Assembly: GCA_013151235.1 (NCBI GenBank)
Contig: JAADIO010000039.1
Location: 1-52,232, forward strand
From: Deltaproteobacteria bacterium
GTDB lineage: Bacteria > CG2-30-53-67
Direction of reading: 5' to 3'
Length of the DNA stretch: 52,232 nucleotides
This document shows, in pieces, positions 1 through 52,232 of the stretch. The notes below the pieces were generated by a model, which saw only the letters and a program-made list of their open reading frames with translations, searched no databases and was not told the origin of the DNA. The translations under genes and the position numbers were made by a program. Position 1 is the stretch's first letter, and each line of letters begins with the position of its first letter.

Positions 1-33
1 AACTTCCCAATCCCACATCATTTAAGGTGGGGC

Positions 34-74
34 AGGAGTACTTTTTTTTCTTGACAACTGTCAACCATATCAGC
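34..74 (+). repeat. 41-bp end repeat, left arm
   Basis: This stretch is the exact reverse complement of the last 41 bases of the window (52192-52232). It contains an 8-T run followed by the short palindrome TTGACAACTGTCAA. Beyond the 41 bases both copies run into a MITE-like repeat, with similarity continuing after one mismatch. The exact cut at the right end of the window suggests that an assembly stopped at a repeat, but a genuine inverted repeat cannot be excluded. Confidence 0.85.
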
Positions 75-131
75 TTGTCGAAGGAAGCCGGCCGAAGGGT
101 CGAAGGGCTTCGACTTTTTACGAGACCATCA
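75..131 (-). repeat. MITE-like repeat, copy 1 (one half only)
   Basis: Bases 112-131 read, on the minus strand, TGATGGTCTCGTAAAAAGTC, which is the terminal repeat of the element seen complete at 21066-21200. The internal GTCGAAGGG-type motif is also present. The other half of the element is replaced by the 41-bp end repeat, so this copy is truncated or rearranged. Confidence 0.7.
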
Positions 132-273
132 AAGTTTACAGTCGTAAGGAGGCTTTCCGTGAGCAATGTACAAAGTTTAAACCACGCGGTGTGGGATTGC
201 AAGTATCACATGTGAATTCCGAATGGTCGATTCTCTCGGTGCGTCACCGTGTTAACGAACAGGCTCCCAAGGG

Positions 274-289
274 TTGCGAATTTTCGCAA
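274..289. promoter_or_regulatory. Inverted repeat upstream of the aldehyde dehydrogenase
   Basis: TTGCGAA and TTCGCAA are perfect 7-base inverted arms separated by two T residues. They lie 50 bases before the start codon at 339, a usual place for an operator. No convincing -35/-10 pair was found in 132-338, and no gene is supported there. The assignment as an operator is inference. Confidence 0.35.
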
Positions 290-338
290 TTATGGCATAG
301 TGTGTAGACTGGTAAAGAATTCGGAAAAGGAGTTTTAG

Positions 339-1703
339 ATGGCTATTCGATCGATCAATCCGGCGACGGGTGATGTGCTGGAGTCTTTTGAAGAATGGGA
401 GGAGGGGAAGGTTGCATCGACGCTTCACGATGTGGACCGGGCCTTTCAGTCCTGGCGGGAGACCTCTTTCGGTGAGCGGGCGGCCCTCATGAAGAAGGCG
501 GCCGAGGTGCTGCGGGGGAACGTAGAGGAATACGGGCGGATCATGTCCACGGAGATGGGCAAACCGATCGTTCAGGCCCGAGCCGAGGTGGAGAAGTGCG
601 CCTGGGTTTGTGAATATTATGCGGAGCACGCCGAAGGATTTCTGGCGGATGAGATCATTGAAACGGATGCCGACAGAAGTTATGTCCGTTTTGCTCCCCT
701 CGGTACGGTTCTTGCCGTCATGCCCTGGAACTTTCCTTTCTGGCAGGTCTTCCGTTTTGCCGCTCCCGCCCTGATGGCCGGGAACACGGGGGTGCTGAAA
801 CACTCCTCCAATGTTCCGGGATGTGCCCTGTCTATTGAAAAGGTTTTTCGGGAGGCCGGTTTCCCTGAAAATGTTTTTCGGAGTCTCCTGATCGGTCCTT
901 CCCGTGTCGAGGCCGTTATCGAAAGCCCCTTCGTCCGGGCCGTCACCTTGACCGGGAGCAGTGCCGCCGGTTCCAAGGTTGCGATGCAGGCCGGGCGTGT
1001 CCTGAAGAAGAGCGTTCTGGAATTAGGCGGAAGTGATCCTTTCATCGTTCTTGCCGATGCGGATCTGGAAGAAGCGGCCGGGATCGGGGTGAATGCCCGG
1101 TGCCTCAATTCCGGGCAGAGCTGTATCGCCGCAAAGCGGTTCATCGTCGTTGATTCCGTGCTGGACGATTTTCTTTCCCGCTTTCGGAAGAACATGGAGG
1201 CACTTGTCGTGGGCGATCCTTTAGGCGATGCGACGCAGGTCGGTCCCCAGGCAAGGGAGGATCTGATGCGCGATCTCCACGACCAGGTGGAACGGTCCGT
1301 TGCGCAGGGAGCGATGTTGATTACAGGCGGCAAGCCTCTCGAGCGGCCGGGGTACTTTTATCCTCCTACTCTTGTCTCGAATGTGAAGCCGGGGATGCCG
1401 GTCTTTGACGAGGAACTCTTCGGCCCGGTGGCGGCGGTGATTTCCGTTGCGGATGAGGAAGAGGCGGTGATGCGGGCGAACCAGACCTGTTATGGGTTAG
1501 GCGCCTCGATCTGGACGAAGGATCCCGTCCGGGGGGAACGGCTTGCCCGGAGGATTGAAGCAGGCGCCGTTTTTATCAATGGGATGGTGGCCTCCGACCC
1601 GAGACTTCCCTTCGGCGGGATCAAGGCCTCGGGCTACGGCCGGGAACTCTCCCGTTACGGGATCAAGGAATTCGTGAACATCCAGACGGTGTGGGTGAAG
1701 TGA
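339..1703 (+). CDS. NAD(P)-dependent aldehyde dehydrogenase, succinate-semialdehyde dehydrogenase-like
   Basis: This 454-residue soluble enzyme of the aldehyde dehydrogenase superfamily would oxidise an aldehyde to the acid with NAD(P)+. Visible family features are the NFPFWQ segment of the cofactor domain, the TGSSAAGS glycine motif, the LELGGSDPF motif with the general-base glutamate, and NSGQSC with the catalytic cysteine. The length and the opening residues AIRSINPATG resemble the short Sad/YneI group of succinate-semialdehyde dehydrogenases rather than the longer betaine-aldehyde type. The ATG is preceded by AAAAGGAG at good spacing. It stands alone between the end repeat and hicBA, so context says nothing about its substrate. 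The family is secure; the substrate is not. Confidence 0.85.
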   Translation: MAIRSINPATGDVLESFEEWEEGKVASTLHDVDRAFQSWRETSFGERAALMKKAAEVLRGNVEEYGRIMSTEMGKPIVQARAEVEKCAWVCEYYAEHAEGFLADEIIETDADRSYVRFAPLGTVLAVMPWNFPFWQVFRFAAPALMAGNTGVLKHSSNVPGCALSIEKVFREAGFPENVFRSLLIGPSRVEAVIESPFVRAVTLTGSSAAGSKVAMQAGRVLKKSVLELGGSDPFIVLADADLEEAAGIGVNARCLNSGQSCIAAKRFIVVDSVLDDFLSRFRKNMEALVVGDPLGDATQVGPQAREDLMRDLHDQVERSVAQGAMLITGGKPLERPGYFYPPTLVSNVKPGMPVFDEELFGPVAAVISVADEEEAVMRANQTCYGLGASIWTKDPVRGERLARRIEAGAVFINGMVASDPRLPFGGIKASGYGRELSRYGIKEFVNIQTVWVK

Positions 1704-1747
1704 AAAAAGAGGGTCTTTCTGAATCCTGCCGCTATACGTAAAGTTTG

Positions 1748-1776
1748 TTGACTTCAAGGATCTCTTCTGATACTTT
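1748..1776 (+). promoter_or_regulatory. Candidate sigma-70 promoter of hicBA
   Basis: TTGACT (1748-1753) and TACTTT (1771-1776) are separated by 17 bases. They lie about 36 bases upstream of the hicB start codon, with no other gene in between. This is a motif match only. Confidence 0.4.
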
Positions 1777-1811
1777 GCGTGTATAAATTGTGCTGATACT
1801 TGGAGGTGGAC

Positions 1812-2024
1812 ATGAAATTTCGTGTCATTGTTGAACAAGATGAAGATGGCGTTTTTGTTGCCGAATGTCCGACTTTGCCGGGATGTGTATCACAGGGGGC
1901 CACTTATCGGGAAGCTGTGCTGAATATCTCTGAGGCAATCAAGGGCTATCTGGAGAGCCTGAAAAAACACAATGACCCCATTCCTCCTCCGATTTATGAA
2001 GAAATCATTGAGGTCAATGTATGA
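1812..2024 (+). CDS. hicB: HicB-like antitoxin
   Basis: A 70-residue protein of the HicB/UPF0150 fold. It opens with a beta-strand pattern (KFRVIVEQDEDG), continues with the family signature ECPTLPGCVSQG, and has a helical stretch containing REAVLNISEAIKGYLE. It would bind and neutralise the HicA ribonuclease. The ATG at 1812 is chosen over an in-frame TTG at 1800 because GGAGG sits at the right distance before 1812. No separate DNA-binding domain is visible, so this is the short single-domain form. Its last codons overlap the hicA start (ATGA), giving the antitoxin-first order. Confidence 0.85.
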   Translation: MKFRVIVEQDEDGVFVAECPTLPGCVSQGATYREAVLNISEAIKGYLESLKKHNDPIPPPIYEEIIEVNV

Positions 2025-2248
2025 CAAGACTTCCGGTCATTTCCGGCAAGGAAGCTGTCAGGGCATTTTCAAGAATTGGATATCAGGTTGACCATCAGAC
2101 AGGAAGCCACATTATCTTAAGGCGAGAGTCCCCTCCTTTTCGACGACTTACAATCCCCAATCATAAAGAACTTGCGAAAGGTACTTTTCGTGCGCTTTTA
2201 CGGCAAGCTGGAATCAGCGTGAAGGAGTTTCGTGATCTTCTTGGATAG
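2021..2248 (+). CDS. hicA: HicA-like mRNA interferase toxin
   Basis: A 75-residue double-stranded-RNA-binding-fold protein typical of HicA toxins, which cleave mRNA. The family pattern is clear: SGKEAVRAFSRIGYQV, then GSHIIL with the catalytic histidine at residue 30, then TIPNHKELAKGTFRALLRQAGIS. It overlaps hicB by four bases, so the two are translated together. The length is normal and the active-site histidine is present, so the toxin looks intact. Confidence 0.88.
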   Translation: MTRLPVISGKEAVRAFSRIGYQVDHQTGSHIILRRESPPFRRLTIPNHKELAKGTFRALLRQAGISVKEFRDLLG

Positions 2249-2387
2249 AATCCTCCGTTCTTCATGGCTTGCTGAAGATCTTCCGGTGGAGTTTTTTCCG
2301 GTGGTTGGGAAGTAACCTTCGGTTTTCCTTTCTGCACGAGGCTGCTTCGCCGCAGCCGGAAGGGATTGTGGAGAACGCTCATATTAT

Positions 2388-2421
2388 AAAAGCCCGGTCG
2401 GAAAATTCCGGCCGGGCTTTT
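2388..2421. terminator. Bidirectional Rho-independent terminator
   Basis: An 11-bp GC-rich stem (AGCCCGGTCGG with CCGGCCGGGCT, one wobble) closes a six-base loop and is flanked by A residues on the left and T residues on the right. It lies between the converging hicA and porin genes and can serve both strands. Confidence 0.85.
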
Positions 2422-2452
2422 GGTTGGGGGGGGGTACAACTCTGTCGGTTGA

Positions 2453-3526
2453 TTAAAAACTGACCTGGAACTGGGCCAGCACGACGTTATCCTTGTATCC
2501 GCCGGTTACCTTCGTGTTCCATTCGTCTCCGCCGGTAAAAACGTAGTTCAACTGGATCCTCGCGCTCTCCTTCTTTTTCGGGAGGAGGTAGATGTTCAAA
2601 CCGACGAAAGTGTTGGTCAGGTTGGTATCGTTCAGATCTTCCTTTCCGGAGTAGTAGCGGACGACCCCTTCCAGCATCGGGGTGAACCGGTAGCCTGCAT
2701 GCAGATACCAGACCTTCTGGTCTTTGTCCTTCGTTCCCTTAAGATTGGAGCCGTCGATATATTCCCCTTTCAGTGTCAGGTGCTGGATATGGTAGGCGGC
2801 TGCGGCGTCCCAGACCTTGTAATCTTCGGTGTTCGCTCCGCCGGCGTTCTGACTCTTGCCGAAGGATGCTTCGGCGTGGAGGGTTTTTCCCATGTCGTAA
2901 TGAATCCGGGCCGCATAGGCTGCGTCATCCCCCTTGGTGCCGGCGGAAACCACGGAACTTCGCGTCGTCGGGTTGAAATAGCCGATATCGTAACCGAGCC
3001 CGGTGCCGCCGATATTCCGGCCGCTCAGCATGGCGCCGAGGGAACGCTCCAGGACCAGTTTCTTTTCCATGCCCCGCTTTGTGATGTCGAGTTTTTTCCC
3101 GGAGATGTTGAAGTCCATCCCCACGGGTGTCTTGAACATCCCGACCTGGACCTTTGCGGCCTTGTTGAACTTGTAACCCACAACGGCGTCCTTGATGATT
3201 TGCGGCAGGAGGCCGACGTTTGAACTGTCCGTTTTGTTGAAGTCAACCTGGAGTTTACTGAAGACCTTCCCCCATTTCACCTTGTAACCAAGACGAACCC
3301 GGTCGGCGCCGAACCGAAGGCCGTTGTCGGTGTTGGTCTCTTTTTTCATGAGTCCGTCCCCGGTCTCGGCCGTCATCTGGGAGAATCCGAAGAGGTTGAG
3401 TTTAAGCGTCCGGCCTGCGACGTCTTTCTTGAAGATTCCTACGGCTCCGGCTCTCCCGGGCGCCGTGGCCATGACAAAGAACCCAACGATCATCCATATT
3501 CCTGCGGTGGTAAGAAGTTTTTTCAA
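2453..3526 (-). CDS. Outer-membrane porin (phosphate-selective porin O/P-like)
   Basis: A 357-residue secreted protein with a classic signal peptide (residues 1 to about 28, two lysines then a hydrophobic core ending in AGA). The mature part alternates polar and hydrophobic residues in beta-strand fashion, with many aromatic girdle residues. It ends in phenylalanine (QFQVSF), the usual insertion signal of outer-membrane barrels. The overall pattern resembles the phosphate-selective porin O/P family; the solute is unknown. An AGGCATG-type sigma-54 promoter on the same strand (3688-3703) matches promoters in front of the sox and permease operons. I therefore infer a role in uptake of a sulfur anion. 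Confidence 0.75.
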   Translation of the reverse strand: MKKLLTTAGIWMIVGFFVMATAPGRAGAVGIFKKDVAGRTLKLNLFGFSQMTAETGDGLMKKETNTDNGLRFGADRVRLGYKVKWGKVFSKLQVDFNKTDSSNVGLLPQIIKDAVVGYKFNKAAKVQVGMFKTPVGMDFNISGKKLDITKRGMEKKLVLERSLGAMLSGRNIGGTGLGYDIGYFNPTTRSSVVSAGTKGDDAAYAARIHYDMGKTLHAEASFGKSQNAGGANTEDYKVWDAAAAYHIQHLTLKGEYIDGSNLKGTKDKDQKVWYLHAGYRFTPMLEGVVRYYSGKEDLNDTNLTNTFVGLNIYLLPKKKESARIQLNYVFTGGDEWNTKVTGGYKDNVVLAQFQVSF

Positions 3527-3687
3527 TGTTGCGCCTCCTTTCGTACAATTTCCGTTTGTGATGCTCTAAACATTGCGAATCGGAATGCTTGGCCTGTAAC
3601 TCGTAGAGAGCATCAGGACTTAAGGTTGCTTTTTATCACCTCCCCCATGATGAAGTGTGTAGGATGTTTTGTGGTAATGTACGGTAC

Positions 3688-3703
3688 AGCAAAAAACATG
3701 CCT
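3688..3703 (-). promoter_or_regulatory. Sigma-54 promoter of the porin gene
   Basis: Read on the minus strand the sequence is AGGCATGTTTTTTGCT. GG and GC are separated by exactly 10 bases, as in the sigma-54 consensus TGGCAC-N5-TTGC. The predicted transcript start is near 3677, giving a leader of about 150 bases. It matches the motifs at 4164 and 13523 closely. Confidence 0.65.
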
Positions 3704-3773
3704 GTTTTTCTTGGTCTTCTTGTCGGTCGGACCGGCGGAAATGGACATAACAGAACAATTTTCCTGATCGGCA

Positions 3774-3789
3774 TGTTCAGGAATGTACA
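3774..3789. promoter_or_regulatory. Candidate activator binding site upstream of the porin promoter
   Basis: TGTTCA-GGAA-TGTACA is an imperfect inverted repeat. Its reverse complement, TGTACATTCCTGAACA, is nearly identical to the site at 13443-13458. It lies about 97-112 bases upstream of the predicted transcript start, a normal enhancer distance for a sigma-54 activator. Confidence 0.5.
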
Positions 3790-4119
3790 GTTTTTTGTTT
3801 TGATCGAGGCCTCATTGTTGATGTTTTCTGAGTGAAGGTCTGACTTCACCGGAGCGGATTCCCGCTTTCGTTTGATTCATGCTTTTGTCGATGGTTCAAA
3901 CATCCAGGGTTTTCGGGGTTTGCCCTTGTGCTGTACGGAGCATACGATTCCGACGGCGCAACGAGCATCCTGATTGTGTTGTATGTCGGTGCAGATCGTT
4001 TGCCTGCGTGTAACAGGGGTTGTGAATGGAAGCCCGGTTTTGTCTTTGTTCTCCGTCCATCCCGTTCCGCAAGAGGAGCATCATGAACGCACGTTTCCGT
4101 ACAGTTGAATCATACGGGG

Positions 4120-4155
4120 TGTCCGGAAATGTACATTCTTGTCCTGAATTGTCCA
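4120..4155. promoter_or_regulatory. Four TGTnCn half-sites at 10-bp period upstream of sox
   Basis: TGTCCG, TGTACA, TGTCCT and TGTCCA start at 4120, 4130, 4140 and 4150. They are on the same face of the helix and end just before the -24 element of the promoter at 4164. The half-site resembles those at 3774 and 13443. The position is closer to the promoter than usual for an enhancer, so the array may act differently. Confidence 0.5.
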
Positions 4156-4163
4156 TGAATAAT

Positions 4164-4179
4164 AGGCATGTGCTTTGCA
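4164..4179 (+). promoter_or_regulatory. Sigma-54 promoter of the sox operon
   Basis: AGGCATGTGCTTTGCA has GG (4165-4166) and GC (4177-4178) separated by 10 bases. The predicted transcript start is near 4190, only two bases before the best start codon of the first gene. That would make this gene nearly leaderless and is a weak point of the call. Confidence 0.55.
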
Positions 4180-4191
4180 TATTCCCTCTTT

Positions 4192-4623
4192 ATGAAATGC
4201 TCTCATTTGATTGCTCTTATCGTGTTGGTGATGTCGTCCTTGGTAATGACCTCGGGTGTTTTTGCCGAGGCTCCGATCAAGATGCTTTTTTTCTATCAGA
4301 ATGGATGCCGCTGGTGTATGCAGATGGAAGAAATCCTTCATGAGCCGGATATGGAGGGTCTTCTTTCACGACGTATACAGGTGATCCGGATTAATGTTCA
4401 GGGGCGGGAAAAAACTTCTGTTCTTGGAAAGGAGGGGAGGGATCTGGCACAGGAGTTTCACGTTTATGGAACCCCCACAATCATCCTGGTCGGAGGTGGA
4501 GAGAAAGAACTTCTAAGAATTCCGGGTGCTCTGTCGAAGAAGGATTTTCTGGACCTTGTCTGTCGATATCTTCCGGATATGGGGAAGAAGACCGGTTGTG
4601 GGAAAAAAAACGGGACATTATAG
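4192..4623 (+). CDS. Periplasmic thioredoxin-fold protein of the sox operon (SoxW/SoxS-like)
   Basis: A 143-residue exported thioredoxin-like protein. Residues 1-25 form a signal peptide; the redox motif CRWC is at 39-42, and YGTPT carries the cis-proline opposite the active site. In Sox systems such proteins keep the SoxY cysteine reduced, so the same role is likely here. An in-frame ATG at 4168 falls inside the sigma-54 promoter motif and would spoil the signal peptide, so 4192 is preferred, although no good ribosome binding site precedes it. It is the first gene of the soxXYZAB operon. Confidence 0.75.
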   Translation: MKCSHLIALIVLVMSSLVMTSGVFAEAPIKMLFFYQNGCRWCMQMEEILHEPDMEGLLSRRIQVIRINVQGREKTSVLGKEGRDLAQEFHVYGTPTIILVGGGEKELLRIPGALSKKDFLDLVCRYLPDMGKKTGCGKKNGTL

Positions 4624-4673
4624 TGTTAAAATAGGATTCTTGATGTTAACGGACGTGGGAAAGGAGAAGCTTT

Positions 4674-5060
4674 ATGGATGTAAGGGAGAAGGTTTTGTTC
4701 AAGGGGTTTTTCGGGGTGTTGGCAGGAGTCGTGATCCTCTCGGTCATCTTCGCAGCGCCGATTTGGGCTCATGCCGGGAATGCCGGGAACGGAGAGAAGA
4801 TTGTAAAGACCCGGAAGCTGGGAAACTGTATTTCCTGCCATTACCTTCCCGGTGTTGAATCGCCGGGGGATATCGGACCGAGCCTGGTGGATGTGATGCG
4901 GGGATTTACGAAGGCGGACCGCAAGGTAGTTAGACAGTGGGTCCGGGATGCCCGGAGATTCAATCCCGACACGATTATGCCGCCTTTTGGTCCCAACAAG
5001 CTGTTGACGCCTGAACAGATTGATGATGTGGTTGAATATCTTTTCACCTTGAAAAAATAG
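4674..5060 (+). CDS. soxX: SoxX, monoheme c-type cytochrome subunit
   Basis: A 128-residue exported cytochrome. An N-terminal hydrophobic segment (about residues 10-32) ends in a signal-peptidase-like site. The heme motif CISCH is at residues 52-56 and the probable methionine ligand is in MPPFGPNKLL. SoxX pairs with SoxA to attach thiosulfate oxidatively to the SoxY cysteine. AAGGAG precedes the ATG at good spacing. It lies directly before soxY in the usual soxXYZAB order. Size and motifs match the family. Confidence 0.9.
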   Translation: MDVREKVLFKGFFGVLAGVVILSVIFAAPIWAHAGNAGNGEKIVKTRKLGNCISCHYLPGVESPGDIGPSLVDVMRGFTKADRKVVRQWVRDARRFNPDTIMPPFGPNKLLTPEQIDDVVEYLFTLKK

Positions 5061-5144
5061 CTGTGGAAGAATGAGGGGGGGAGGACGAGTTGCGTCCAAA
5101 ACTCAGGAACATTCACAATCTTTAAACGAGTAAGGAGATCAGCA

Positions 5145-5669
5145 ATGAAAGAAAAGGGTCAAACGTTGTCGAGAAGAGAATTCCTGACGAAAACCGGCTT
5201 TGCATCGGTTGCTCTTCTTACGGTCGGCACTCTTGGTTCCGTCATTCCCGTCCGTAAGGAAAGTCTTGCCTCTTGGATCGCTCCGCGTGATGCTGCAGCG
5301 ATGGCGTTGAAAGATGTCAACGAGGAACTGAAGGCAACCTTTGGGAACCGGAAGATCGAGCTGTCCCATGTGACCATGAAGGCCCCCATTATTGCGGAAA
5401 ACGGCGGCGTGGTACCAATCAACATTTCTTCAGATCTGCCGATGAAGCCGGGGAACTATGTAAAGAAGATTTATGTCTATGTGGATAAAAATTATGATCC
5501 CTATGTCGGTAGTGTCGATCTGACTCCGGCGAATGGGAAGGCCGCCTTTTCACTCCGGATCAAGATGCGGAAGACCTCTCAGGTGCGTGCGATCCTGGAG
5601 ACGAGTCAGGGTAAGCTTTATGCTGCGGTGAAGACCGTTAAGGTAACGATCGGTGGGTGTGGCGGTTGA
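5145..5669 (+). CDS. soxY: SoxY, sulfur-carrier subunit
   Basis: A 174-residue carrier protein. It begins with a twin-arginine signal (SRREFL followed by a hydrophobic stretch), as expected for SoxY exported with SoxZ. The defining C-terminal swinging arm GGCGG is intact, with Cys172 as the point where thiosulfate is bound. TAAGGAG precedes the ATG. The neighbouring SoxZ lacks a signal peptide and would be carried out with SoxY. The family assignment is firm. Confidence 0.95.
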   Translation: MKEKGQTLSRREFLTKTGFASVALLTVGTLGSVIPVRKESLASWIAPRDAAAMALKDVNEELKATFGNRKIELSHVTMKAPIIAENGGVVPINISSDLPMKPGNYVKKIYVYVDKNYDPYVGSVDLTPANGKAAFSLRIKMRKTSQVRAILETSQGKLYAAVKTVKVTIGGCGG

Positions 5670-5758
5670 TTTTCCATTCCCTCATCGGAGGATTGTCACG
5701 GGCTGCAGGAACGACTATAAACCATCGTTGAAATGAGAAAGAAATAAGGAGAATAACA

Positions 5759-6094
5759 ATGCCTAAAGGAGTGGGAAAGATCAAAATCAGATTGCCCAGA
5801 ACCGTGAAAAGAGGCCAGGTGATTGCAGTGAAGGCGCTGATTACGCATCCCATGGAGACGGGGTTCAGGAAAAACAAGAAGACCAAGAAAAAGATTCCGG
5901 CTTATTATATCAATGATGTGAGCGTTTTTTACGGGGGCCGACTCGTCACGCATTCGGACTGGACGATTGCCGTCAGCACGAATCCTTTCATCACCTTCTA
6001 TCTGAAAGCGGACAAGACGGCGCCGTTGAAGATTGTCTGGAAGGATAACAAAGGCGGGGTTTTTGAGAAGACCGTACAGATTATACCCCGGTAG
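5759..6094 (+). CDS. soxZ: SoxZ, partner of the sulfur carrier
   Basis: A 111-residue beta-sandwich protein without a signal peptide, directly after soxY. Family features are the opening VGKIKIRLP, the segment ALITHPMETGFR, and ending strands rich in threonine and lysine (KIVWKDNKGGVFEKTVQI). SoxZ forms the SoxYZ heterodimer that carries the sulfur substrate through the cycle. AAGGAG precedes the ATG. Confidence 0.95.
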   Translation: MPKGVGKIKIRLPRTVKRGQVIAVKALITHPMETGFRKNKKTKKKIPAYYINDVSVFYGGRLVTHSDWTIAVSTNPFITFYLKADKTAPLKIVWKDNKGGVFEKTVQIIPR

Positions 6095-6143
6095 ATTGTG
6101 TGTCCGAATATTCCTATCCAACTGAGTGGGAGGTAATGGGAAA

Positions 6144-7001
6144 ATGCAAAATAAGATATCGATTCTGTTGAATATGATGGCCGTCTTTACCGGAGTCGTT
6201 CTGGTTCTGGGAATTCTGAATTCCTGTGCAGGCACCCGGGAAGCAACACACTCCGGTGGTACGGTTGTCAAAGAGTTTACACCGAGCATGTCTTTCGAAG
6301 AGTATCAGAAACGTTATAATGAGTACTACGGGGATGCAACTGCGCAGATGGCCGAGGAGGGAAATCCGGCGGAATTTCTCCTGGATGACGGCAAGGATCT
6401 TGCTAATACCGTGGCCGGGACCAAAGGGAAGTCGTGTGCAAGCTGTCATGGAAAGGATGCTGTAAAGCTGAAAGGGGTGGCCGCGACCTTCCCGAAGTAC
6501 AATGCCGATCTCAAAGGAATTATGACTCTTCCCCTACAGATTAATCTTTGCCGGAAGAATGCGATGGGCGCCGAGCCCCTGAAATACGAATCCTATGATC
6601 AACTTTCTCTGACCATGTATATCCGGTCCCTCTCCAACGGGATGCCGATTCATGTTTCTATCGACGGCCCGGCCCGTCCTTTTTATGAAAAGGGCAAGGC
6701 CTTTTATTACAAGCGGCAGGGGCAGTGGAATTTCAGCTGTGCCATCTGTCATGTTAAATATGCCGGTTACCGGGCGCGGGCGAACCTGCTCTCGAATAAC
6801 AAACACCATGTTGATCACTGGCCCTGCTATCGGCTCAAATGGGGCAAAACCGGGTCTTTGCATAGGCGGTTTCGGGGCTGTATGAAGAACATGCGTGCCA
6901 AACCGCTGGCCTATCAGAGCGAAGACTATCGGAACATGGAACTCTATCTGACCCACATTGCCAACGGAGAGCCGATCCAGGTGCCCGGGATGAGAATGTA
7001 A
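6144..7001 (+). CDS. soxA: SoxA, diheme c-type cytochrome subunit
   Basis: A 285-residue cytochrome that with SoxX joins thiosulfate to SoxY. Two heme motifs are seen, CASCH (98-102) and CAICH (199-203). Cysteines 136 and 246 are in the positions where SoxA uses cysteine as distal heme ligand; the second lies in the characteristic GCMKNMRA segment. The ATG at 6144 is chosen over a GTG at 6126 because GGAGGT sits nine bases before it. The N-terminal hydrophobic segment ends in LNSC, a possible lipobox, so the protein may be lipid-anchored, which would be unusual for SoxA. Confidence 0.92.
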   Translation: MQNKISILLNMMAVFTGVVLVLGILNSCAGTREATHSGGTVVKEFTPSMSFEEYQKRYNEYYGDATAQMAEEGNPAEFLLDDGKDLANTVAGTKGKSCASCHGKDAVKLKGVAATFPKYNADLKGIMTLPLQINLCRKNAMGAEPLKYESYDQLSLTMYIRSLSNGMPIHVSIDGPARPFYEKGKAFYYKRQGQWNFSCAICHVKYAGYRARANLLSNNKHHVDHWPCYRLKWGKTGSLHRRFRGCMKNMRAKPLAYQSEDYRNMELYLTHIANGEPIQVPGMRM

Positions 7002-7062
7002 GGTATCATGGGGGGAGTCCGCCGCAATCAACCGGGGATAGGATTTTCAGAAGGAGTGAATA

Positions 7063-8721
7063 ATGCGTTTGACAAGACGGGATTTTATGCAGATGGCCGG
7101 ACTTGCGGTCGGCTCCGCCTGGCTGACTCCGTCGGCGCTCGCCCGCAAATTGCGGCCGGAGAATCTTCTTAGATTCACGCCCAAAGGGGACCTCACTATC
7201 CTGCATACTACGGACAGTCATGCACAACTGGTCCCGATCTATTATCGGGAACCGGATGCTAATATCGGCGTCGGAGCTGCGGAAGGCAAGCCACCTCATC
7301 TGTGCGGCAAGGAATTTCTCAGGTATTACGGCCTGAAGCCGGACAGCCTTGAGGCCTATGCCTACACCAGTGACGATTATATCGCCCTTGCGAAGGAGTT
7401 TGGGAAAATGGGGGGATATGCCCACCTGATGACGCTGATCCGGAAGATTCGGGCGGAGCGGTCGGGCAAGGTCCTCTACATCGATACCGGGGACACCCTG
7501 CAGGGATCGGCGACGAGTCTCTGGACCCGCGGCGAAGATATGGTCCGTGTCCTGAACCAGATGGGATGTGAAGCGTTGGCCGGGCATTGGGAATTTACCT
7601 ATGGTGAAGAACGGGTCCTGGAACTGGTCAAGATGATGAACTTTCCCTTCCTTGCACAGAATGTGCATGATGCCACATGGGGTGATCAGATCTTCAAACC
7701 CTATACGATCAAGTCCGTCAACGGTCTTTCCGTGGCGCTGATCGGGCAGGCCTTTCCCTACACACCGATCGCTAATCCGAGGCGGTTTATTCCAAACTGG
7801 TCTTTCGGGATTCGGGAGGAGAACATGCAGTCCGTTGTGAACGAGGTTCGGGCCAAGAAGGTCGATCTCGTCGTGGTGCTTTCCCACAACGGGATGGATG
7901 TGGACCAGAAAATGGTCAGCCGGGTCAAGGGAATTGACGTGATCCTGGGAGGGCATACGCATGATGGTGTTCCGAAGCCGGTGGTGGTTGGGAACACGCT
8001 GGTTATCGGATCAGGATGTTACGGGAAGTTTCTCTCCCGGCTGGATCTCGATGTAAAAGGGAAAAAGATTGTCGATTATTCTTATCGGCTGATTCCCGTG
8101 ATGTCGGAGATGATTGATCCGGACCCGGAGATGGAACAGTTGATCCGGAAGATCCGGCGGCCCTATCAGAAAAAACTCGGGGAAGTTGTCTGCGAGACGG
8201 AGAGTCTGCTCTACCGCCGCGGGAATCTGGACGGCAGTTTTGACGAGCTGATCTGTGATGCCTTGCTGGATCATTACGATGTTGATTTTGCCCTTTCTCC
8301 CGGCTTTCGCTGGGGGCGTACGGTTCTGCCCGGTCCGGTAACAGCGGAAGATGTCTATTCGCAGACGGCATTGACCTATCCGAACACCTATAAAGCAAAG
8401 ATCAGTGGAAAAACACTGAAGGCGGTTCTGGAAGACATTACCGATAATATTTACAACCCCGATCCCTATCGTCAGCAGGGGGGGGATATGGTCCGGAGCA
8501 AAGGGCTCGAATTCAGTGTGATCCTCGCGGGGACCATGGGGAACCGTGTGCATAATATCAAGGTTCGGGGCAGGGACGTGAAACCGGATGACCAGTTTAC
8601 CTTTTCCGGTTGGGCCTCCATGGCCGAACAGCCGGGGCCGCCTGTTTACGATATTGTCCTGAACTATGCACGAAAAAAGAGAAAGGTCCGGGTGAAGCTG
8701 GATCGGCCGAAGTTGATCTGA
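7063..8721 (+). CDS. soxB: SoxB, thiosulfohydrolase
   Basis: A 552-residue dimanganese hydrolase of the 5'-nucleotidase superfamily that releases sulfate from SoxY-bound thiosulfonate. A twin-arginine signal (TRRDFMQMAG) is present. Metal-site motifs are in order: TTDSH with Asp51 and His53, AGHWEFTYG (His175), SHNGMD (His275) and GGHTHDG (His298 and His300). The C-terminal nucleotidase domain is complete. It is the last sox gene before a strong terminator. No soxC or soxD follows, so sulfane sulfur left on SoxY must be handled by another route. Confidence 0.96.
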   Translation: MRLTRRDFMQMAGLAVGSAWLTPSALARKLRPENLLRFTPKGDLTILHTTDSHAQLVPIYYREPDANIGVGAAEGKPPHLCGKEFLRYYGLKPDSLEAYAYTSDDYIALAKEFGKMGGYAHLMTLIRKIRAERSGKVLYIDTGDTLQGSATSLWTRGEDMVRVLNQMGCEALAGHWEFTYGEERVLELVKMMNFPFLAQNVHDATWGDQIFKPYTIKSVNGLSVALIGQAFPYTPIANPRRFIPNWSFGIREENMQSVVNEVRAKKVDLVVVLSHNGMDVDQKMVSRVKGIDVILGGHTHDGVPKPVVVGNTLVIGSGCYGKFLSRLDLDVKGKKIVDYSYRLIPVMSEMIDPDPEMEQLIRKIRRPYQKKLGEVVCETESLLYRRGNLDGSFDELICDALLDHYDVDFALSPGFRWGRTVLPGPVTAEDVYSQTALTYPNTYKAKISGKTLKAVLEDITDNIYNPDPYRQQGGDMVRSKGLEFSVILAGTMGNRVHNIKVRGRDVKPDDQFTFSGWASMAEQPGPPVYDIVLNYARKKRKVRVKLDRPKLI

Positions 8722-8891
8722 TCCACCGGGCTTTCGCTGGGAGTTATATGCCTATCCGGTCTTTTGATGCTCTTCGGTAATGAAAGGCCGTGATATTCGA
8801 AAAACGGGCCATCCTGTATATCTCTAAGATTGCTTCAGCGTTGCGCAAAGGCTGGCTCCTTTCATCAGTTTATACGGAATCGGTGACTGAG

Positions 8892-8931
8892 GTGCTCTTG
8901 AAGCGGATTGACTTTGAGGGCACTTTTTTTT
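8892..8931 (+). terminator. Rho-independent terminator of the sox operon
   Basis: A 12-bp stem (8892-8903 with 8912-8923, three G-T wobbles) closes an eight-base loop and is followed by eight T residues. It separates the sox operon from the signalling cassette. The rest of 8722-8981 shows no gene. Confidence 0.8.
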
Positions 8932-8981
8932 AGAATGAGCCGCAAGTTGCTTTGAAAATCTTTCCCGAAGGGAACCGTCCC

Positions 8982-10532
8982 ATGAAGCAGGCAATTTCTT
9001 GCAATGCTTCAATTTTCTGGCTGTTGTTCAGTATTCTCTTCCCGCTGCCGGTATATGCCGTATCGGCTGGTTCCCATGCCGCTTTGCGAATGATCGTCAT
9101 CCCGATGAGACCGCCTTCCCGGATGTACAGGGATTTCCTGCCTTTGAAACATTATCTGGAGAAAAAACTGGATCAGCCGATCGATCTGGATGTTGCGCGA
9201 AAGAATTCTGAAATTGCCCAACTCTTCGAAAAAAAAGAGATCGATATCGCCTTCGTTTGTCCTACCCTCTATTGTGATCTGACGCGGGCGGTCTCCGTGG
9301 TTCCTCTGGTGAAACTGCGGATTAACGGGAGTGATCAGTATCGGAGCGTCCTGGTGGTCCGGAAAGATTCTCCGATTTATCGAACAGCGGATCTTTATGA
9401 TCGTACACTGGTCTATGGGAGGTATTACTGTCCCGGTTCGGGGCTTCTGCCGAGGATCATGTTCAAACGGGTCGGTTTGTCCGAGAATGATTTTCTGGAA
9501 GTGGTCAATCTCGGGAATGACGAGAGCGCCCTCCTGGCCGTGATGGCCCGGATGTTCGACGTCACCGGTGTGCCGGAGATGGCCGTGAGTCTCCTGGAAG
9601 AGAAAAACCTCCGTATCCTCCGTTATTCGGATCCGATACCGCAGTATCTTTTCGTGGCGCGCAACGGCATGGATGAGAAGTTTATTCAAAAGTTGAAAGA
9701 GGAAATGCTCGGCTTAAACCATGATGCGGACAAGCAGGCCATCATCGGCGGCATCGAAAAAGGAGTGGATGGATTTTCGGAGGCGAAAGATTCCGATTAC
9801 GACATTGTTCGTGTGCTGATTGAAAGTCTGGACGGGGGGGCGGTTGGATCCGCATTTTCCAAAGGGGAACATACCCTTGTCGTAGAGCCGCTCTATTATG
9901 ATGCGGATCTTTTCCGTCGGCTGAAACCGTTTCTCTCGAGATTGCGATCGGAAACGGGCTGGAATTATCATCTTCGTATTCCGGAGAGTATCAAGGCATT
10001 CCTGAAAGATAAAGAGGAGGGAAAAGGGGACTTCTACCTTCAGGAAGCCGGACTTTTCTCCCAATTCGGGACTTCCCGGGAAGAATCGATCGGCTCGTTG
10101 AGTCTTGTGCCGAAGGAGGCGAATCGTGCTGTGATTGTTGTACCCGGAAGAGGTGCTGTGAAGAGGTTGAAGGACCTGCGGGGGAAAACGGTTGGAGTCC
10201 CTTCACGGTTTTCGGAAGGCGGTTTTCTGGCTCAGACGCGTTGGTTAAAGAATCAGGGTATTCCGCAGGATTCCATCCGGGTCAAGGTCCTGGGAACCTG
10301 TGAGAATGTCTTGATGAATGTCTATCTCGGGAAGGTGGATGCCGGTTTCGTGACGCTTGATACGTTTCAGCGTTTGGAAAAAGACCTCCAGCCGAAACGT
10401 GTCGTGATCCTTGGTGAGACCCCTCCCCTCGGTGATTGGGTGATTACCGCTCGCAAAAATGTTCCTGACGTGATCAGGAAGAAAGTTGGGAAGATCCTTG
10501 AAGAAGAGGTTTTTCGCTCCCCGCGGAACTGA
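8982..10532 (+). CDS. Tandem PhnD-like periplasmic substrate-binding protein
   Basis: A 516-residue exported protein with a signal peptide (residues 1 to about 23). Two PhnD/phosphonate-binding-type domains follow in tandem, roughly 30-260 and 285-510. The first shows the DIAFVCPTLY segment and the second KTVGVPSRFSEGG and KVDAGFVTLDTFQ. No transporter genes are near. Instead the stop codon is immediately followed by a histidine kinase gene. Kinases that sense tetrathionate and thiosulfate (TtrS, ThsS) carry PhnD-type sensor domains in the same polypeptide. Here the domain appears to be a separate protein, and I infer that it presents thiosulfate or a related anion to the kinase. ATG 8982 is preferred to a TTG at 8952. 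Confidence 0.75.
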   Translation: MKQAISCNASIFWLLFSILFPLPVYAVSAGSHAALRMIVIPMRPPSRMYRDFLPLKHYLEKKLDQPIDLDVARKNSEIAQLFEKKEIDIAFVCPTLYCDLTRAVSVVPLVKLRINGSDQYRSVLVVRKDSPIYRTADLYDRTLVYGRYYCPGSGLLPRIMFKRVGLSENDFLEVVNLGNDESALLAVMARMFDVTGVPEMAVSLLEEKNLRILRYSDPIPQYLFVARNGMDEKFIQKLKEEMLGLNHDADKQAIIGGIEKGVDGFSEAKDSDYDIVRVLIESLDGGAVGSAFSKGEHTLVVEPLYYDADLFRRLKPFLSRLRSETGWNYHLRIPESIKAFLKDKEEGKGDFYLQEAGLFSQFGTSREESIGSLSLVPKEANRAVIVVPGRGAVKRLKDLRGKTVGVPSRFSEGGFLAQTRWLKNQGIPQDSIRVKVLGTCENVLMNVYLGKVDAGFVTLDTFQRLEKDLQPKRVVILGETPPLGDWVITARKNVPDVIRKKVGKILEEEVFRSPRN

Positions 10533-10538
10533 GTGGAC

Positions 10539-11987
10539 ATGAATCTGTTTCGGAAGCTTCACTACGGTACCAGTATTAAAACCAAGGGTGTGATCTATGT
10601 CATTGTATTGATCCTGGTGATTTTTCTGACTGTCAGTGTCCTGGTCATGTCAACGGCCAGAAAGAACCTTGTCGAACAGCTCGATCAATTTCACTGGAGC
10701 ATTGCCCGGAAAGTCTCTCTGACGGCTTCGGATGCCCTCTTGTCCCGTGACTACGGATTTCTGATGGAGCAGATCCGGCAGTTGAAGTCTTCCGGGGAGG
10801 TGCGGGGGATCCGGATTATTGATAATCGGCATGTGATCATTGCCTCGGATCAGGTTTCCGAAATCGGGACCTCGGATGCCGAGCTTGCGGAGTATTTAAA
10901 ACATCAGGGAGAGAAATATTGTGTCCCGGCAGAGAGTGGAGCGGATATTCTCATGCCGGTTGAGATCGAGAAGGATATTCTGGGGGCATTGAAGGTCAGT
11001 TTTGACTGGGATGCCGAGAGGAAACGCATTGATCAGGAGTTCGGACGAACCTTCCGTCAACTTCTTTACCTGGCATTGGTCATCTTTTTTCTCGGGACCG
11101 GCGGCGCCTTTATTGTTTCCCGGGCGTTGACTCGACCGATTATTGATCTTTCCAGAAAGATTGAAAAGTTTGATAAGGAGATCTACCCTGAAAACGGTTC
11201 CTTGAGTGCCGTCTCTTATAAAGACGAAAGTCTGCAGCTTCAGGATGCCTTTACACGGATGGTCGAGAATCTGAGAAAATATCTGAAAGAATATAAAAGA
11301 GTATCTGAGGAGCGGGAAAAGCTGACCTGCATGGCTGCCATCGGACAGATGTCGGCCCAGATCGCGCATGAGACTCGTAACAGTCTCTACGCAATCCGTG
11401 GGGCCATCGCCGGTCTGGAAAAGGCGGACAGTCTTTCCGAAGCTCGTGAATATGTCGATGTGATTAAAGATGAAACCCGGGAAATGACCATGATGTCGGA
11501 CGATTTCCTCCGGTTTGCCAGAACCCCGGAACCGGTGCTGGTCCCCTGTTATGTCGATGATGTGGTGCAGCGTGTGGTGGAACTGCTCGATCCGGACATG
11601 GAGGATTCGAAGATTTCGGTCAAGAAGGTCGGGCAGCGGGTTCCGCAGGTCATGGCGGACCCCACCCTGCTGAAACAGGCCATTATGAATCTTTTCCTGA
11701 ACGCAATCCAGGCCATGGAACAGGGGGGAACGATTACCGTGGAATACCATCCGGCGGGCGATTTTGTTGAAACGGTCATTCAGGATGATGGACCGGGAAT
11801 TCCCGAGGAGATCAACTATAAAGTTTTCCAGCCGTTTTTTTCCACCAAGATCTATGGGACGGGGCTGGGCCTTCCCACGGTCTATAAATTGATTGTAGCC
11901 CAGAAGGGGGAGGTGGATCTGGAAGATTCGAAGGTCGGTGCACGGTTCATGATTAGATTGCCGATTGTGAAAACGAAGGGGGCATAA
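10539..11987 (+). CDS. Membrane sensor histidine kinase (NtrB-like)
   Basis: A 482-residue inner-membrane kinase. The first membrane segment is at about residues 17-40, followed by a periplasmic region of about 130 residues, a second membrane segment near 175-197, and then a HAMP linker. The phosphoacceptor is His277 in QIAHETRN. ATP-binding boxes are visible: the N box near 383, DDGPGIP, and GTGLGLPT near 440. The gene follows the PhnD-like protein without a gap and precedes the sigma-54 activator by five bases, so the three probably form one signalling unit. A GTG at 10533, overlapping the previous stop, is an alternative start. Confidence 0.88.
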   Translation: MNLFRKLHYGTSIKTKGVIYVIVLILVIFLTVSVLVMSTARKNLVEQLDQFHWSIARKVSLTASDALLSRDYGFLMEQIRQLKSSGEVRGIRIIDNRHVIIASDQVSEIGTSDAELAEYLKHQGEKYCVPAESGADILMPVEIEKDILGALKVSFDWDAERKRIDQEFGRTFRQLLYLALVIFFLGTGGAFIVSRALTRPIIDLSRKIEKFDKEIYPENGSLSAVSYKDESLQLQDAFTRMVENLRKYLKEYKRVSEEREKLTCMAAIGQMSAQIAHETRNSLYAIRGAIAGLEKADSLSEAREYVDVIKDETREMTMMSDDFLRFARTPEPVLVPCYVDDVVQRVVELLDPDMEDSKISVKKVGQRVPQVMADPTLLKQAIMNLFLNAIQAMEQGGTITVEYHPAGDFVETVIQDDGPGIPEEINYKVFQPFFSTKIYGTGLGLPTVYKLIVAQKGEVDLEDSKVGARFMIRLPIVKTKGA

Positions 11988-11992
11988 GCACC

Positions 11993-13354
11993 ATGCAGAA
12001 GATTCTGATCGTGGATGATGAAAGAAATATCCGGAAGGTCCTTTCCACCTATCTGAAAAAGGAGGGATTTGAGGTGGAGACTGCCCGAAATTACGAAGAA
12101 TCTCTTTCCAAGATCGGGGAGCAGAAGATTGATCTGGTCCTTACGGACATGCGGTTGCCGGGGCCCTCCGGGTTGCATCTGCTCCAATGGATCAAGAGAA
12201 ATCATACCTTTCTGCCGGTGATACTGATTACGGCTTTCGGGAGCATTGACAGTGCTGTGGAGGCGATGAAGAGCGGTGCGTCGAACTATCTCACGAAACC
12301 GATGGACATGGACGAGATGATGGCCATTATTCGCCATACCCTGATGAAATCGAAGGGGAGAAATACAGCAGATCAGGCAGAACAATCTGAGGAACGATTC
12401 GGGATTATCGGAAGGAGCGCCGCCATCAACGAAGTCATCTCCACGATCCAGGTTGTCAGTTCAAGCCGCGCGAATGTCCTGATCACGGGGGAATCGGGGA
12501 CAGGGAAGGAACTCGTGGCCGGGGCGATCCATGCCGCCTCTCCTCGCAAGGAACTCCCCTTTATTGCGATCAACTGTGCCGCCGTTCCTGCGGACCTGAT
12601 TGAAAACGAACTGTTCGGGCACGAAAGCGGCGCTTTTACCGGCGCCGTTTCCAGAGAGGCCGGCAAGATTGAGCTGGCCGACCGGGGCACCCTGTTTCTC
12701 GACGAAATCGGGGAGATGTCCCTTTCCATGCAGATCAAGCTTCTTCGTTTCATGCAGGAAAGGGTGTTTTTCAGGATCGGGGGAAAGAGCCAGATTGCGT
12801 CGGATTGCCGGATCATTGCCGCCACGAATCGTGACCTGGAAGAAGAGGTGAAAAAGGGGCGTTTCCGGGAGGATTTCTTCTATCGTCTGAACGTTATCCA
12901 GATCAGAATCCCTCCTCTCCGGGACCGGAAAGGGGATGTTCCCCTTCTCGTCAAGCACTTCCTGGATAAATACTCCGGGGAGAACAAGAAGTTTATCCGC
13001 GGAATAGATTCGGTGGCTCTTGATGCGCTCATCCAGTATGAGTGGCCTGGGAATATCCGGGAATTGCAGAACATTATCGAAAGGGGCGTGGTCTTGTCCC
13101 GCCACGATACCATTGCACTGGAAGATCTCCCCAATAAATTGAAGAATAATTTTTTGGAATCCGCCGGGGAGGAGACGCCGCCGGAGGACCAGGATCTCCT
13201 GGCGCTCTCCGGGATGACCCTCGCCGAGCTTGAACGGATTGCCGTTGTCAAATCCTTGAAAGTGGAGAACTGGAACCAGACCCGTGCAGCGAAGAGACTG
13301 GGTATCACACGTCGGCAGTTAAGGACAAAAATGGAGAAATACAAACTGCTGTGA
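11993..13354 (+). CDS. Sigma-54-dependent response regulator (NtrC family)
   Basis: A 453-residue three-domain activator. The receiver has its phosphorylatable Asp52 in LTDMRLPG. The AAA+ domain shows Walker A GESGTGKE, the sigma-54-contacting GAFTGA loop and LFLDEIGE. The C-terminal Fis-type helix-turn-helix spans NQTRAAKRLGITRRQL. It is encoded with its kinase between two operons that carry sigma-54 promoter motifs. It is therefore the natural candidate to activate the promoters at 3688, 4164 and 13523. The family is certain; the targets are inferred. Confidence 0.93.
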   Translation: MQKILIVDDERNIRKVLSTYLKKEGFEVETARNYEESLSKIGEQKIDLVLTDMRLPGPSGLHLLQWIKRNHTFLPVILITAFGSIDSAVEAMKSGASNYLTKPMDMDEMMAIIRHTLMKSKGRNTADQAEQSEERFGIIGRSAAINEVISTIQVVSSSRANVLITGESGTGKELVAGAIHAASPRKELPFIAINCAAVPADLIENELFGHESGAFTGAVSREAGKIELADRGTLFLDEIGEMSLSMQIKLLRFMQERVFFRIGGKSQIASDCRIIAATNRDLEEEVKKGRFREDFFYRLNVIQIRIPPLRDRKGDVPLLVKHFLDKYSGENKKFIRGIDSVALDALIQYEWPGNIRELQNIIERGVVLSRHDTIALEDLPNKLKNNFLESAGEETPPEDQDLLALSGMTLAELERIAVVKSLKVENWNQTRAAKRLGITRRQLRTKMEKYKLL

Positions 13355-13442
13355 CGAGGTTTTTCACGGGCATCCCATCATTATAACCCACAGGGTCCGG
13401 TATTTCATCTCGTTCATTCCGGAACACTTCCTGAAGCGTCTT

Positions 13443-13458
13443 TGTACATTTTTGAACA
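13443..13458. promoter_or_regulatory. Candidate activator binding site upstream of the permease operon
   Basis: TGTACA-TTTT-TGAACA is an imperfect inverted repeat. It sits about 91-106 bases upstream of the start predicted from the sigma-54 motif at 13523. It is nearly the same sequence and at nearly the same distance as the site at 3774 in front of the porin. Confidence 0.5.
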
Positions 13459-13522
13459 TCACCCCGTGGATGACGGTTGCTTGGTCTGTGTAACCTGCTG
13501 AATTGAAAAGCTTTACATTGAC

Positions 13523-13538
13523 AGGCATGATATATGCA
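13523..13538 (+). promoter_or_regulatory. Sigma-54 promoter of the permease operon
   Basis: AGGCATGATATATGCA has GG (13524-13525) and GC (13536-13537) separated by 10 bases. The predicted start near 13549 leaves a leader of about 56 bases to the permease ATG. It shares the AGGCATG opening with the motifs at 3688 and 4164. Confidence 0.65.
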
Positions 13539-13605
13539 ATTCTCCCGACAATGTGCGGCCAAGACGGATCAATAACTTTCATTTGCAAACCGGAGGAATC
13601 AGGAA

Positions 13606-14838
13606 ATGGCGAAGCAGAAGATTCGGGAATTCATAGTTATACTTCTGATTATTGCAGGATTTGTCGGGGTCTTGTACCTGATTTTCCGGACGCGCGGGTT
13701 TCTGACGCTTGATCCGGATAGTCTCTCCGACGAAGAAATCGCGTTGATCAAGGCCGCCATCCGAAACCATGTACTTTGGGCGGGATTGTTGATCGGAGGC
13801 GTCATGGGAGCGATTGTGCAGCGGTCGAAATTCTGTATTGCTGCGGCATGCCACAGTGTTGTTACGATCAAGGACCTGAGCCAGACCCGGGCGTATGCCA
13901 CGGCGCTGATCGTGGCGATCCTGGGGACCCAGATCCTCTACAGGACCGGGGAGGTGGATATTACTCGATGTATCTACATTGCATCCCCTGTGACATGGCT
14001 CAGTTTTATGGTCGGCGGATTTGTCTTCGGCGTCGGGATTGTTTACGCCGGTGGATGCGCCAGCAGAATTCTCGTTCGTGCGTCGGAAGGGAATTTAGGG
14101 GGACTGGTGAGTGTCATGGCTTTTATCTTTTCTTCCGGAGCGACTCTCTGGGGGATTCTTGCCCTGGTGCGGGTAGACTATTTCAATCAACTGACGTTGA
14201 ATCTGAAGACGCAATACATTCCGCATCTATTACAACAGTTCCCCTTCTGGGTGGTGATCCTGATTGTTGAAGTCTTGCTGTTTGTTTTTGTTTTGTCGGC
14301 TCCCAGGGATTCGGAGTGGTGGGGGATGCGCTGGCCGGTTGCCGGGGTTGCAATCGGGTTGACGGTTATTCTCGCCTGGTGGATCAACGGGGCCGCCTAT
14401 CGGGCAATCCCTTTTATCGATTCTTTTTCCTTTACCGGTCCGGATGATCCGACGCTCCTGCAGACCTGGCGTCCCAAAAGCCTGACTTTTGCGCTGGCGG
14501 ATGCCCAAACCTTCCGTTATATTATTATGTGGACGGGAGAAAAGATGAATTTTGGGATTGCCACCGTATTTGGCGTGATCGGAGGTGCGCTTTCGGCTGC
14601 AATGGTTACCGGGACGTTTCACTGGGTGGCTCCTCCCCTTCAGCAATTTAAATATAATCTCGTCGGAGGACTTCTGATGGGCTTCGGTGCGGTTCTGGCA
14701 TTGGGATGCAATATCGGGCAAGGGCTCAGCGGATTCTCCACGCTCTCTTTCGGCAGTATCCTGACGATGACCTTTATCCTCATCGGAGCGATTTCGGGCG
14801 CCAGGTTCATGAACTGGCAATTAATGAGGGAGGTCTAA
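13606..14838 (+). CDS. YeeE/YedE-family (TsuA-like) sulfur-compound permease
   Basis: A 410-residue polytopic inner-membrane protein with about nine hydrophobic segments. The three conserved cysteine motifs of the YeeE/TsuA thiosulfate transporter family are present: RSKFCIAAAC (Cys77), AGGCASRI (Cys151) and LALGCNIGQGLSG (Cys368). In characterised members these cysteines hand thiosulfate through the membrane. It is the first gene behind a sigma-54 promoter and is followed by TusA and redox proteins. Import of thiosulfate or sulfane sulfur is thus the likely job. A central soluble-looking insertion near residues 265-290 is present. Confidence 0.85.
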   Translation: MAKQKIREFIVILLIIAGFVGVLYLIFRTRGFLTLDPDSLSDEEIALIKAAIRNHVLWAGLLIGGVMGAIVQRSKFCIAAACHSVVTIKDLSQTRAYATALIVAILGTQILYRTGEVDITRCIYIASPVTWLSFMVGGFVFGVGIVYAGGCASRILVRASEGNLGGLVSVMAFIFSSGATLWGILALVRVDYFNQLTLNLKTQYIPHLLQQFPFWVVILIVEVLLFVFVLSAPRDSEWWGMRWPVAGVAIGLTVILAWWINGAAYRAIPFIDSFSFTGPDDPTLLQTWRPKSLTFALADAQTFRYIIMWTGEKMNFGIATVFGVIGGALSAAMVTGTFHWVAPPLQQFKYNLVGGLLMGFGAVLALGCNIGQGLSGFSTLSFGSILTMTFILIGAISGARFMNWQLMREV

Positions 14839-14840
14839 AG

Positions 14841-15368
14841 GTGAGTCCCCTTCGCAGAGTCTTTTTCGGGATTCTATTCCTCCTTTTGGGAACACAATGT
14901 GCTTTTTCTCAAGAGACAACGGCCCACCGCTCGTCGCCCTGTGCAAACCCCGTTGTTCTTTATTCCGTGCAAGGGGATTATGATCAGGTTTGGGGAGATC
15001 TGAAGATGGCGCTGAACGACCGGGGACTTGTGGTTTCCAGTGTTTCCCATGTGGGAGAGATGATCGATCGGACCGGCAAGGCCCTCGGCAGGACCCGGAA
15101 GGTTTTCGGAAAAGCCAATGTGATGGAATTCTGCAGCGCGGTCATTTCCCGTGACATGCTTGAACAGAATGCTCACCTGATTGCATTCTGTCCCTATCAG
15201 ATCATGGTCTATTCCCTGCCGGATGACGACCATAAGATCTTTATATCCTACCGCCGGCCGATCTGGAACGGTCCCGCGGACCGGAAGGTTCTGGAGAAAG
15301 TGGAAAAGCTGGTGAGCGGGATCATCCGAGATGTCGTAGACTTGTACGGAGGTGAATCGGAATTATGA
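14841..15368 (+). CDS. Exported DUF302-domain protein
   Basis: A 175-residue protein with a signal peptide (about residues 1-22) and a DUF302-type domain covering most of the rest. The start is a GTG at 14841 preceded by GGGAGG; longer in-frame upstream reading lies inside the permease gene. DUF302 has no settled biochemical function, though it is often found near sulfur-oxidation or heavy-metal genes. Its two-base gap from the permease and four-base overlap with the next gene show translational coupling. A role in periplasmic sulfur handling is only suggested by context. Confidence 0.75.
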   Translation: MSPLRRVFFGILFLLLGTQCAFSQETTAHRSSPCANPVVLYSVQGDYDQVWGDLKMALNDRGLVVSSVSHVGEMIDRTGKALGRTRKVFGKANVMEFCSAVISRDMLEQNAHLIAFCPYQIMVYSLPDDDHKIFISYRRPIWNGPADRKVLEKVEKLVSGIIRDVVDLYGGESEL

Positions 15369-15952
15369 TTGCCTTCCTGAAAGATTTCTCCTCCCTCCGC
15401 CGGTTGTCTTACCGGCCATTGGTCGTGATGCTGGTTTTGCTCTTTGCCGGGGTTGCCCGGGCGGAAGGCCCTTCGACTTCTCAAAGCGCGGACGGTTTTT
15501 TCGATCTTTTTATGGGAGATTTAGGTGAGGAGCTTCAGACAGCTCGGGAAGAGGGGAAAAAGGGAATATTGCTTTTTTTTGAGATTGATTCCTGTCCATT
15601 CTGCATTCGTATGAAACGGCGACTTCTGAGCCGTGCAGACGTTCAGGACATTTTCGGCAAGGCGTTCCTCCGGTTTTCCGTCGATGTAGAGGGGGATGTG
15701 GAGATCACCGATTTCCGGGGGAAAACCATGCGCGAGAAGGATTTTGCGCTGAATCAGCGTGTACGGGGTACGCCAACGATGATCTTCTATAACCTGAAGG
15801 GGAAAGAGGTTACCCGGTATGTCGGTGCGATTGATCGGTTGGATAACCTGTTGTTGCTGGAAGAATATGTGACGGGAGAGGTCTATCGTAAGATGCCCTT
15901 TATTCGGTATAAGCGTCTCCACCGGAACACACAAAACAGCCATGTGCCGTAG
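15365..15952 (+). CDS. Periplasmic thioredoxin-fold protein
   Basis: A 195-residue exported thioredoxin-like protein of the SoxW/DsbD-C-terminal type. The signal peptide covers about residues 1-33; the active site is CPFC (77-80) after a LLFFEIDS strand, and RGTPT holds the cis-proline. It overlaps both neighbours, so it belongs to the permease operon. It is a second such protein besides the one at 4192. The likely role is reducing disulfides or persulfides in the periplasm. Confidence 0.8.
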   Translation: MIAFLKDFSSLRRLSYRPLVVMLVLLFAGVARAEGPSTSQSADGFFDLFMGDLGEELQTAREEGKKGILLFFEIDSCPFCIRMKRRLLSRADVQDIFGKAFLRFSVDVEGDVEITDFRGKTMREKDFALNQRVRGTPTMIFYNLKGKEVTRYVGAIDRLDNLLLLEEYVTGEVYRKMPFIRYKRLHRNTQNSHVP

Positions 15953-17300
15953 GGATAGTGACGGAGCAAAAAGACTCTGCTTTGCTTTTTTCTGGATGCT
16001 GGTCTGTTGTTTCCCCTGTCTGTGTACGGCGGACCCGATTCGTACGCCTCTCCCCGAGCCTTTGACCCTGCAAAGGGCGCTGGCGTTGGCCGATGAGCCG
16101 GATCCGGCCCTTGCCGAGGCCCAGGCGGATCTGGAAGGTGCGGAGGCGGATCGTCGTTTGATTGAATCGACTTTGGGAATTCAGGCCTCCTTTTCCGGAA
16201 ATCTCCGCTGGATCAAGCCGGATCCCCTCGCTCCGGATCCTTCACAAAACGATTCGAGTCTTCATTTCAATATCAGAAAACGTCTCTATGATTTTGGTCG
16301 AAGCCGGTACGGTCTTTCCGCTGTTCGTTCAGAGATTGAAGCCTCTGAATGGCTTTATGAAGATGCCCGGCAGCAGCGGCGCATTGAGATCATGGTTCGT
16401 TTTCTTGAGGTTCTTCTCGCGGATATGGAATATGACCGGGACAGTGAGGCCGCCGCCGTGGCCTATGCGCGTTACGACCGGCTACGGGACCGGAATGAAC
16501 TGGGGCAGGTCTCGGACATTGATCTGCAACAGGCTGCAAGCGAGTATCGTAAGGCACGGCGGGATCGCGCCGTCAGTCAGGCGCCCCAGCGAACCCGCCG
16601 TGCCCTCCTTGCGGAGGTCCTCAATCGTCCGGGAGAGCTTCCGGTGACCCTGGTGGAACCGGAATTCGCGGGGCTGGACCGGGATCCGCCGCCGGTGGAT
16701 GACCTGATCCGGGAGGCTTTGAAAATGAATCCCGTCCTGCGTGCCCTTCGGTCTCAGGTGCAGGCCGTTCAGGAAAAACTGAAGGAGGATCGGGCCGGGC
16801 GAAACCCGATCCTTACGGCGGAGATTCATCGGGCTTTTTATAAACGACGTTTTGGTTCCCGGGACCAGTGGCGGGCGGACATGCTGTTGGAGGTCCCTCT
16901 CCTGACGGGGGGGACGGTCGAAGCGAACGAGGCCGAACACCTGGCCGAGCGGCATCGACTGGAGGCGCGTCTTGACCGGCGAAGCCGGGAAGTGCGACAG
17001 GCGGTGCTGGAGAGATGGGAGGAGATCCGGACACTCCGGCAAGGACTTGTGGAAGCCCGAGCGAGAGTGCAATACCGTGATCTCTATCTCGATCGGAGCC
17101 GCTCTCTCTATGAACTGGAAGTCAAGACCGACCTCGGGGATGCCATGACGCAGAATGTGGCGGCGTTCCTCCATGAAACACGAACAAAATTTGAATTGGC
17201 GCTGGCGTGGGCCAGACTGGCTGCCTTGACCGGAAAGTCGGCCGGTTTTTTGAAGGCCGAATCCGGGTCGGCGTCGCCTCATAAGAATCGAAAAGATTGA
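15942..17300 (+). CDS. TolC-family outer-membrane channel protein
   Basis: A 452-residue exported protein with a signal peptide (about residues 1-30). Two long helical repeats follow, with the heptad-like, Arg/Glu/Ala-rich character of TolC proteins. The strand segments LHFNIRKRLYDFGRSR and RADMLLEVPLLTGG mark the two barrel halves. It would form the outer-membrane exit duct of an efflux or secretion machine. It overlaps the preceding gene and the adaptor gene that follows. No inner-membrane pump gene is in this operon. Confidence 0.82.
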   Translation: MCRRDSDGAKRLCFAFFWMLVCCFPCLCTADPIRTPLPEPLTLQRALALADEPDPALAEAQADLEGAEADRRLIESTLGIQASFSGNLRWIKPDPLAPDPSQNDSSLHFNIRKRLYDFGRSRYGLSAVRSEIEASEWLYEDARQQRRIEIMVRFLEVLLADMEYDRDSEAAAVAYARYDRLRDRNELGQVSDIDLQQAASEYRKARRDRAVSQAPQRTRRALLAEVLNRPGELPVTLVEPEFAGLDRDPPPVDDLIREALKMNPVLRALRSQVQAVQEKLKEDRAGRNPILTAEIHRAFYKRRFGSRDQWRADMLLEVPLLTGGTVEANEAEHLAERHRLEARLDRRSREVRQAVLERWEEIRTLRQGLVEARARVQYRDLYLDRSRSLYELEVKTDLGDAMTQNVAAFLHETRTKFELALAWARLAALTGKSAGFLKAESGSASPHKNRKD

Positions 17301-18118
17301 TGGGTGAATTCCTGCTTGAGAAAATTCTGTTCCGCCGGAAGAGGGTTGCGGGATGTATCTTTTGCCTTCTGCTGGGAAGCATCCTCCCGGCATGGGCGGT
17401 GGAGTACCCCTCGGTCTTGAAATGGGATAGAAGGGTGGAACTCAGCACTCCTGTTTCAGGTATTGTTTCCGAAGTTGCCGTACACGAAGGGGAACGGGTG
17501 CGTAAAGGTCAACTTTTGCTGCAACTGGATGACCGTCCCTTTCGGTTGGAAATCGATCGGGCTCGATCGGTTGTCAAGCGACTTGTCGTTGTGCTTGATG
17601 AGGCACGGCGGGAGAAGGACCGGGCCGAAGAACTCTATGCCCGCACTGTCCTGTCCGACCATGAATTACAATTGGCCCGGATCGGATGGACGATTGCCGA
17701 CGCAAAACTGGAATCAGCAAAGAGCGATCTTGCCCGGGCGAAACTGGATCTCGAATACAGTACGGTCCGGGCGCCGTTTGACGGAAGGATCCTGGAGCGG
17801 CATGCGGAGGTGGGGCAAACCCTCGTGCAGCGTTTCCGGTCGACGCCGCTCATTGTATTGGCTGCATCGGACCGAATGTGTGCCCAGGCCCTGATGACGC
17901 AGGAACAGTTCTCAAACGTTACCCCCGGCCAGAAAGTGATGGTGAAGGTGGAAGGGCATCTTTATCCCGGGACGGTGCGGTCCATTGGCTTAACACCGGT
18001 GTCTGCAGAGGTTCCCGGGGCGCTTTATCCTGTGGATATTGTCTTCCGCATCGATCCGGTGATCACGTTTCGGGCGGGACAGCCGGCCACGATTCTTTTC
18101 TCCGGCGATTCCTTATAG
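17300..18118 (+). CDS. HlyD/RND-type periplasmic adaptor protein
   Basis: A 272-residue adaptor of a tripartite efflux system. After an N-terminal hydrophobic segment (about residues 14-35) come a split biotinyl-lipoyl domain (TPVSGIVSEVAVHEGERVRKGQLLL, partner half YSTVRAPFDGRI), a helical hairpin between them, and a beta-barrel domain. The ATG at 17300 overlaps the TolC-family stop. The protein is short for the family and lacks an obvious membrane-proximal domain. It pairs with the channel at 15942, but the energy-coupling transporter must be encoded elsewhere or be absent. Confidence 0.8.
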   Translation: MGEFLLEKILFRRKRVAGCIFCLLLGSILPAWAVEYPSVLKWDRRVELSTPVSGIVSEVAVHEGERVRKGQLLLQLDDRPFRLEIDRARSVVKRLVVVLDEARREKDRAEELYARTVLSDHELQLARIGWTIADAKLESAKSDLARAKLDLEYSTVRAPFDGRILERHAEVGQTLVQRFRSTPLIVLAASDRMCAQALMTQEQFSNVTPGQKVMVKVEGHLYPGTVRSIGLTPVSAEVPGALYPVDIVFRIDPVITFRAGQPATILFSGDSL

Positions 18119-18149
18119 ATATCGTATCCGGAAGAGGTGAAGAAGAGCG

Positions 18150-18398
18150 GTGGATCCTTCAACTCCGGAACAGGAGATTGACCGTACATTGGATATCCGG
18201 GGGTTTGTCTGCCCTCTGCCGGTTTTGAAGACCAAGCAGGCGTTGGATCGGATGAAACCAGGGGAGATTTTGAAGGTGATGGCAACGGATCCGGATGCCG
18301 GGGCGGATATTTCACGGCTCTTCAAGCGTCTCGGGCATTCGGTTCTGAACGTCCGGGAGGAGGGAGAGGGGATTACCGTTCTGATCCGTAAAAAATAG
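18150..18398 (+). CDS. tusA: TusA-family sulfurtransferase
   Basis: An 82-residue cytoplasmic sulfur carrier. The hallmark CPLPVLKTKQAL is present with the active cysteine at residue 21, followed by MKPGEILKVMATD and the typical ending strands. TusA passes persulfide sulfur between proteins. As the last gene of the permease operon it probably receives sulfur brought in by the YeeE-type transporter. The start is a GTG. No dsr or sHdr genes are in the window to name the next acceptor. Confidence 0.88.
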   Translation: MDPSTPEQEIDRTLDIRGFVCPLPVLKTKQALDRMKPGEILKVMATDPDAGADISRLFKRLGHSVLNVREEGEGITVLIRKK

Positions 18399-18583
18399 CA
18401 TTGCGCTGCTCCGCTTTTTTGAATATCCCACCTCCTGCCGGCGACCGCTTCCCGGATGCCGTGGGGACGCGATTTTGGGGACGTTGTTACCGGACGTGCA
18501 TATTGATATTCAGAAAGATTTCTAAAAAATCAAGCGGAGGAAGCTTTCTCCCGTTGATCCTGTCTGAAGAAAACTCGCGAGAA

Positions 18584-20470
18584 TTATCCCCTGAGCGATT
18601 CCAGTACTTCCCAACGCTCATAGACCCCGGTCAGTTCATTGTCCAACGCCTCAAGTCTTGCCCTGGTTTCAGCCACCTTTTTGCCGCTTGATCGATAAAA
18701 GGCGGGATCCGCCAGACGGGTATGGATCTCTTCCCGTTCCGATTCAAGCGCCTCGATGCGCTCGGGAAGAGCTTCCAGCTCCTTTTGTTCCTTGAAGGTC
18801 AATTTCCGTTTTGAGGCCGAACGATCAGGGCGCCTGTCCTTTTTTTTCTCCTTGCCCGGAAGCACGGGAGCGGGCTCTTTTCTCTGTCTGAGCCAGTCGT
18901 CATAGCCGCCCACATATTCGTTCACACATCCTTCCCCTTCAAACACGAGCGTGCTGGTCACGACATTGTTGATGAATGCCCGGTCGTGGCTTACAAGAAG
19001 GACCGTTCCCGGGTAGTCCATCAGGAGTCCTTCAAGCAGATCCAGAGTCTCCATATCCAGATCGTTCGAGGGCTCATCGAGTACAAGCAGGTTTGACGGT
19101 TTCGTGAAAAGCTTGGCCAGCAACAGCCGGTTGCGCTCCCCTCCCGAGAGGACCTTCACCGGGCTCAGCGCACGCTCCGGAGGAAAAAGAAAATCCTGAA
19201 GATAACCGATCACATGACGCCGATTCCCGTAGAGGGTCACATAGTCGCTGCCGTCCGCCACATTATCCCGGACACTTTTTTCATCATTGAGGAGCGCCCG
19301 GTGCTGGTCGAGGTAGGCTGGTTGGAGTTTCGTGCCGTGCCGGATCGTCCCTTCCATCGGGATAAGTTGACCGAGCAATATCTTGAGCAACGTGGTCTTC
19401 CCCGCTCCGTTCGGTCCGATAATGCCGATCTTATCGCCGCGCAGGATCGTTGTTGAAAACCCCCGGATTGTATCAACCCCGCCATAGCTGTAACCCACGC
19501 CCTCCGCCTCAATTACGGTCCGCCCCGTCTGCTCCGCCTTCTGTATTTGCATCCGCACATTGCCGATTCCCTCGCGCCGCCCCGCCCGGATCCTGCGCAT
19601 TTCCTTGAGTGCGCGCACGCGGCCTTCATTGCGCGTCCTGCGCGCTTTCACCCCTTGCCGTATCCAGGCCTCCTCTGCAGCCAGCTTCTTGTCGAACTTG
19701 GCGTTTTCTGTGGCCTCCTCCGCCACTGCGGCCTCTTTGAGTTCCTGATAGATCTGATAATTTCCAGGCCAGTTCGTGAGGCGGCCGCGATCGAGGTCCA
19801 CGATCCGTGTCGCAAGCTTCCGGATCAACATTCGGTCGTGGGTGACAAACAGAAGTGCCCCGCCGAAAGAAAGCAGAAACTCCTCCAGCCACGCAATGGT
19901 ATCGATATCCAGATGATTCGTAGGCTCGTCCAGAAGCAAAAGGTCCGGCTCGCTGACCAAGGCCCGGGCAAGCAGGACCAGCCGCTTGCGGCCGCCGGAA
20001 AGCTCGGAGAACTCCGTATCGGCCGAAAGCTTAAGCCGCGAGAGCATCGTCTCGACGTGCGGTTCTATGTCCCAGCCGCCAGCCGCCTCCAACCGGTGCT
20101 GAACATTTTCAAAGGCGGTCATCAGCTTCTCGCTCTGATCCCGGCCCAGCCTGCCGCCCAGATTGTGATACTCGGCCAGCAGTTTTCCCTGCTTACCAAA
20201 CGCGTCCGCTACCACATCAAAAACGGTGCCGCAAAGCCCCCTTGGAACCTCCTGGGCAAGCCCGGTGATTGTCACCCCCTGCCGGAACACGATGCTGCCT
20301 TCATCCGGTTTGACTTCACGGGCGATCAGCCCCATAAGAGTCGATTTGCCTGTCCCGTTCCTCCCGACCAGGCAGACCCGTTCGCCCCGGTCGATAGAGA
20401 GATTAATACTCTCGAGAACGGGCAGCCCTCCAAAGCTGATTTTCACACCCTGCAAACTCACCAATGCCAT
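18584..20470 (-). CDS. uup: ABC-F family ATPase, Uup-like
   Basis: A 628-residue soluble protein with two ABC ATPase domains and no membrane segments. The first has Walker A GRNGTGKST and signature LSGGRKR; the second has GPNGAGKTT and LSGGERNR. Between them is the linker typical of ABC-F proteins, and the C-terminus (about 545-628) is a charged coiled coil as in Uup. ABC-F proteins act on ribosomes or on DNA/RNA junctions. It is convergent with tusA; the 185-base gap between them shows no strong terminator. Confidence 0.92.
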   Translation of the reverse strand: MALVSLQGVKISFGGLPVLESINLSIDRGERVCLVGRNGTGKSTLMGLIAREVKPDEGSIVFRQGVTITGLAQEVPRGLCGTVFDVVADAFGKQGKLLAEYHNLGGRLGRDQSEKLMTAFENVQHRLEAAGGWDIEPHVETMLSRLKLSADTEFSELSGGRKRLVLLARALVSEPDLLLLDEPTNHLDIDTIAWLEEFLLSFGGALLFVTHDRMLIRKLATRIVDLDRGRLTNWPGNYQIYQELKEAAVAEEATENAKFDKKLAAEEAWIRQGVKARRTRNEGRVRALKEMRRIRAGRREGIGNVRMQIQKAEQTGRTVIEAEGVGYSYGGVDTIRGFSTTILRGDKIGIIGPNGAGKTTLLKILLGQLIPMEGTIRHGTKLQPAYLDQHRALLNDEKSVRDNVADGSDYVTLYGNRRHVIGYLQDFLFPPERALSPVKVLSGGERNRLLLAKLFTKPSNLLVLDEPSNDLDMETLDLLEGLLMDYPGTVLLVSHDRAFINNVVTSTLVFEGEGCVNEYVGGYDDWLRQRKEPAPVLPGKEKKKDRRPDRSASKRKLTFKEQKELEALPERIEALESEREEIHTRLADPAFYRSSGKKVAETRARLEALDNELTGVYERWEVLESLRG

Positions 20471-20566
20471 AAAAACCTCTTTTGTTCACCGGAAAACATT
20501 CTGTGCGAAGCCTTCCGCTCTTTTCCGGCCTATCATGACGATCATTCATGCAATATCAGGGATAGA

Positions 20567-20595
20567 ATCATAACAGAAATCACACATTTTGAACA
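20567..20595 (-). promoter_or_regulatory. Candidate sigma-70 promoter of uup
   Basis: On the minus strand TGTTCA and TATGAT are separated by 17 bases, about 97 bases before the uup start codon. This is a motif match only. Confidence 0.35.
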
Positions 20596-20713
20596 TTTGC
20601 ATTCAGTATGGAGGAGATCGCCCGAGATCAGCCTGCTTGTCGATTTGACAAAGCGGCCCCTCTCTGTCATTAATAGGGCTACCTTACTTTATAATGATAC
20701 TTGGGGAGAGGCC

Positions 20714-21031
20714 ATGGCGGAACATTTTCATATCGACGACATTGCAAGCTTCAGCACGGAAAAAATGACCGTTAAGATTACACACGATTCCATTAATTTT
20801 CGACAACTCCTTTTCTGTTTCATGGCCGGGCAGGAGCTTCCCGTCCATTCCCACGATGTTGACTCCGAGATCATCTTTGCAATTATGGACGGAGAAGGAA
20901 TCCTGATCGAAGAGGGCAAAGAAGTGGAGGTCAAAAAAGGCGATATCGTGATCGGACAGGTTCGGATTCCCCACGGTATCCGGGCTGTGAGCGATCTGAA
21001 GGTGCTGGTGACCATCACTCCGCCGTTGTAG
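20714..21031 (+). CDS. Small cupin-domain protein
   Basis: A 105-residue single-domain cupin. The first motif is seen as LPVHSHDVDSEIIFAIMDGEG, shown here as parts: LPVHSH supplies the two histidines and DSEIIF the acid. The second motif is seen in RIPHGIRAVSD. Such proteins bind a metal and small ligands; the substrate is unknown. The start at 20714 is chosen because GGGGAGAG precedes it; a much longer in-frame reading upstream runs antisense through uup and is not real. A TATAAT at 20690-20695 may be the -10 element of its own promoter. Confidence 0.7.
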   Translation: MAEHFHIDDIASFSTEKMTVKITHDSINFRQLLFCFMAGQELPVHSHDVDSEIIFAIMDGEGILIEEGKEVEVKKGDIVIGQVRIPHGIRAVSDLKVLVTITPPL

Positions 21032-21065
21032 TCCAGGATGAAGTTCCAGTCTTTTTATCTGTATA

Positions 21066-21200
21066 TGATGGTGTCGTAAAAAGTCAGTTCCCGGATACCG
21101 TTCATGGTTCGACAGGCTCACCACGAACGGAATATCAATCACTTACACCGTTCGCCCTGAGCGTGTCGAAGGGTCGAACGGACTTTTTACGACTTCATCA
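21066..21200. repeat. MITE-like repeat, copy 2 (complete)
   Basis: A 135-bp palindromic element with 20-bp terminal inverted repeats TGATGnnGTCGTAAAAAGTC, which differ from each other at two bases. The inside carries GGTTCGACAGGCTCACC and, inverted, GCCCTGAGCGTGTCGAAGGG. The latter motif is common between genes in many environmental bacteria. It has no coding capacity and no clear target duplication. Confidence 0.85.
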
Positions 21201-21336
21201 ATTTTGTTTTATTCGTATATTCTAATTTGCCGGGCTGTTGCCGTCTCCCCCTCCATGGATAATGCGTAATTTCCTTCTCTTTTCATAATGTTATGAGCCA
21301 CGAAGTTTTATATATCAAGTTCGGAATATTTAATTC

Positions 21337-21365
21337 TTGACAATTAAATAGTGAATTGCTAACTT
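21337..21365 (+). promoter_or_regulatory. Candidate sigma-70 promoter of folE
   Basis: TTGACA and TAACTT are separated by 17 bases in an AT-rich stretch about 170 bases before the folE start. The -35 element is perfect and the -10 is fair. Confidence 0.45.
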
Positions 21366-21537
21366 ACCATGCTCCGGGTAACGTTATTGTAAAACAGCGT
21401 TTGATTGCCGACGTCCTGCCTTATTGTAGTCCGAATCAGAGTCCTGAAGGTGGTTTGCAGGTATCTCAAGGCGAGACGAGAGGATCATCCGATCTTCATC
21501 TTGCTTTGCCGGAAGATGAAAAAACGCGGGTTACGAT

Positions 21538-22101
21538 ATGGATACCGACAAGATTGCGAAAGGGGTCCGGTTGATCCTGGAGGGGATTGGTGAGGATCCG
21601 GAACGTCCCGGTTTGAAAGAGACTCCTCGACGGGTTGCGGAGTTCTATGAGGAGATTTTCGGCGGGTTGACAGCCGACCTGTCGCAGGTGATCCGGCCGA
21701 TTGAAGGGGAGGCTCATAAAGAGATGGTCATGGTCCGGGATATTCCTTTCTACTCGGTCTGTGAACATCACCTTCTTCCCTTTATCGGAAAGGCCCATAT
21801 CGCCTATATCCCGGGGGAAGGAAAGATCGTCGGGTTTTCAGCCTTCACCCGGGCGCTGGATCTGCTGGCCCGAAGACCGCAGGTTCAGGAACGGTTGACC
21901 ACACAATTAGCCGACCTGATCGTGGCGAGTATCGACCCGCGGGGGGCCATGGTGGTGATTGAAGCGGAGCAGCTCTGTGTCTCCATGCGGGGCGTGAAGA
22001 AGGCCGGGGCGAAGACGATTACTTCGGCGGTACGGGGGATCTTTGAGACCCACGAGCGTACCCGGATCGAGATGCTGGAGTTGATGCGGAAAGGGCAATA
22101 G
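21538..22101 (+). CDS. folE: GTP cyclohydrolase I
   Basis: A 187-residue enzyme converting GTP to dihydroneopterin triphosphate, the first step of tetrahydrofolate synthesis. Clear motifs are [30 protein letters not shown] with the zinc cysteine and histidines, [23 protein letters not shown], and CVSMRGVKK with the second zinc cysteine. The length is normal for a bacterial type IA enzyme. It heads a folate and C1 gene group followed 39 bases later by metV, so supply of the cofactor is linked to its use in the Wood-Ljungdahl pathway. The ribosome binding site is weak. Confidence 0.95.
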
Positions 22102-22140
22102 GAACCGTTGGTAACCTGAGGAGGAGAGGGAGCAGAGATT

Positions 22141-22854
22141 ATGATCGTACAAGAGACGAAACCGATTGAAACCATCAGGGAAATGCTCAAGGACGTGAAG
22201 AAGATCTTTCTCGTCGGCTGTGGAGACTGTGCAACGGTCTGTGAAGCGGGCGGACCCGATGATCTGAAACGGATGGAGGAGGCTCTCAAGGGGGAGGGGA
22301 TCGAGGTGACCGGGACGGTGATCCCCGATACGAGCTGTCATATCCCCGATGTAAAAAGTCAGATGAAGAAACATGCCGCAGAGGTTGAGGCGGCCGACGC
22401 AATCGGCGTGATGTCCTGCGGCGCCGGCGTACAGACCCTGGGGACCCTCTACGAAGAGATGCCGGTCTTTCCGATTAATAACGCCCTCTTCCTGGGGAAC
22501 ACGGAACGATTCGGCCAGCATGTGGAGTTCTGCTCCGCCTGTGGAGAATGCCGCATCGACAAGCTGGGTGCGATTTGCCCCATCACCCGCTGCTACAAGG
22601 GGATTTTGAACGGTCCCTGCGGCGGGGTGAATGACGGCATGTGCGAGATCGGAAATGATACACCCTGTGCCTGGGTCCTGGCCTATGAACGACTGGAGAA
22701 ACAGGGACGGCTCGATAACCTGAAGGATACATCCCCCCCCAAGCGATGGTCGGCGCACTTGAAACCGATGCGTCATCTGAATCCGACGCTCAAAAAGAAG
22801 ATGGAGGAGAAAGAGGCGAAGCGGAAGGCAAAGGAAGCGAAGAAGGCCGAATAA
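22141..22854 (+). CDS. metV: MetV, zinc/Fe-S accessory subunit of methylenetetrahydrofolate reductase
   Basis: A 237-residue protein typical of acetogens and other Wood-Ljungdahl bacteria, where MetV forms a complex with MetF. The N-terminal half resembles an iron-sulfur/zinc domain (VGCGDCATVCEAGG, PDTSCHIPD, VMSCGAG). The C-terminal half has the methylene-THF reductase C-terminal cysteine pattern (CSACGECRIDKLGAICPITRC, in parts, then GPCGG). The tail is lysine-rich. It sits just before metF with a small hairpin repeat in between. The family is secure; the electron route to MetF is not visible from the sequence. Confidence 0.9.
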   Translation: MIVQETKPIETIREMLKDVKKIFLVGCGDCATVCEAGGPDDLKRMEEALKGEGIEVTGTVIPDTSCHIPDVKSQMKKHAAEVEAADAIGVMSCGAGVQTLGTLYEEMPVFPINNALFLGNTERFGQHVEFCSACGECRIDKLGAICPITRCYKGILNGPCGGVNDGMCEIGNDTPCAWVLAYERLEKQGRLDNLKDTSPPKRWSAHLKPMRHLNPTLKKKMEEKEAKRKAKEAKKAE

Positions 22855-22859
22855 AATCG

Positions 22860-22885
22860 CCACGAATAATTCGTGACATTCGTGG
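22860..22885. repeat. Short palindrome between metV and metF
   Basis: CCACGAAT and ATTCGTGG form perfect 8-base inverted arms around a ten-base loop. No T-run follows, so this is more likely a dispersed palindromic repeat than a terminator. Confidence 0.5.
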
Positions 22886-22942
22886 CTAAGAATTGGTTTA
22901 TGTGATTTGTAGCTGAATTTTTCAGGAGGAGAGGCGAGACCG

Positions 22943-23824
22943 ATGAAAAAAACTTTGAAAGAGGCCTTTGAAGCAGGAGAATTTGCCATCACCGGAGAAT
23001 GCGGGCCGCCCAAGGGGACGGAGATCGATCAGATGCTCCACCATGCCGAAGGGATGCTTGGATATGTCCATGGAATCAACGTGACCGATAACCAAAGTTC
23101 CGTCATGCGGATCGGTTCTCTTCCGGTCTGTCGGCTCTTGAAGGAGATGGGGCACGACCCGGTCTTCCAGATTACCGGCCGTGATCGTAACCGTCTGGCG
23201 ATCCAGTCCGATCTTCTGGGCGCCGAGGTTCTCGGGATCAACAATGTCCTCTGTCTCACCGGAGACGGTGTCCAGGCGGGGGATCACAAGGATGCCAAGC
23301 CGGTCTTCGATCTCGAATCGGTCCAGATTCTCCGGACCGTGGAGGCCTTGAACGGCGGGAAGGACCTGGCGGGAAATGAAATGAAAGGATCGACTTCCCT
23401 TTTTCCCGGGGCCGTGGTCACGCCGGAATCGAGACCGATTGAGCCGCAATTGATGAAATTTGAAAAGAAGATCAAGGCGGGGGCGAAATTTTTCCAGACC
23501 CAGGCGGTCTATGATGCCGAAAATTTCAAGGACTTCATGAAATTTGCCCGGCAGTACGATGTGAAAATCATGGCCGGCCTGGTCCTTTTGACCTCGGCGG
23601 GGATGGCGAACTACATGAACAAGTTCGTGCCCGGCGTGATGGTCCCCCGGAACCTTATCGACCGGATGAAGGAGGCCGGTAAGGAGAAGGCGATCGACAC
23701 CGGGATCGATATCATGTGTGAGTTCATCAACGAGACGAAGGATCTCTGCGACGGTGTCCATATCATGGCCATCGGGAAAGAGGAACTGGTGCCGGAAATT
23801 GTAAAGCGTGCAGGCCTGGCTTGA
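22943..23824 (+). CDS. metF: Methylenetetrahydrofolate reductase
   Basis: A 293-residue flavoprotein of the MetF TIM-barrel family that reduces 5,10-methylene-THF to 5-methyl-THF. Recognisable segments are AITGECGPPKGT at the N-terminus, INVTDNQSS, FQITGRDRNRLAIQSDLLGA, NVLCLTGD and FFQTQAVYD. The bacterial Wood-Ljungdahl pathway uses this reaction before methyl transfer by AcsE, and both acsE and metV are in this window. AGGAGG lies a few bases before the ATG. The length fits the short bacterial form without the C-terminal regulatory domain. Confidence 0.93.
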   Translation: MKKTLKEAFEAGEFAITGECGPPKGTEIDQMLHHAEGMLGYVHGINVTDNQSSVMRIGSLPVCRLLKEMGHDPVFQITGRDRNRLAIQSDLLGAEVLGINNVLCLTGDGVQAGDHKDAKPVFDLESVQILRTVEALNGGKDLAGNEMKGSTSLFPGAVVTPESRPIEPQLMKFEKKIKAGAKFFQTQAVYDAENFKDFMKFARQYDVKIMAGLVLLTSAGMANYMNKFVPGVMVPRNLIDRMKEAGKEKAIDTGIDIMCEFINETKDLCDGVHIMAIGKEELVPEIVKRAGLA

Positions 23825-23828
23825 TAGA

Positions 23829-23894
23829 ATCGTTCAAACCGTTCAAATGGTTTCAACCGGTTAAACTGCTTGAACGGTTTAATCGGTTTGAACC
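23829..23894. repeat. GGTTAAAC-type palindromic repeat, copy 1
   Basis: A 66-base stretch made of interleaved GTTCAAACCG and CGGTTTGAAC units that could fold into a long hairpin. Bases 23859-23880 are identical to 28506-28527. It lies directly between metF and panB. Confidence 0.65.
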
Positions 23895-23909
23895 AAAAAG
23901 GTGTTAGGT

Positions 23910-24698
23910 ATGCCCGGAGTTACCCTCACCGATCTGGCAAAGAAGAAAGCCGAAGGCAAAAAGATCACCATGCTGACGGCCTATGACTTCCCTTTTGCCG
24001 CCCTGGTCGATCAGGCGGAGATCGACATGATCCTCGTGGGGGACTCCCTCGGTGTCGTGGTGCAGGGGAAGGAGAACACCCTCCCCGTCACCATGGACGA
24101 GATGATCTACCATACGGAGATGGTGGCCCGGGCCACGTCCCACTCCCTGGTCGTGGGGGACATGCCGTTTCTTTCCTACCAGGCGAGCCGGGAGGAGGCG
24201 GTTTTCAACGCAGGGCGCTTTCTCAAAGAGGCAGGCGCCCAAGCGGTGAAACTCGAGGGGGGGGCGGCGGTCGAAAAAACAATCGAGGCGATTGCCGCAG
24301 CCGAAATTCCCGTCATGGCCCATATCGGCCTGACCCCCCAGTCGGTCCACAAAATGGGCGGTTTCAAAGTCCAGAAGGAGATGGACCGTCTGGTGAAAGA
24401 TGCGAAGGTCGTGGAAAAGGCCGGGGCCTTTGCCGTGGTCCTCGAGTGTGTTCCCGGCGGGATTGCAAAGCAGATCACCCGGGAGATCTCGATTCCGACC
24501 ATCGGGATCGGCGCCGGTGTTGATTGTGACGGTCAGGTCCTGGTGCTTCATGATCTGCTCGGTCTTTTTGACCGCTTCGTTCCGAAGTTCATCAAGCGGT
24601 ATGCCGTCCTCGGCGAAGAAGCCCTGAAGGCCCTTCGGCAGTACAAGGAAGAGGTGGAGCAGGGAGTCTTCCCCGGAGAAGAGCATACCTTTAAATAG
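23910..24698 (+). CDS. panB: 3-methyl-2-oxobutanoate hydroxymethyltransferase (ketopantoate synthesis)
   Basis: A 262-residue enzyme that transfers a hydroxymethyl group from methylene-THF to 3-methyl-2-oxobutanoate, the first step of pantothenate synthesis. Family motifs are [39 protein letters not shown] and [11 protein letters not shown], followed by IGIGAG. ATG 23910 is preferred to GTG 23901. It uses the same C1-folate as its neighbours metF and thyX. panC lies at 48893, but no typical panE is seen; see the DUF2520 protein at 27627. Confidence 0.95.
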
Positions 24699-24699
24699 C

Positions 24700-24780
24700 T
24701 TTCAGCCGTCAGTTGGAAACGGAAAGGCAAGTTCTTTTGGTTTTGCTGGTCGCTGAGCGCTGACAGCTGACTGCAGGGGA
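24700..24780. repeat. Short inverted repeat region between panB and thyX
   Basis: TCAGCCGTCAGTTGG near the left end and CGCTGACAGCTGACTGC near the right end form loose inverted arms. This looks like a dispersed intergenic repeat; there is no T-run and no gene. Confidence 0.4.
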
Positions 24781-24786
24781 GTTGTT

Positions 24787-26559
24787 ATGGGACAGGCAAA
24801 ACTGCACGTGGAACTGTTACGCCATACGCCCCGTCCGGAAGAGGTGGTCGCTATGGGGGCCAAACTCTGTTATTCTCCGGCGAACATTGACGACCTGAAA
24901 GCGGGGATCGAAAGCAAGGACCAGTCGGCTTTTGTCGATAAACTTGTTTCCATGGGGCACATGTCGCCGGTGGAACATGTGACCTTTACCTTCGGGGTGG
25001 AAGGGATCTCCCGGGCCTGCTCGCACCAGATCGTCCGCCACCGGGTTGCCTCCTACTGTTTGAGCGGCGACACGGTCATAAAGGGAGCAAGGCAAAAATC
25101 AAGAGGCTACAAAAGGTTTACTGTCAAATCGCTTTTTGACAGGACTTTGTCTCCTCACGGCCGGTCGAGACTAAAGCTGATTCGGTTAAACAGCCTGGAT
25201 GAGGAGAAACAGGTATTCTCCAGAGGAAAAATTAAAGATATTTTTTACACCGGCAAAAACGAGGTGTGGGAGGTAAAGCTCAATAACGGCAGAACCATTA
25301 AAGCAACCCCCAACCACCGCTTTCTTACAAAAGAGGGCTGGCTACCCCTGAAAGATATTGCCAGGTTAAGGCCCAAACTGGCGGTGAACGGCGTTACCTG
25401 TAAAGCCCCGGAGTTTGCGCTTTTGAGGGATAAGATCTGGCTCTATGAAAGGTATAACTCTGAAAACCTGACCCAGGAGGAAATTGGGGAGTTGCTGGGC
25501 TGTTCAAAGCACACAGTCAGGTCTTGGATAAGACGCCATGGACTGCAAAAAGAGACGGGTGGGCTGCACGGGCATAGGCCAAGGACCGGTTACCATTGGA
25601 CGCTGAACCGCAAGCGAACTCCGGAAGAGCGGAGGCGGCTTTCCGAGCAAATGAAGGGTCTAGGCAATCCCCAGTGGAAGGGCGGGATAACGAGAGAAGC
25701 GGTCCGGCTTCGAAAGGAAATTTCTCCGGAACTTAGAAGATCGATTTATGAGCGGGATGGTTTCAAATGTAAACTTTGTCAGAAAACAGGCGGGCAATTA
25801 ACCCTGCACCATAAAATACCATTGTATGCCGATAAAACGAAGAACACGGCCCCTGAGAATCTCGTAACTCTTTGTCGGGAGTGTCACCGAAAAGTAAACA
25901 ACAACGAAAATGAATACGCCGGTTTGTTCGACACGGCGCCGGTCCCTTACCATTCGCGATCCAATGGGTGTTACCGTACGGTAAAATGGGAGGAAATAGA
26001 AAGCATAACCCCCAAGGGAATCGAAGAGACTTATGACATAGCAATGGACGGCCCGCATCACAATTTTGTTGCCAACGGTTTTGTGGTTCACAACTCCCAG
26101 CAGAGCCAGCGTTACGTGGGGGAACAGACGGCGAAACATGAAGGGGCGACTTTCGAGTACGTTATTCCTCCGAGCGTTGTGGATGCCGGACAGGCCGAAT
26201 GGTTTGAAGAAAAAATGCAGACGATCCAGGGGTGGTACGACGAACTGAATGCCGCACTCGGAGAGGCCGGGGAGAAGTCACAGGAAGATGCCCGTTTTCT
26301 TCTCCCCAATGCCGCCGAGACCAAGATCGTGATCACCATGAATGCAAGGGAGTTACTCCACTTTTTCCGGGTCCGATGTTGTAACCGGGCGCAGTGGGAG
26401 ATTCGGGCCATGGCCGAGCAGATGCTGGTCAAGCTCAAGGAGGCGGCGCCGAAACTCTTTGTCAATGCAGGTCCCGGTTGTGTTACCGGCAAGTGTCCCG
26501 AAGGGAAAATGACCTGCGGGAAGTCGGAAGAGATGCGGGAGAAATTCCTGAATATGTAA
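24787..26559 (+). CDS. thyX: Flavin-dependent thymidylate synthase ThyX, interrupted by an intein
   Basis: A 590-codon gene encoding a 244-residue ThyX and a 346-residue intein. Extein N (1-90) ends in RHRVASY and extein C (437-590) begins SQQSQRY. Joined, they give the ThyX signature RHR-x7-S, which binds FAD and dUMP. The C-terminal half carries the FFRVRCCNRAQWEIR segment of the family. ThyX makes dTMP from methylene-THF and, unlike ThyA, leaves THF rather than dihydrofolate, which suits a cell with a large folate-based carbon pathway. Splicing is required for activity. The frame is open throughout. Confidence 0.93.
   Translation: MGQAKLHVELLRHTPRPEEVVAMGAKLCYSPANIDDLKAGIESKDQSAFVDKLVSMGHMSPVEHVTFTFGVEGISRACSHQIVRHRVASYCLSGDTVIKGARQKSRGYKRFTVKSLFDRTLSPHGRSRLKLIRLNSLDEEKQVFSRGKIKDIFYTGKNEVWEVKLNNGRTIKATPNHRFLTKEGWLPLKDIARLRPKLAVNGVTCKAPEFALLRDKIWLYERYNSENLTQEEIGELLGCSKHTVRSWIRRHGLQKETGGLHGHRPRTGYHWTLNRKRTPEERRRLSEQMKGLGNPQWKGGITREAVRLRKEISPELRRSIYERDGFKCKLCQKTGGQLTLHHKIPLYADKTKNTAPENLVTLCRECHRKVNNNENEYAGLFDTAPVPYHSRSNGCYRTVKWEEIESITPKGIEETYDIAMDGPHHNFVANGFVVHNSQQSQRYVGEQTAKHEGATFEYVIPPSVVDAGQAEWFEEKMQTIQGWYDELNAALGEAGEKSQEDARFLLPNAAETKIVITMNARELLHFFRVRCCNRAQWEIRAMAEQMLVKLKEAAPKLFVNAGPGCVTGKCPEGKMTCGKSEEMREKFLNM
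25057..26094 (+). mobile_element. Intein with HNH homing endonuclease in ThyX
   Basis: Codons 91-436 of thyX form an in-frame intein. It begins with Cys91 (CLSGDTVI, block A), has block B in KATPNHRFLTKEGW, and ends with block F/G residues NFVANGFVVHN; the next residue, Ser437, is the downstream nucleophile. In the middle are a helix-turn-helix (EEIGELLGCSKHTVRSWIRR), a NUMOD-like NPQWKGG, and an HNH nuclease with Cys328/Cys331, His341-His342 and Cys363/Cys366. All splicing and nuclease residues look intact. GC content by eye is lower than the flanking extein, consistent with recent transfer. Confidence 0.93.
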
Positions 26560-26573
26560 AACGATAAGACCAT

Positions 26574-26834
26574 TCACCGCAGAGGCGCAGAGGACGCGGA
26601 GAAAAGCAAGGGCCAAAGGCCAAAGGCACAAAGGGAAAGGGAAGATCAAAACCAGAAAACATATAACCACGTAGAACACGGGGGGCACGGGGAAAAACGA
26701 TTTTAAGGGAAAAACAGAAACCATCTCTCGCAAAGCACGCAAAGGATGCCAGGAAATGCAGAACATGGAAAAGTCGGAAGTAAAGAGAGAGAAGGTGTTC
26801 TCTGCGACCTTTGCGTCTCTGCGGTGAGGAATTG
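26574..26834. repeat. CGCAGAG-type dispersed repeat region upstream of cooC
   Basis: CACCGCAGAGGCGCAGAGG at the left end and its approximate inverse TTTGCGTCTCTGCGGTGAGG at the right end bracket a purine-rich stretch that includes CCACGTAGAACACGG. This repeat type is common between genes in environmental bacteria. The right arm supplies GTGAGGA, the apparent ribosome binding site of cooC. No gene is present. Confidence 0.65.
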
Positions 26835-26840
26835 TTTTAT

Positions 26841-27599
26841 ATGTCTTTCAGTATTGCTGTTGCCGGGAAGGGGGGGACCGGGAAAACCAGTTTGACGGGG
26901 CTTCTGATCCGTTACCTGATCCGCCGGGGAAAAAGTCCGGTGATGGTGATCGATGCCGATGCCAACGCCAACCTGAACGAGGTCTTGGGCGTTGCCGTCG
27001 AGAACACGATCGGAGAACTCCGGGAGGAGATCCTGCACCGGGACGGCGCGCAGCCGGGGGGGATGTCGAAAGAGGCCTATTTCGAGATGATGATCCATCA
27101 GGTGATCTCGGAAGAGGAGGGATTTGATCTTCTCGTGATGGGACGGCCCGAAGGTCCGGGGTGCTACTGCTTTGTCAACAACCTGATCCGGAGGTATTCG
27201 GACGAACTTTCGTCCAGGTATCCCTACATGGTGACGGACAACGAGGCGGGGTTGGAACACTTGAGCCGTCGTACAACCCACGACACCGACCTGCTGCTTT
27301 TGATGAGCGATGCTTCCAGACGGGGTGTCCAGGCCGCACACCGTGTCCAGGGGCTGGTCAATGAGTTGAAGCTCAATATTAAACGGACGGCGCTGATTCT
27401 CAACCGGGTGGAGGGTGAGCCCGACCCGGAGTTGTTGCGATATATCAAAGAGCAGGGCATGATCGTCGCCGGGGTGGTTCCCGCCGATCCGGCGATTACG
27501 GAATATGATGCCCGGGGGAAGCCGATCATTCAGTTGCCGGATGATTCCCCTGTGGTGGTCGCCTTCGAGAAGATTCTCGATTCCCTGGAGATCCGCTGA
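26841..27599 (+). CDS. cooC: CooC/AcsF-type nickel-insertion ATPase
   Basis: A 252-residue MinD/ParA-like P-loop ATPase needed to mature nickel enzymes of the CODH/ACS system. Walker A is the deviant GKGGTGKT (9-16). The IDADANANLNEVLG segment follows, then the family-specific PGCYCFVNNLIRR with the Cys-x-Cys that binds metal at the dimer interface. The ATG 26841 is chosen because the preceding reading lies in a repeat. It heads the block of CODH/ACS genes. Whether it serves CODH (CooC) or acetyl-CoA synthase (AcsF) cannot be told from the sequence. Confidence 0.9.
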   Translation: MSFSIAVAGKGGTGKTSLTGLLIRYLIRRGKSPVMVIDADANANLNEVLGVAVENTIGELREEILHRDGAQPGGMSKEAYFEMMIHQVISEEEGFDLLVMGRPEGPGCYCFVNNLIRRYSDELSSRYPYMVTDNEAGLEHLSRRTTHDTDLLLLMSDASRRGVQAAHRVQGLVNELKLNIKRTALILNRVEGEPDPELLRYIKEQGMIVAGVVPADPAITEYDARGKPIIQLPDDSPVVVAFEKILDSLEIR

Positions 27600-27626
27600 C
27601 GGGGGACCTGATCCGGAAGGGACGGC

Positions 27627-28511
27627 ATGACGGCACGGCGTGTGGCCATTATCGGTGCCGGGGTTGTGGGAACGGCCGTTGGTGCATTGCTTGCGGGGAA
27701 GGGATACCGGATCACGGGCATTGCCTCCCGGCGTCTTGCCTCGGCGGAGAAGGCGGTCCGTTATGTGGGGGCCGGGACGGCATCGGAAGACGTGGCCGGC
27801 ACGGCCGGGCAGGCGGAGGTGATCTTCATCACCACGCCGGATGGTGCGATTCGGTCGGTTTGTGAAAAGATTGTGAAAAACGGGGGGGTGACGAAAGAAA
27901 GTACGGTCATCCACTGTTGCGGCGCTCATTCGGCCGACCTCCTGGACCCGGCCCGAAGCTGCGGTGCTTCGGTCCTTTCGATCCACCCCCTCCAGACGAT
28001 GGCCGATATTGATCAGGCCGTGCGGAATCTTCCCGGGTCCTATTTTGCACTGGACGGGGATGAAAAGGCGCTCACGACGGGCAGAGCGCTGATCCGGGCA
28101 CTGGGGGGAACGGCGATGGTCATCCCCTCGGAAGGGAAGATGCTTTACCACGGAGCGGCTGTCGTTGCCTGTAACTATTTTGTCGCCCTGATTTTTCAGG
28201 CACTCCGAATGTTCGAGGCTATCGGGATTCCCAGGGAAGAAGGACTTCCGGCTCTGATGCCTCTCATCGGCGGGACGGTGAAGAATCTTGAGCGGGTTGG
28301 TATTCCGAAGGCGCTGACCGGTCCCATTGAGCGGGGCGATGTGGAGACGATCGAAGGGCATCTCGCCGCCTTTGATGCCTTGATGCCGGACGGCAGGAAG
28401 ATCTACTGCGAGCTGGGACGGATTGCGGTCGATGTGGCGGAGGCGAAAGGGAGTATCCGTCCAGAGACCCAAGAGAGGCTCCTGAAATTATTGAATGTGA
28501 AATCGGGTTAA
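27627..28511 (+). CDS. Rossmann-fold DUF2520 oxidoreductase
   Basis: A 294-residue protein with an N-terminal NAD(P)-binding Rossmann domain (VAIIGAGVVGTAVGALLAGKGY, seen in parts, glycines at 10, 12 and 15) and a C-terminal helical DUF2520 domain. The layout is that of 6-phosphogluconate dehydrogenase and ketopantoate reductase relatives. HPLQTM near residue 120 is a conserved family segment. It follows cooC by 27 bases and precedes acsE. panB and panC are in the window and no classical panE is, so a ketopantoate reductase role is an attractive but unproven guess. Confidence 0.7.
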   Translation: MTARRVAIIGAGVVGTAVGALLAGKGYRITGIASRRLASAEKAVRYVGAGTASEDVAGTAGQAEVIFITTPDGAIRSVCEKIVKNGGVTKESTVIHCCGAHSADLLDPARSCGASVLSIHPLQTMADIDQAVRNLPGSYFALDGDEKALTTGRALIRALGGTAMVIPSEGKMLYHGAAVVACNYFVALIFQALRMFEAIGIPREEGLPALMPLIGGTVKNLERVGIPKALTGPIERGDVETIEGHLAAFDALMPDGRKIYCELGRIAVDVAEAKGSIRPETQERLLKLLNVKSG

Positions 28512-28545
28512 ACTGCTTGAACGGTTTCAACGGTTATCTTAAACG
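28506..28545. repeat. GGTTAAAC-type repeat, copy 2
   Basis: The first 22 bases are identical to 23859-23880, and related AACGGTT units follow. The repeat overlaps the last codons of the DUF2520 gene and ends just before the acsE ribosome binding site (GGAGGAGG). Confidence 0.6.
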
Positions 28546-28560
28546 GAGGAGGTAGAGCGC

Positions 28561-29397
28561 ATGTTACTGATTGGAGAGCGTATCAATGTGATTACGAAGG
28601 TACAACGGGCGGCCATGGAGGCCCGGGACCCGAAGCCGATCCAGGAGATTGCAAGGGCACAGGTCGAAGCCGGCGCCAACATGCTTGATATCAATATCGG
28701 TCCCGCCGAGGATGACGGACCGGAGCTGATGGACTGGATCGTCAAGACCGTGCAGGAGGTGGTGCAGGTCCCTCTTTCCCTGGATACGACGAACCTCGAT
28801 GCCATCCGGGCGGGGCTCAAGGCGCACAACAATGAATGGGGCAAGCCGATGATCAACTCCACTTCCGGTGAAACGGTACGGCTCAACACCTTCATGCCCG
28901 TGGCGGCGGAGTTCCAGTGTGATATCATCGGGCTGTGTCTCTCCGGTTCGGGACTTCCGGCGGATGCCAACGAGCGGTGCGCCATTGCCGTGGATATTAT
29001 GGGGAAGGCCGCCGAAGTGGGGCTGCCCGTTGAGAATATCCACCTGGATCCGCTGGTGCTGATGCTCAACGGGAATCAGGAACAGGCCATGCACTGTATT
29101 AACGCCGTGGAGATGTTCCAGACTCTGAACGATCCGCCCATGAAAACCGTCGTCGGTCTTTCCAATATCGCCAATACGGCGCCCATGAAGATGAAGGGGA
29201 TCCTCACGGCCGTCTTCTATAAGATGCTTGTTGATGCGGGTCTCTCCGGGGCGATTATCGACACCCTCGAAAAAGATTTCATGGAGGTTGTTCGTACCGG
29301 CGATCCGACATCGGTGTATCCGGCGGAGGATGTGGAAAAGACCATGAAGGTGATGCGGGGAGAGATTATGTATGCCCACTCATTCTTAGAGGTTTGA
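28561..29397 (+). CDS. acsE: Methyltetrahydrofolate:corrinoid iron-sulfur protein methyltransferase
   Basis: A 278-residue TIM-barrel methyltransferase that moves the methyl group from methyl-THF to the cobalt of the corrinoid iron-sulfur protein. Family segments are LLIGERINVI at the start, MLDINIGPAEDDG, PLSLDTTN, PMINSTSG, DIIGLCLS and VGLSNIAN. Length and motifs match AcsE closely. It links metF to the acsCD proteins encoded next. GGAGGAGG gives strong translation initiation. Confidence 0.95.
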   Translation: MLLIGERINVITKVQRAAMEARDPKPIQEIARAQVEAGANMLDINIGPAEDDGPELMDWIVKTVQEVVQVPLSLDTTNLDAIRAGLKAHNNEWGKPMINSTSGETVRLNTFMPVAAEFQCDIIGLCLSGSGLPADANERCAIAVDIMGKAAEVGLPVENIHLDPLVLMLNGNQEQAMHCINAVEMFQTLNDPPMKTVVGLSNIANTAPMKMKGILTAVFYKMLVDAGLSGAIIDTLEKDFMEVVRTGDPTSVYPAEDVEKTMKVMRGEIMYAHSFLEV

Positions 29398-29401
29398 TTA
29401 T

Positions 29402-29627
29402 TGATGAAGTCGTATTCCGGATTTCGTTCATGGTTCGACAAGCTCACCACGAACGGTCTATTAAGCTTTCCGAGCATGTGGTTCGACAAGCTCACCACGA
29501 ACGGTCTATTAAGCTTGCCGAACCACATGCTCGGAAGCTTGTCGAACCACACGAACGGAATATCAATCACTTACACCGTTCGCCCTGAGCTTGTCGAAGG
29601 GCTTCGTGACTTTTTACGACACCATCA
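29402..29627. repeat. MITE-like repeat, copy 3 (expanded, with internal duplication)
   Basis: Right terminal repeat GACTTTTTACGACACCATCA is intact; the left one is degenerate after TGATGAAGTCGTA. Inside, a unit starting GGTTCGACAAGCTCACC is repeated with a 48-base period (29432 and 29480), followed by an inverted copy of CCGAGCATGTGGTTCGAC. At 226 bp it is nearly twice as long as copy 2. It separates acsE from acsD and could form a large cruciform. Confidence 0.85.
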
Positions 29628-29647
29628 TTATTGAAGAGGAGAAAACA

Positions 29648-30595
29648 ATGGCTGTGGAACTTCTGAAGGAAAACTATTCCGGAAAGGTTCTTTCCGTGAC
29701 AATCGGAGTGGGGGATAAAGCGGTGACCGTGGGGGGAGCGACGGCGCTGCCCTTTCATGCGTTTGAAGGGGAAGTGGGACACCGGCCGCTGATTGCTTAC
29801 GAAGTCCTTGACGTCTTGCCGGAGGATCCGCCGGAGGCGCTCCAGGAGGAGTTAGGGGCGGTCTGGGATGATCCCGCGAAGTGGGCCAAATATTGTCAGG
29901 ATGAATTAGGAGCCCGGGCGGTAGCGCTCCGTCTGGTCAGCACCGACCCGGACGGCCAGGATGCCTCTCCGGAATCGGCCGCCGAAACGGTAAAAAAGGT
30001 CCTGGCTGCCATTGATATTCCGCTGATTATCCTCGGTTGTTTTAAGGAAGCCAAGGATGGCGCCGTACTCAAGGTGGTCGCCGATGCCGCCCGGGGGCAT
30101 AACTGTCTGATCGGGAAGGCCCAGGAAGAAAATTATAAGACCATTGCCGCCGCGGCCACGGCCAACGGCCATAAAATGATTGCCTTCTCCAATCTTGATT
30201 TCAACCTGGCCAAACAGATCAACATCCTTTTGAGCCAGGCAGATTTTGACATCAATAACGTGGTGACCGACCCGACGGCCAGCGCCCTCGGTTACGGTCT
30301 GGAATATACCTACTCCGTCATAGAGCGGATCCGTGCGGCCGGGTTGGTACAGAATGATGCCATGATGCAGCCCCCCATGTTTTTAGATCTCTCTTCGGTG
30401 GTCTGGAAGGTGAAGGAGGTCAAGGCGTCGGAAGAGGATCTGCCGGAATGGGGAGATCGAACGGAACGGGCCGTGCATTGGGAAGCCGCAACCGCGACGA
30501 GCCTGCTCATGGCCGGAGCGGAAATTCTGGTAATGAGTTCTCCCCGTGCGATCCGGACGGTAGAGAAGACCCTTGATGAATTGATGCCCGCATAA
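29648..30595 (+). CDS. acsD: Corrinoid iron-sulfur protein small subunit (CODH/ACS delta)
   Basis: A 315-residue TIM-barrel subunit of the corrinoid iron-sulfur protein, which carries the methyl group from AcsE to acetyl-CoA synthase. Recognisable segments are the GGATALPFHAFEGE start, LGARAVALRLVSTDPD, PLIILGCFKEAKD, NCLIGKAQEENY, DPTASALGYGLEYTYSVIER and QPPMFLDLSS. ATG 29648 is preferred over upstream in-frame readings because those lie in the MITE and GAAGAGGAG precedes 29648. It is paired with acsC directly downstream. Confidence 0.93.
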   Translation: MAVELLKENYSGKVLSVTIGVGDKAVTVGGATALPFHAFEGEVGHRPLIAYEVLDVLPEDPPEALQEELGAVWDDPAKWAKYCQDELGARAVALRLVSTDPDGQDASPESAAETVKKVLAAIDIPLIILGCFKEAKDGAVLKVVADAARGHNCLIGKAQEENYKTIAAAATANGHKMIAFSNLDFNLAKQINILLSQADFDINNVVTDPTASALGYGLEYTYSVIERIRAAGLVQNDAMMQPPMFLDLSSVVWKVKEVKASEEDLPEWGDRTERAVHWEAATATSLLMAGAEILVMSSPRAIRTVEKTLDELMPA

Positions 30596-30642
30596 TTTAT
30601 ATGTTGAACCCACCCCTTTTTCGATAAAGGAGAAAAGAGAAA

Positions 30643-31983
30643 ATGGCACTTACCGGAATTGAAATCTTCAAGCATCTTCCGAAGACAAACTGTAAGGACT
30701 GCGGGTTTCCGACCTGTCTGGCTTTTGCCATGAAGTTGGCGGCCAAGCAGGCCTCCCTGGAAGATTGTCCCCATGCCTCGGATGAGGCGAAAGAATTTTT
30801 GGGGGCCGCTTCGGCCCCGCCGGTCCGCAAGGTGGTCATCGGCGCCGGAGATGCCGCCTGGACGCTGGGGGAGGAGACGGTCCTCTTCCGTCATGAAAAG
30901 AAGTTCGTGAACCCTTCCGCCTATGCCGTTCAGGTCGCCGATAATGATCCCGAACTTGCCGCCGGGGTGGAAGCGATCGCCGCCTTCAAGGTGGACCGTG
31001 TCGGGGAGGATTACGGGGTCAATCTGATTGCATTGCAGGATGCCTCCGGTGATGCCGGGACCTTTTCCGCAGCGGTGAAAACGGTGGTCGAGAAGGCGCC
31101 GAAGCTCGGTATTGTCCTGATGACGCAAAAGCCCGCTCTTGTGGAAGCGGGGCTTTCCGCCTGTGAAGGAAAGAACCCTCTCGTCAATGGCGCCGATGCC
31201 GAAAATATCGATGCGCTCCTGCCGATAGTCAAGGGGAAGGCCTCACTCGTCGTAAGCGCCGCCGACCTGGATACGTTATCCGACCTGGTGGAGAAGGCGA
31301 AGGCCGCAGGTGTGGAGGATCTGATCCTCGATCCGGCGCCGGAGAATGCGCGGGAGGCGCTGGAACGGTTGACCCGGATCCGCCGTCTTGCGATCAAGAA
31401 GAACTACAAGCCGTTCGGCTATCCCCTCTGGATGTCCGCCGTGCATGAGGATCCTCAGGTCGAGGGGACCCTGGCAACGATCGGTACGATGAAATATGCC
31501 TCGGTGATCCTTCTTTCGCAACTTCGCATCTGGGAGATGCTGGGGCTCCTGACGGGGCGTCTCAACATTTACACCGACCCCCAGAAGCCGATGCAGGTGG
31601 AACAGAAGGTCTATGAAATCGGAAATGTGAACGGGGATTCGCCGTTGATTGTGACGACGAATTTTGCACTGACCTATTTCATTGTCGCAGGCGAGATCGA
31701 AAACAGTAAGGTGGCAACCCGCCTTGCCGTACAGGATGTAGAAGGGCTTTCGGTCCTGACGGCGTGGGCGGCCGGAAAGTTTACGGCCGGCAAGATTGCT
31801 GAATTCATCAAGGAATCCGATGTGGCGTCGAACCTGACCCGCAAAGAGGTGATTCTGCCGGGGTATGTCTCGGTTCTCTCCGGGGCGCTGGAAGAGAAAT
31901 TAGGCGGCGGCTGGAAGGTCGTCGTGGGGCCCCGGGAAGCCAACCAGCTTCCGCAGTTCCTGAAGAGTTGCGCACAGGGATAA
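30643..31983 (+). CDS. acsC: Corrinoid iron-sulfur protein large subunit (CODH/ACS gamma)
   Basis: A 446-residue subunit that binds a 4Fe-4S cluster and the cobamide. The N-terminal cluster motif is TNCKDCGFPTCLAFAMKL with a further cysteine in EDCPH. The middle is a TIM-barrel (KKNYKPFGYPLWM) and the C-terminal cobalamin-binding domain includes GNVNGDSPLIVTTNFALTYF, seen in parts. Low-potential reactivation of its cobalt requires RACo, encoded at 45453. The start has AAAGGAG before ATG. Confidence 0.95.
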   Translation: MALTGIEIFKHLPKTNCKDCGFPTCLAFAMKLAAKQASLEDCPHASDEAKEFLGAASAPPVRKVVIGAGDAAWTLGEETVLFRHEKKFVNPSAYAVQVADNDPELAAGVEAIAAFKVDRVGEDYGVNLIALQDASGDAGTFSAAVKTVVEKAPKLGIVLMTQKPALVEAGLSACEGKNPLVNGADAENIDALLPIVKGKASLVVSAADLDTLSDLVEKAKAAGVEDLILDPAPENAREALERLTRIRRLAIKKNYKPFGYPLWMSAVHEDPQVEGTLATIGTMKYASVILLSQLRIWEMLGLLTGRLNIYTDPQKPMQVEQKVYEIGNVNGDSPLIVTTNFALTYFIVAGEIENSKVATRLAVQDVEGLSVLTAWAAGKFTAGKIAEFIKESDVASNLTRKEVILPGYVSVLSGALEEKLGGGWKVVVGPREANQLPQFLKSCAQG

Positions 31984-32150
31984 AACCTTCCGGTCCGATT
32001 GCGCGAACGGAAGTCTCTTCGGTATGATGATCAAAGATTCCTGCGGCGGTCAATGGGGCCGGTCGCAGAAGGAGTGTGCCGTACCCTGATGATGGATGGG
32101 GTGCAATACTCCGTTTGGGTTTGAAAACAGGAAATCAGGAGGTTTTTGTT

Positions 32151-34352
32151 ATGTCCAAGGAAATTGCCTCGGCGGCCATTCGGGCCTCTCACGAGATTAT
32201 TGAACGGGTAGACAAGATGCTGACGGAGGTTGCTGCGGAAAAGGGCGACGATTTTGCCTTTGAGTTTATCGACACCGGTTACTTCCTTCCACATCTCTAT
32301 GCCATGACCGGTTTTGCCGTCAAGACCATCGGCGATATGCGGACGGCCTTTGAAGAGTACGTTCGTCCTCTTCTGACGCCGGTACCCGACGAGCAGGTTT
32401 ACAAACCCTATCTGGGTGAGGCGCTGGATGCCGGCATGGCGACCCTTTTTGCACAGGAGATCCTGATGGCTCTCCGGTATATCCGGGGACTGGAACCGGT
32501 GACCGATCCCGAAATAGACCTGACGTATAACGGTTTCATTACCGATTCGATCCTCCGGGACCTCGGGTTCCAGCTTGTGGACGGTTCGATGCCGGGCTAC
32601 GTGGTGATCCTCGGCGCCGCCGAGAGTGACGAGCGGGCGGAACAGATCGTACGGGATCTGCAACAGAAGAATATCCTCATTTTCCTGGCGGGAAATGTGA
32701 AGGGGGAGAGCGTGACGAAGCAGCTCCACCGCCGCGGGGTGGAGATGGGGTGGCCGACGCGAATTGTGCCGCTCGGCCCCGACACGGAGCATGCCATTTA
32801 TGCTTTGCACTGGGCGGCCCGTGCCGGGCTGACCTTCGGGGGGTTGAAGCCGGGCGATTATCAGTTGAATTTGAAATATTCCCTCAACCGGGTCTTTGCT
32901 TTTGCGATTGTGTTAGGGGAACTGGACGACATGAAATGGGCCACCGGCGCCGGCGCCATCAATCAGGGCTTTCCGGCGGTCTGTGATACCGACGTTCCCG
33001 AGATCCGGCCCCGCGGTGTCTGTACCTATGAGCATGTGGTGCGGGAACTCGATCAGGACAAGATTGTCCAGACGGCGATTGAAACCCGGGGGCTCAAGAT
33101 CATTGTACAAAAACCGCCGATTACCGTGGCCTATGGTCCGGCCTTTGAAGGGGAGCGGATCCGGAAGGAAGATACCTATCTGGAATTCGGCGGCAACAAG
33201 TCGCCTGCCTTCGAACTGGTGCGGATGAAAGAGCTGGATGAGATTGAAGACGGGAAGGTCGAAGTCATCGGGACGGAGAATGTTGAGAAGTACGAGGCGG
33301 GCGGAGTCCTTCCTCTCGGTGTCGTGATTGAGGTTGCCGGCCGGAAGATGCAGAAGGATTTTGAGCCGGTCCTGGAGCGGAAGACCCACGATTTCGTCAA
33401 CATGGCCCAGGGGGTTTGGCACATGGGACAGCGGGACATCTGCTGGGCCCGGATCAGCAAGGACGCCTTCAACGAGGGGTTCCGGATCGAGCATTTCGGT
33501 GAGATCCATGTGGCGATGATGAAATCGAAGTTCCCGGCCATTACCGATAAGGTCCAGGTGAAGATTTATACCGATGAAGCGGATGTCCTGCGGATCCGGG
33601 AGGAGGCTCGGAAGGTCTATCACGAACGGGATATCCGGGTGGCCAATATGACCGACGAATCGGTGGATACCTACTATTCCTGTCTCCTCTGCCAGTCTTT
33701 TGCCCCGAACCATGTCTGCGTGGTCTCTCCCGAACGTCTCGGTCTCTGCGGCGCCGTAAACTGGATGGACGCCAAGGCGGCTTTCGAGATCAATCCGACG
33801 GGCGGGAACCAGCCGGTGAAAAAGGGAGAAACGACCGATGCAGTCAAGGGCCGCTGGAAAGGGGTGGATGAGTATGTGCAGAAGGAATCTCACGGCGCCC
33901 TGGACGGATTCTCCGCCTATTCCCTGATGGATGCGCCCATGACCTCCTGCGGATGTTTCGAGGCGATCGTGGCGCTGGTTCCGGAGGCCAACGGGATCAT
34001 GGTGGTTGACCGGGGCTACACTGGGATGACCCCCGTCGGGATGAAGTTCTCGACCCTTGCGGGGACCGTGGGCGGCGGGACTCAGACCCCGGGGTTCGTG
34101 GGGATCGGGAAATATTTTCTGACGAGCAAGAAGTTCCTGACGGCCGACGGCGGGTTTAAGCGAATCGTCTGGTTGACGACGAGCATCAAGAACCAGTTGG
34201 GTGAGGCCTTAAAGCAGCGGGCCGAGGAGATCGGTGACCCGGATTTTCTGGACAAAGTCGCGGATGAGACCGTGGCGACGGATGCCGAGCAGTTAGTCGA
34301 ATTCTTAAGCGAAAAAGAGCATCCGGCGTTAACCATGGATTCTATTTTTTAA
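32151..34352 (+). CDS. acsB: Acetyl-CoA synthase, CODH/ACS alpha/beta subunit
   Basis: A 733-residue enzyme joining a methyl group, CO and CoA to acetyl-CoA at the nickel-iron A-cluster. The full bacterial length with the N-terminal CODH-docking domain is present. A-cluster ligands are all found: Cys511, 514, 523 and 533 bind the 4Fe-4S part and proximal nickel, and Cys600-Gly-Cys602 binds the distal nickel. Each is shifted by exactly five from the Moorella numbering as I remember it. ATG 32151 is preceded by AGGAGG. The 167-base gap before it shows no gene. Confidence 0.96.
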   Translation: MSKEIASAAIRASHEIIERVDKMLTEVAAEKGDDFAFEFIDTGYFLPHLYAMTGFAVKTIGDMRTAFEEYVRPLLTPVPDEQVYKPYLGEALDAGMATLFAQEILMALRYIRGLEPVTDPEIDLTYNGFITDSILRDLGFQLVDGSMPGYVVILGAAESDERAEQIVRDLQQKNILIFLAGNVKGESVTKQLHRRGVEMGWPTRIVPLGPDTEHAIYALHWAARAGLTFGGLKPGDYQLNLKYSLNRVFAFAIVLGELDDMKWATGAGAINQGFPAVCDTDVPEIRPRGVCTYEHVVRELDQDKIVQTAIETRGLKIIVQKPPITVAYGPAFEGERIRKEDTYLEFGGNKSPAFELVRMKELDEIEDGKVEVIGTENVEKYEAGGVLPLGVVIEVAGRKMQKDFEPVLERKTHDFVNMAQGVWHMGQRDICWARISKDAFNEGFRIEHFGEIHVAMMKSKFPAITDKVQVKIYTDEADVLRIREEARKVYHERDIRVANMTDESVDTYYSCLLCQSFAPNHVCVVSPERLGLCGAVNWMDAKAAFEINPTGGNQPVKKGETTDAVKGRWKGVDEYVQKESHGALDGFSAYSLMDAPMTSCGCFEAIVALVPEANGIMVVDRGYTGMTPVGMKFSTLAGTVGGGTQTPGFVGIGKYFLTSKKFLTADGGFKRIVWLTTSIKNQLGEALKQRAEEIGDPDFLDKVADETVATDAEQLVEFLSEKEHPALTMDSIF

Positions 34353-34427
34353 GAGGTGTTTGAAAAACATCACATGGATCATTGTCCCTTTTGCAGAAAA
34401 CGCTGAGGAGGGAATAAGGAGTTTCCG

Positions 34428-36425
34428 ATGAATAAAGATGCAGCGAAACCTGAACTGATTAACCGTACCATAGATGAAACAGCGAAGGAACTTTTGAAGG
34501 TCGCGGAGAAGGAAGGAATTTCCACCGCCTTCCAGCGGGCCGAGGAGGTGAAGCCCTGCCCGATCGGGCGGGACGGTATGTGCTGCAAGCACTGCTTCAT
34601 GGGACCCTGCCGGATCACCAAGAAGACCCCCCGGGGGGTCTGCGGGGCCGATGTGGGTACAATCGCCGCCCGGAACTTCGGACGGATGGTCGCCGCCGGC
34701 GCCTCCGCCCATGCCGATCATGGACGGGACATGGCCTTCCTGCTCCTGGCCGCCGCCCGGGGAGAAACCGAGGGGATTACGATCAAGGATGTAAAAAAGC
34801 TTCATGCCGTGGCCGGGCATCTCGGGATCGAGACGGAGGGAAAAGAAAAAGAAAAAATCGGCGAAGAGGTCGCCCTGAAGTTCATCGAGGACTTTGGACG
34901 TCAGAAGGGACAGCCTTATTACATCTCCCGTGCCCCGAAAAAACGGCAGGAACTCTGGGCCGAGAAGGGATTGACTCCGCGGGGGCTGGATCGGGAAATC
35001 GTGGAGATGATGCACCGGACGCACATGGGGGTCGACCAGGACCCGAAGAGTCTTCTCCATCACTCCATGCGAACCTCTCTCACCGACGGTTGGGGGGGGG
35101 CCATGATTGCGACGGACATTTCCGATATCCTCTATGGAACACCGCGGGCGATCAAGGCGAAGGCGAGTGTGGGATTGCTGAAGGAAGACGAGGTAAACAT
35201 TGTGGTCCATGGGCACGAGCCGTCTTTATCGGAGATGATGGTGGTCGCCTCCCAGGAACCGGAGATCCTGGAGTATGCCAAGTCGAAGGGAGCCAGCGGG
35301 ATCAACCTTGCCGGGATCTGCTGTACCGCGAATGAGGTTCTCATGCGACAGGGGATCGGATCGGCGGGGAACTTTCTCAACCAGGAACTGACGATTCTGA
35401 CCGGCGCCGTGGATGCCATGGTCGTCGATGTTCAGTGTATCATGGAGTCGCTGGCCGACGTGGCCGGACACTATCACACCAAACTGATCACGAGTTCGCC
35501 CAAGGCCCATATCCCCGGAGCGATCCACATTGAGTTTGAAGAAGAACATGCCATGTCGGTGGCCCGCAAGGTACTGAGAACTGCGATCGATAACTTCCCG
35601 AACCGGAAAAAAGGGACTATTACCCTGCCCGATTATGTGAGCGAACTGGTCGGTGGATTTTCCCATGAATACATCAAGTATATGCAGGGGGGAACCTACC
35701 GGGGATCCTTCCGGCCCCTCAACGATGCCATCATGGACGGGAGGATCCAGGGGGTCGTCGGGATCGTCGGCTGCAACAATCCCCGGAATGTCCAGGACTC
35801 TGAAATCGTGAATCTCACCCGCGAGTTTATCAGCCGGGATATCCTCGTGGTGGCCACCGGTTGCGGCGGGATCGCCTGCGGAAAGCAGGGGCTGCTTGCG
35901 CCGGAGACGATGGAAGCGGCCGGTCCGGGGTTGAAACAGGTCTGTGAAGCCATCGGGATCTCCCCGGTCCTTCATGTCGGTTCCTGCGTCGACAACTCCC
36001 GGATTCTGACGATTGCCGCCGACATGGTTGCCGAAGGGGGCCTGGGGGATGATATCAGCGAGTTGCCTGTCGTGGGGCTCTGTCCGGAATGGATGTCGGA
36101 GAAGGCCCTGGCGATCGGAACTTATTTTGTCGCTTCCGGGGTCTACACGATCTTCGGGGTCGGATCGCCCGTGGCCGGCAGTGAAGAGGTAACCCGCCTC
36201 ATTTCCGAAGGATGGGAGCAGGAAGTCGGCGGGAAACTTGAATTTGTCGTTGATCGTGCAGAAGTCATTCAACGGACCGTGGATCATCTGGTTCAGAAAC
36301 GGAAAGTCCTGGGGATTACGGAATACGCTCCCGGGAAATTCGGTGCGGAAAAGGTCCTCATGGATATGGCGGACCGGCGGAAGCTGGAAGATGAACAGAA
36401 GGCCAAGGCCGAGGCGAAGGGATGA
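34428..36425 (+). CDS. acsA: Carbon-monoxide dehydrogenase catalytic subunit (CODH beta)
   Basis: A 665-residue nickel-iron enzyme that reduces CO2 to CO for AcsB or oxidises CO. The N-terminal cysteine set for the D and B clusters is CPIGRDGMCCKHCFMGPCRI with GVCG, given here as CPIGRDGMCCKHC and FMGPCRI. Later cysteines in LAGICCTANE, GIVGCNNPRN, TGCGGIACGKQG and VGSCVDNSRI fit the C-cluster. The gene follows acsB by 75 bases and overlaps the next gene (ATGA). It is also named cooS in CO-oxidisers; the neighbouring acsB supports the acetyl-CoA pathway role. Confidence 0.95.
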   Translation: MNKDAAKPELINRTIDETAKELLKVAEKEGISTAFQRAEEVKPCPIGRDGMCCKHCFMGPCRITKKTPRGVCGADVGTIAARNFGRMVAAGASAHADHGRDMAFLLLAAARGETEGITIKDVKKLHAVAGHLGIETEGKEKEKIGEEVALKFIEDFGRQKGQPYYISRAPKKRQELWAEKGLTPRGLDREIVEMMHRTHMGVDQDPKSLLHHSMRTSLTDGWGGAMIATDISDILYGTPRAIKAKASVGLLKEDEVNIVVHGHEPSLSEMMVVASQEPEILEYAKSKGASGINLAGICCTANEVLMRQGIGSAGNFLNQELTILTGAVDAMVVDVQCIMESLADVAGHYHTKLITSSPKAHIPGAIHIEFEEEHAMSVARKVLRTAIDNFPNRKKGTITLPDYVSELVGGFSHEYIKYMQGGTYRGSFRPLNDAIMDGRIQGVVGIVGCNNPRNVQDSEIVNLTREFISRDILVVATGCGGIACGKQGLLAPETMEAAGPGLKQVCEAIGISPVLHVGSCVDNSRILTIAADMVAEGGLGDDISELPVVGLCPEWMSEKALAIGTYFVASGVYTIFGVGSPVAGSEEVTRLISEGWEQEVGGKLEFVVDRAEVIQRTVDHLVQKRKVLGITEYAPGKFGAEKVLMDMADRRKLEDEQKAKAEAKG

Positions 36426-36976
36426 AAAAGGAACAGACAACGAAACGATCCGTACAGGGCGGCAATGGGAAGACCCGGAAGAAGGTGGCGAAAAAACGGA
36501 AGCGTAAGGCACCGGAGGCAGCGGACCTGACGATTGTCGACGAAATCATCGGCCGCCATCAGGGAGCGGAGGGGGCATTGATTCCCGTTCTGCAGGAAGT
36601 TCAGGGGCATTACGGATACATTCCGGAAGGTGCTGTGCCCCGGATCGCCGAGGGATTGAAGGTTTATCCGAGCAGCATCTACGGGGTGATGACCTTCTAT
36701 TCGCAGTTTAACCTGAAGCCGATGGGAAAAAATATCATCCGTGTCTGCTGTGGTACGGCCTGTCATGTCAAGGGAGCGGAACGGGTGAGCAGTAAATTCA
36801 AGGAAATCCTCAAGGTCCCCATGGGGGAGACCACGGAAGACCGGAATTTTACCCTGGAACAGGTGGCCTGTATCGGCGCCTGTTCTCTGGCGCCGGCCGT
36901 GATGGTCAACGATGAGGTTCATGGCAAGGTCACACCGGATGAAGCGGTGAAGATCCTGGATCAATATAAATCATAA
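36422..36976 (+). CDS. NuoE-like 2Fe-2S subunit of NAD-linked formate dehydrogenase
   Basis: A 184-residue thioredoxin-like 2Fe-2S protein of the NuoE/HndA type. The helical part includes LIPVLQEVQGHYGYIPE, and the cluster ligands are in CCGTACHVKGA and CIGACSLAPAV. The first 35 residues are a lysine/arginine-rich extension not usual for the family. It starts inside the acsA stop codon, so it is translated with CODH. With the next two genes it forms the electron-input module that joins formate dehydrogenase to NAD(P)H, possibly with ferredoxin. Confidence 0.9.
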   Translation: MKKEQTTKRSVQGGNGKTRKKVAKKRKRKAPEAADLTIVDEIIGRHQGAEGALIPVLQEVQGHYGYIPEGAVPRIAEGLKVYPSSIYGVMTFYSQFNLKPMGKNIIRVCCGTACHVKGAERVSSKFKEILKVPMGETTEDRNFTLEQVACIGACSLAPAVMVNDEVHGKVTPDEAVKILDQYKS

Positions 36977-36978
36977 AG

Positions 36979-37010
36979 AACCGTTTAAACAGTTCAGGCG
37001 GCTTAAACGA
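36979..37010. repeat. GGTTAAAC-type repeat, copy 3 (diverged)
   Basis: AACCGTTTAAACAGTTCAGG and following bases resemble the inverse of the repeat at 23859 and 28506 with several changes. It fills the gap between the NuoE-like and NuoF-like genes. Confidence 0.45.
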
Positions 37011-37032
37011 CTTGCACTCTTAAGGTTATCGC

Positions 37033-38910
37033 ATGGCAAAAAAGACGAGGAAGAGTACGGATCATCGGATACGTATCATGGTCGGGATGGGGACCTGCGG
37101 ACGTGCGGCCGGCGGGATGAAGGTTTTTGATGCCCTCGACCAACTCCTTCAGGCGGACAAAGTCAAGGCGGAGTTGGAACAGACCGGGTGTATCGGGATG
37201 TGTTCGCAGGAGGTCCTGGTCGATGTACAGTTGCCGGGCAGGACTCGTGTACTTTACGGAAACATCAAACCGATCAAGGAGAAACATCTCAAAATCCTCG
37301 AACAGATCGTCAAAGAGCATCTGATTGGAGGGGAGGTCGTCAAGGAGCATGTCCTCGGACAGATCCGGCCGGAGAACGGCGAGAAACCTTTTGATGATAT
37401 TCCCTACTACGAGGAACTCTCTTTCAACTCCGCACAGGAACGGATTGTTCTCCGGAACTGCGGTTCCATGGATCCCGAGAGTATCGGCGAGTATTGTGCC
37501 CGTGACGGTTACAAGGCGCTGACAAAGGTTTTAAAGGAGATGACCCCGGAAGAGGTGGTCGACGAGATGAAACTCTCGGGACTTCGCGGGCGGGGCGGTG
37601 CCGGTTTTCCCACCGGACTCAAGTGGGGTTTTGCGGCCATGTCCCGGTCCGATGTGAAGTATATGATCTGCAACGCCGACGAAGGGGATCCCGGGGCCTT
37701 CATGGATCGCTCCGTGCTCGAAGGGGACCCCCACTCCGTCCTTGAGGGGATGGCAATCGGCGGCTATGCCATGGGGGCGCATACCGGGTATATCTACGTC
37801 CGGGCCGAATACCCCCTGGCGATCAAACGCCTGAAGATTGCTATTGCTCAGGCCGGGGAGCGGGGCCTTCTCGGAAAGAATATTCTGAAAACGGGTTTTG
37901 ATTTTGAGATCTTCATCAAACAGGGAGCCGGGGCCTTTGTCTGCGGAGAAGAGACGGCCCTGATTGCCTCGATCGAAGGCAAAAGAGGGATGCCCCGTCC
38001 CAAGCCGCCCTTTCCTGCGAATCACGGGCTCTGGGGAAAGCCGACGAATATCAATAATGTCGAGACCCTTGCCAACGTTGCGCCGATCATCCTGAAGGGG
38101 GGCGCCTGGTATGCCGGTTTCGGCACGGAAAAGAGCAAGGGGACCAAGGTCTTTGCCCTGGCGGGGAAGATCAGCAATCCCGGTCTGATCGAAGTCCCCA
38201 TGGGCAAACCGCTCAGGGAAATCATCTACGATATCGGCGGCGGCTGTCCCGGCGGGAAAGCCTTCAAGGCGGTCCAGACCGGCGGCCCTTCGGGGGGATG
38301 TATCCCTGCGTCGATTATCGATACCCCCGTCGATTACGAATCGCTCGCTCAGGCCGGGGCGATCATGGGATCGGGCGGCATGGTGGTCATGGATGAGAAC
38401 ACCTGTATGGTCGAGATGGCCCGTTATTTTCTCAATTTTACCCAAGAGGAGTCGTGCGGGAAATGTGTTCCCTGCCGGGTCGGGACCAAACGGATGCTCG
38501 AGATCCTCGAACGGATTGTGGAGGGAAAGGGGAAAGAAGGGGACGTGGAACTCTTAAAGGACCTGGGGGAGGATGTCAAGGCGGCTTCTCTCTGCGGCCT
38601 GGGGCAGACGGCGCCCAATCCGGTTCTTTCCACGATTCGATATTTTCAGGACGAGTATGATGCCCACATCCATGAGAAACGCTGTCCGGCCGGTGTCTGC
38701 AAAGCGCTCTTCCAGTACCGGGTGGAAGATCCTTTCTGCAAGATGTGCGGCCTCTGCGTCCGAAAGTGTCCTGTGGGGGCCATCCAGGGCGGGCCGAAGA
38801 AAATTGCGAAGATCATAGACAGCAAATGCGTCAAGTGCGGTGTTTGTATCGAGGTCTGTCCCTTTGAGGCCATTACGCAGGTTGACACTCATGAGAAATC
38901 CGAGACATAA
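37033..38910 (+). CDS. NuoF-like NAD(H)/FMN-binding subunit with ferredoxin domains
   Basis: A 625-residue flavoprotein of the HndC/HydB type. In order: a thioredoxin-like 2Fe-2S domain (GTCGRAAGG and CIGMCSQ), the NADH/FMN domain (GRGGAGFPTGLKWGF, CNADEGDPGAFMDRS), an SLBB segment, the NuoF 4Fe-4S motif CGKCVPCRVGTKRM, and two C-terminal 4Fe-4S motifs, CKMCGLCVRKCPVG and CVKCGVCIEVCPFEA. Subunits of this make-up occur in NAD-dependent and electron-bifurcating hydrogenases and formate dehydrogenases. It lies between the NuoE-like gene and fdhA. Whether the complex bifurcates cannot be read from the sequence. Confidence 0.92.
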   Translation: MAKKTRKSTDHRIRIMVGMGTCGRAAGGMKVFDALDQLLQADKVKAELEQTGCIGMCSQEVLVDVQLPGRTRVLYGNIKPIKEKHLKILEQIVKEHLIGGEVVKEHVLGQIRPENGEKPFDDIPYYEELSFNSAQERIVLRNCGSMDPESIGEYCARDGYKALTKVLKEMTPEEVVDEMKLSGLRGRGGAGFPTGLKWGFAAMSRSDVKYMICNADEGDPGAFMDRSVLEGDPHSVLEGMAIGGYAMGAHTGYIYVRAEYPLAIKRLKIAIAQAGERGLLGKNILKTGFDFEIFIKQGAGAFVCGEETALIASIEGKRGMPRPKPPFPANHGLWGKPTNINNVETLANVAPIILKGGAWYAGFGTEKSKGTKVFALAGKISNPGLIEVPMGKPLREIIYDIGGGCPGGKAFKAVQTGGPSGGCIPASIIDTPVDYESLAQAGAIMGSGGMVVMDENTCMVEMARYFLNFTQEESCGKCVPCRVGTKRMLEILERIVEGKGKEGDVELLKDLGEDVKAASLCGLGQTAPNPVLSTIRYFQDEYDAHIHEKRCPAGVCKALFQYRVEDPFCKMCGLCVRKCPVGAIQGGPKKIAKIIDSKCVKCGVCIEVCPFEAITQVDTHEKSET

Positions 38911-38974
38911 ACTTCGGGAAGATCTTCCGGAGAGCCGACAGTCACATCCCTGACAAGGACATTGAGGTACTCTT

Positions 38975-41668
38975 ATGAACGTAACGATTAACGGCAAGGT
39001 CATTGACGCCCGGCCGGAAAGCACGATCCTGGAGGTGGCACGGGAAGGGGGGATTCATATCCCTACGCTCTGTTATCACAAGCAGCTTTCGCCTTACGGG
39101 GGCTGTCGGCTCTGTATCGTCGAGGTCGAAGGAATTCCCCGGCTGGTGGCTTCCTGCACGACACCGGTCACGGACGGGATGGTGGTCAAGACCGATACGG
39201 AGCAGATCCGGAAGGTACGAAAGACCATTGTTGAACTGATTCTCTCCAACCATCCGAATGAATGTATGGTCTGCGAACAGAACGGTCGATGCGAACTGCA
39301 GGATCTGGCTTACGAATTCGGATTAAAAGAGATCCGGTTCCAGGGAGAAAAGAGTGTCTATCCGATTCAGAATCAGAACCCCCTGATCGAGCGGGACTAC
39401 AACAAGTGTATTCTCTGCGGCCGTTGTGTCCGGATGTGCGATGAGGTCCAGGGGGTTGGCGCCGTTGATTTTTCCAATCGCGGGTTCCATGCCAAGATCG
39501 CGACGGAGTACGACGGGGTGCTGGCCTGTGAATTTTGCGGGAACTGTGTCGAGGCTTGTCCCGTGGGGGCGCTGACCGGGAAAATCTCGCGGTACAAGGG
39601 GCGTTCCTGGGAGGCGAAGAAGGTCCGGACGGTTTGCAACTACTGCGGTTGCGGCTGTACGATTACGATGCATGCCAAGGAGGGGCAGGTGATCCGGGTC
39701 AGCCGGGCGGACGGCGCCACCGTCAATGACGGCTGCATGTGCGTCAAGGGGAAGTTCGGGTTCGAGTATATCAACCATGAAGACCGTTTGACGACCCCCC
39801 TGGTTCGAAAAGACGGCAAGCTGGTGGAGGCGACCTGGGAGGAGGCCCTCGAGCGGGTGGCGGAGAACCTGGGGCGGATCAAGCAGGACTATGGCAGCAA
39901 CAGTATCGGCGGCCTCTGCTCGGCCAAGTGCACCAACGAAGATAATTATGTTTTTCAGAAGTTCATGCGAACGGTGATCGGCACCAACAATGTTGATCAC
40001 TGTGCACGGTATTGACACAGCTCCACGGTCGCCGGTCTGGTGGCCTCCTTTGGAAGCGGTGCGATGACGAACTCGATTGAGGAGTTTGTCCATTCCAATG
40101 CCTATTTCGTGATCGGGTCCAACACCACGGAGGCGCACCCGATTATTGCGCTCCAGTTGAAAAAAGGTGTCCGGTTCAACGGGGCGAAGCTGGTTGTGGC
40201 GGACCCCCGGGAGATTCCGCTGACCCGGTATGCCGACCTCTGGCTCCGGCACCGGCCGGGGACGGACGCTGCCCTGATCAACGGCCTGATGCACCTGATT
40301 CTCAAGGAGGGGCTGGAAGACCGGGAATTCGTCCGAGACCGGACCGAGAATTTTGACGCACTGAAGAAGGTCTTGAAAAAATATACGCCAGCCTATACGG
40401 AGAAGGTCACCGGTGTTCCGAAAGAGAAGTTGCAGGAAGCGGCACGGATTATCGGGACGGAAGAACGTGTGGCCTTCTTTTATGCCATGGGGATTACCCA
40501 GCATGTGATGGGGACCGAGAACGTCATGAGTGTGGCCAATCTTGCCATGTTGACGGGGAATGTCGGCAAACCGGGGACGGGTGTCAATCCTCTGCGGGGA
40601 CAGAGCAATGTCCAGGGGGCCTGTGACATGGGCGGGCTCTTTGACTACTATCCCGGATATCAGCGGGTCGATCAGGAGGCAAACCGGCAAAAGTTCTCCA
40701 AGGCCTGGCGGTGCGATACCTTGAGCCGGGAACCGGGGCTTCCCGCCACGGGCATGGTGAATGCCGCAATTGAGGGAAAGGTGAAGGCCCTCTATGTGAT
40801 GGGGGAAAACCCGATCCTTTCCGATCCCGATATCGGTCATACGGAGAAGGCTTTTGCAAATCTTGAATTCCTGCTGGTGCAGGACATCTTCCTGACCGAG
40901 ACGGCGGCCCTGGCGGATGTGGTGCTGCCTGCAGCGAGTTTTGCCGAGAAAGACGGGACCTTCACCAACACGGAGCGGCGTGTGCAGCGGGTCCGGGAGG
41001 TGATTGAGCCGGTGGGAGGCAGCCGGGTCGACTGGAAGATTCTTGCGGCGATTGCCGAAAAGATGGGACGGCCGATGCACTTTCAGGACAGCGCCGGAAT
41101 TTTCGATGAAATGGCTTCCGTGACCCCCCTTTACGGTGGAATCTCGCACGAGCGTCTGGAGCGGGGGAGTTTGCAGTGGCCCTGCCCGGATGCCGATCAT
41201 CCCGGAACGCCCTATCTGCATAAAGGGAAGTTCTCCCGGGGCAAGGGATTCTTTTCTCCCGTGGATTACAAACCGCCGACGGAACTTCCGGATGCAAAGT
41301 ATCCCTTCCTCCTGACGACGGGGCGGATGCTCTCTCATTATCATACGGGCAGCATGACCCGACGGTCCGGGGGGCTTCATGAACTCTGTCCGGAAGGGTT
41401 TGTCGAGATCCATCCCCGGGACGCGAAGAAGCTCAAGATCAAGGATGGGGAAGAGATTCGTCTCACATCCCGCCGCGGAACAGTGACGGTGAAGGCGAAG
41501 ATCACCCGGCGTGTCCCTCCGAAAGTGGTCTATATGAATTTTCATTTTGCCGAATCGGCGGCCAATCGCCTGACCATTGCCGCCCTTGATCCTCTTTCAG
41601 GGATTGCCGAAGCAAAGGTCTGTGCCGTGAAGGTGGAAAAGATGCAGTCCGTGAAGGTGACGGTTTAA
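38975..41668 (+). CDS. fdhA: Selenocysteine formate dehydrogenase catalytic subunit
   Basis: An 897-residue molybdenum/tungsten enzyme reducing CO2 to formate, the first methyl-branch step. The reading frame passes through a UGA at 40013-40015 that encodes selenocysteine 347 in CARY-Sec-HSSTVAG, the exact active-site context of formate dehydrogenases. N-terminal domains are a 2Fe-2S ferredoxin (CYHKQ, GGCRLC), a His/Cys cluster (HPNECMVCEQNGRC), two 4Fe-4S motifs (CILCGRCVRMC, CEFCGNCVEAC) and the enzyme's own CNYCGCGC cluster. Simple gene callers would split it in two at 40015. It completes the NuoE/NuoF/FdhA complex and is followed by fhs, which uses the formate. Confidence 0.95.
40013..40045 (+). 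promoter_or_regulatory. Bacterial SECIS element of fdhA
   Basis: Twelve bases after the UGA, GGTCGCC (40027-40033) pairs with GGTGGCC (40039-40045), seven pairs including two G-U wobbles, around the loop GGTCT. The same GGTCT loop occurs in the Escherichia coli fdhF element. It should bind SelB with the selenocysteine tRNA. Confidence 0.8.
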
Positions 41669-41681
41669 GGAGGAAGGTGCC

Positions 41682-42140
41682 ATGGGAATGATTGATATCC
41701 TGAGGGTCAATCCGCTCTTTGTCGATCTGACCGACCGGGAGCTGGAAAAAGTGGTGGAGGTTGTTCAGAAGAAGAAATGTGGCGCCGGCAGTGAAATCTT
41801 TGATGAAAATATGCCGGGTCGGGAACTCTACATTATTCTAAGCGGCAAGATCCGGATTGTGAAAATCACGCGTGAAGGGGAACGTCAGACCCTGAGTGTT
41901 CTGAAACCTGGAAGTTTCTTCGGGGAACTCTCTCTTCTGGACGGCCGGAAACATTCCGCCTCCGCCGAGGCCGTGGAGGATTCCACCCTGCTTGTCTTGA
42001 CGCAGCAATCGCTGGCGTCGATCGAGAAGAATCACCCCGAAGTGGCCCTGAAGGTGATCAAGAACATGGCGCTGAAGATCAGCGGTATCCTTCGGGAGAT
42101 GAACGAAAAGTTCATGGGGATGGTGAACTATATGTGGTAA
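41682..42140 (+). CDS. Single-domain cyclic-nucleotide-binding protein
   Basis: A 152-residue protein with one Crp-type nucleotide-binding domain and no DNA-binding domain. The beta-roll is clear: ELYIILSGKIRIVK, LSVLKPGSFFGELSLLDG (phosphate-binding cassette, normally GEx(2)LL) and RKHSASAEAVEDSTLLVLT. A helix follows to the C-terminus. The phosphate-binding arginine is not in its usual place (RKHSAS where RxAx is common), so ligand binding is uncertain. It sits 13 bases after fdhA and before fhs, suggesting a regulatory subunit, but no partner is evident. Confidence 0.82.
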   Translation: MGMIDILRVNPLFVDLTDRELEKVVEVVQKKKCGAGSEIFDENMPGRELYIILSGKIRIVKITREGERQTLSVLKPGSFFGELSLLDGRKHSASAEAVEDSTLLVLTQQSLASIEKNHPEVALKVIKNMALKISGILREMNEKFMGMVNYMW

Positions 42141-42203
42141 TGGAAAAGCGTTCCGTTTTTTCATGTTGTCAAACCAATCTATCAACTGGAACGGGAGGAG
42201 ATC

Positions 42204-43967
42204 ATGGCATTAGATCCGACAAAACACGCCGATTGGGAAATCGCACAGGAAGCGGAATCCCGGATGAAGACCGTCTATCAGCTGGCCGAGGAGTTGGGGC
42301 TGGAAAAAGAGGAACTGCTTCCTCACGGGCATTATGTGGCCAAGGTTGACTTTGCCGGGGTGACCCGGCGTCTGGCCGACCGTCCCAACGGGAAGTATGT
42401 GGATGTGACGGCGATTACGCCGACGCCTTTGGGAGAAGGAAAGTCGACCTCCACCATGGGGCTGGTGCAGGGGCTGGGCAAACGGGGGAAGAGTGTTACT
42501 GCAGCGATCCGACAACCTTCCGGCGGACCGACGATGAACATCAAGGGGTCCGCCGCCGGCGGAGGCCTTTCCCAGTGCATTCCGTTGACCCCCTTTTCCC
42601 TGGGGTTGACGGGAGACATCAATGCCATCATGAATGCCCACAATCTGGCCATGGTGGCGCTCACCGCACGAATGCAGCATGAGTTCAATTACGACGACGC
42701 GATCCTTGCTACGAAGAACCTGAAGCGTCTCAATATCGACCCCAACAATGTGGAGATGGGATGGATCATTGATTTCTGCGCCCAGTCCCTCCGGCATATC
42801 ATCATCGGGATGGGGGGGAAGATGGATGGGTTCATGATGCCCTCCAAGTTCGGTATCGCCGTCTCGTCCGAGATCATGGCGATCCTCGCCGTGGCAAACG
42901 ACCTCAAGGACATGCGGGAACGGATGGGGAAAATCGTTGTTGCCTACAGCAAGAGCGGCGATCCCGTAACCACGGCCGACCTCGAGGTGGATGGTGCCAT
43001 GACGGCCTGGATGGTGGAGGCGCTCAACCCGAATCTGCTTCAGACCCTCGAAGGACAGCCGGTCTTCGTTCATGCCGGTCCCTTTGCAAACATCGCGATC
43101 GGTCAGTCCTCGATCATTGCCGACCGGGTCGGTTTGAAGTTGGGGGACTATCACGTCACGGAATCGGGTTTCGGCGCCGACATCGGATTCGAAAAATTCT
43201 GGAATCTGAAATGCCGTTTCTCCGGCCTGAAACCAAATGCTGCTGTTGTGGTGGCCACGATCCGGGCGCTCAAGTGCCACGGAGGGGCCCCCATCCCGGT
43301 CCCGGGCCGTCCCATGCCGGAAGAGTACTCGGGGGAGAATGTCGGCTGGGTTGAAAAAGGGTGTGAGAACCTGGTACACCACATCAAGAATGTCAAACAG
43401 GCGGGGATCAATCCAGTGGTCTGTATCAATGCCTTTTACACCGATACCGACAATGAGATCAACGCGGTGCGGCGGCTCGCGGAAGCCGCCGGTGCCCGGG
43501 TGGCTCTTTCCCGCCATTGGGAACATGGCGGCGACGGCGCCCTCGAATTTGCCGATGCAGTGGTGGATGCCTGTAATGAGCCGAATGATTTTCAGTTTCT
43601 CTATGACCTGAAGACTCCGCTGCGCACCCGTATCGAAATGATTGCGGAGCATGTCTACGGCGCCGACGGGGTGGAATACTCTCCCGGGGCTCTCTCCAAG
43701 GCAAAGCGGATCGAAGCGGATCCGGAACTCTCGAAACTGGGCACCTGCATGGTGAAGACGCATCTGAGTCTTTCCGACAACCCCATGATTAAGGGGGTGC
43801 CCAAGGCGTGGAAACTTTCCGTCCAGGATATCCTGACTTACGGAGGCGCCGGTTTTGTCGTGCCCGTGGCGGGGACGATCAGTCTCATGCCCGGGACGGC
43901 CTCGGATCCGGCCTATCGCCGTGTGGATGTGGATGTAGAGAGCGGGAAGGTAACGGGTCTTTTTTAA
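42204..43967 (+). CDS. fhs: Formate-tetrahydrofolate ligase
   Basis: A 587-residue ATP-dependent enzyme making 10-formyl-THF from formate. The P-loop-like motif [11 protein letters not shown] (73-82) is present, followed by [19 protein letters not shown] (in parts), [20 protein letters not shown] and [13 protein letters not shown]. It is slightly longer than the common 555-560 residues through an N-terminal extension. It takes formate from the FDH complex encoded just upstream. The next enzyme, FolD, is not in the window. GGGAGGAG precedes the ATG. Confidence 0.96.
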
Positions 43968-43995
43968 GAGGGATTGAGTATCCTACCGGGAATTT

Positions 43996-44289
43996 ATGAT
44001 GAGGGATCGATCTTTTGACGCAGGCAGGGAAAGCCGGGGGGTGTTGCTGCCCCTCGGCGTCCTGATCCTTGCGGGAATTGCGGGGAACCTGATTGCCCGG
44101 GCCATGGGGATGTTGGTGCCGGGAGGGGTTTTGCATGACCTGTTGGTCTCGGGATTCCGTTTCGGGATTGATCCGCCCTGGACACTCAATCTTGCCGTAT
44201 TCTCCCTGAGTTTCGGGTTTTCTCTGAACCTGACCTTTACGGGTGTCCTTATGATGATCTTGTTTCTCTTCTTGTACAAGAAGGCTTGA
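43996..44289 (+). CDS. Small membrane protein, DUF4321-like
   Basis: A 97-residue protein with two or three hydrophobic segments (about 15-37, 62-80 and 80-95). The segment GIDPPWTLNLAVFSLSFGFSLNL, given as GIDPPWTLNLAV plus SFGFSLNL, has the FGLDPPLTLDL-type signature of DUF4321 proteins of unknown function. It starts 29 bases after fhs and may be cotranscribed. No catalytic residues are apparent. Confidence 0.65.
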   Translation: MMRDRSFDAGRESRGVLLPLGVLILAGIAGNLIARAMGMLVPGGVLHDLLVSGFRFGIDPPWTLNLAVFSLSFGFSLNLTFTGVLMMILFLFLYKKA

Positions 44290-44336
44290 CGATCTGCAGG
44301 TTGGTTCTCTGATTTTTAGCGGGTGTTCTTTCTATT

Positions 44337-45401
44337 ATGGCTGTCCATCCTTTTCTTCGAGGTTTCTTTTTTTCTTTTTTCCTGCTCGTTCTTTCGTCGT
44401 GGATCCTGCCGCCGGTCGTCCGGGCCGATGTTACGATCGAGTTTGTCCTCGATGGCTCCGGGTCGATGTGGGGGCAGCTCTATGACCAGTACAAGATTGT
44501 GATCCTGAAACAGGGGATGGAAAGTTTCCTGGAGAAGGCTCCCGACGACCTGCGGATCGGCATTCGCGCCTTCGGCCTCAGCGGGGAAGAGGGGTGCAGC
44601 AACACGCGTCTTCTCCTGCCGCCGACGATGAACGCCTATCCCGAGGTGATCCAGGCGGTGAAAAAGATGAACCCGTCGGGGCAGGCACCGATCATTTTTG
44701 CGCTTCGAAAGGGGCTAAAAGACCTGAAAGGGGCTGAAGGGAAAAAACTCCTGATCCTGATTGCGGATGGGCGGGACACTTGTGAAGCCGACAGCCTTGG
44801 GGCGGTGGAAAAGCTTTCCCAGGCCCTCTCCGGCGTGGAGATCCATGTGATCGGTCTGGGCCTTCCGGCCGGGGAAGACCGGACGGAGTTAAAACTCCTT
44901 GCCGCCAAGGCAAACGGAAATTATTATAATGTCTCCAACAGCAGTCAATTAAAGCGGCGGGTCTCCGGGATTGTCGGACAAACAATCCGGGAGGAGAAGG
45001 AACGTCTCCGGCTGCTTGCCGAGGAGAAGGTCCGGCAGGCCACCCTGGCCGAAAAGACCCGGCTGGTCGTGGAATTCGTCAGTCATGTTCCCGGATTCTT
45101 CTGCAGCGGGATCCGTCTGCTCGATCTGCAGATCGACGGGAAACCGGTCAAAGCTTCGGGGATGACCGGGATCGGCTGTACGGACCGGGTTCGACTCTAC
45201 GATCGTCCACTGGCCGCGGGAGACCATACGATCCTCCTGCAATACGAAAAGGACAATCACGGTGATTTTCTTAAAAGTCGCCCGGAATCATTTTCCGTGA
45301 ACGTGACCTCCGGCAAAACGACCCGGCTGGAATGCCGTACGGCCGGTCACCTTCTCTATTGGGGGCTCGACTTTTCCGTAGAGGAGGTTGACTCGCCCTG
45401 A
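44337..45401 (+). CDS. Exported von Willebrand factor A-domain protein
   Basis: A 354-residue protein with a signal peptide (about 1-30). A VWA domain follows (about 33-225) whose metal-ion site DGSGS is at residues 39-43, with the threonine/aspartate positions in SGQAPI and IADGRD. A helical, charged linker (225-250) and a C-terminal beta-rich part (250-350) follow. Such proteins bind partners through a metal site. The gene sits between C1 genes and RACo without an obvious functional tie. Confidence 0.8.
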   Translation: MAVHPFLRGFFFSFFLLVLSSWILPPVVRADVTIEFVLDGSGSMWGQLYDQYKIVILKQGMESFLEKAPDDLRIGIRAFGLSGEEGCSNTRLLLPPTMNAYPEVIQAVKKMNPSGQAPIIFALRKGLKDLKGAEGKKLLILIADGRDTCEADSLGAVEKLSQALSGVEIHVIGLGLPAGEDRTELKLLAAKANGNYYNVSNSSQLKRRVSGIVGQTIREEKERLRLLAEEKVRQATLAEKTRLVVEFVSHVPGFFCSGIRLLDLQIDGKPVKASGMTGIGCTDRVRLYDRPLAAGDHTILLQYEKDNHGDFLKSRPESFSVNVTSGKTTRLECRTAGHLLYWGLDFSVEEVDSP

Positions 45402-45452
45402 AGAGGGCCGGGCTGCCGGCTTCTGTTGCGTCCCCGAAGGGGCCCATCTGTG

Positions 45453-47369
45453 ATGAAACTCTGCAAGGTCAAATTCTTTCCCAGTGAACGGAGCATCTCC
45501 GTTCGTGTCGGTTCCACCCTTCTCAAGGCGGCCTCCATGGCCGGGGTTCATATCAACGCTTCCTGCGGCGGTGCGGGGACCTGCGGAAAGTGCCGTGCCG
45601 TGATCCGGGAAGGGGACTATCGGACGGAATCGAGCATCCATCTGCCGGAGGAAGACCGTGCAGAAGGCTATGTCCTTTCCTGTCTGACCGTGATCGAAGG
45701 GGATTGCGAGGTTGAGATTCCGAAAGAGGCACAGCGGGGTGAAGGTACGCAGGTGGCGACGGGGATCCCCGGGATGGAATTGCTCAAAATCGGGGAACGG
45801 GAGATCCGTCCCCGGACCAAGAAGGTACACTTCAGGATTTCCCCGCCGACGCTTGATGACAATATATCCGACTGGGCCCGCCTGCGGCGTGATCTGAACA
45901 ATGCCGGTTATGGCGGGCTACCGGTTACCTGCGGCTTGTCGGTGTTGCAGAAGATGGGGCGTGTCCTGCGGGAAAGTCACTGGGACGTAACGGTGACGCT
46001 CCTCTGGAGCCAGGTGGAACTGGAGGTTATGGACATTGAACCGGGCGATGTGACACAGTCCCGTTACGGGCTGGCCATCGATGTGGGAACGACGACGGTC
46101 GTGGCTTACCTGGTTCACCTCAACACCGGTGAGGTGATTGACGTCGAATCGGACCTGAATGCCCAGATCCGATGCGGGGAGGATGTTATCTCCCGGATTG
46201 TCTATGCCACGGAGGTGGGGACGGTGGAGGAGGTCCACGGTCTTGTGATCGAGACCATCAGCGGCCTGGTCCGCCGCCTGACCCGGCGTAACGGTATCCG
46301 GTCGGAGGACATCGATTCCGTTGTGGCCGCCGGAAACACGACCATGACCCATCTCCTCTATAATTTGGATCCGCATACCATCCGGGAAGAGCCCTACATC
46401 CCGACGGTGAATCTGTTCCCCGTCATCAAGGCCCGGGAGATCGGGATTCACTCCAATCCGAATGCCAGCATCTATGCCGTGCCCGGGACGGCCAGTTACG
46501 TGGGCGGAGATATCACCGCCGGGGTCCTTGCCTCGGAGATCTACAAGAGTGATGCGTTAACAATCTTTATCGATATCGGGACCAACGGGGAGCTGGTGTT
46601 GGGAAACCGGGAATGGCTGGTCGCTGCCTCCTGCTCCGCCGGCCCGGCCTTTGAGGGAGGCGGAGTGAAGTTCGGCATGCGGGCCTGCCGAGGGGCGATT
46701 GAAGGGGTTCGAATCGATCGGGAGACCTTGGAACCGGAGTGCCATGTTATCGGAGGGGGGGCGCCGGAAGGGATTTGCGGTTCCGGGATGATCGATGTGC
46801 TGGCCGAGATGTGCATGGCCGGGGTGATCGATCCGAAGGGAAATTTCGTCTCCGAGCTTAAGACCGACCGGATTCGTCCGGGAGAGACCGGCCTGGAATA
46901 TGTCCTGGCACGGGAAGCCGAGACGGAGATCGGACGCGACATCGTACTGACGGATTCGGATATCGACAATATCATTCGGACGAAAGGGGCGATCTACGCC
47001 GGATTCCGTACCCTCCTGGGCGAAATGGGTCTTACCTTTGGTGATGTGGAGCGTTTCATCATTGCCGGGGGGTTCGGGAACTATATTGATATCGAGAAGG
47101 CGATCATCATCGGGCTTCTGCCCGACCTGCCGGAAGAACGCTTCCACTTTATCGGTAATTCCTCCATTATCGGTGCTTACCTGGTCCTCCTGTCCAAGGA
47201 GATGCGGCTGGAGGCCGAAGAGATCGCCCGGAAAATGACCTACATTGAACTTTCCGTTTCCCACTCCTTCATGGATGAATACATGTCCGCCCTTTTCCTT
47301 CCTCATACTGATCTTACCGCCTTCCCGACCGTTTCCGAGATTATGCGGCAGAAACGAAAAACCCCGTAA
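45453..47369 (+). CDS. acsV: Reductive activator of corrinoid iron-sulfur protein (RACo)
   Basis: A 638-residue ATP-dependent reductase that restores Co(I) in the corrinoid protein AcsCD. The N-terminal 2Fe-2S ferredoxin domain shows ASCGGAGTCGKCRA and a fourth cysteine in LSCLT. The remainder is a linker plus an ASKHA-type ATPase (DUF4445) with AIDVGTTTVVAYL and FIDIGTNGELVLG as its phosphate-binding loops. ATG 45453 starts the MKLCKVKFFP ferredoxin strand and is preferred to a TTG at 45426. It belongs functionally to acsC, acsD and acsE. Confidence 0.9.
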   Translation: MKLCKVKFFPSERSISVRVGSTLLKAASMAGVHINASCGGAGTCGKCRAVIREGDYRTESSIHLPEEDRAEGYVLSCLTVIEGDCEVEIPKEAQRGEGTQVATGIPGMELLKIGEREIRPRTKKVHFRISPPTLDDNISDWARLRRDLNNAGYGGLPVTCGLSVLQKMGRVLRESHWDVTVTLLWSQVELEVMDIEPGDVTQSRYGLAIDVGTTTVVAYLVHLNTGEVIDVESDLNAQIRCGEDVISRIVYATEVGTVEEVHGLVIETISGLVRRLTRRNGIRSEDIDSVVAAGNTTMTHLLYNLDPHTIREEPYIPTVNLFPVIKAREIGIHSNPNASIYAVPGTASYVGGDITAGVLASEIYKSDALTIFIDIGTNGELVLGNREWLVAASCSAGPAFEGGGVKFGMRACRGAIEGVRIDRETLEPECHVIGGGAPEGICGSGMIDVLAEMCMAGVIDPKGNFVSELKTDRIRPGETGLEYVLAREAETEIGRDIVLTDSDIDNIIRTKGAIYAGFRTLLGEMGLTFGDVERFIIAGGFGNYIDIEKAIIIGLLPDLPEERFHFIGNSSIIGAYLVLLSKEMRLEAEEIARKMTYIELSVSHSFMDEYMSALFLPHTDLTAFPTVSEIMRQKRKTP

Positions 47370-47478
47370 ATCCCTTGTTGCGGCATCCCCGATTCTCCTG
47401 CACGGGAGTTGATTCCCATGCGGCTTTGTGCAATAATCCGGAATTGTTCAGAACCTAGCGGAGACGAGAAGGAATTTT

Positions 47479-48849
47479 ATGAAGCCGAAACTTCTAATCG
47501 TGGACGACGACGAAGGGATCCTCAAGCAGTTGAAGTGGGCTTTTGCCGATGAATATACGATCTTCCTCTCTTCCGACAAGTCGACGGCCCTGGAACTGTT
47601 GGCGGAACAGAAGCCGGACCTTGTGGCCCTGGACCTGGGCCTTTCCCCCCACATGAGCGGCAAGTCCGATGAGGAAGGTCTCGAAATTTTACAGCGGGTG
47701 CTGGAACAGGATCCCCTCACGAAGGCCATTATGATTACGGGGAACGAAGACAAGGCGTGTGCCATCCGTGCCATCCGGATGGGCGCGTACGATTATTATG
47801 CCAAGCCGATTGATATCGAAGAACTCCGGCTGCTTTTGAAACGTGCCCGGCACATCCAGGAACTCGAACGCGAGAACCGGATGATGCAGGAGTCGATGCT
47901 CCGGCAGAAACGATTCGGCGGGATGATCGGCTGCTCACCGGCCATGCAGGAGGTCTATCGCCAGATCGAAGGGGTGGCCGGCAGTAATGTAACCGTCCTG
48001 ATCGAAGGGGAGAGCGGGACCGGCAAGGAGCTGGCCGCCCGGGCGGTCCACGAAAAGAGCGATCGGTCTGCAAAGCCTCTGGTGGTGATCAATTGTGGGG
48101 CGATTCCGGAGAACCTTCTGGAATCGGAACTCTTCGGCCACGAGAAGGGGGCCTTCACCGGTGCGATGTCCTCCAGGGTCGGCAAGTTTGAACAGGCCGA
48201 CGGCGGCAGCATTTTCCTCGACGAGATCGGGGAACTTCCCCTGTCGCTCCAGGTGAAACTCCTTCGCTTCCTGCAGGAACATGAAATCGAACGGGTTGGT
48301 GGAAAACGTCCTGTTCAACTGGACGTCCGGGTCATCGCAGCGACCAACCGGGACCTTGAGGAGGAGGTGGAATCGGGCCGTTTTCGGAAGGACCTCTATT
48401 TCCGGTTGAACGTGGTCCGTATCGTTCTGCCTTTGTTGAAGGATCGGGTAGGGGATCGCCTCCTGCTGGCCAACCATTTTCTGCAGGTCTACCGGGCGGA
48501 ACGGAAAAAGAAAATCAACGGGTTTACCCCGGAGGCGGAGATCGCTTTGAAAACGGCGGAATGGGAGGGGAACGTGCGGGAGCTGGAAAACCGCATCCGC
48601 AAGGCGATTATTGTAACCCAGGGTCCCCTGATCTCGGAACGGGATCTGGATCTTGCCTGCCGTGAGGGAATGGTCCCCCTGCCCTTGAAAGAGGCCCGGG
48701 AGAAACTGGACCGGGAGTATATCCTCCTCGCCCTGAAAAGTTCCCAGGGCAACATCAGCAAGGCGGCCCGGGAGCTGGGGATCAGTCGTGTGACCCTCCA
48801 TGACATGCTGAAAAAATATGGGATTTCCGTCCGGGATGTGGAGTGCTGA
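47479..48849 (+). CDS. prsR: PrsR-like sigma-54 response regulator
   Basis: A 456-residue NtrC-family activator. The receiver has Asp52 in ALDLGLSP, the AAA+ domain has Walker A GESGTGKE, the loop GAFTGA and FLDEIGE, and the C-terminal Fis-type helix-turn-helix covers GNISKAARELGISRVTLHDM. The receiver's QLKWAFADEY and the DEEGLEILQRVLEQDP segment are features of the PEP-CTERM-box regulator PrsR, which controls exopolysaccharide and PEP-CTERM protein genes. Its usual kinase PrsK is not adjacent, so it is an orphan here. Confidence 0.85.
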   Translation: MKPKLLIVDDDEGILKQLKWAFADEYTIFLSSDKSTALELLAEQKPDLVALDLGLSPHMSGKSDEEGLEILQRVLEQDPLTKAIMITGNEDKACAIRAIRMGAYDYYAKPIDIEELRLLLKRARHIQELERENRMMQESMLRQKRFGGMIGCSPAMQEVYRQIEGVAGSNVTVLIEGESGTGKELAARAVHEKSDRSAKPLVVINCGAIPENLLESELFGHEKGAFTGAMSSRVGKFEQADGGSIFLDEIGELPLSLQVKLLRFLQEHEIERVGGKRPVQLDVRVIAATNRDLEEEVESGRFRKDLYFRLNVVRIVLPLLKDRVGDRLLLANHFLQVYRAERKKKINGFTPEAEIALKTAEWEGNVRELENRIRKAIIVTQGPLISERDLDLACREGMVPLPLKEAREKLDREYILLALKSSQGNISKAARELGISRVTLHDMLKKYGISVRDVEC

Positions 48850-48892
48850 TTCTTCCCCGGGACGATGGGGTGAGGGGAGGTTGAGACGAACG

Positions 48893-49738
48893 ATGAAAAC
48901 GATTGAAACCGTATCCGAAATACAGAATGCCGCCCTTTCGTTGCGGGCGGCGGGACGGACCCTCGGTCTGGTTCCCACCATGGGGGCCTTTCATGAAGGG
49001 CACCTTTCCCTCATGCGGGCCGCCCGGGCGGAAAACGACGAGGTGATCGTGAGTCTCTTCGTCAATCCGGCCCAGTTCGGGCCTCGGGAGGACCTGGAAC
49101 GGTATCCCCGGAATCTCGGACGGGATATCGAACTGGCCCAGGGGGAAGGGGTCGACATCCTCTTCCTCCCGCCGGCGGAGGAGGTCTATCCGGAAGGTTT
49201 CTGTACGGAAGTCACGGTGAAGGGGCTGTCCGACCGTCTCTGCGGAGAGAACCGTCCCGGCCATTTTCAGGGGGTGACCACGGTGGTGGCGAAGCTCTTC
49301 CACCTCACTTGCCCGCATCGGGCCTATTTCGGTCTCAAGGATTTTCAGCAGAGCGTGGTGATCCGACGAATGGTGGAGGACCTGAATTTCAACCTTGAGA
49401 TTGTCACCCTCCCCACGGTCCGCGAATCCGACGGGCTGGCCATGAGTTCCCGGAATGCCTATCTTCCGGAAGAGGATCGGAAGGCCGCCCGATGTCTGAA
49501 AGAGGCCCTCGATCTTGCCGCCCATCAGATCGGGGAGGGGGAACGGAACGCCGATACCCTGCGCGGGACGATCCGGGAAAGGCTCGGCCGTGAAAAAGGG
49601 GTGGAGATCGATTATGTTTCGATTGCCGACCCATCGACCCTGCAGGAGGTCTCGGTCCTGTCCGGGGAGACGGTGATCGCTCTCGCGGTACGGATCGGCG
49701 GGACGAGGCTGATCGACAACATGCTGGTTCAACCCTGA
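48893..49738 (+). CDS. panC: Pantothenate synthetase (pantoate-beta-alanine ligase)
   Basis: A 281-residue enzyme condensing pantoate and beta-alanine with ATP. Clear motifs are VPTMGAFHEGHLSLMRAA with the HxGH nucleotide site, LFVNPAQFGPREDLERYPR, FQGVTTVVAKLF, FGLKDFQQ and SDGLAMSSRNAYL with the KMSKS-like loop. The ATG at 48893 is chosen on family alignment. panB is 24 kb upstream in the same window. Confidence 0.95.
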   Translation: MKTIETVSEIQNAALSLRAAGRTLGLVPTMGAFHEGHLSLMRAARAENDEVIVSLFVNPAQFGPREDLERYPRNLGRDIELAQGEGVDILFLPPAEEVYPEGFCTEVTVKGLSDRLCGENRPGHFQGVTTVVAKLFHLTCPHRAYFGLKDFQQSVVIRRMVEDLNFNLEIVTLPTVRESDGLAMSSRNAYLPEEDRKAARCLKEALDLAAHQIGEGERNADTLRGTIRERLGREKGVEIDYVSIADPSTLQEVSVLSGETVIALAVRIGGTRLIDNMLVQP

Positions 49739-49743
49739 GATCA

Positions 49744-50319
49744 TCAAAGAAGGGGAAGGTCCATCCGGGCGAGCATTTCCGCCAATACCGGAAGCGGCAG
49801 TCCCACCACGTTGGTATAACACCCTTCGATTCCTTCCACAAAGAGGATTCCCTTTCCCTGGATTCCATAGGCGCCGGCCTTGTCCATCGGTTCCCCGGTG
49901 GAAACGTACCGTCCGATTTCGTCGTCGGTCAGTTCCCGGAAGTGAACCTGTGTTACTCCCACGGACTGTAAGGAGCGACCCGATGCGGTATCGATGACGG
50001 CGACCCCCGTAATCACCTCATGGATCCTTCCGGAGAGATGTCGGAGAATACGGCGGGCATCCTCACGGTCCCGGGGTTTTCCCAGGATCTCCCCGTCGAG
50101 GACGACGAGGGTGTCCGCACCGATCACGATCCCGTCGTTCAACTTCCCGGCCACATCGCATGCCTTGCCCCGGGCCAGGTTTTGCGCCACCTGCCGTGGC
50201 GGCACCCCCTCCTCCCGAATCTCGGGCAGATGACTTGTGATCACGTCGAAAACAAGGCCGAGCCCTCTCAGGAGTTCCTTCCGCCGGGGGGAGGCCGAGG
50301 CCAGAATGAGCTTTTTCAT
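49744..50319 (-). CDS. maf: Maf-family nucleoside triphosphate pyrophosphatase
   Basis: A 191-residue house-cleaning enzyme that hydrolyses non-canonical or dTTP/UTP-type nucleotides. The N-terminal motif ASASPRRKELL, the central GADTLVV with the metal-binding acid, and GKPRDREDARRILRHLSG are characteristic. The start at 50319 gives the family N-terminus MKKLILASAS; a longer reading from 50367 adds unrelated residues. It converges with panC. Confidence 0.93.
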   Translation of the reverse strand: MKKLILASASPRRKELLRGLGLVFDVITSHLPEIREEGVPPRQVAQNLARGKACDVAGKLNDGIVIGADTLVVLDGEILGKPRDREDARRILRHLSGRIHEVITGVAVIDTASGRSLQSVGVTQVHFRELTDDEIGRYVSTGEPMDKAGAYGIQGKGILFVEGIEGCYTNVVGLPLPVLAEMLARMDLPLL

Positions 50320-50393
50320 GGTGGCAGCGTTCCTTTCCTCTCTGCTTTTGCTCAGACGGAACAGCAAGGAGGGTTATTGTTGGCCCTATGGAG

Positions 50394-51719
50394 TCAATCC
50401 GTTTTCCCTAAACGCATTCGATGATAACGAGCAATCTCCGATATGTGCTGATCGTTGACGCCGGCTTTCCTGGCAAACTCCGGCCATCCTTCCACGGCCC
50501 CGCGTACTTCACGGATGATTTTCAAAGGTTTTGGAATGCTGATCGATTCCCCTACAGTGAGAAGGTCCTCCGACACAAAGTGGTCACGTTTTCCGTTGAT
50601 GCTCATTTGATGCTGGTGGGTCCATTTGCCGGACGGATTGTGTGCATAAATGACATCAAAGGCCGGTGATAATTTCCACCGGCCGTCATCATTCATCAGA
50701 AAAGAAATATTCTTTGTGTGATCATCCTGATTGCGGGCGATCACATTAAAGACCATCCTCCGGTATTGTTGTATGGCGTCGGCTCTGCTTAATCGCAGTT
50801 TCCTCATCACTGCAAAAGCCTGTTCGTAACCATAAGCACCGGCAACCTTAAAGTCATAATGGGCCAGGCCGCACAACGACTGCATATGTATTTTCTCGCC
50901 GTTTTGGCGATCAAACCGTTTGGTCAGAAAGTGCGCCCGCCCGTTTTCCTCCAACAGACGGCACTCGGTCATATGAATACCGGCGGCTTTGGCCATCAAA
51001 TAATAGGCATATTCGATGCGGCCGTATCCTTTGGGTTCCCCAAGCTCGAGATCACGGACGTCATCGAATTTCAGTATCCAATAATCATAGCCATCCGGCA
51101 CATCTGCCTGCCCGGACACGACCTTCCCGGTCCTGTCATCCATGGCGATGACGGCTTTGGGACGTGCGCCACCCGCGGAAGTGCCGACACGGAGGATATC
51201 CATGATGGCTTCAGCGTTCTCCTTTTCGGTATTCCCGATCCCGACATCAAGAGTGAATCGGCGGGACATGACCTCTTGCGCTAAATCAACAAGTTCTGCA
51301 ATTTCCACGGGAACCGAACGATCCAGAGACCGGTTTACGGGGGGAGAAAACTCCAGGGCTCCCATGCCTCGCCTTCCGGTATAACAAAGACGTTCAACCG
51401 GGCTAAAGCTGTCTGCATCACGTCCGCTTCGAGCGAGCCAGGCATCAATCATCGCGTTCCCGAACTTATCGGGCAGTGCGTCGGCGAGTAATCCGGGCAG
51501 TCCCAGAAAGGTCTCCTTGTTCAGGCCGGGGAATGAAAAAACCCCATCACTCTTTTTTGCATCATCCAATCCCATATGTATGGGAGAGAGATCGAGTCCC
51601 TTTTTCAGGAAAGCGGGATCGTATTCAAAGACAGCATAGCCGCGGTCATTGAGCCATGAAACTGCCCCCACTTCTTCACCCCAAAGCTTGACGATTGCCG
51701 TGTCAACCCGATCTACCAT
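50394..51719 (-). CDS. hipA: HipA-like serine/threonine kinase toxin
   Basis: A 441-residue kinase of the HipA family. The N-terminal subdomain includes FEYDPAFLKKG and the family segment FSFPGLNKETFLGLPGLLADALPD, shown as its parts FLGLPGLLADALPD. The catalytic loop is RNQDDHTKN and the metal-binding motif is SPAFDVIYAH. HipA toxins phosphorylate glutamyl-tRNA synthetase or other targets. It overlaps hipB by seven bases. All key residues look intact. Confidence 0.9.
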   Translation of the reverse strand: MVDRVDTAIVKLWGEEVGAVSWLNDRGYAVFEYDPAFLKKGLDLSPIHMGLDDAKKSDGVFSFPGLNKETFLGLPGLLADALPDKFGNAMIDAWLARSGRDADSFSPVERLCYTGRRGMGALEFSPPVNRSLDRSVPVEIAELVDLAQEVMSRRFTLDVGIGNTEKENAEAIMDILRVGTSAGGARPKAVIAMDDRTGKVVSGQADVPDGYDYWILKFDDVRDLELGEPKGYGRIEYAYYLMAKAAGIHMTECRLLEENGRAHFLTKRFDRQNGEKIHMQSLCGLAHYDFKVAGAYGYEQAFAVMRKLRLSRADAIQQYRRMVFNVIARNQDDHTKNISFLMNDDGRWKLSPAFDVIYAHNPSGKWTHQHQMSINGKRDHFVSEDLLTVGESISIPKPLKIIREVRGAVEGWPEFARKAGVNDQHISEIARYHRMRLGKTD

Positions 51720-52045
51720 TCCGTGTTCTCCCGGGAGCCGCGTTTGATCCGTTTCCCGGATGCCCTCCGTCGCTTAATACCCTTCTGTTTGGCCAGCTGT
51801 AATGGACTAATTGAGACCTCCGGAATAAAGCTGTCTAATGTATCCAGTGCTCCCAGTTCCCGGAGGACCGTGATGAGAGTCATCAATTTCCCTTTTCCTG
51901 ATTCAAGAGACTTGATGGTGTTGAGCGACAGGGCGGTCGCTTGCGACAACTGCTGCTGTGTTATGTTTTTGCGCAGGCGAAGAGACTTGATGCGACGGCC
52001 GATCTCGGTCTCGATCCCCCTGTCCGTCATTGAATAATAATCCAT
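51713..52045 (-). CDS. hipB: HipB-like antitoxin with Xre-type helix-turn-helix
   Basis: A 110-residue DNA-binding antitoxin. The Xre helix-turn-helix spans about residues 14-68, with ITQQQLSQATALSLNTIKSL as the recognition part. The C-terminal tail is rich in lysine and arginine (KRRRASGKRIKRGSR). It starts after AGGAGG on the minus strand. It would repress its own promoter and neutralise HipA. Confidence 0.88.
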   Translation of the reverse strand: MDYYSMTDRGIETEIGRRIKSLRLRKNITQQQLSQATALSLNTIKSLESGKGKLMTLITVLRELGALDTLDSFIPEVSISPLQLAKQKGIKRRRASGKRIKRGSRENTEW

Positions 52046-52062
52046 AATAGCCTCCTGTTGGG

Positions 52063-52101
52063 CTATTAATAGGCATAATATGATAAAAAGCCTTATTAAA
52101 G
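52063..52101 (-). promoter_or_regulatory. Candidate HipB operator region
   Basis: The perfect palindrome CTATTAATAG (52063-52072) and a related CTTATTAAAG (52092-52101) lie 29 bases apart in an AT-rich stretch just upstream of hipB. Spacing and position fit autoregulation by the antitoxin, but no clear -35/-10 pair stands out. Confidence 0.45.
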
Positions 52102-52141
52102 GTTATTATACGTAGACAATAAAATATGTCAAGTCAAAACA

Positions 52142-52191
52142 TGATGGTGTCGTAAAAAGTCGTTTTTCGGATTCCGTTCATGGTTCGACAG
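52142..52191 (+). repeat. MITE-like repeat, copy 4 (one half only)
   Basis: The terminal repeat TGATGGTGTCGTAAAAAGTC is intact and is followed by TTCATGGTTCGACAG. The other half is replaced by the 41-bp end repeat, as in copy 1 in mirror image. Confidence 0.8.
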
Positions 52192-52232
52192 GCTGATATG
52201 GTTGACAGTTGTCAAGAAAAAAAAGTACTCCT
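52192..52232 (-). repeat. 41-bp end repeat, right arm
   Basis: An exact reverse complement of 34-74. The window stops at its last base. Confidence 0.85.

Follow-up and report, generated by a model that had tools for sequence, protein, structure and literature searches.

The sox genes in the 52,232-nucleotide stretch of DNA analysed here (hereafter the window) are part of a cassette of which the order is kept in Desulfobulbia and Nitrospirota and which is absent around proteobacterial soxB. It comprises a thioredoxin-like gene together with soxXYZAB, a double PhnD-like protein, a histidine kinase, a sigma-54 activator, a TsuA-like transporter, a DUF302 protein and sometimes TusA. This conserved, apparently self-regulated cassette seems to be the new element, rather than the pairing of Sox with the Wood-Ljungdahl pathway. 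The host bacterium is uncultured and belongs to a small lineage of phylum rank that is related to Nitrospirota. Overall, we consider it fairly probable that the organism is an autotroph combining a transferred thiosulfate-use cassette with Dsr and the Wood-Ljungdahl pathway.

The features found are listed in Table 1. As proposed in the preliminary description, soxXYZAB is complete (all five proteins score above the curated NCBIfam cut-off of their own model) and soxCD is missing from the operon. The SoxC model, by which absence of SoxCD was judged, also has no match in the whole host genome (G000; 2.62 Mb, 99.25% complete, 0% contamination), and in the 18 genomes of the same SoxB clade no SoxC over the cut-off is found. 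Inspection of the sequence shows that the SoxY arm is intact and located at the very end of the protein. SoxA contains two CxxCH haem motifs and its residues 74-290 match the solved SoxA 1h31, while SoxB matches the fold of the solved SoxB 2wdc. The five-protein set is a truncated Kelly-Friedrich-type Sox system, for which thiosulfate oxidation is predicted from the genes.

Around these genes, the thioredoxin-like gene ahead of sox is kept across the SoxB clade and the DUF302 gene after tsuA is kept in it as well. TusA belongs to the cassette in some relatives only; its gene is also located 3' of the DUF302 gene in loci L010 and L015. The TsuA-like protein scores under the NCBIfam TsuA equivalog cut-offs. 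The genes for the PhnD-like protein, the kinase and the response regulator follow each other in one run, the arrangement of a PhnD-type three-component system. Solved relatives of the double PhnD-like protein are PtxB, HtxB, PhnD and the arsenate sensor ArrX, and it is likely the signal-binding part of such a regulator.

Sigma-54 promoter-like elements are found before trx-sox and before tsuA. The first has a homologous site in 12 of the 13 loci, covering three lineages (0.22 expected from shuffles; the scan gives one match on the antisense strand). The window holds one of the weaker copies, with an AGG start instead of TGG and very near the start codon. If the element is a promoter, the trx gene probably starts at the ATG at 4192. 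For the tsuA element a score of at least 10 is reached in 6 of 10 loci (0.06 expected). A conserved regulator and promoter provide a simple handle on when thiosulfate is used.

Table 1. Features of the window, with positions, strand and supporting match or score.
Feature	Position	Strand	Support
Sigma-54 (-24/-12) promoter-like element before trx-sox, AGGCATGTGCTTTGCA	4164..4179	+	score 10.5/12
Secreted thioredoxin-like protein (trx), first gene of operon	4168..4623	+	Pfam Thioredoxin_2, 46 bits
soxX, c-type cytochrome	4674..5060	+	TIGR04485 80 bits, cut-off 61
soxY, sulfur carrier, Tat-type signal, C-terminal GGCGG arm	5145..5669	+	TIGR04488 142 bits, cut-off 125
soxZ	5759..6094	+	TIGR04490 107 bits, cut-off 76
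soxA, dihaem cytochrome	6126..7001	+	TIGR04484 247 bits, cut-off 110
soxB, thiosulfohydrolase	7063..8721	+	TIGR04486 795 bits, cut-off 550
Periplasmic binding protein, two PhnD-like stretches	8952..10532	+	Pfam Phosphonate-bd 269 bits, two stretches
Sensor histidine kinase	10533..11987	+	HisKA, HATPase_c
NtrC-type response regulator (receiver, sigma-54 activator, Fis HTH)	11993..13354	+	Response_reg, Sigma54_activat, HTH_8
Weaker sigma-54-like element before tsuA	13523..13538	+	score 9.5/12
TsuA/YeeE-like sulfur or thiosulfate transporter	13606..14838	+	Pfam Sulf_transp 201 bits
DUF302-domain protein	14706..15368	+	DUF302 27.6 bits, cut-off 23
Second thioredoxin-like protein	15365..15952	+	Pfam Thioredoxin_2, 64.5 bits
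TolC-like outer membrane protein	15942..17300	+	OEP 99 bits
HlyD/RND-type membrane fusion protein	17297..18118	+	TIGR01730 over cut-off; HlyD_3
TusA sulfur carrier	18150..18398	+	Pfam TusA 86 bits
uup-like ABC-F ATPase, between the halves	18584..20470	-	ABC_ATPase_Uup 829 bits, cut-off 900
folE, first gene past the junction	21538..22101	+	over cut-off
metV-like (DUF5981) and metF, methylene-THF reductase	22141..23824	+	profile matches
acsE-like methyltransferase	28561..29397	+	231-233 bits, below curated cut-offs 259 and 370
cdhD and acsC/cdhE, corrinoid iron-sulfur protein subunits	29591..31983	+	over cut-offs
acsB/cdhC, acetyl-CoA synthase	32076..34352	+	NF040764 1007 bits, cut-off 800
cooS/acsA, CO dehydrogenase catalytic subunit	34428..36425	+	TIGR01702 617 bits, cut-off 478
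NuoE-/NuoF-like electron-transfer subunits of formate dehydrogenase	36422..38910	+	profile matches
Formate dehydrogenase alpha, in-frame TGA at 40013	38975..41668	+	halves match consecutive TIGR01591 parts
fhs, formate-THF ligase	42204..43967	+	NF010032 1133 bits, cut-off 938
acsV, corrinoid activation protein	45426..47369	+	NF040756 721 bits, cut-off 800 (below)

The other half of the window contains CODH/ACS, formate dehydrogenase and methyl-branch genes, as described earlier. Together with folD, which was found on a separate contig (C42) using tblastn with E. coli FolD, the Wood-Ljungdahl pathway, which is sensitive to oxygen, is complete in the genome (CODH/ACS, corrinoid iron-sulfur protein, methyltransferase, methylene-THF reductase, FolD, Fhs and formate dehydrogenase). 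The single in-frame TGA in the formate dehydrogenase alpha gene probably encodes selenocysteine, and a tRNA-Sec gene is present in the genome. The gene content of CODH/ACS fits either direction; carbon fixation is the one proposed here.

The preliminary description had proposed a search for dsr, terminal oxidases and nitrate reductases, and all three were found elsewhere in the genome: two dsrAB-dsrL sets with dsrEFH, dsrC and dsrK, a cbb3-type CcoN (CydA has no match in G000) and NapA. In addition the genome contains aprA, sat, two hydrogenase large subunits and a NorB-like protein, the latter, like CcoN, identified by Pfam model. DsrE, DsrF, DsrH and DsrC score over their cut-offs and adjoin dsrAB on contig C19. 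The DsrL-like protein 3' of dsrAB falls in a generic NAD(P)-binding subfamily, with no match to a DsrL model. Based on pairwise identities rather than phylogeny, DsrA of C19 is 61-66% identical to that of sulfate reducers (Thermodesulfovibrionia, Desulfobulbia) and DsrA of C16 is 48-51% identical to that of sulfur oxidisers and others. A search of plasmid and viral collections for a DsrA that could serve as oxidative reference gives no match. An 80-aa ORF between dsrB and dsrL looks DsrD-like by eye; it was rejected, as neither model nor structure search finds DsrD at this position.

From these genes we propose the following course of events. Thiosulfate or a close sulfur oxyanion would bind the PhnD-like protein, after which the kinase would phosphorylate the activator and transcription of trx-sox and tsuA from their sigma-54 promoters would be turned on, as suggested by the domains and the conserved promoters. 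SoxAX would then couple thiosulfate to SoxYZ and SoxB would free the sulfone sulfur as sulfate, a chemistry that is established for Sox and of which the genes are present here. Without SoxCD, the sulfane sulfur may enter the cytoplasm and pass via TusA, DsrEFH and DsrC to DsrAB-DsrL, and from there to AprAB and Sat; the genes seen for this route are those of TusA, DsrEFH, DsrC, DsrAB-DsrL, AprA and Sat. Electrons could be passed to nitrate (Nap) or to low oxygen (cbb3-type CcoN) or, as an alternative sink, part of the sulfur could be reduced, which amounts to disproportionation. Carbon would be fixed via the Wood-Ljungdahl pathway. With dsr, aprA, sat, napA and ccoN present and RuBisCO absent from the genome, the sulfur-oxidising or disproportionating Wood-Ljungdahl autotroph suggested earlier is the most plausible reading. 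The net sulfur flux could nonetheless be reductive, because of the identity of the C19 DsrAB to that of sulfate reducers.

It is conceivable, though unlikely, that the organism mainly disproportionates sulfur or thiosulfate, with Sox freeing the sulfone sulfur as sulfate, a reductive-type Dsr turning the sulfane sulfur into sulfide and external electron acceptors being used little. The C19 DsrAB, AprA and Sat would suit such a lifestyle, as does the lack of a COX1 match in four Sox-clade Desulfobulbia (G061, G064, G065, G073), but the genome has the cbb3-type CcoN, NapA and the NorB-like protein, and DsrEFH adjoining dsrAB is commonly a marker of oxidation. A cultured parallel is strain M19, an isolated Desulfobulbales autotroph that disproportionates S0 and encodes SoxA, B, X, Y and Z with a complete Dsr (PMC12243485); its growth, however, was on S0 and any role of Sox there is putative.

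More improbable still is a bacterium that is mainly a sulfate reducer, running the Wood-Ljungdahl pathway oxidatively or using H2 or formate with sulfate, and keeping Sox on the side or to detoxify thiosulfate. The DsrAB of reductive affinity, AprA, Sat, the two hydrogenase large subunits and the formate dehydrogenase found here speak for such an organism; the direction of CODH/ACS is not fixed by gene content. The second dsrAB-dsrL set, however, is nearer to that of sulfur oxidisers, dsrEFH is present, sox has a dedicated conserved regulator, and Sox and its cassette are kept as a unit across phyla.

A join of two organisms between 18.4 and 21.5 kb, the check set beforehand, can be dismissed despite a step in GC (about 0.515 (0.51-0.52) to the left and about 0.567 to the right) and the uup gene and 138-base dispersed repeat at the join, because both halves share the tetranucleotide usage of the rest of the genome (correlation 0.977 and 0.982) and a contig of an independent MAG of the same genus (G001) spans the junction. 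This contig (C93; 19,166 b) is colinear with the window from ~6.28 kb to 24.0 kb, thereby holding the sox-to-folE junction in one piece, with the uup gene, which has no match at that place, as the sole gap. The same MAG carries both SoxB and CODH/ACS, and the two gene sets thus belong to one organism, as the preliminary description assumed.

Sox is usually taught to be a system of aerobes and phototrophs, and the Wood-Ljungdahl pathway one of strict anaerobes. On this ground the pairing had been called unusual, which proves incorrect: CODH/ACS is found in 16 of the 18 genomes of the SoxB clade (own lineage, Desulfobulbia and Nitrospirota) against none of the five genomes outside it, so that this clade joins both systems as a rule. 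The combination of Sox without CD and the Wood-Ljungdahl pathway has also been published for the Nitrospirota family 9FT-COMBO-42-15 (PMC11033732), and the cultured sulfur-disproportionating autotroph M19 has SoxAXYZB (PMC12243485). Of the earlier reading, the single organism and the plausible autotrophic lifestyle therefore hold, and the oddity of the pairing does not. Since the clade joins the two systems as a rule, finding soxB in a survey is not enough to infer an aerobic Calvin-cycle sulfur oxidiser. That the two gene sets lie next to each other in the window does not reflect a conserved linkage, and a causal reading of this position is ruled out, because each set also occurs alone among relatives: SoxB is missing in four of the five closest ones, which retain the Wood-Ljungdahl genes, and one class-mate has SoxB without CODH/ACS.

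The descent of the two halves differs. SoxB of the window is 80-84% identical to that of Desulfobulbia and 69-76% to that of Nitrospirota, and the same bias is seen for the kinase (72 vs 52%) and the regulator (75 vs 63%). The corresponding values are 56-60% and 63-65% for RpoB, and 49-55% and 62-64% for CODH/ACS. In the SoxB tree, Desulfobulbia are nested inside a grade of Nitrospirota and the host's own class; AU tests reject both a species-like grouping (p=0.0013) and the own class as a single clade (p=0.016). Trees and identities thus show that the cassette moved between the own lineage and Desulfobulbia and that CODH/ACS follows the descent of the organism. We do not claim Desulfobulbia as the donor of sox, because the nested Desulfobulbia may be recipients. 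The tree conflict does show that transfer between phyla is one way of acquiring the thiosulfate trait. A broader reading, which we put forward tentatively and with some doubt, is that the cassette is a mobile thiosulfate-entry module, acquired as a unit, for Dsr-bearing anaerobes with an acetyl-CoA pathway. Sulfate-reducer-like lineages of three phyla would thereby be able to draw electrons from thiosulfate or to disproportionate it, and with its two DsrAB-L sets the organism studied here could run its sulfur metabolism in either direction.

Allochromatium vinosum, Chlorobium and Thiobacillus denitrificans have the same five Sox proteins, no SoxCD, and Dsr for the sulfane sulfur, whereas here the Wood-Ljungdahl pathway takes the place of the Calvin or reverse TCA cycle, one of two dsrAB sets is of reductive affinity, and sigma-54 sensor-regulator genes lie inside the cassette. 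Family 9FT-COMBO-42-15 (PMC11033732) shares SoxXAYZB without SoxCD, rDsr with DsrEFH and DsrL, CODH and nitrate reduction, but it is another phylum-level lineage, one DsrAB set is reductive in affinity here, and the available part of that account makes no mention of the regulatory cassette. Strain M19 (PMC12243485), which is cultured, shares SoxA, B, X, Y and Z, full Dsr, Apr, Sat and autotrophy; M19 differs in that its reductive pathway, including QmoABC and DsrMKJOP, is complete and its S0 disproportionation was demonstrated by growth, and its announcement names neither a carbon-fixation pathway nor a sox regulator. For candidate phylum CG2-30-53-67, known from few genomes, a reductive and an oxidative dsrAB, each with DsrL, and dsrE are described in the accessible portions of PMC10591310 and PMC11406059, where Sox is not mentioned. 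The host may be a member, as its dsr content and the small size of its phylum (8 genomes in the set analysed) would fit.

The regulator resembles TspSR, ThsSR and ArrXSR, all of them two-component systems that deal with oxyanions of sulfur or arsenic. ArrXSR responds to arsenic oxyanions and has a separate PhnD-like binding protein, ArrX. TspS/TspR of Acidithiobacillus caldus is sigma-54 dependent and controls sox (PMC6335251), and ThsS/ThsR of Shewanella senses thiosulfate with a PhnD-like sensing domain in ThsS (PMC5408782). In contrast to these systems, the double PhnD-like protein described here, a putative sensor of thiosulfate or a close sulfur oxyanion, is encoded by a gene of its own before the kinase and the sigma-54 activator, directly 3' of soxB.

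The sox genes and the Wood-Ljungdahl genes of the window come from one organism. The window is contig C39 in full. The genome to which it belongs is nearly complete (2.62 Mb, 73 contigs, completeness 99.25%, no measured contamination), and tetranucleotide usage of the two window halves resembles that of its remainder (0.977 and 0.982), with lower GC on the sox half. Furthermore, G001, an independent congeneric MAG (record of locus L001, Dive96_bin10.193), has a single 19 kb contig that crosses the suspected junction, aligning from soxA by way of the regulator, transporter and efflux genes as far as folE and metVF. The uup gene, located at the junction, is the sole one missing from the alignment. 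A chimera of two organisms, the possibility raised against the pairing in the preliminary description, is ruled out by this composition and this contig. A dispersed repeat lies in this region too: it is about 138 bases long, its ends are complementary, and 133 BLAST pieces of it occur genome-wide. The sister genome also has many copies, often at contig ends.

All five Sox genes are bona fide and intact: each scores above the curated NCBIfam cut-off of its own family, the C-terminus of SoxY is the GGCGG arm, SoxA carries a pair of CxxCH haem sites, and most of SoxB and of SoxA can be matched to solved structures of these proteins. The earlier reading of a complete soxXYZAB operon without soxCD stands, and the SoxC model finds no match anywhere in the genome. 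The Wood-Ljungdahl pathway is complete as well: the window encodes metVF, acsE, cdhD, acsC, acsB, cooS, a NuoEF-like and formate dehydrogenase unit, fhs and acsV, and folD lies on contig C42. RuBisCO is absent from the genome. Since the frame of the formate dehydrogenase alpha subunit is split by an in-frame TGA and a tRNA-Sec gene is present, this subunit is probably a selenoprotein.

The pairing had been presented as unusual, but members of this SoxB clade have it as a rule. Across its 18 distinct genomes (those whose SoxB shares about 69% identity or more with that of the window, or is above cut-off within its own phylum), 16 encode CODH/ACS alpha/beta (14 above cut-off, two as fragments), the others being the class-mate G006 and G066, compared with zero of the five outside it; SoxC exceeds its cut-off in none of the 18. 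The combination is also already known: PMC11033732 describes it for the Nitrospirota family 9FT-COMBO-42-15, and isolate M19, an autotrophic S0-disproportionating member of Desulfobulbales, has SoxA, B, X, Y, Z and a full Dsr pathway (PMC12243485). The finding is correct yet largely anticipated by publications; relative to the open PubMed Central literature, what we add is the cassette together with its promoter and the history of its transfer.

Sequence comparisons indicate that the cassette moved between phyla, whereas CODH/ACS did not. Window SoxB shares 80-84% identity with that of Desulfobulbia and 69-76% with that of Nitrospirota, while RpoB shows the opposite trend (56-60% and 63-65%), as does CODH/ACS (49-55% and 62-64%, with 88-94% in same-family genomes). 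The SoxB tree places the window and L001 as sister group of Desulfobulbia and leaves G006 outside; AU tests reject both Nitrospirota plus the window's class without Desulfobulbia (p=0.0013) and this class as a single clade (p=0.016). The kinase and regulator give the same signal. Desulfobulbia are nested in a grade of Nitrospirota and the window's class, so they may be the recipients. The window's phylum, near Nitrospirota by RpoB, is represented by eight of the compared genomes, which fall into two families of a single class. PMC10591310 and PMC11406059 describe two dsrAB sets, each with DsrL, and dsrE for candidate phylum CG2-30-53-67; our genome resembles this (two dsrAB sets with DsrL-like proteins, dsrE) and is likely a member.

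Desulfobulbia, Nitrospirota and the window's lineage share one gene order: thioredoxin-like protein, soxX, Y, Z, A, B, double PhnD-like binding protein, histidine kinase and sigma-54 response regulator, usually followed by a TsuA/YeeE-like transporter and a DUF302 protein. In the window the cassette extends further, to a second thioredoxin, then TolC, a membrane fusion protein and TusA; TusA is also found 3' of the DUF302 gene at compared loci L010 and L015. All proteobacterial soxB loci in the comparison lack the PhnD-like protein, and the nine compared closely lack the kinase and the regulator as well. A -24/-12 element (TGGCAYG-N4-TTGCW type) precedes trx-sox at 12 of 13 loci (0.22 expected) and tsuA at 6 of 10 (0.06 expected). 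Relatives of the double binding protein are PhnD, PtxB, HtxB and the arsenate sensor ArrX. By analogy with Acidithiobacillus TspS/TspR, a sigma-54 two-component system with a described role in sox control (PMC6335251), and Shewanella ThsS, whose PhnD-like sensor domain detects thiosulfate (PMC5408782), the cassette would be induced by thiosulfate. A Porin O/P-like gene lies 5' of the cassette, with a homologue 5' of sox in locus L014, and a HicB-like antitoxin and HicA toxin pair lies there too.

Coordinates of features in the window and on two further contigs
Feature	Position	Remark
HicB-like/HicA pair	1812-2248	
Porin O/P-like	2453-3526 (-)	
soxX, Y, Z, A, B	4674-8721	
tusA	18150-18398	
uup	18584-20470 (-)	
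Repeat	21065-21202	partial copies 29417-29627, 52141-52194
thyX	24787-26559	
Formate dehydrogenase alpha	38975-41668	full-length frame; one TGA at 40013
HipA-family	50394-51719 (-)	
dsrK, C, E, F, H, HEAT-repeat protein, dsrA, B, small ORF, DsrL-like; then NfnAB-like	C19 26354-35087 (dsrK to L)	L183 6354-15087
Second dsrA, dsrB, DsrL-like	C16 27799-31979	L178 7799-11979

Elsewhere the genome has dsr, terminal oxidase and nitrate reductase genes, which the preliminary description had proposed to look for: two dsrAB sets, cbb3-type CcoN and NapA, along with AprA, Sat, a NorB-like protein and two hydrogenase large subunits; CydA is absent. DsrA of C19 is 61-66% like that of Thermodesulfovibrionia and Desulfobulbia, and DsrA of C16 about 50% like that of Gammaproteobacteria, Magnetospirillum and others. 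By identity values, the C16 set lies closer to sulfur oxidisers, and these values suggest one reductive-type and one oxidative-type DsrAB. Both types occur in compared genomes G001-G004, and G005 has only the reductive-like type among the matches listed. On C19, DsrEFH adjoins the DsrAB of reductive affinity, and the 80-aa ORF at the usual place of DsrD matches no model.

Most likely, thiosulfate would induce the encoded SoxXYZAB, which would release sulfate; the bound sulfane sulfur would then pass through TusA, DsrEFH, DsrC and DsrAB-L to AprAB and Sat. Nitrate or traces of oxygen could serve as electron sink, or disproportionation could take their place. Carbon would be supplied by the Wood-Ljungdahl pathway, the gene content of which is neutral on direction.

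Two other features of the window are an in-frame intein, containing an HNH endonuclease domain, that interrupts thyX (FAD-dependent thymidylate synthase) and, at the right end, a HipA-family protein that has both HipA_C and Couple_hipA domains.
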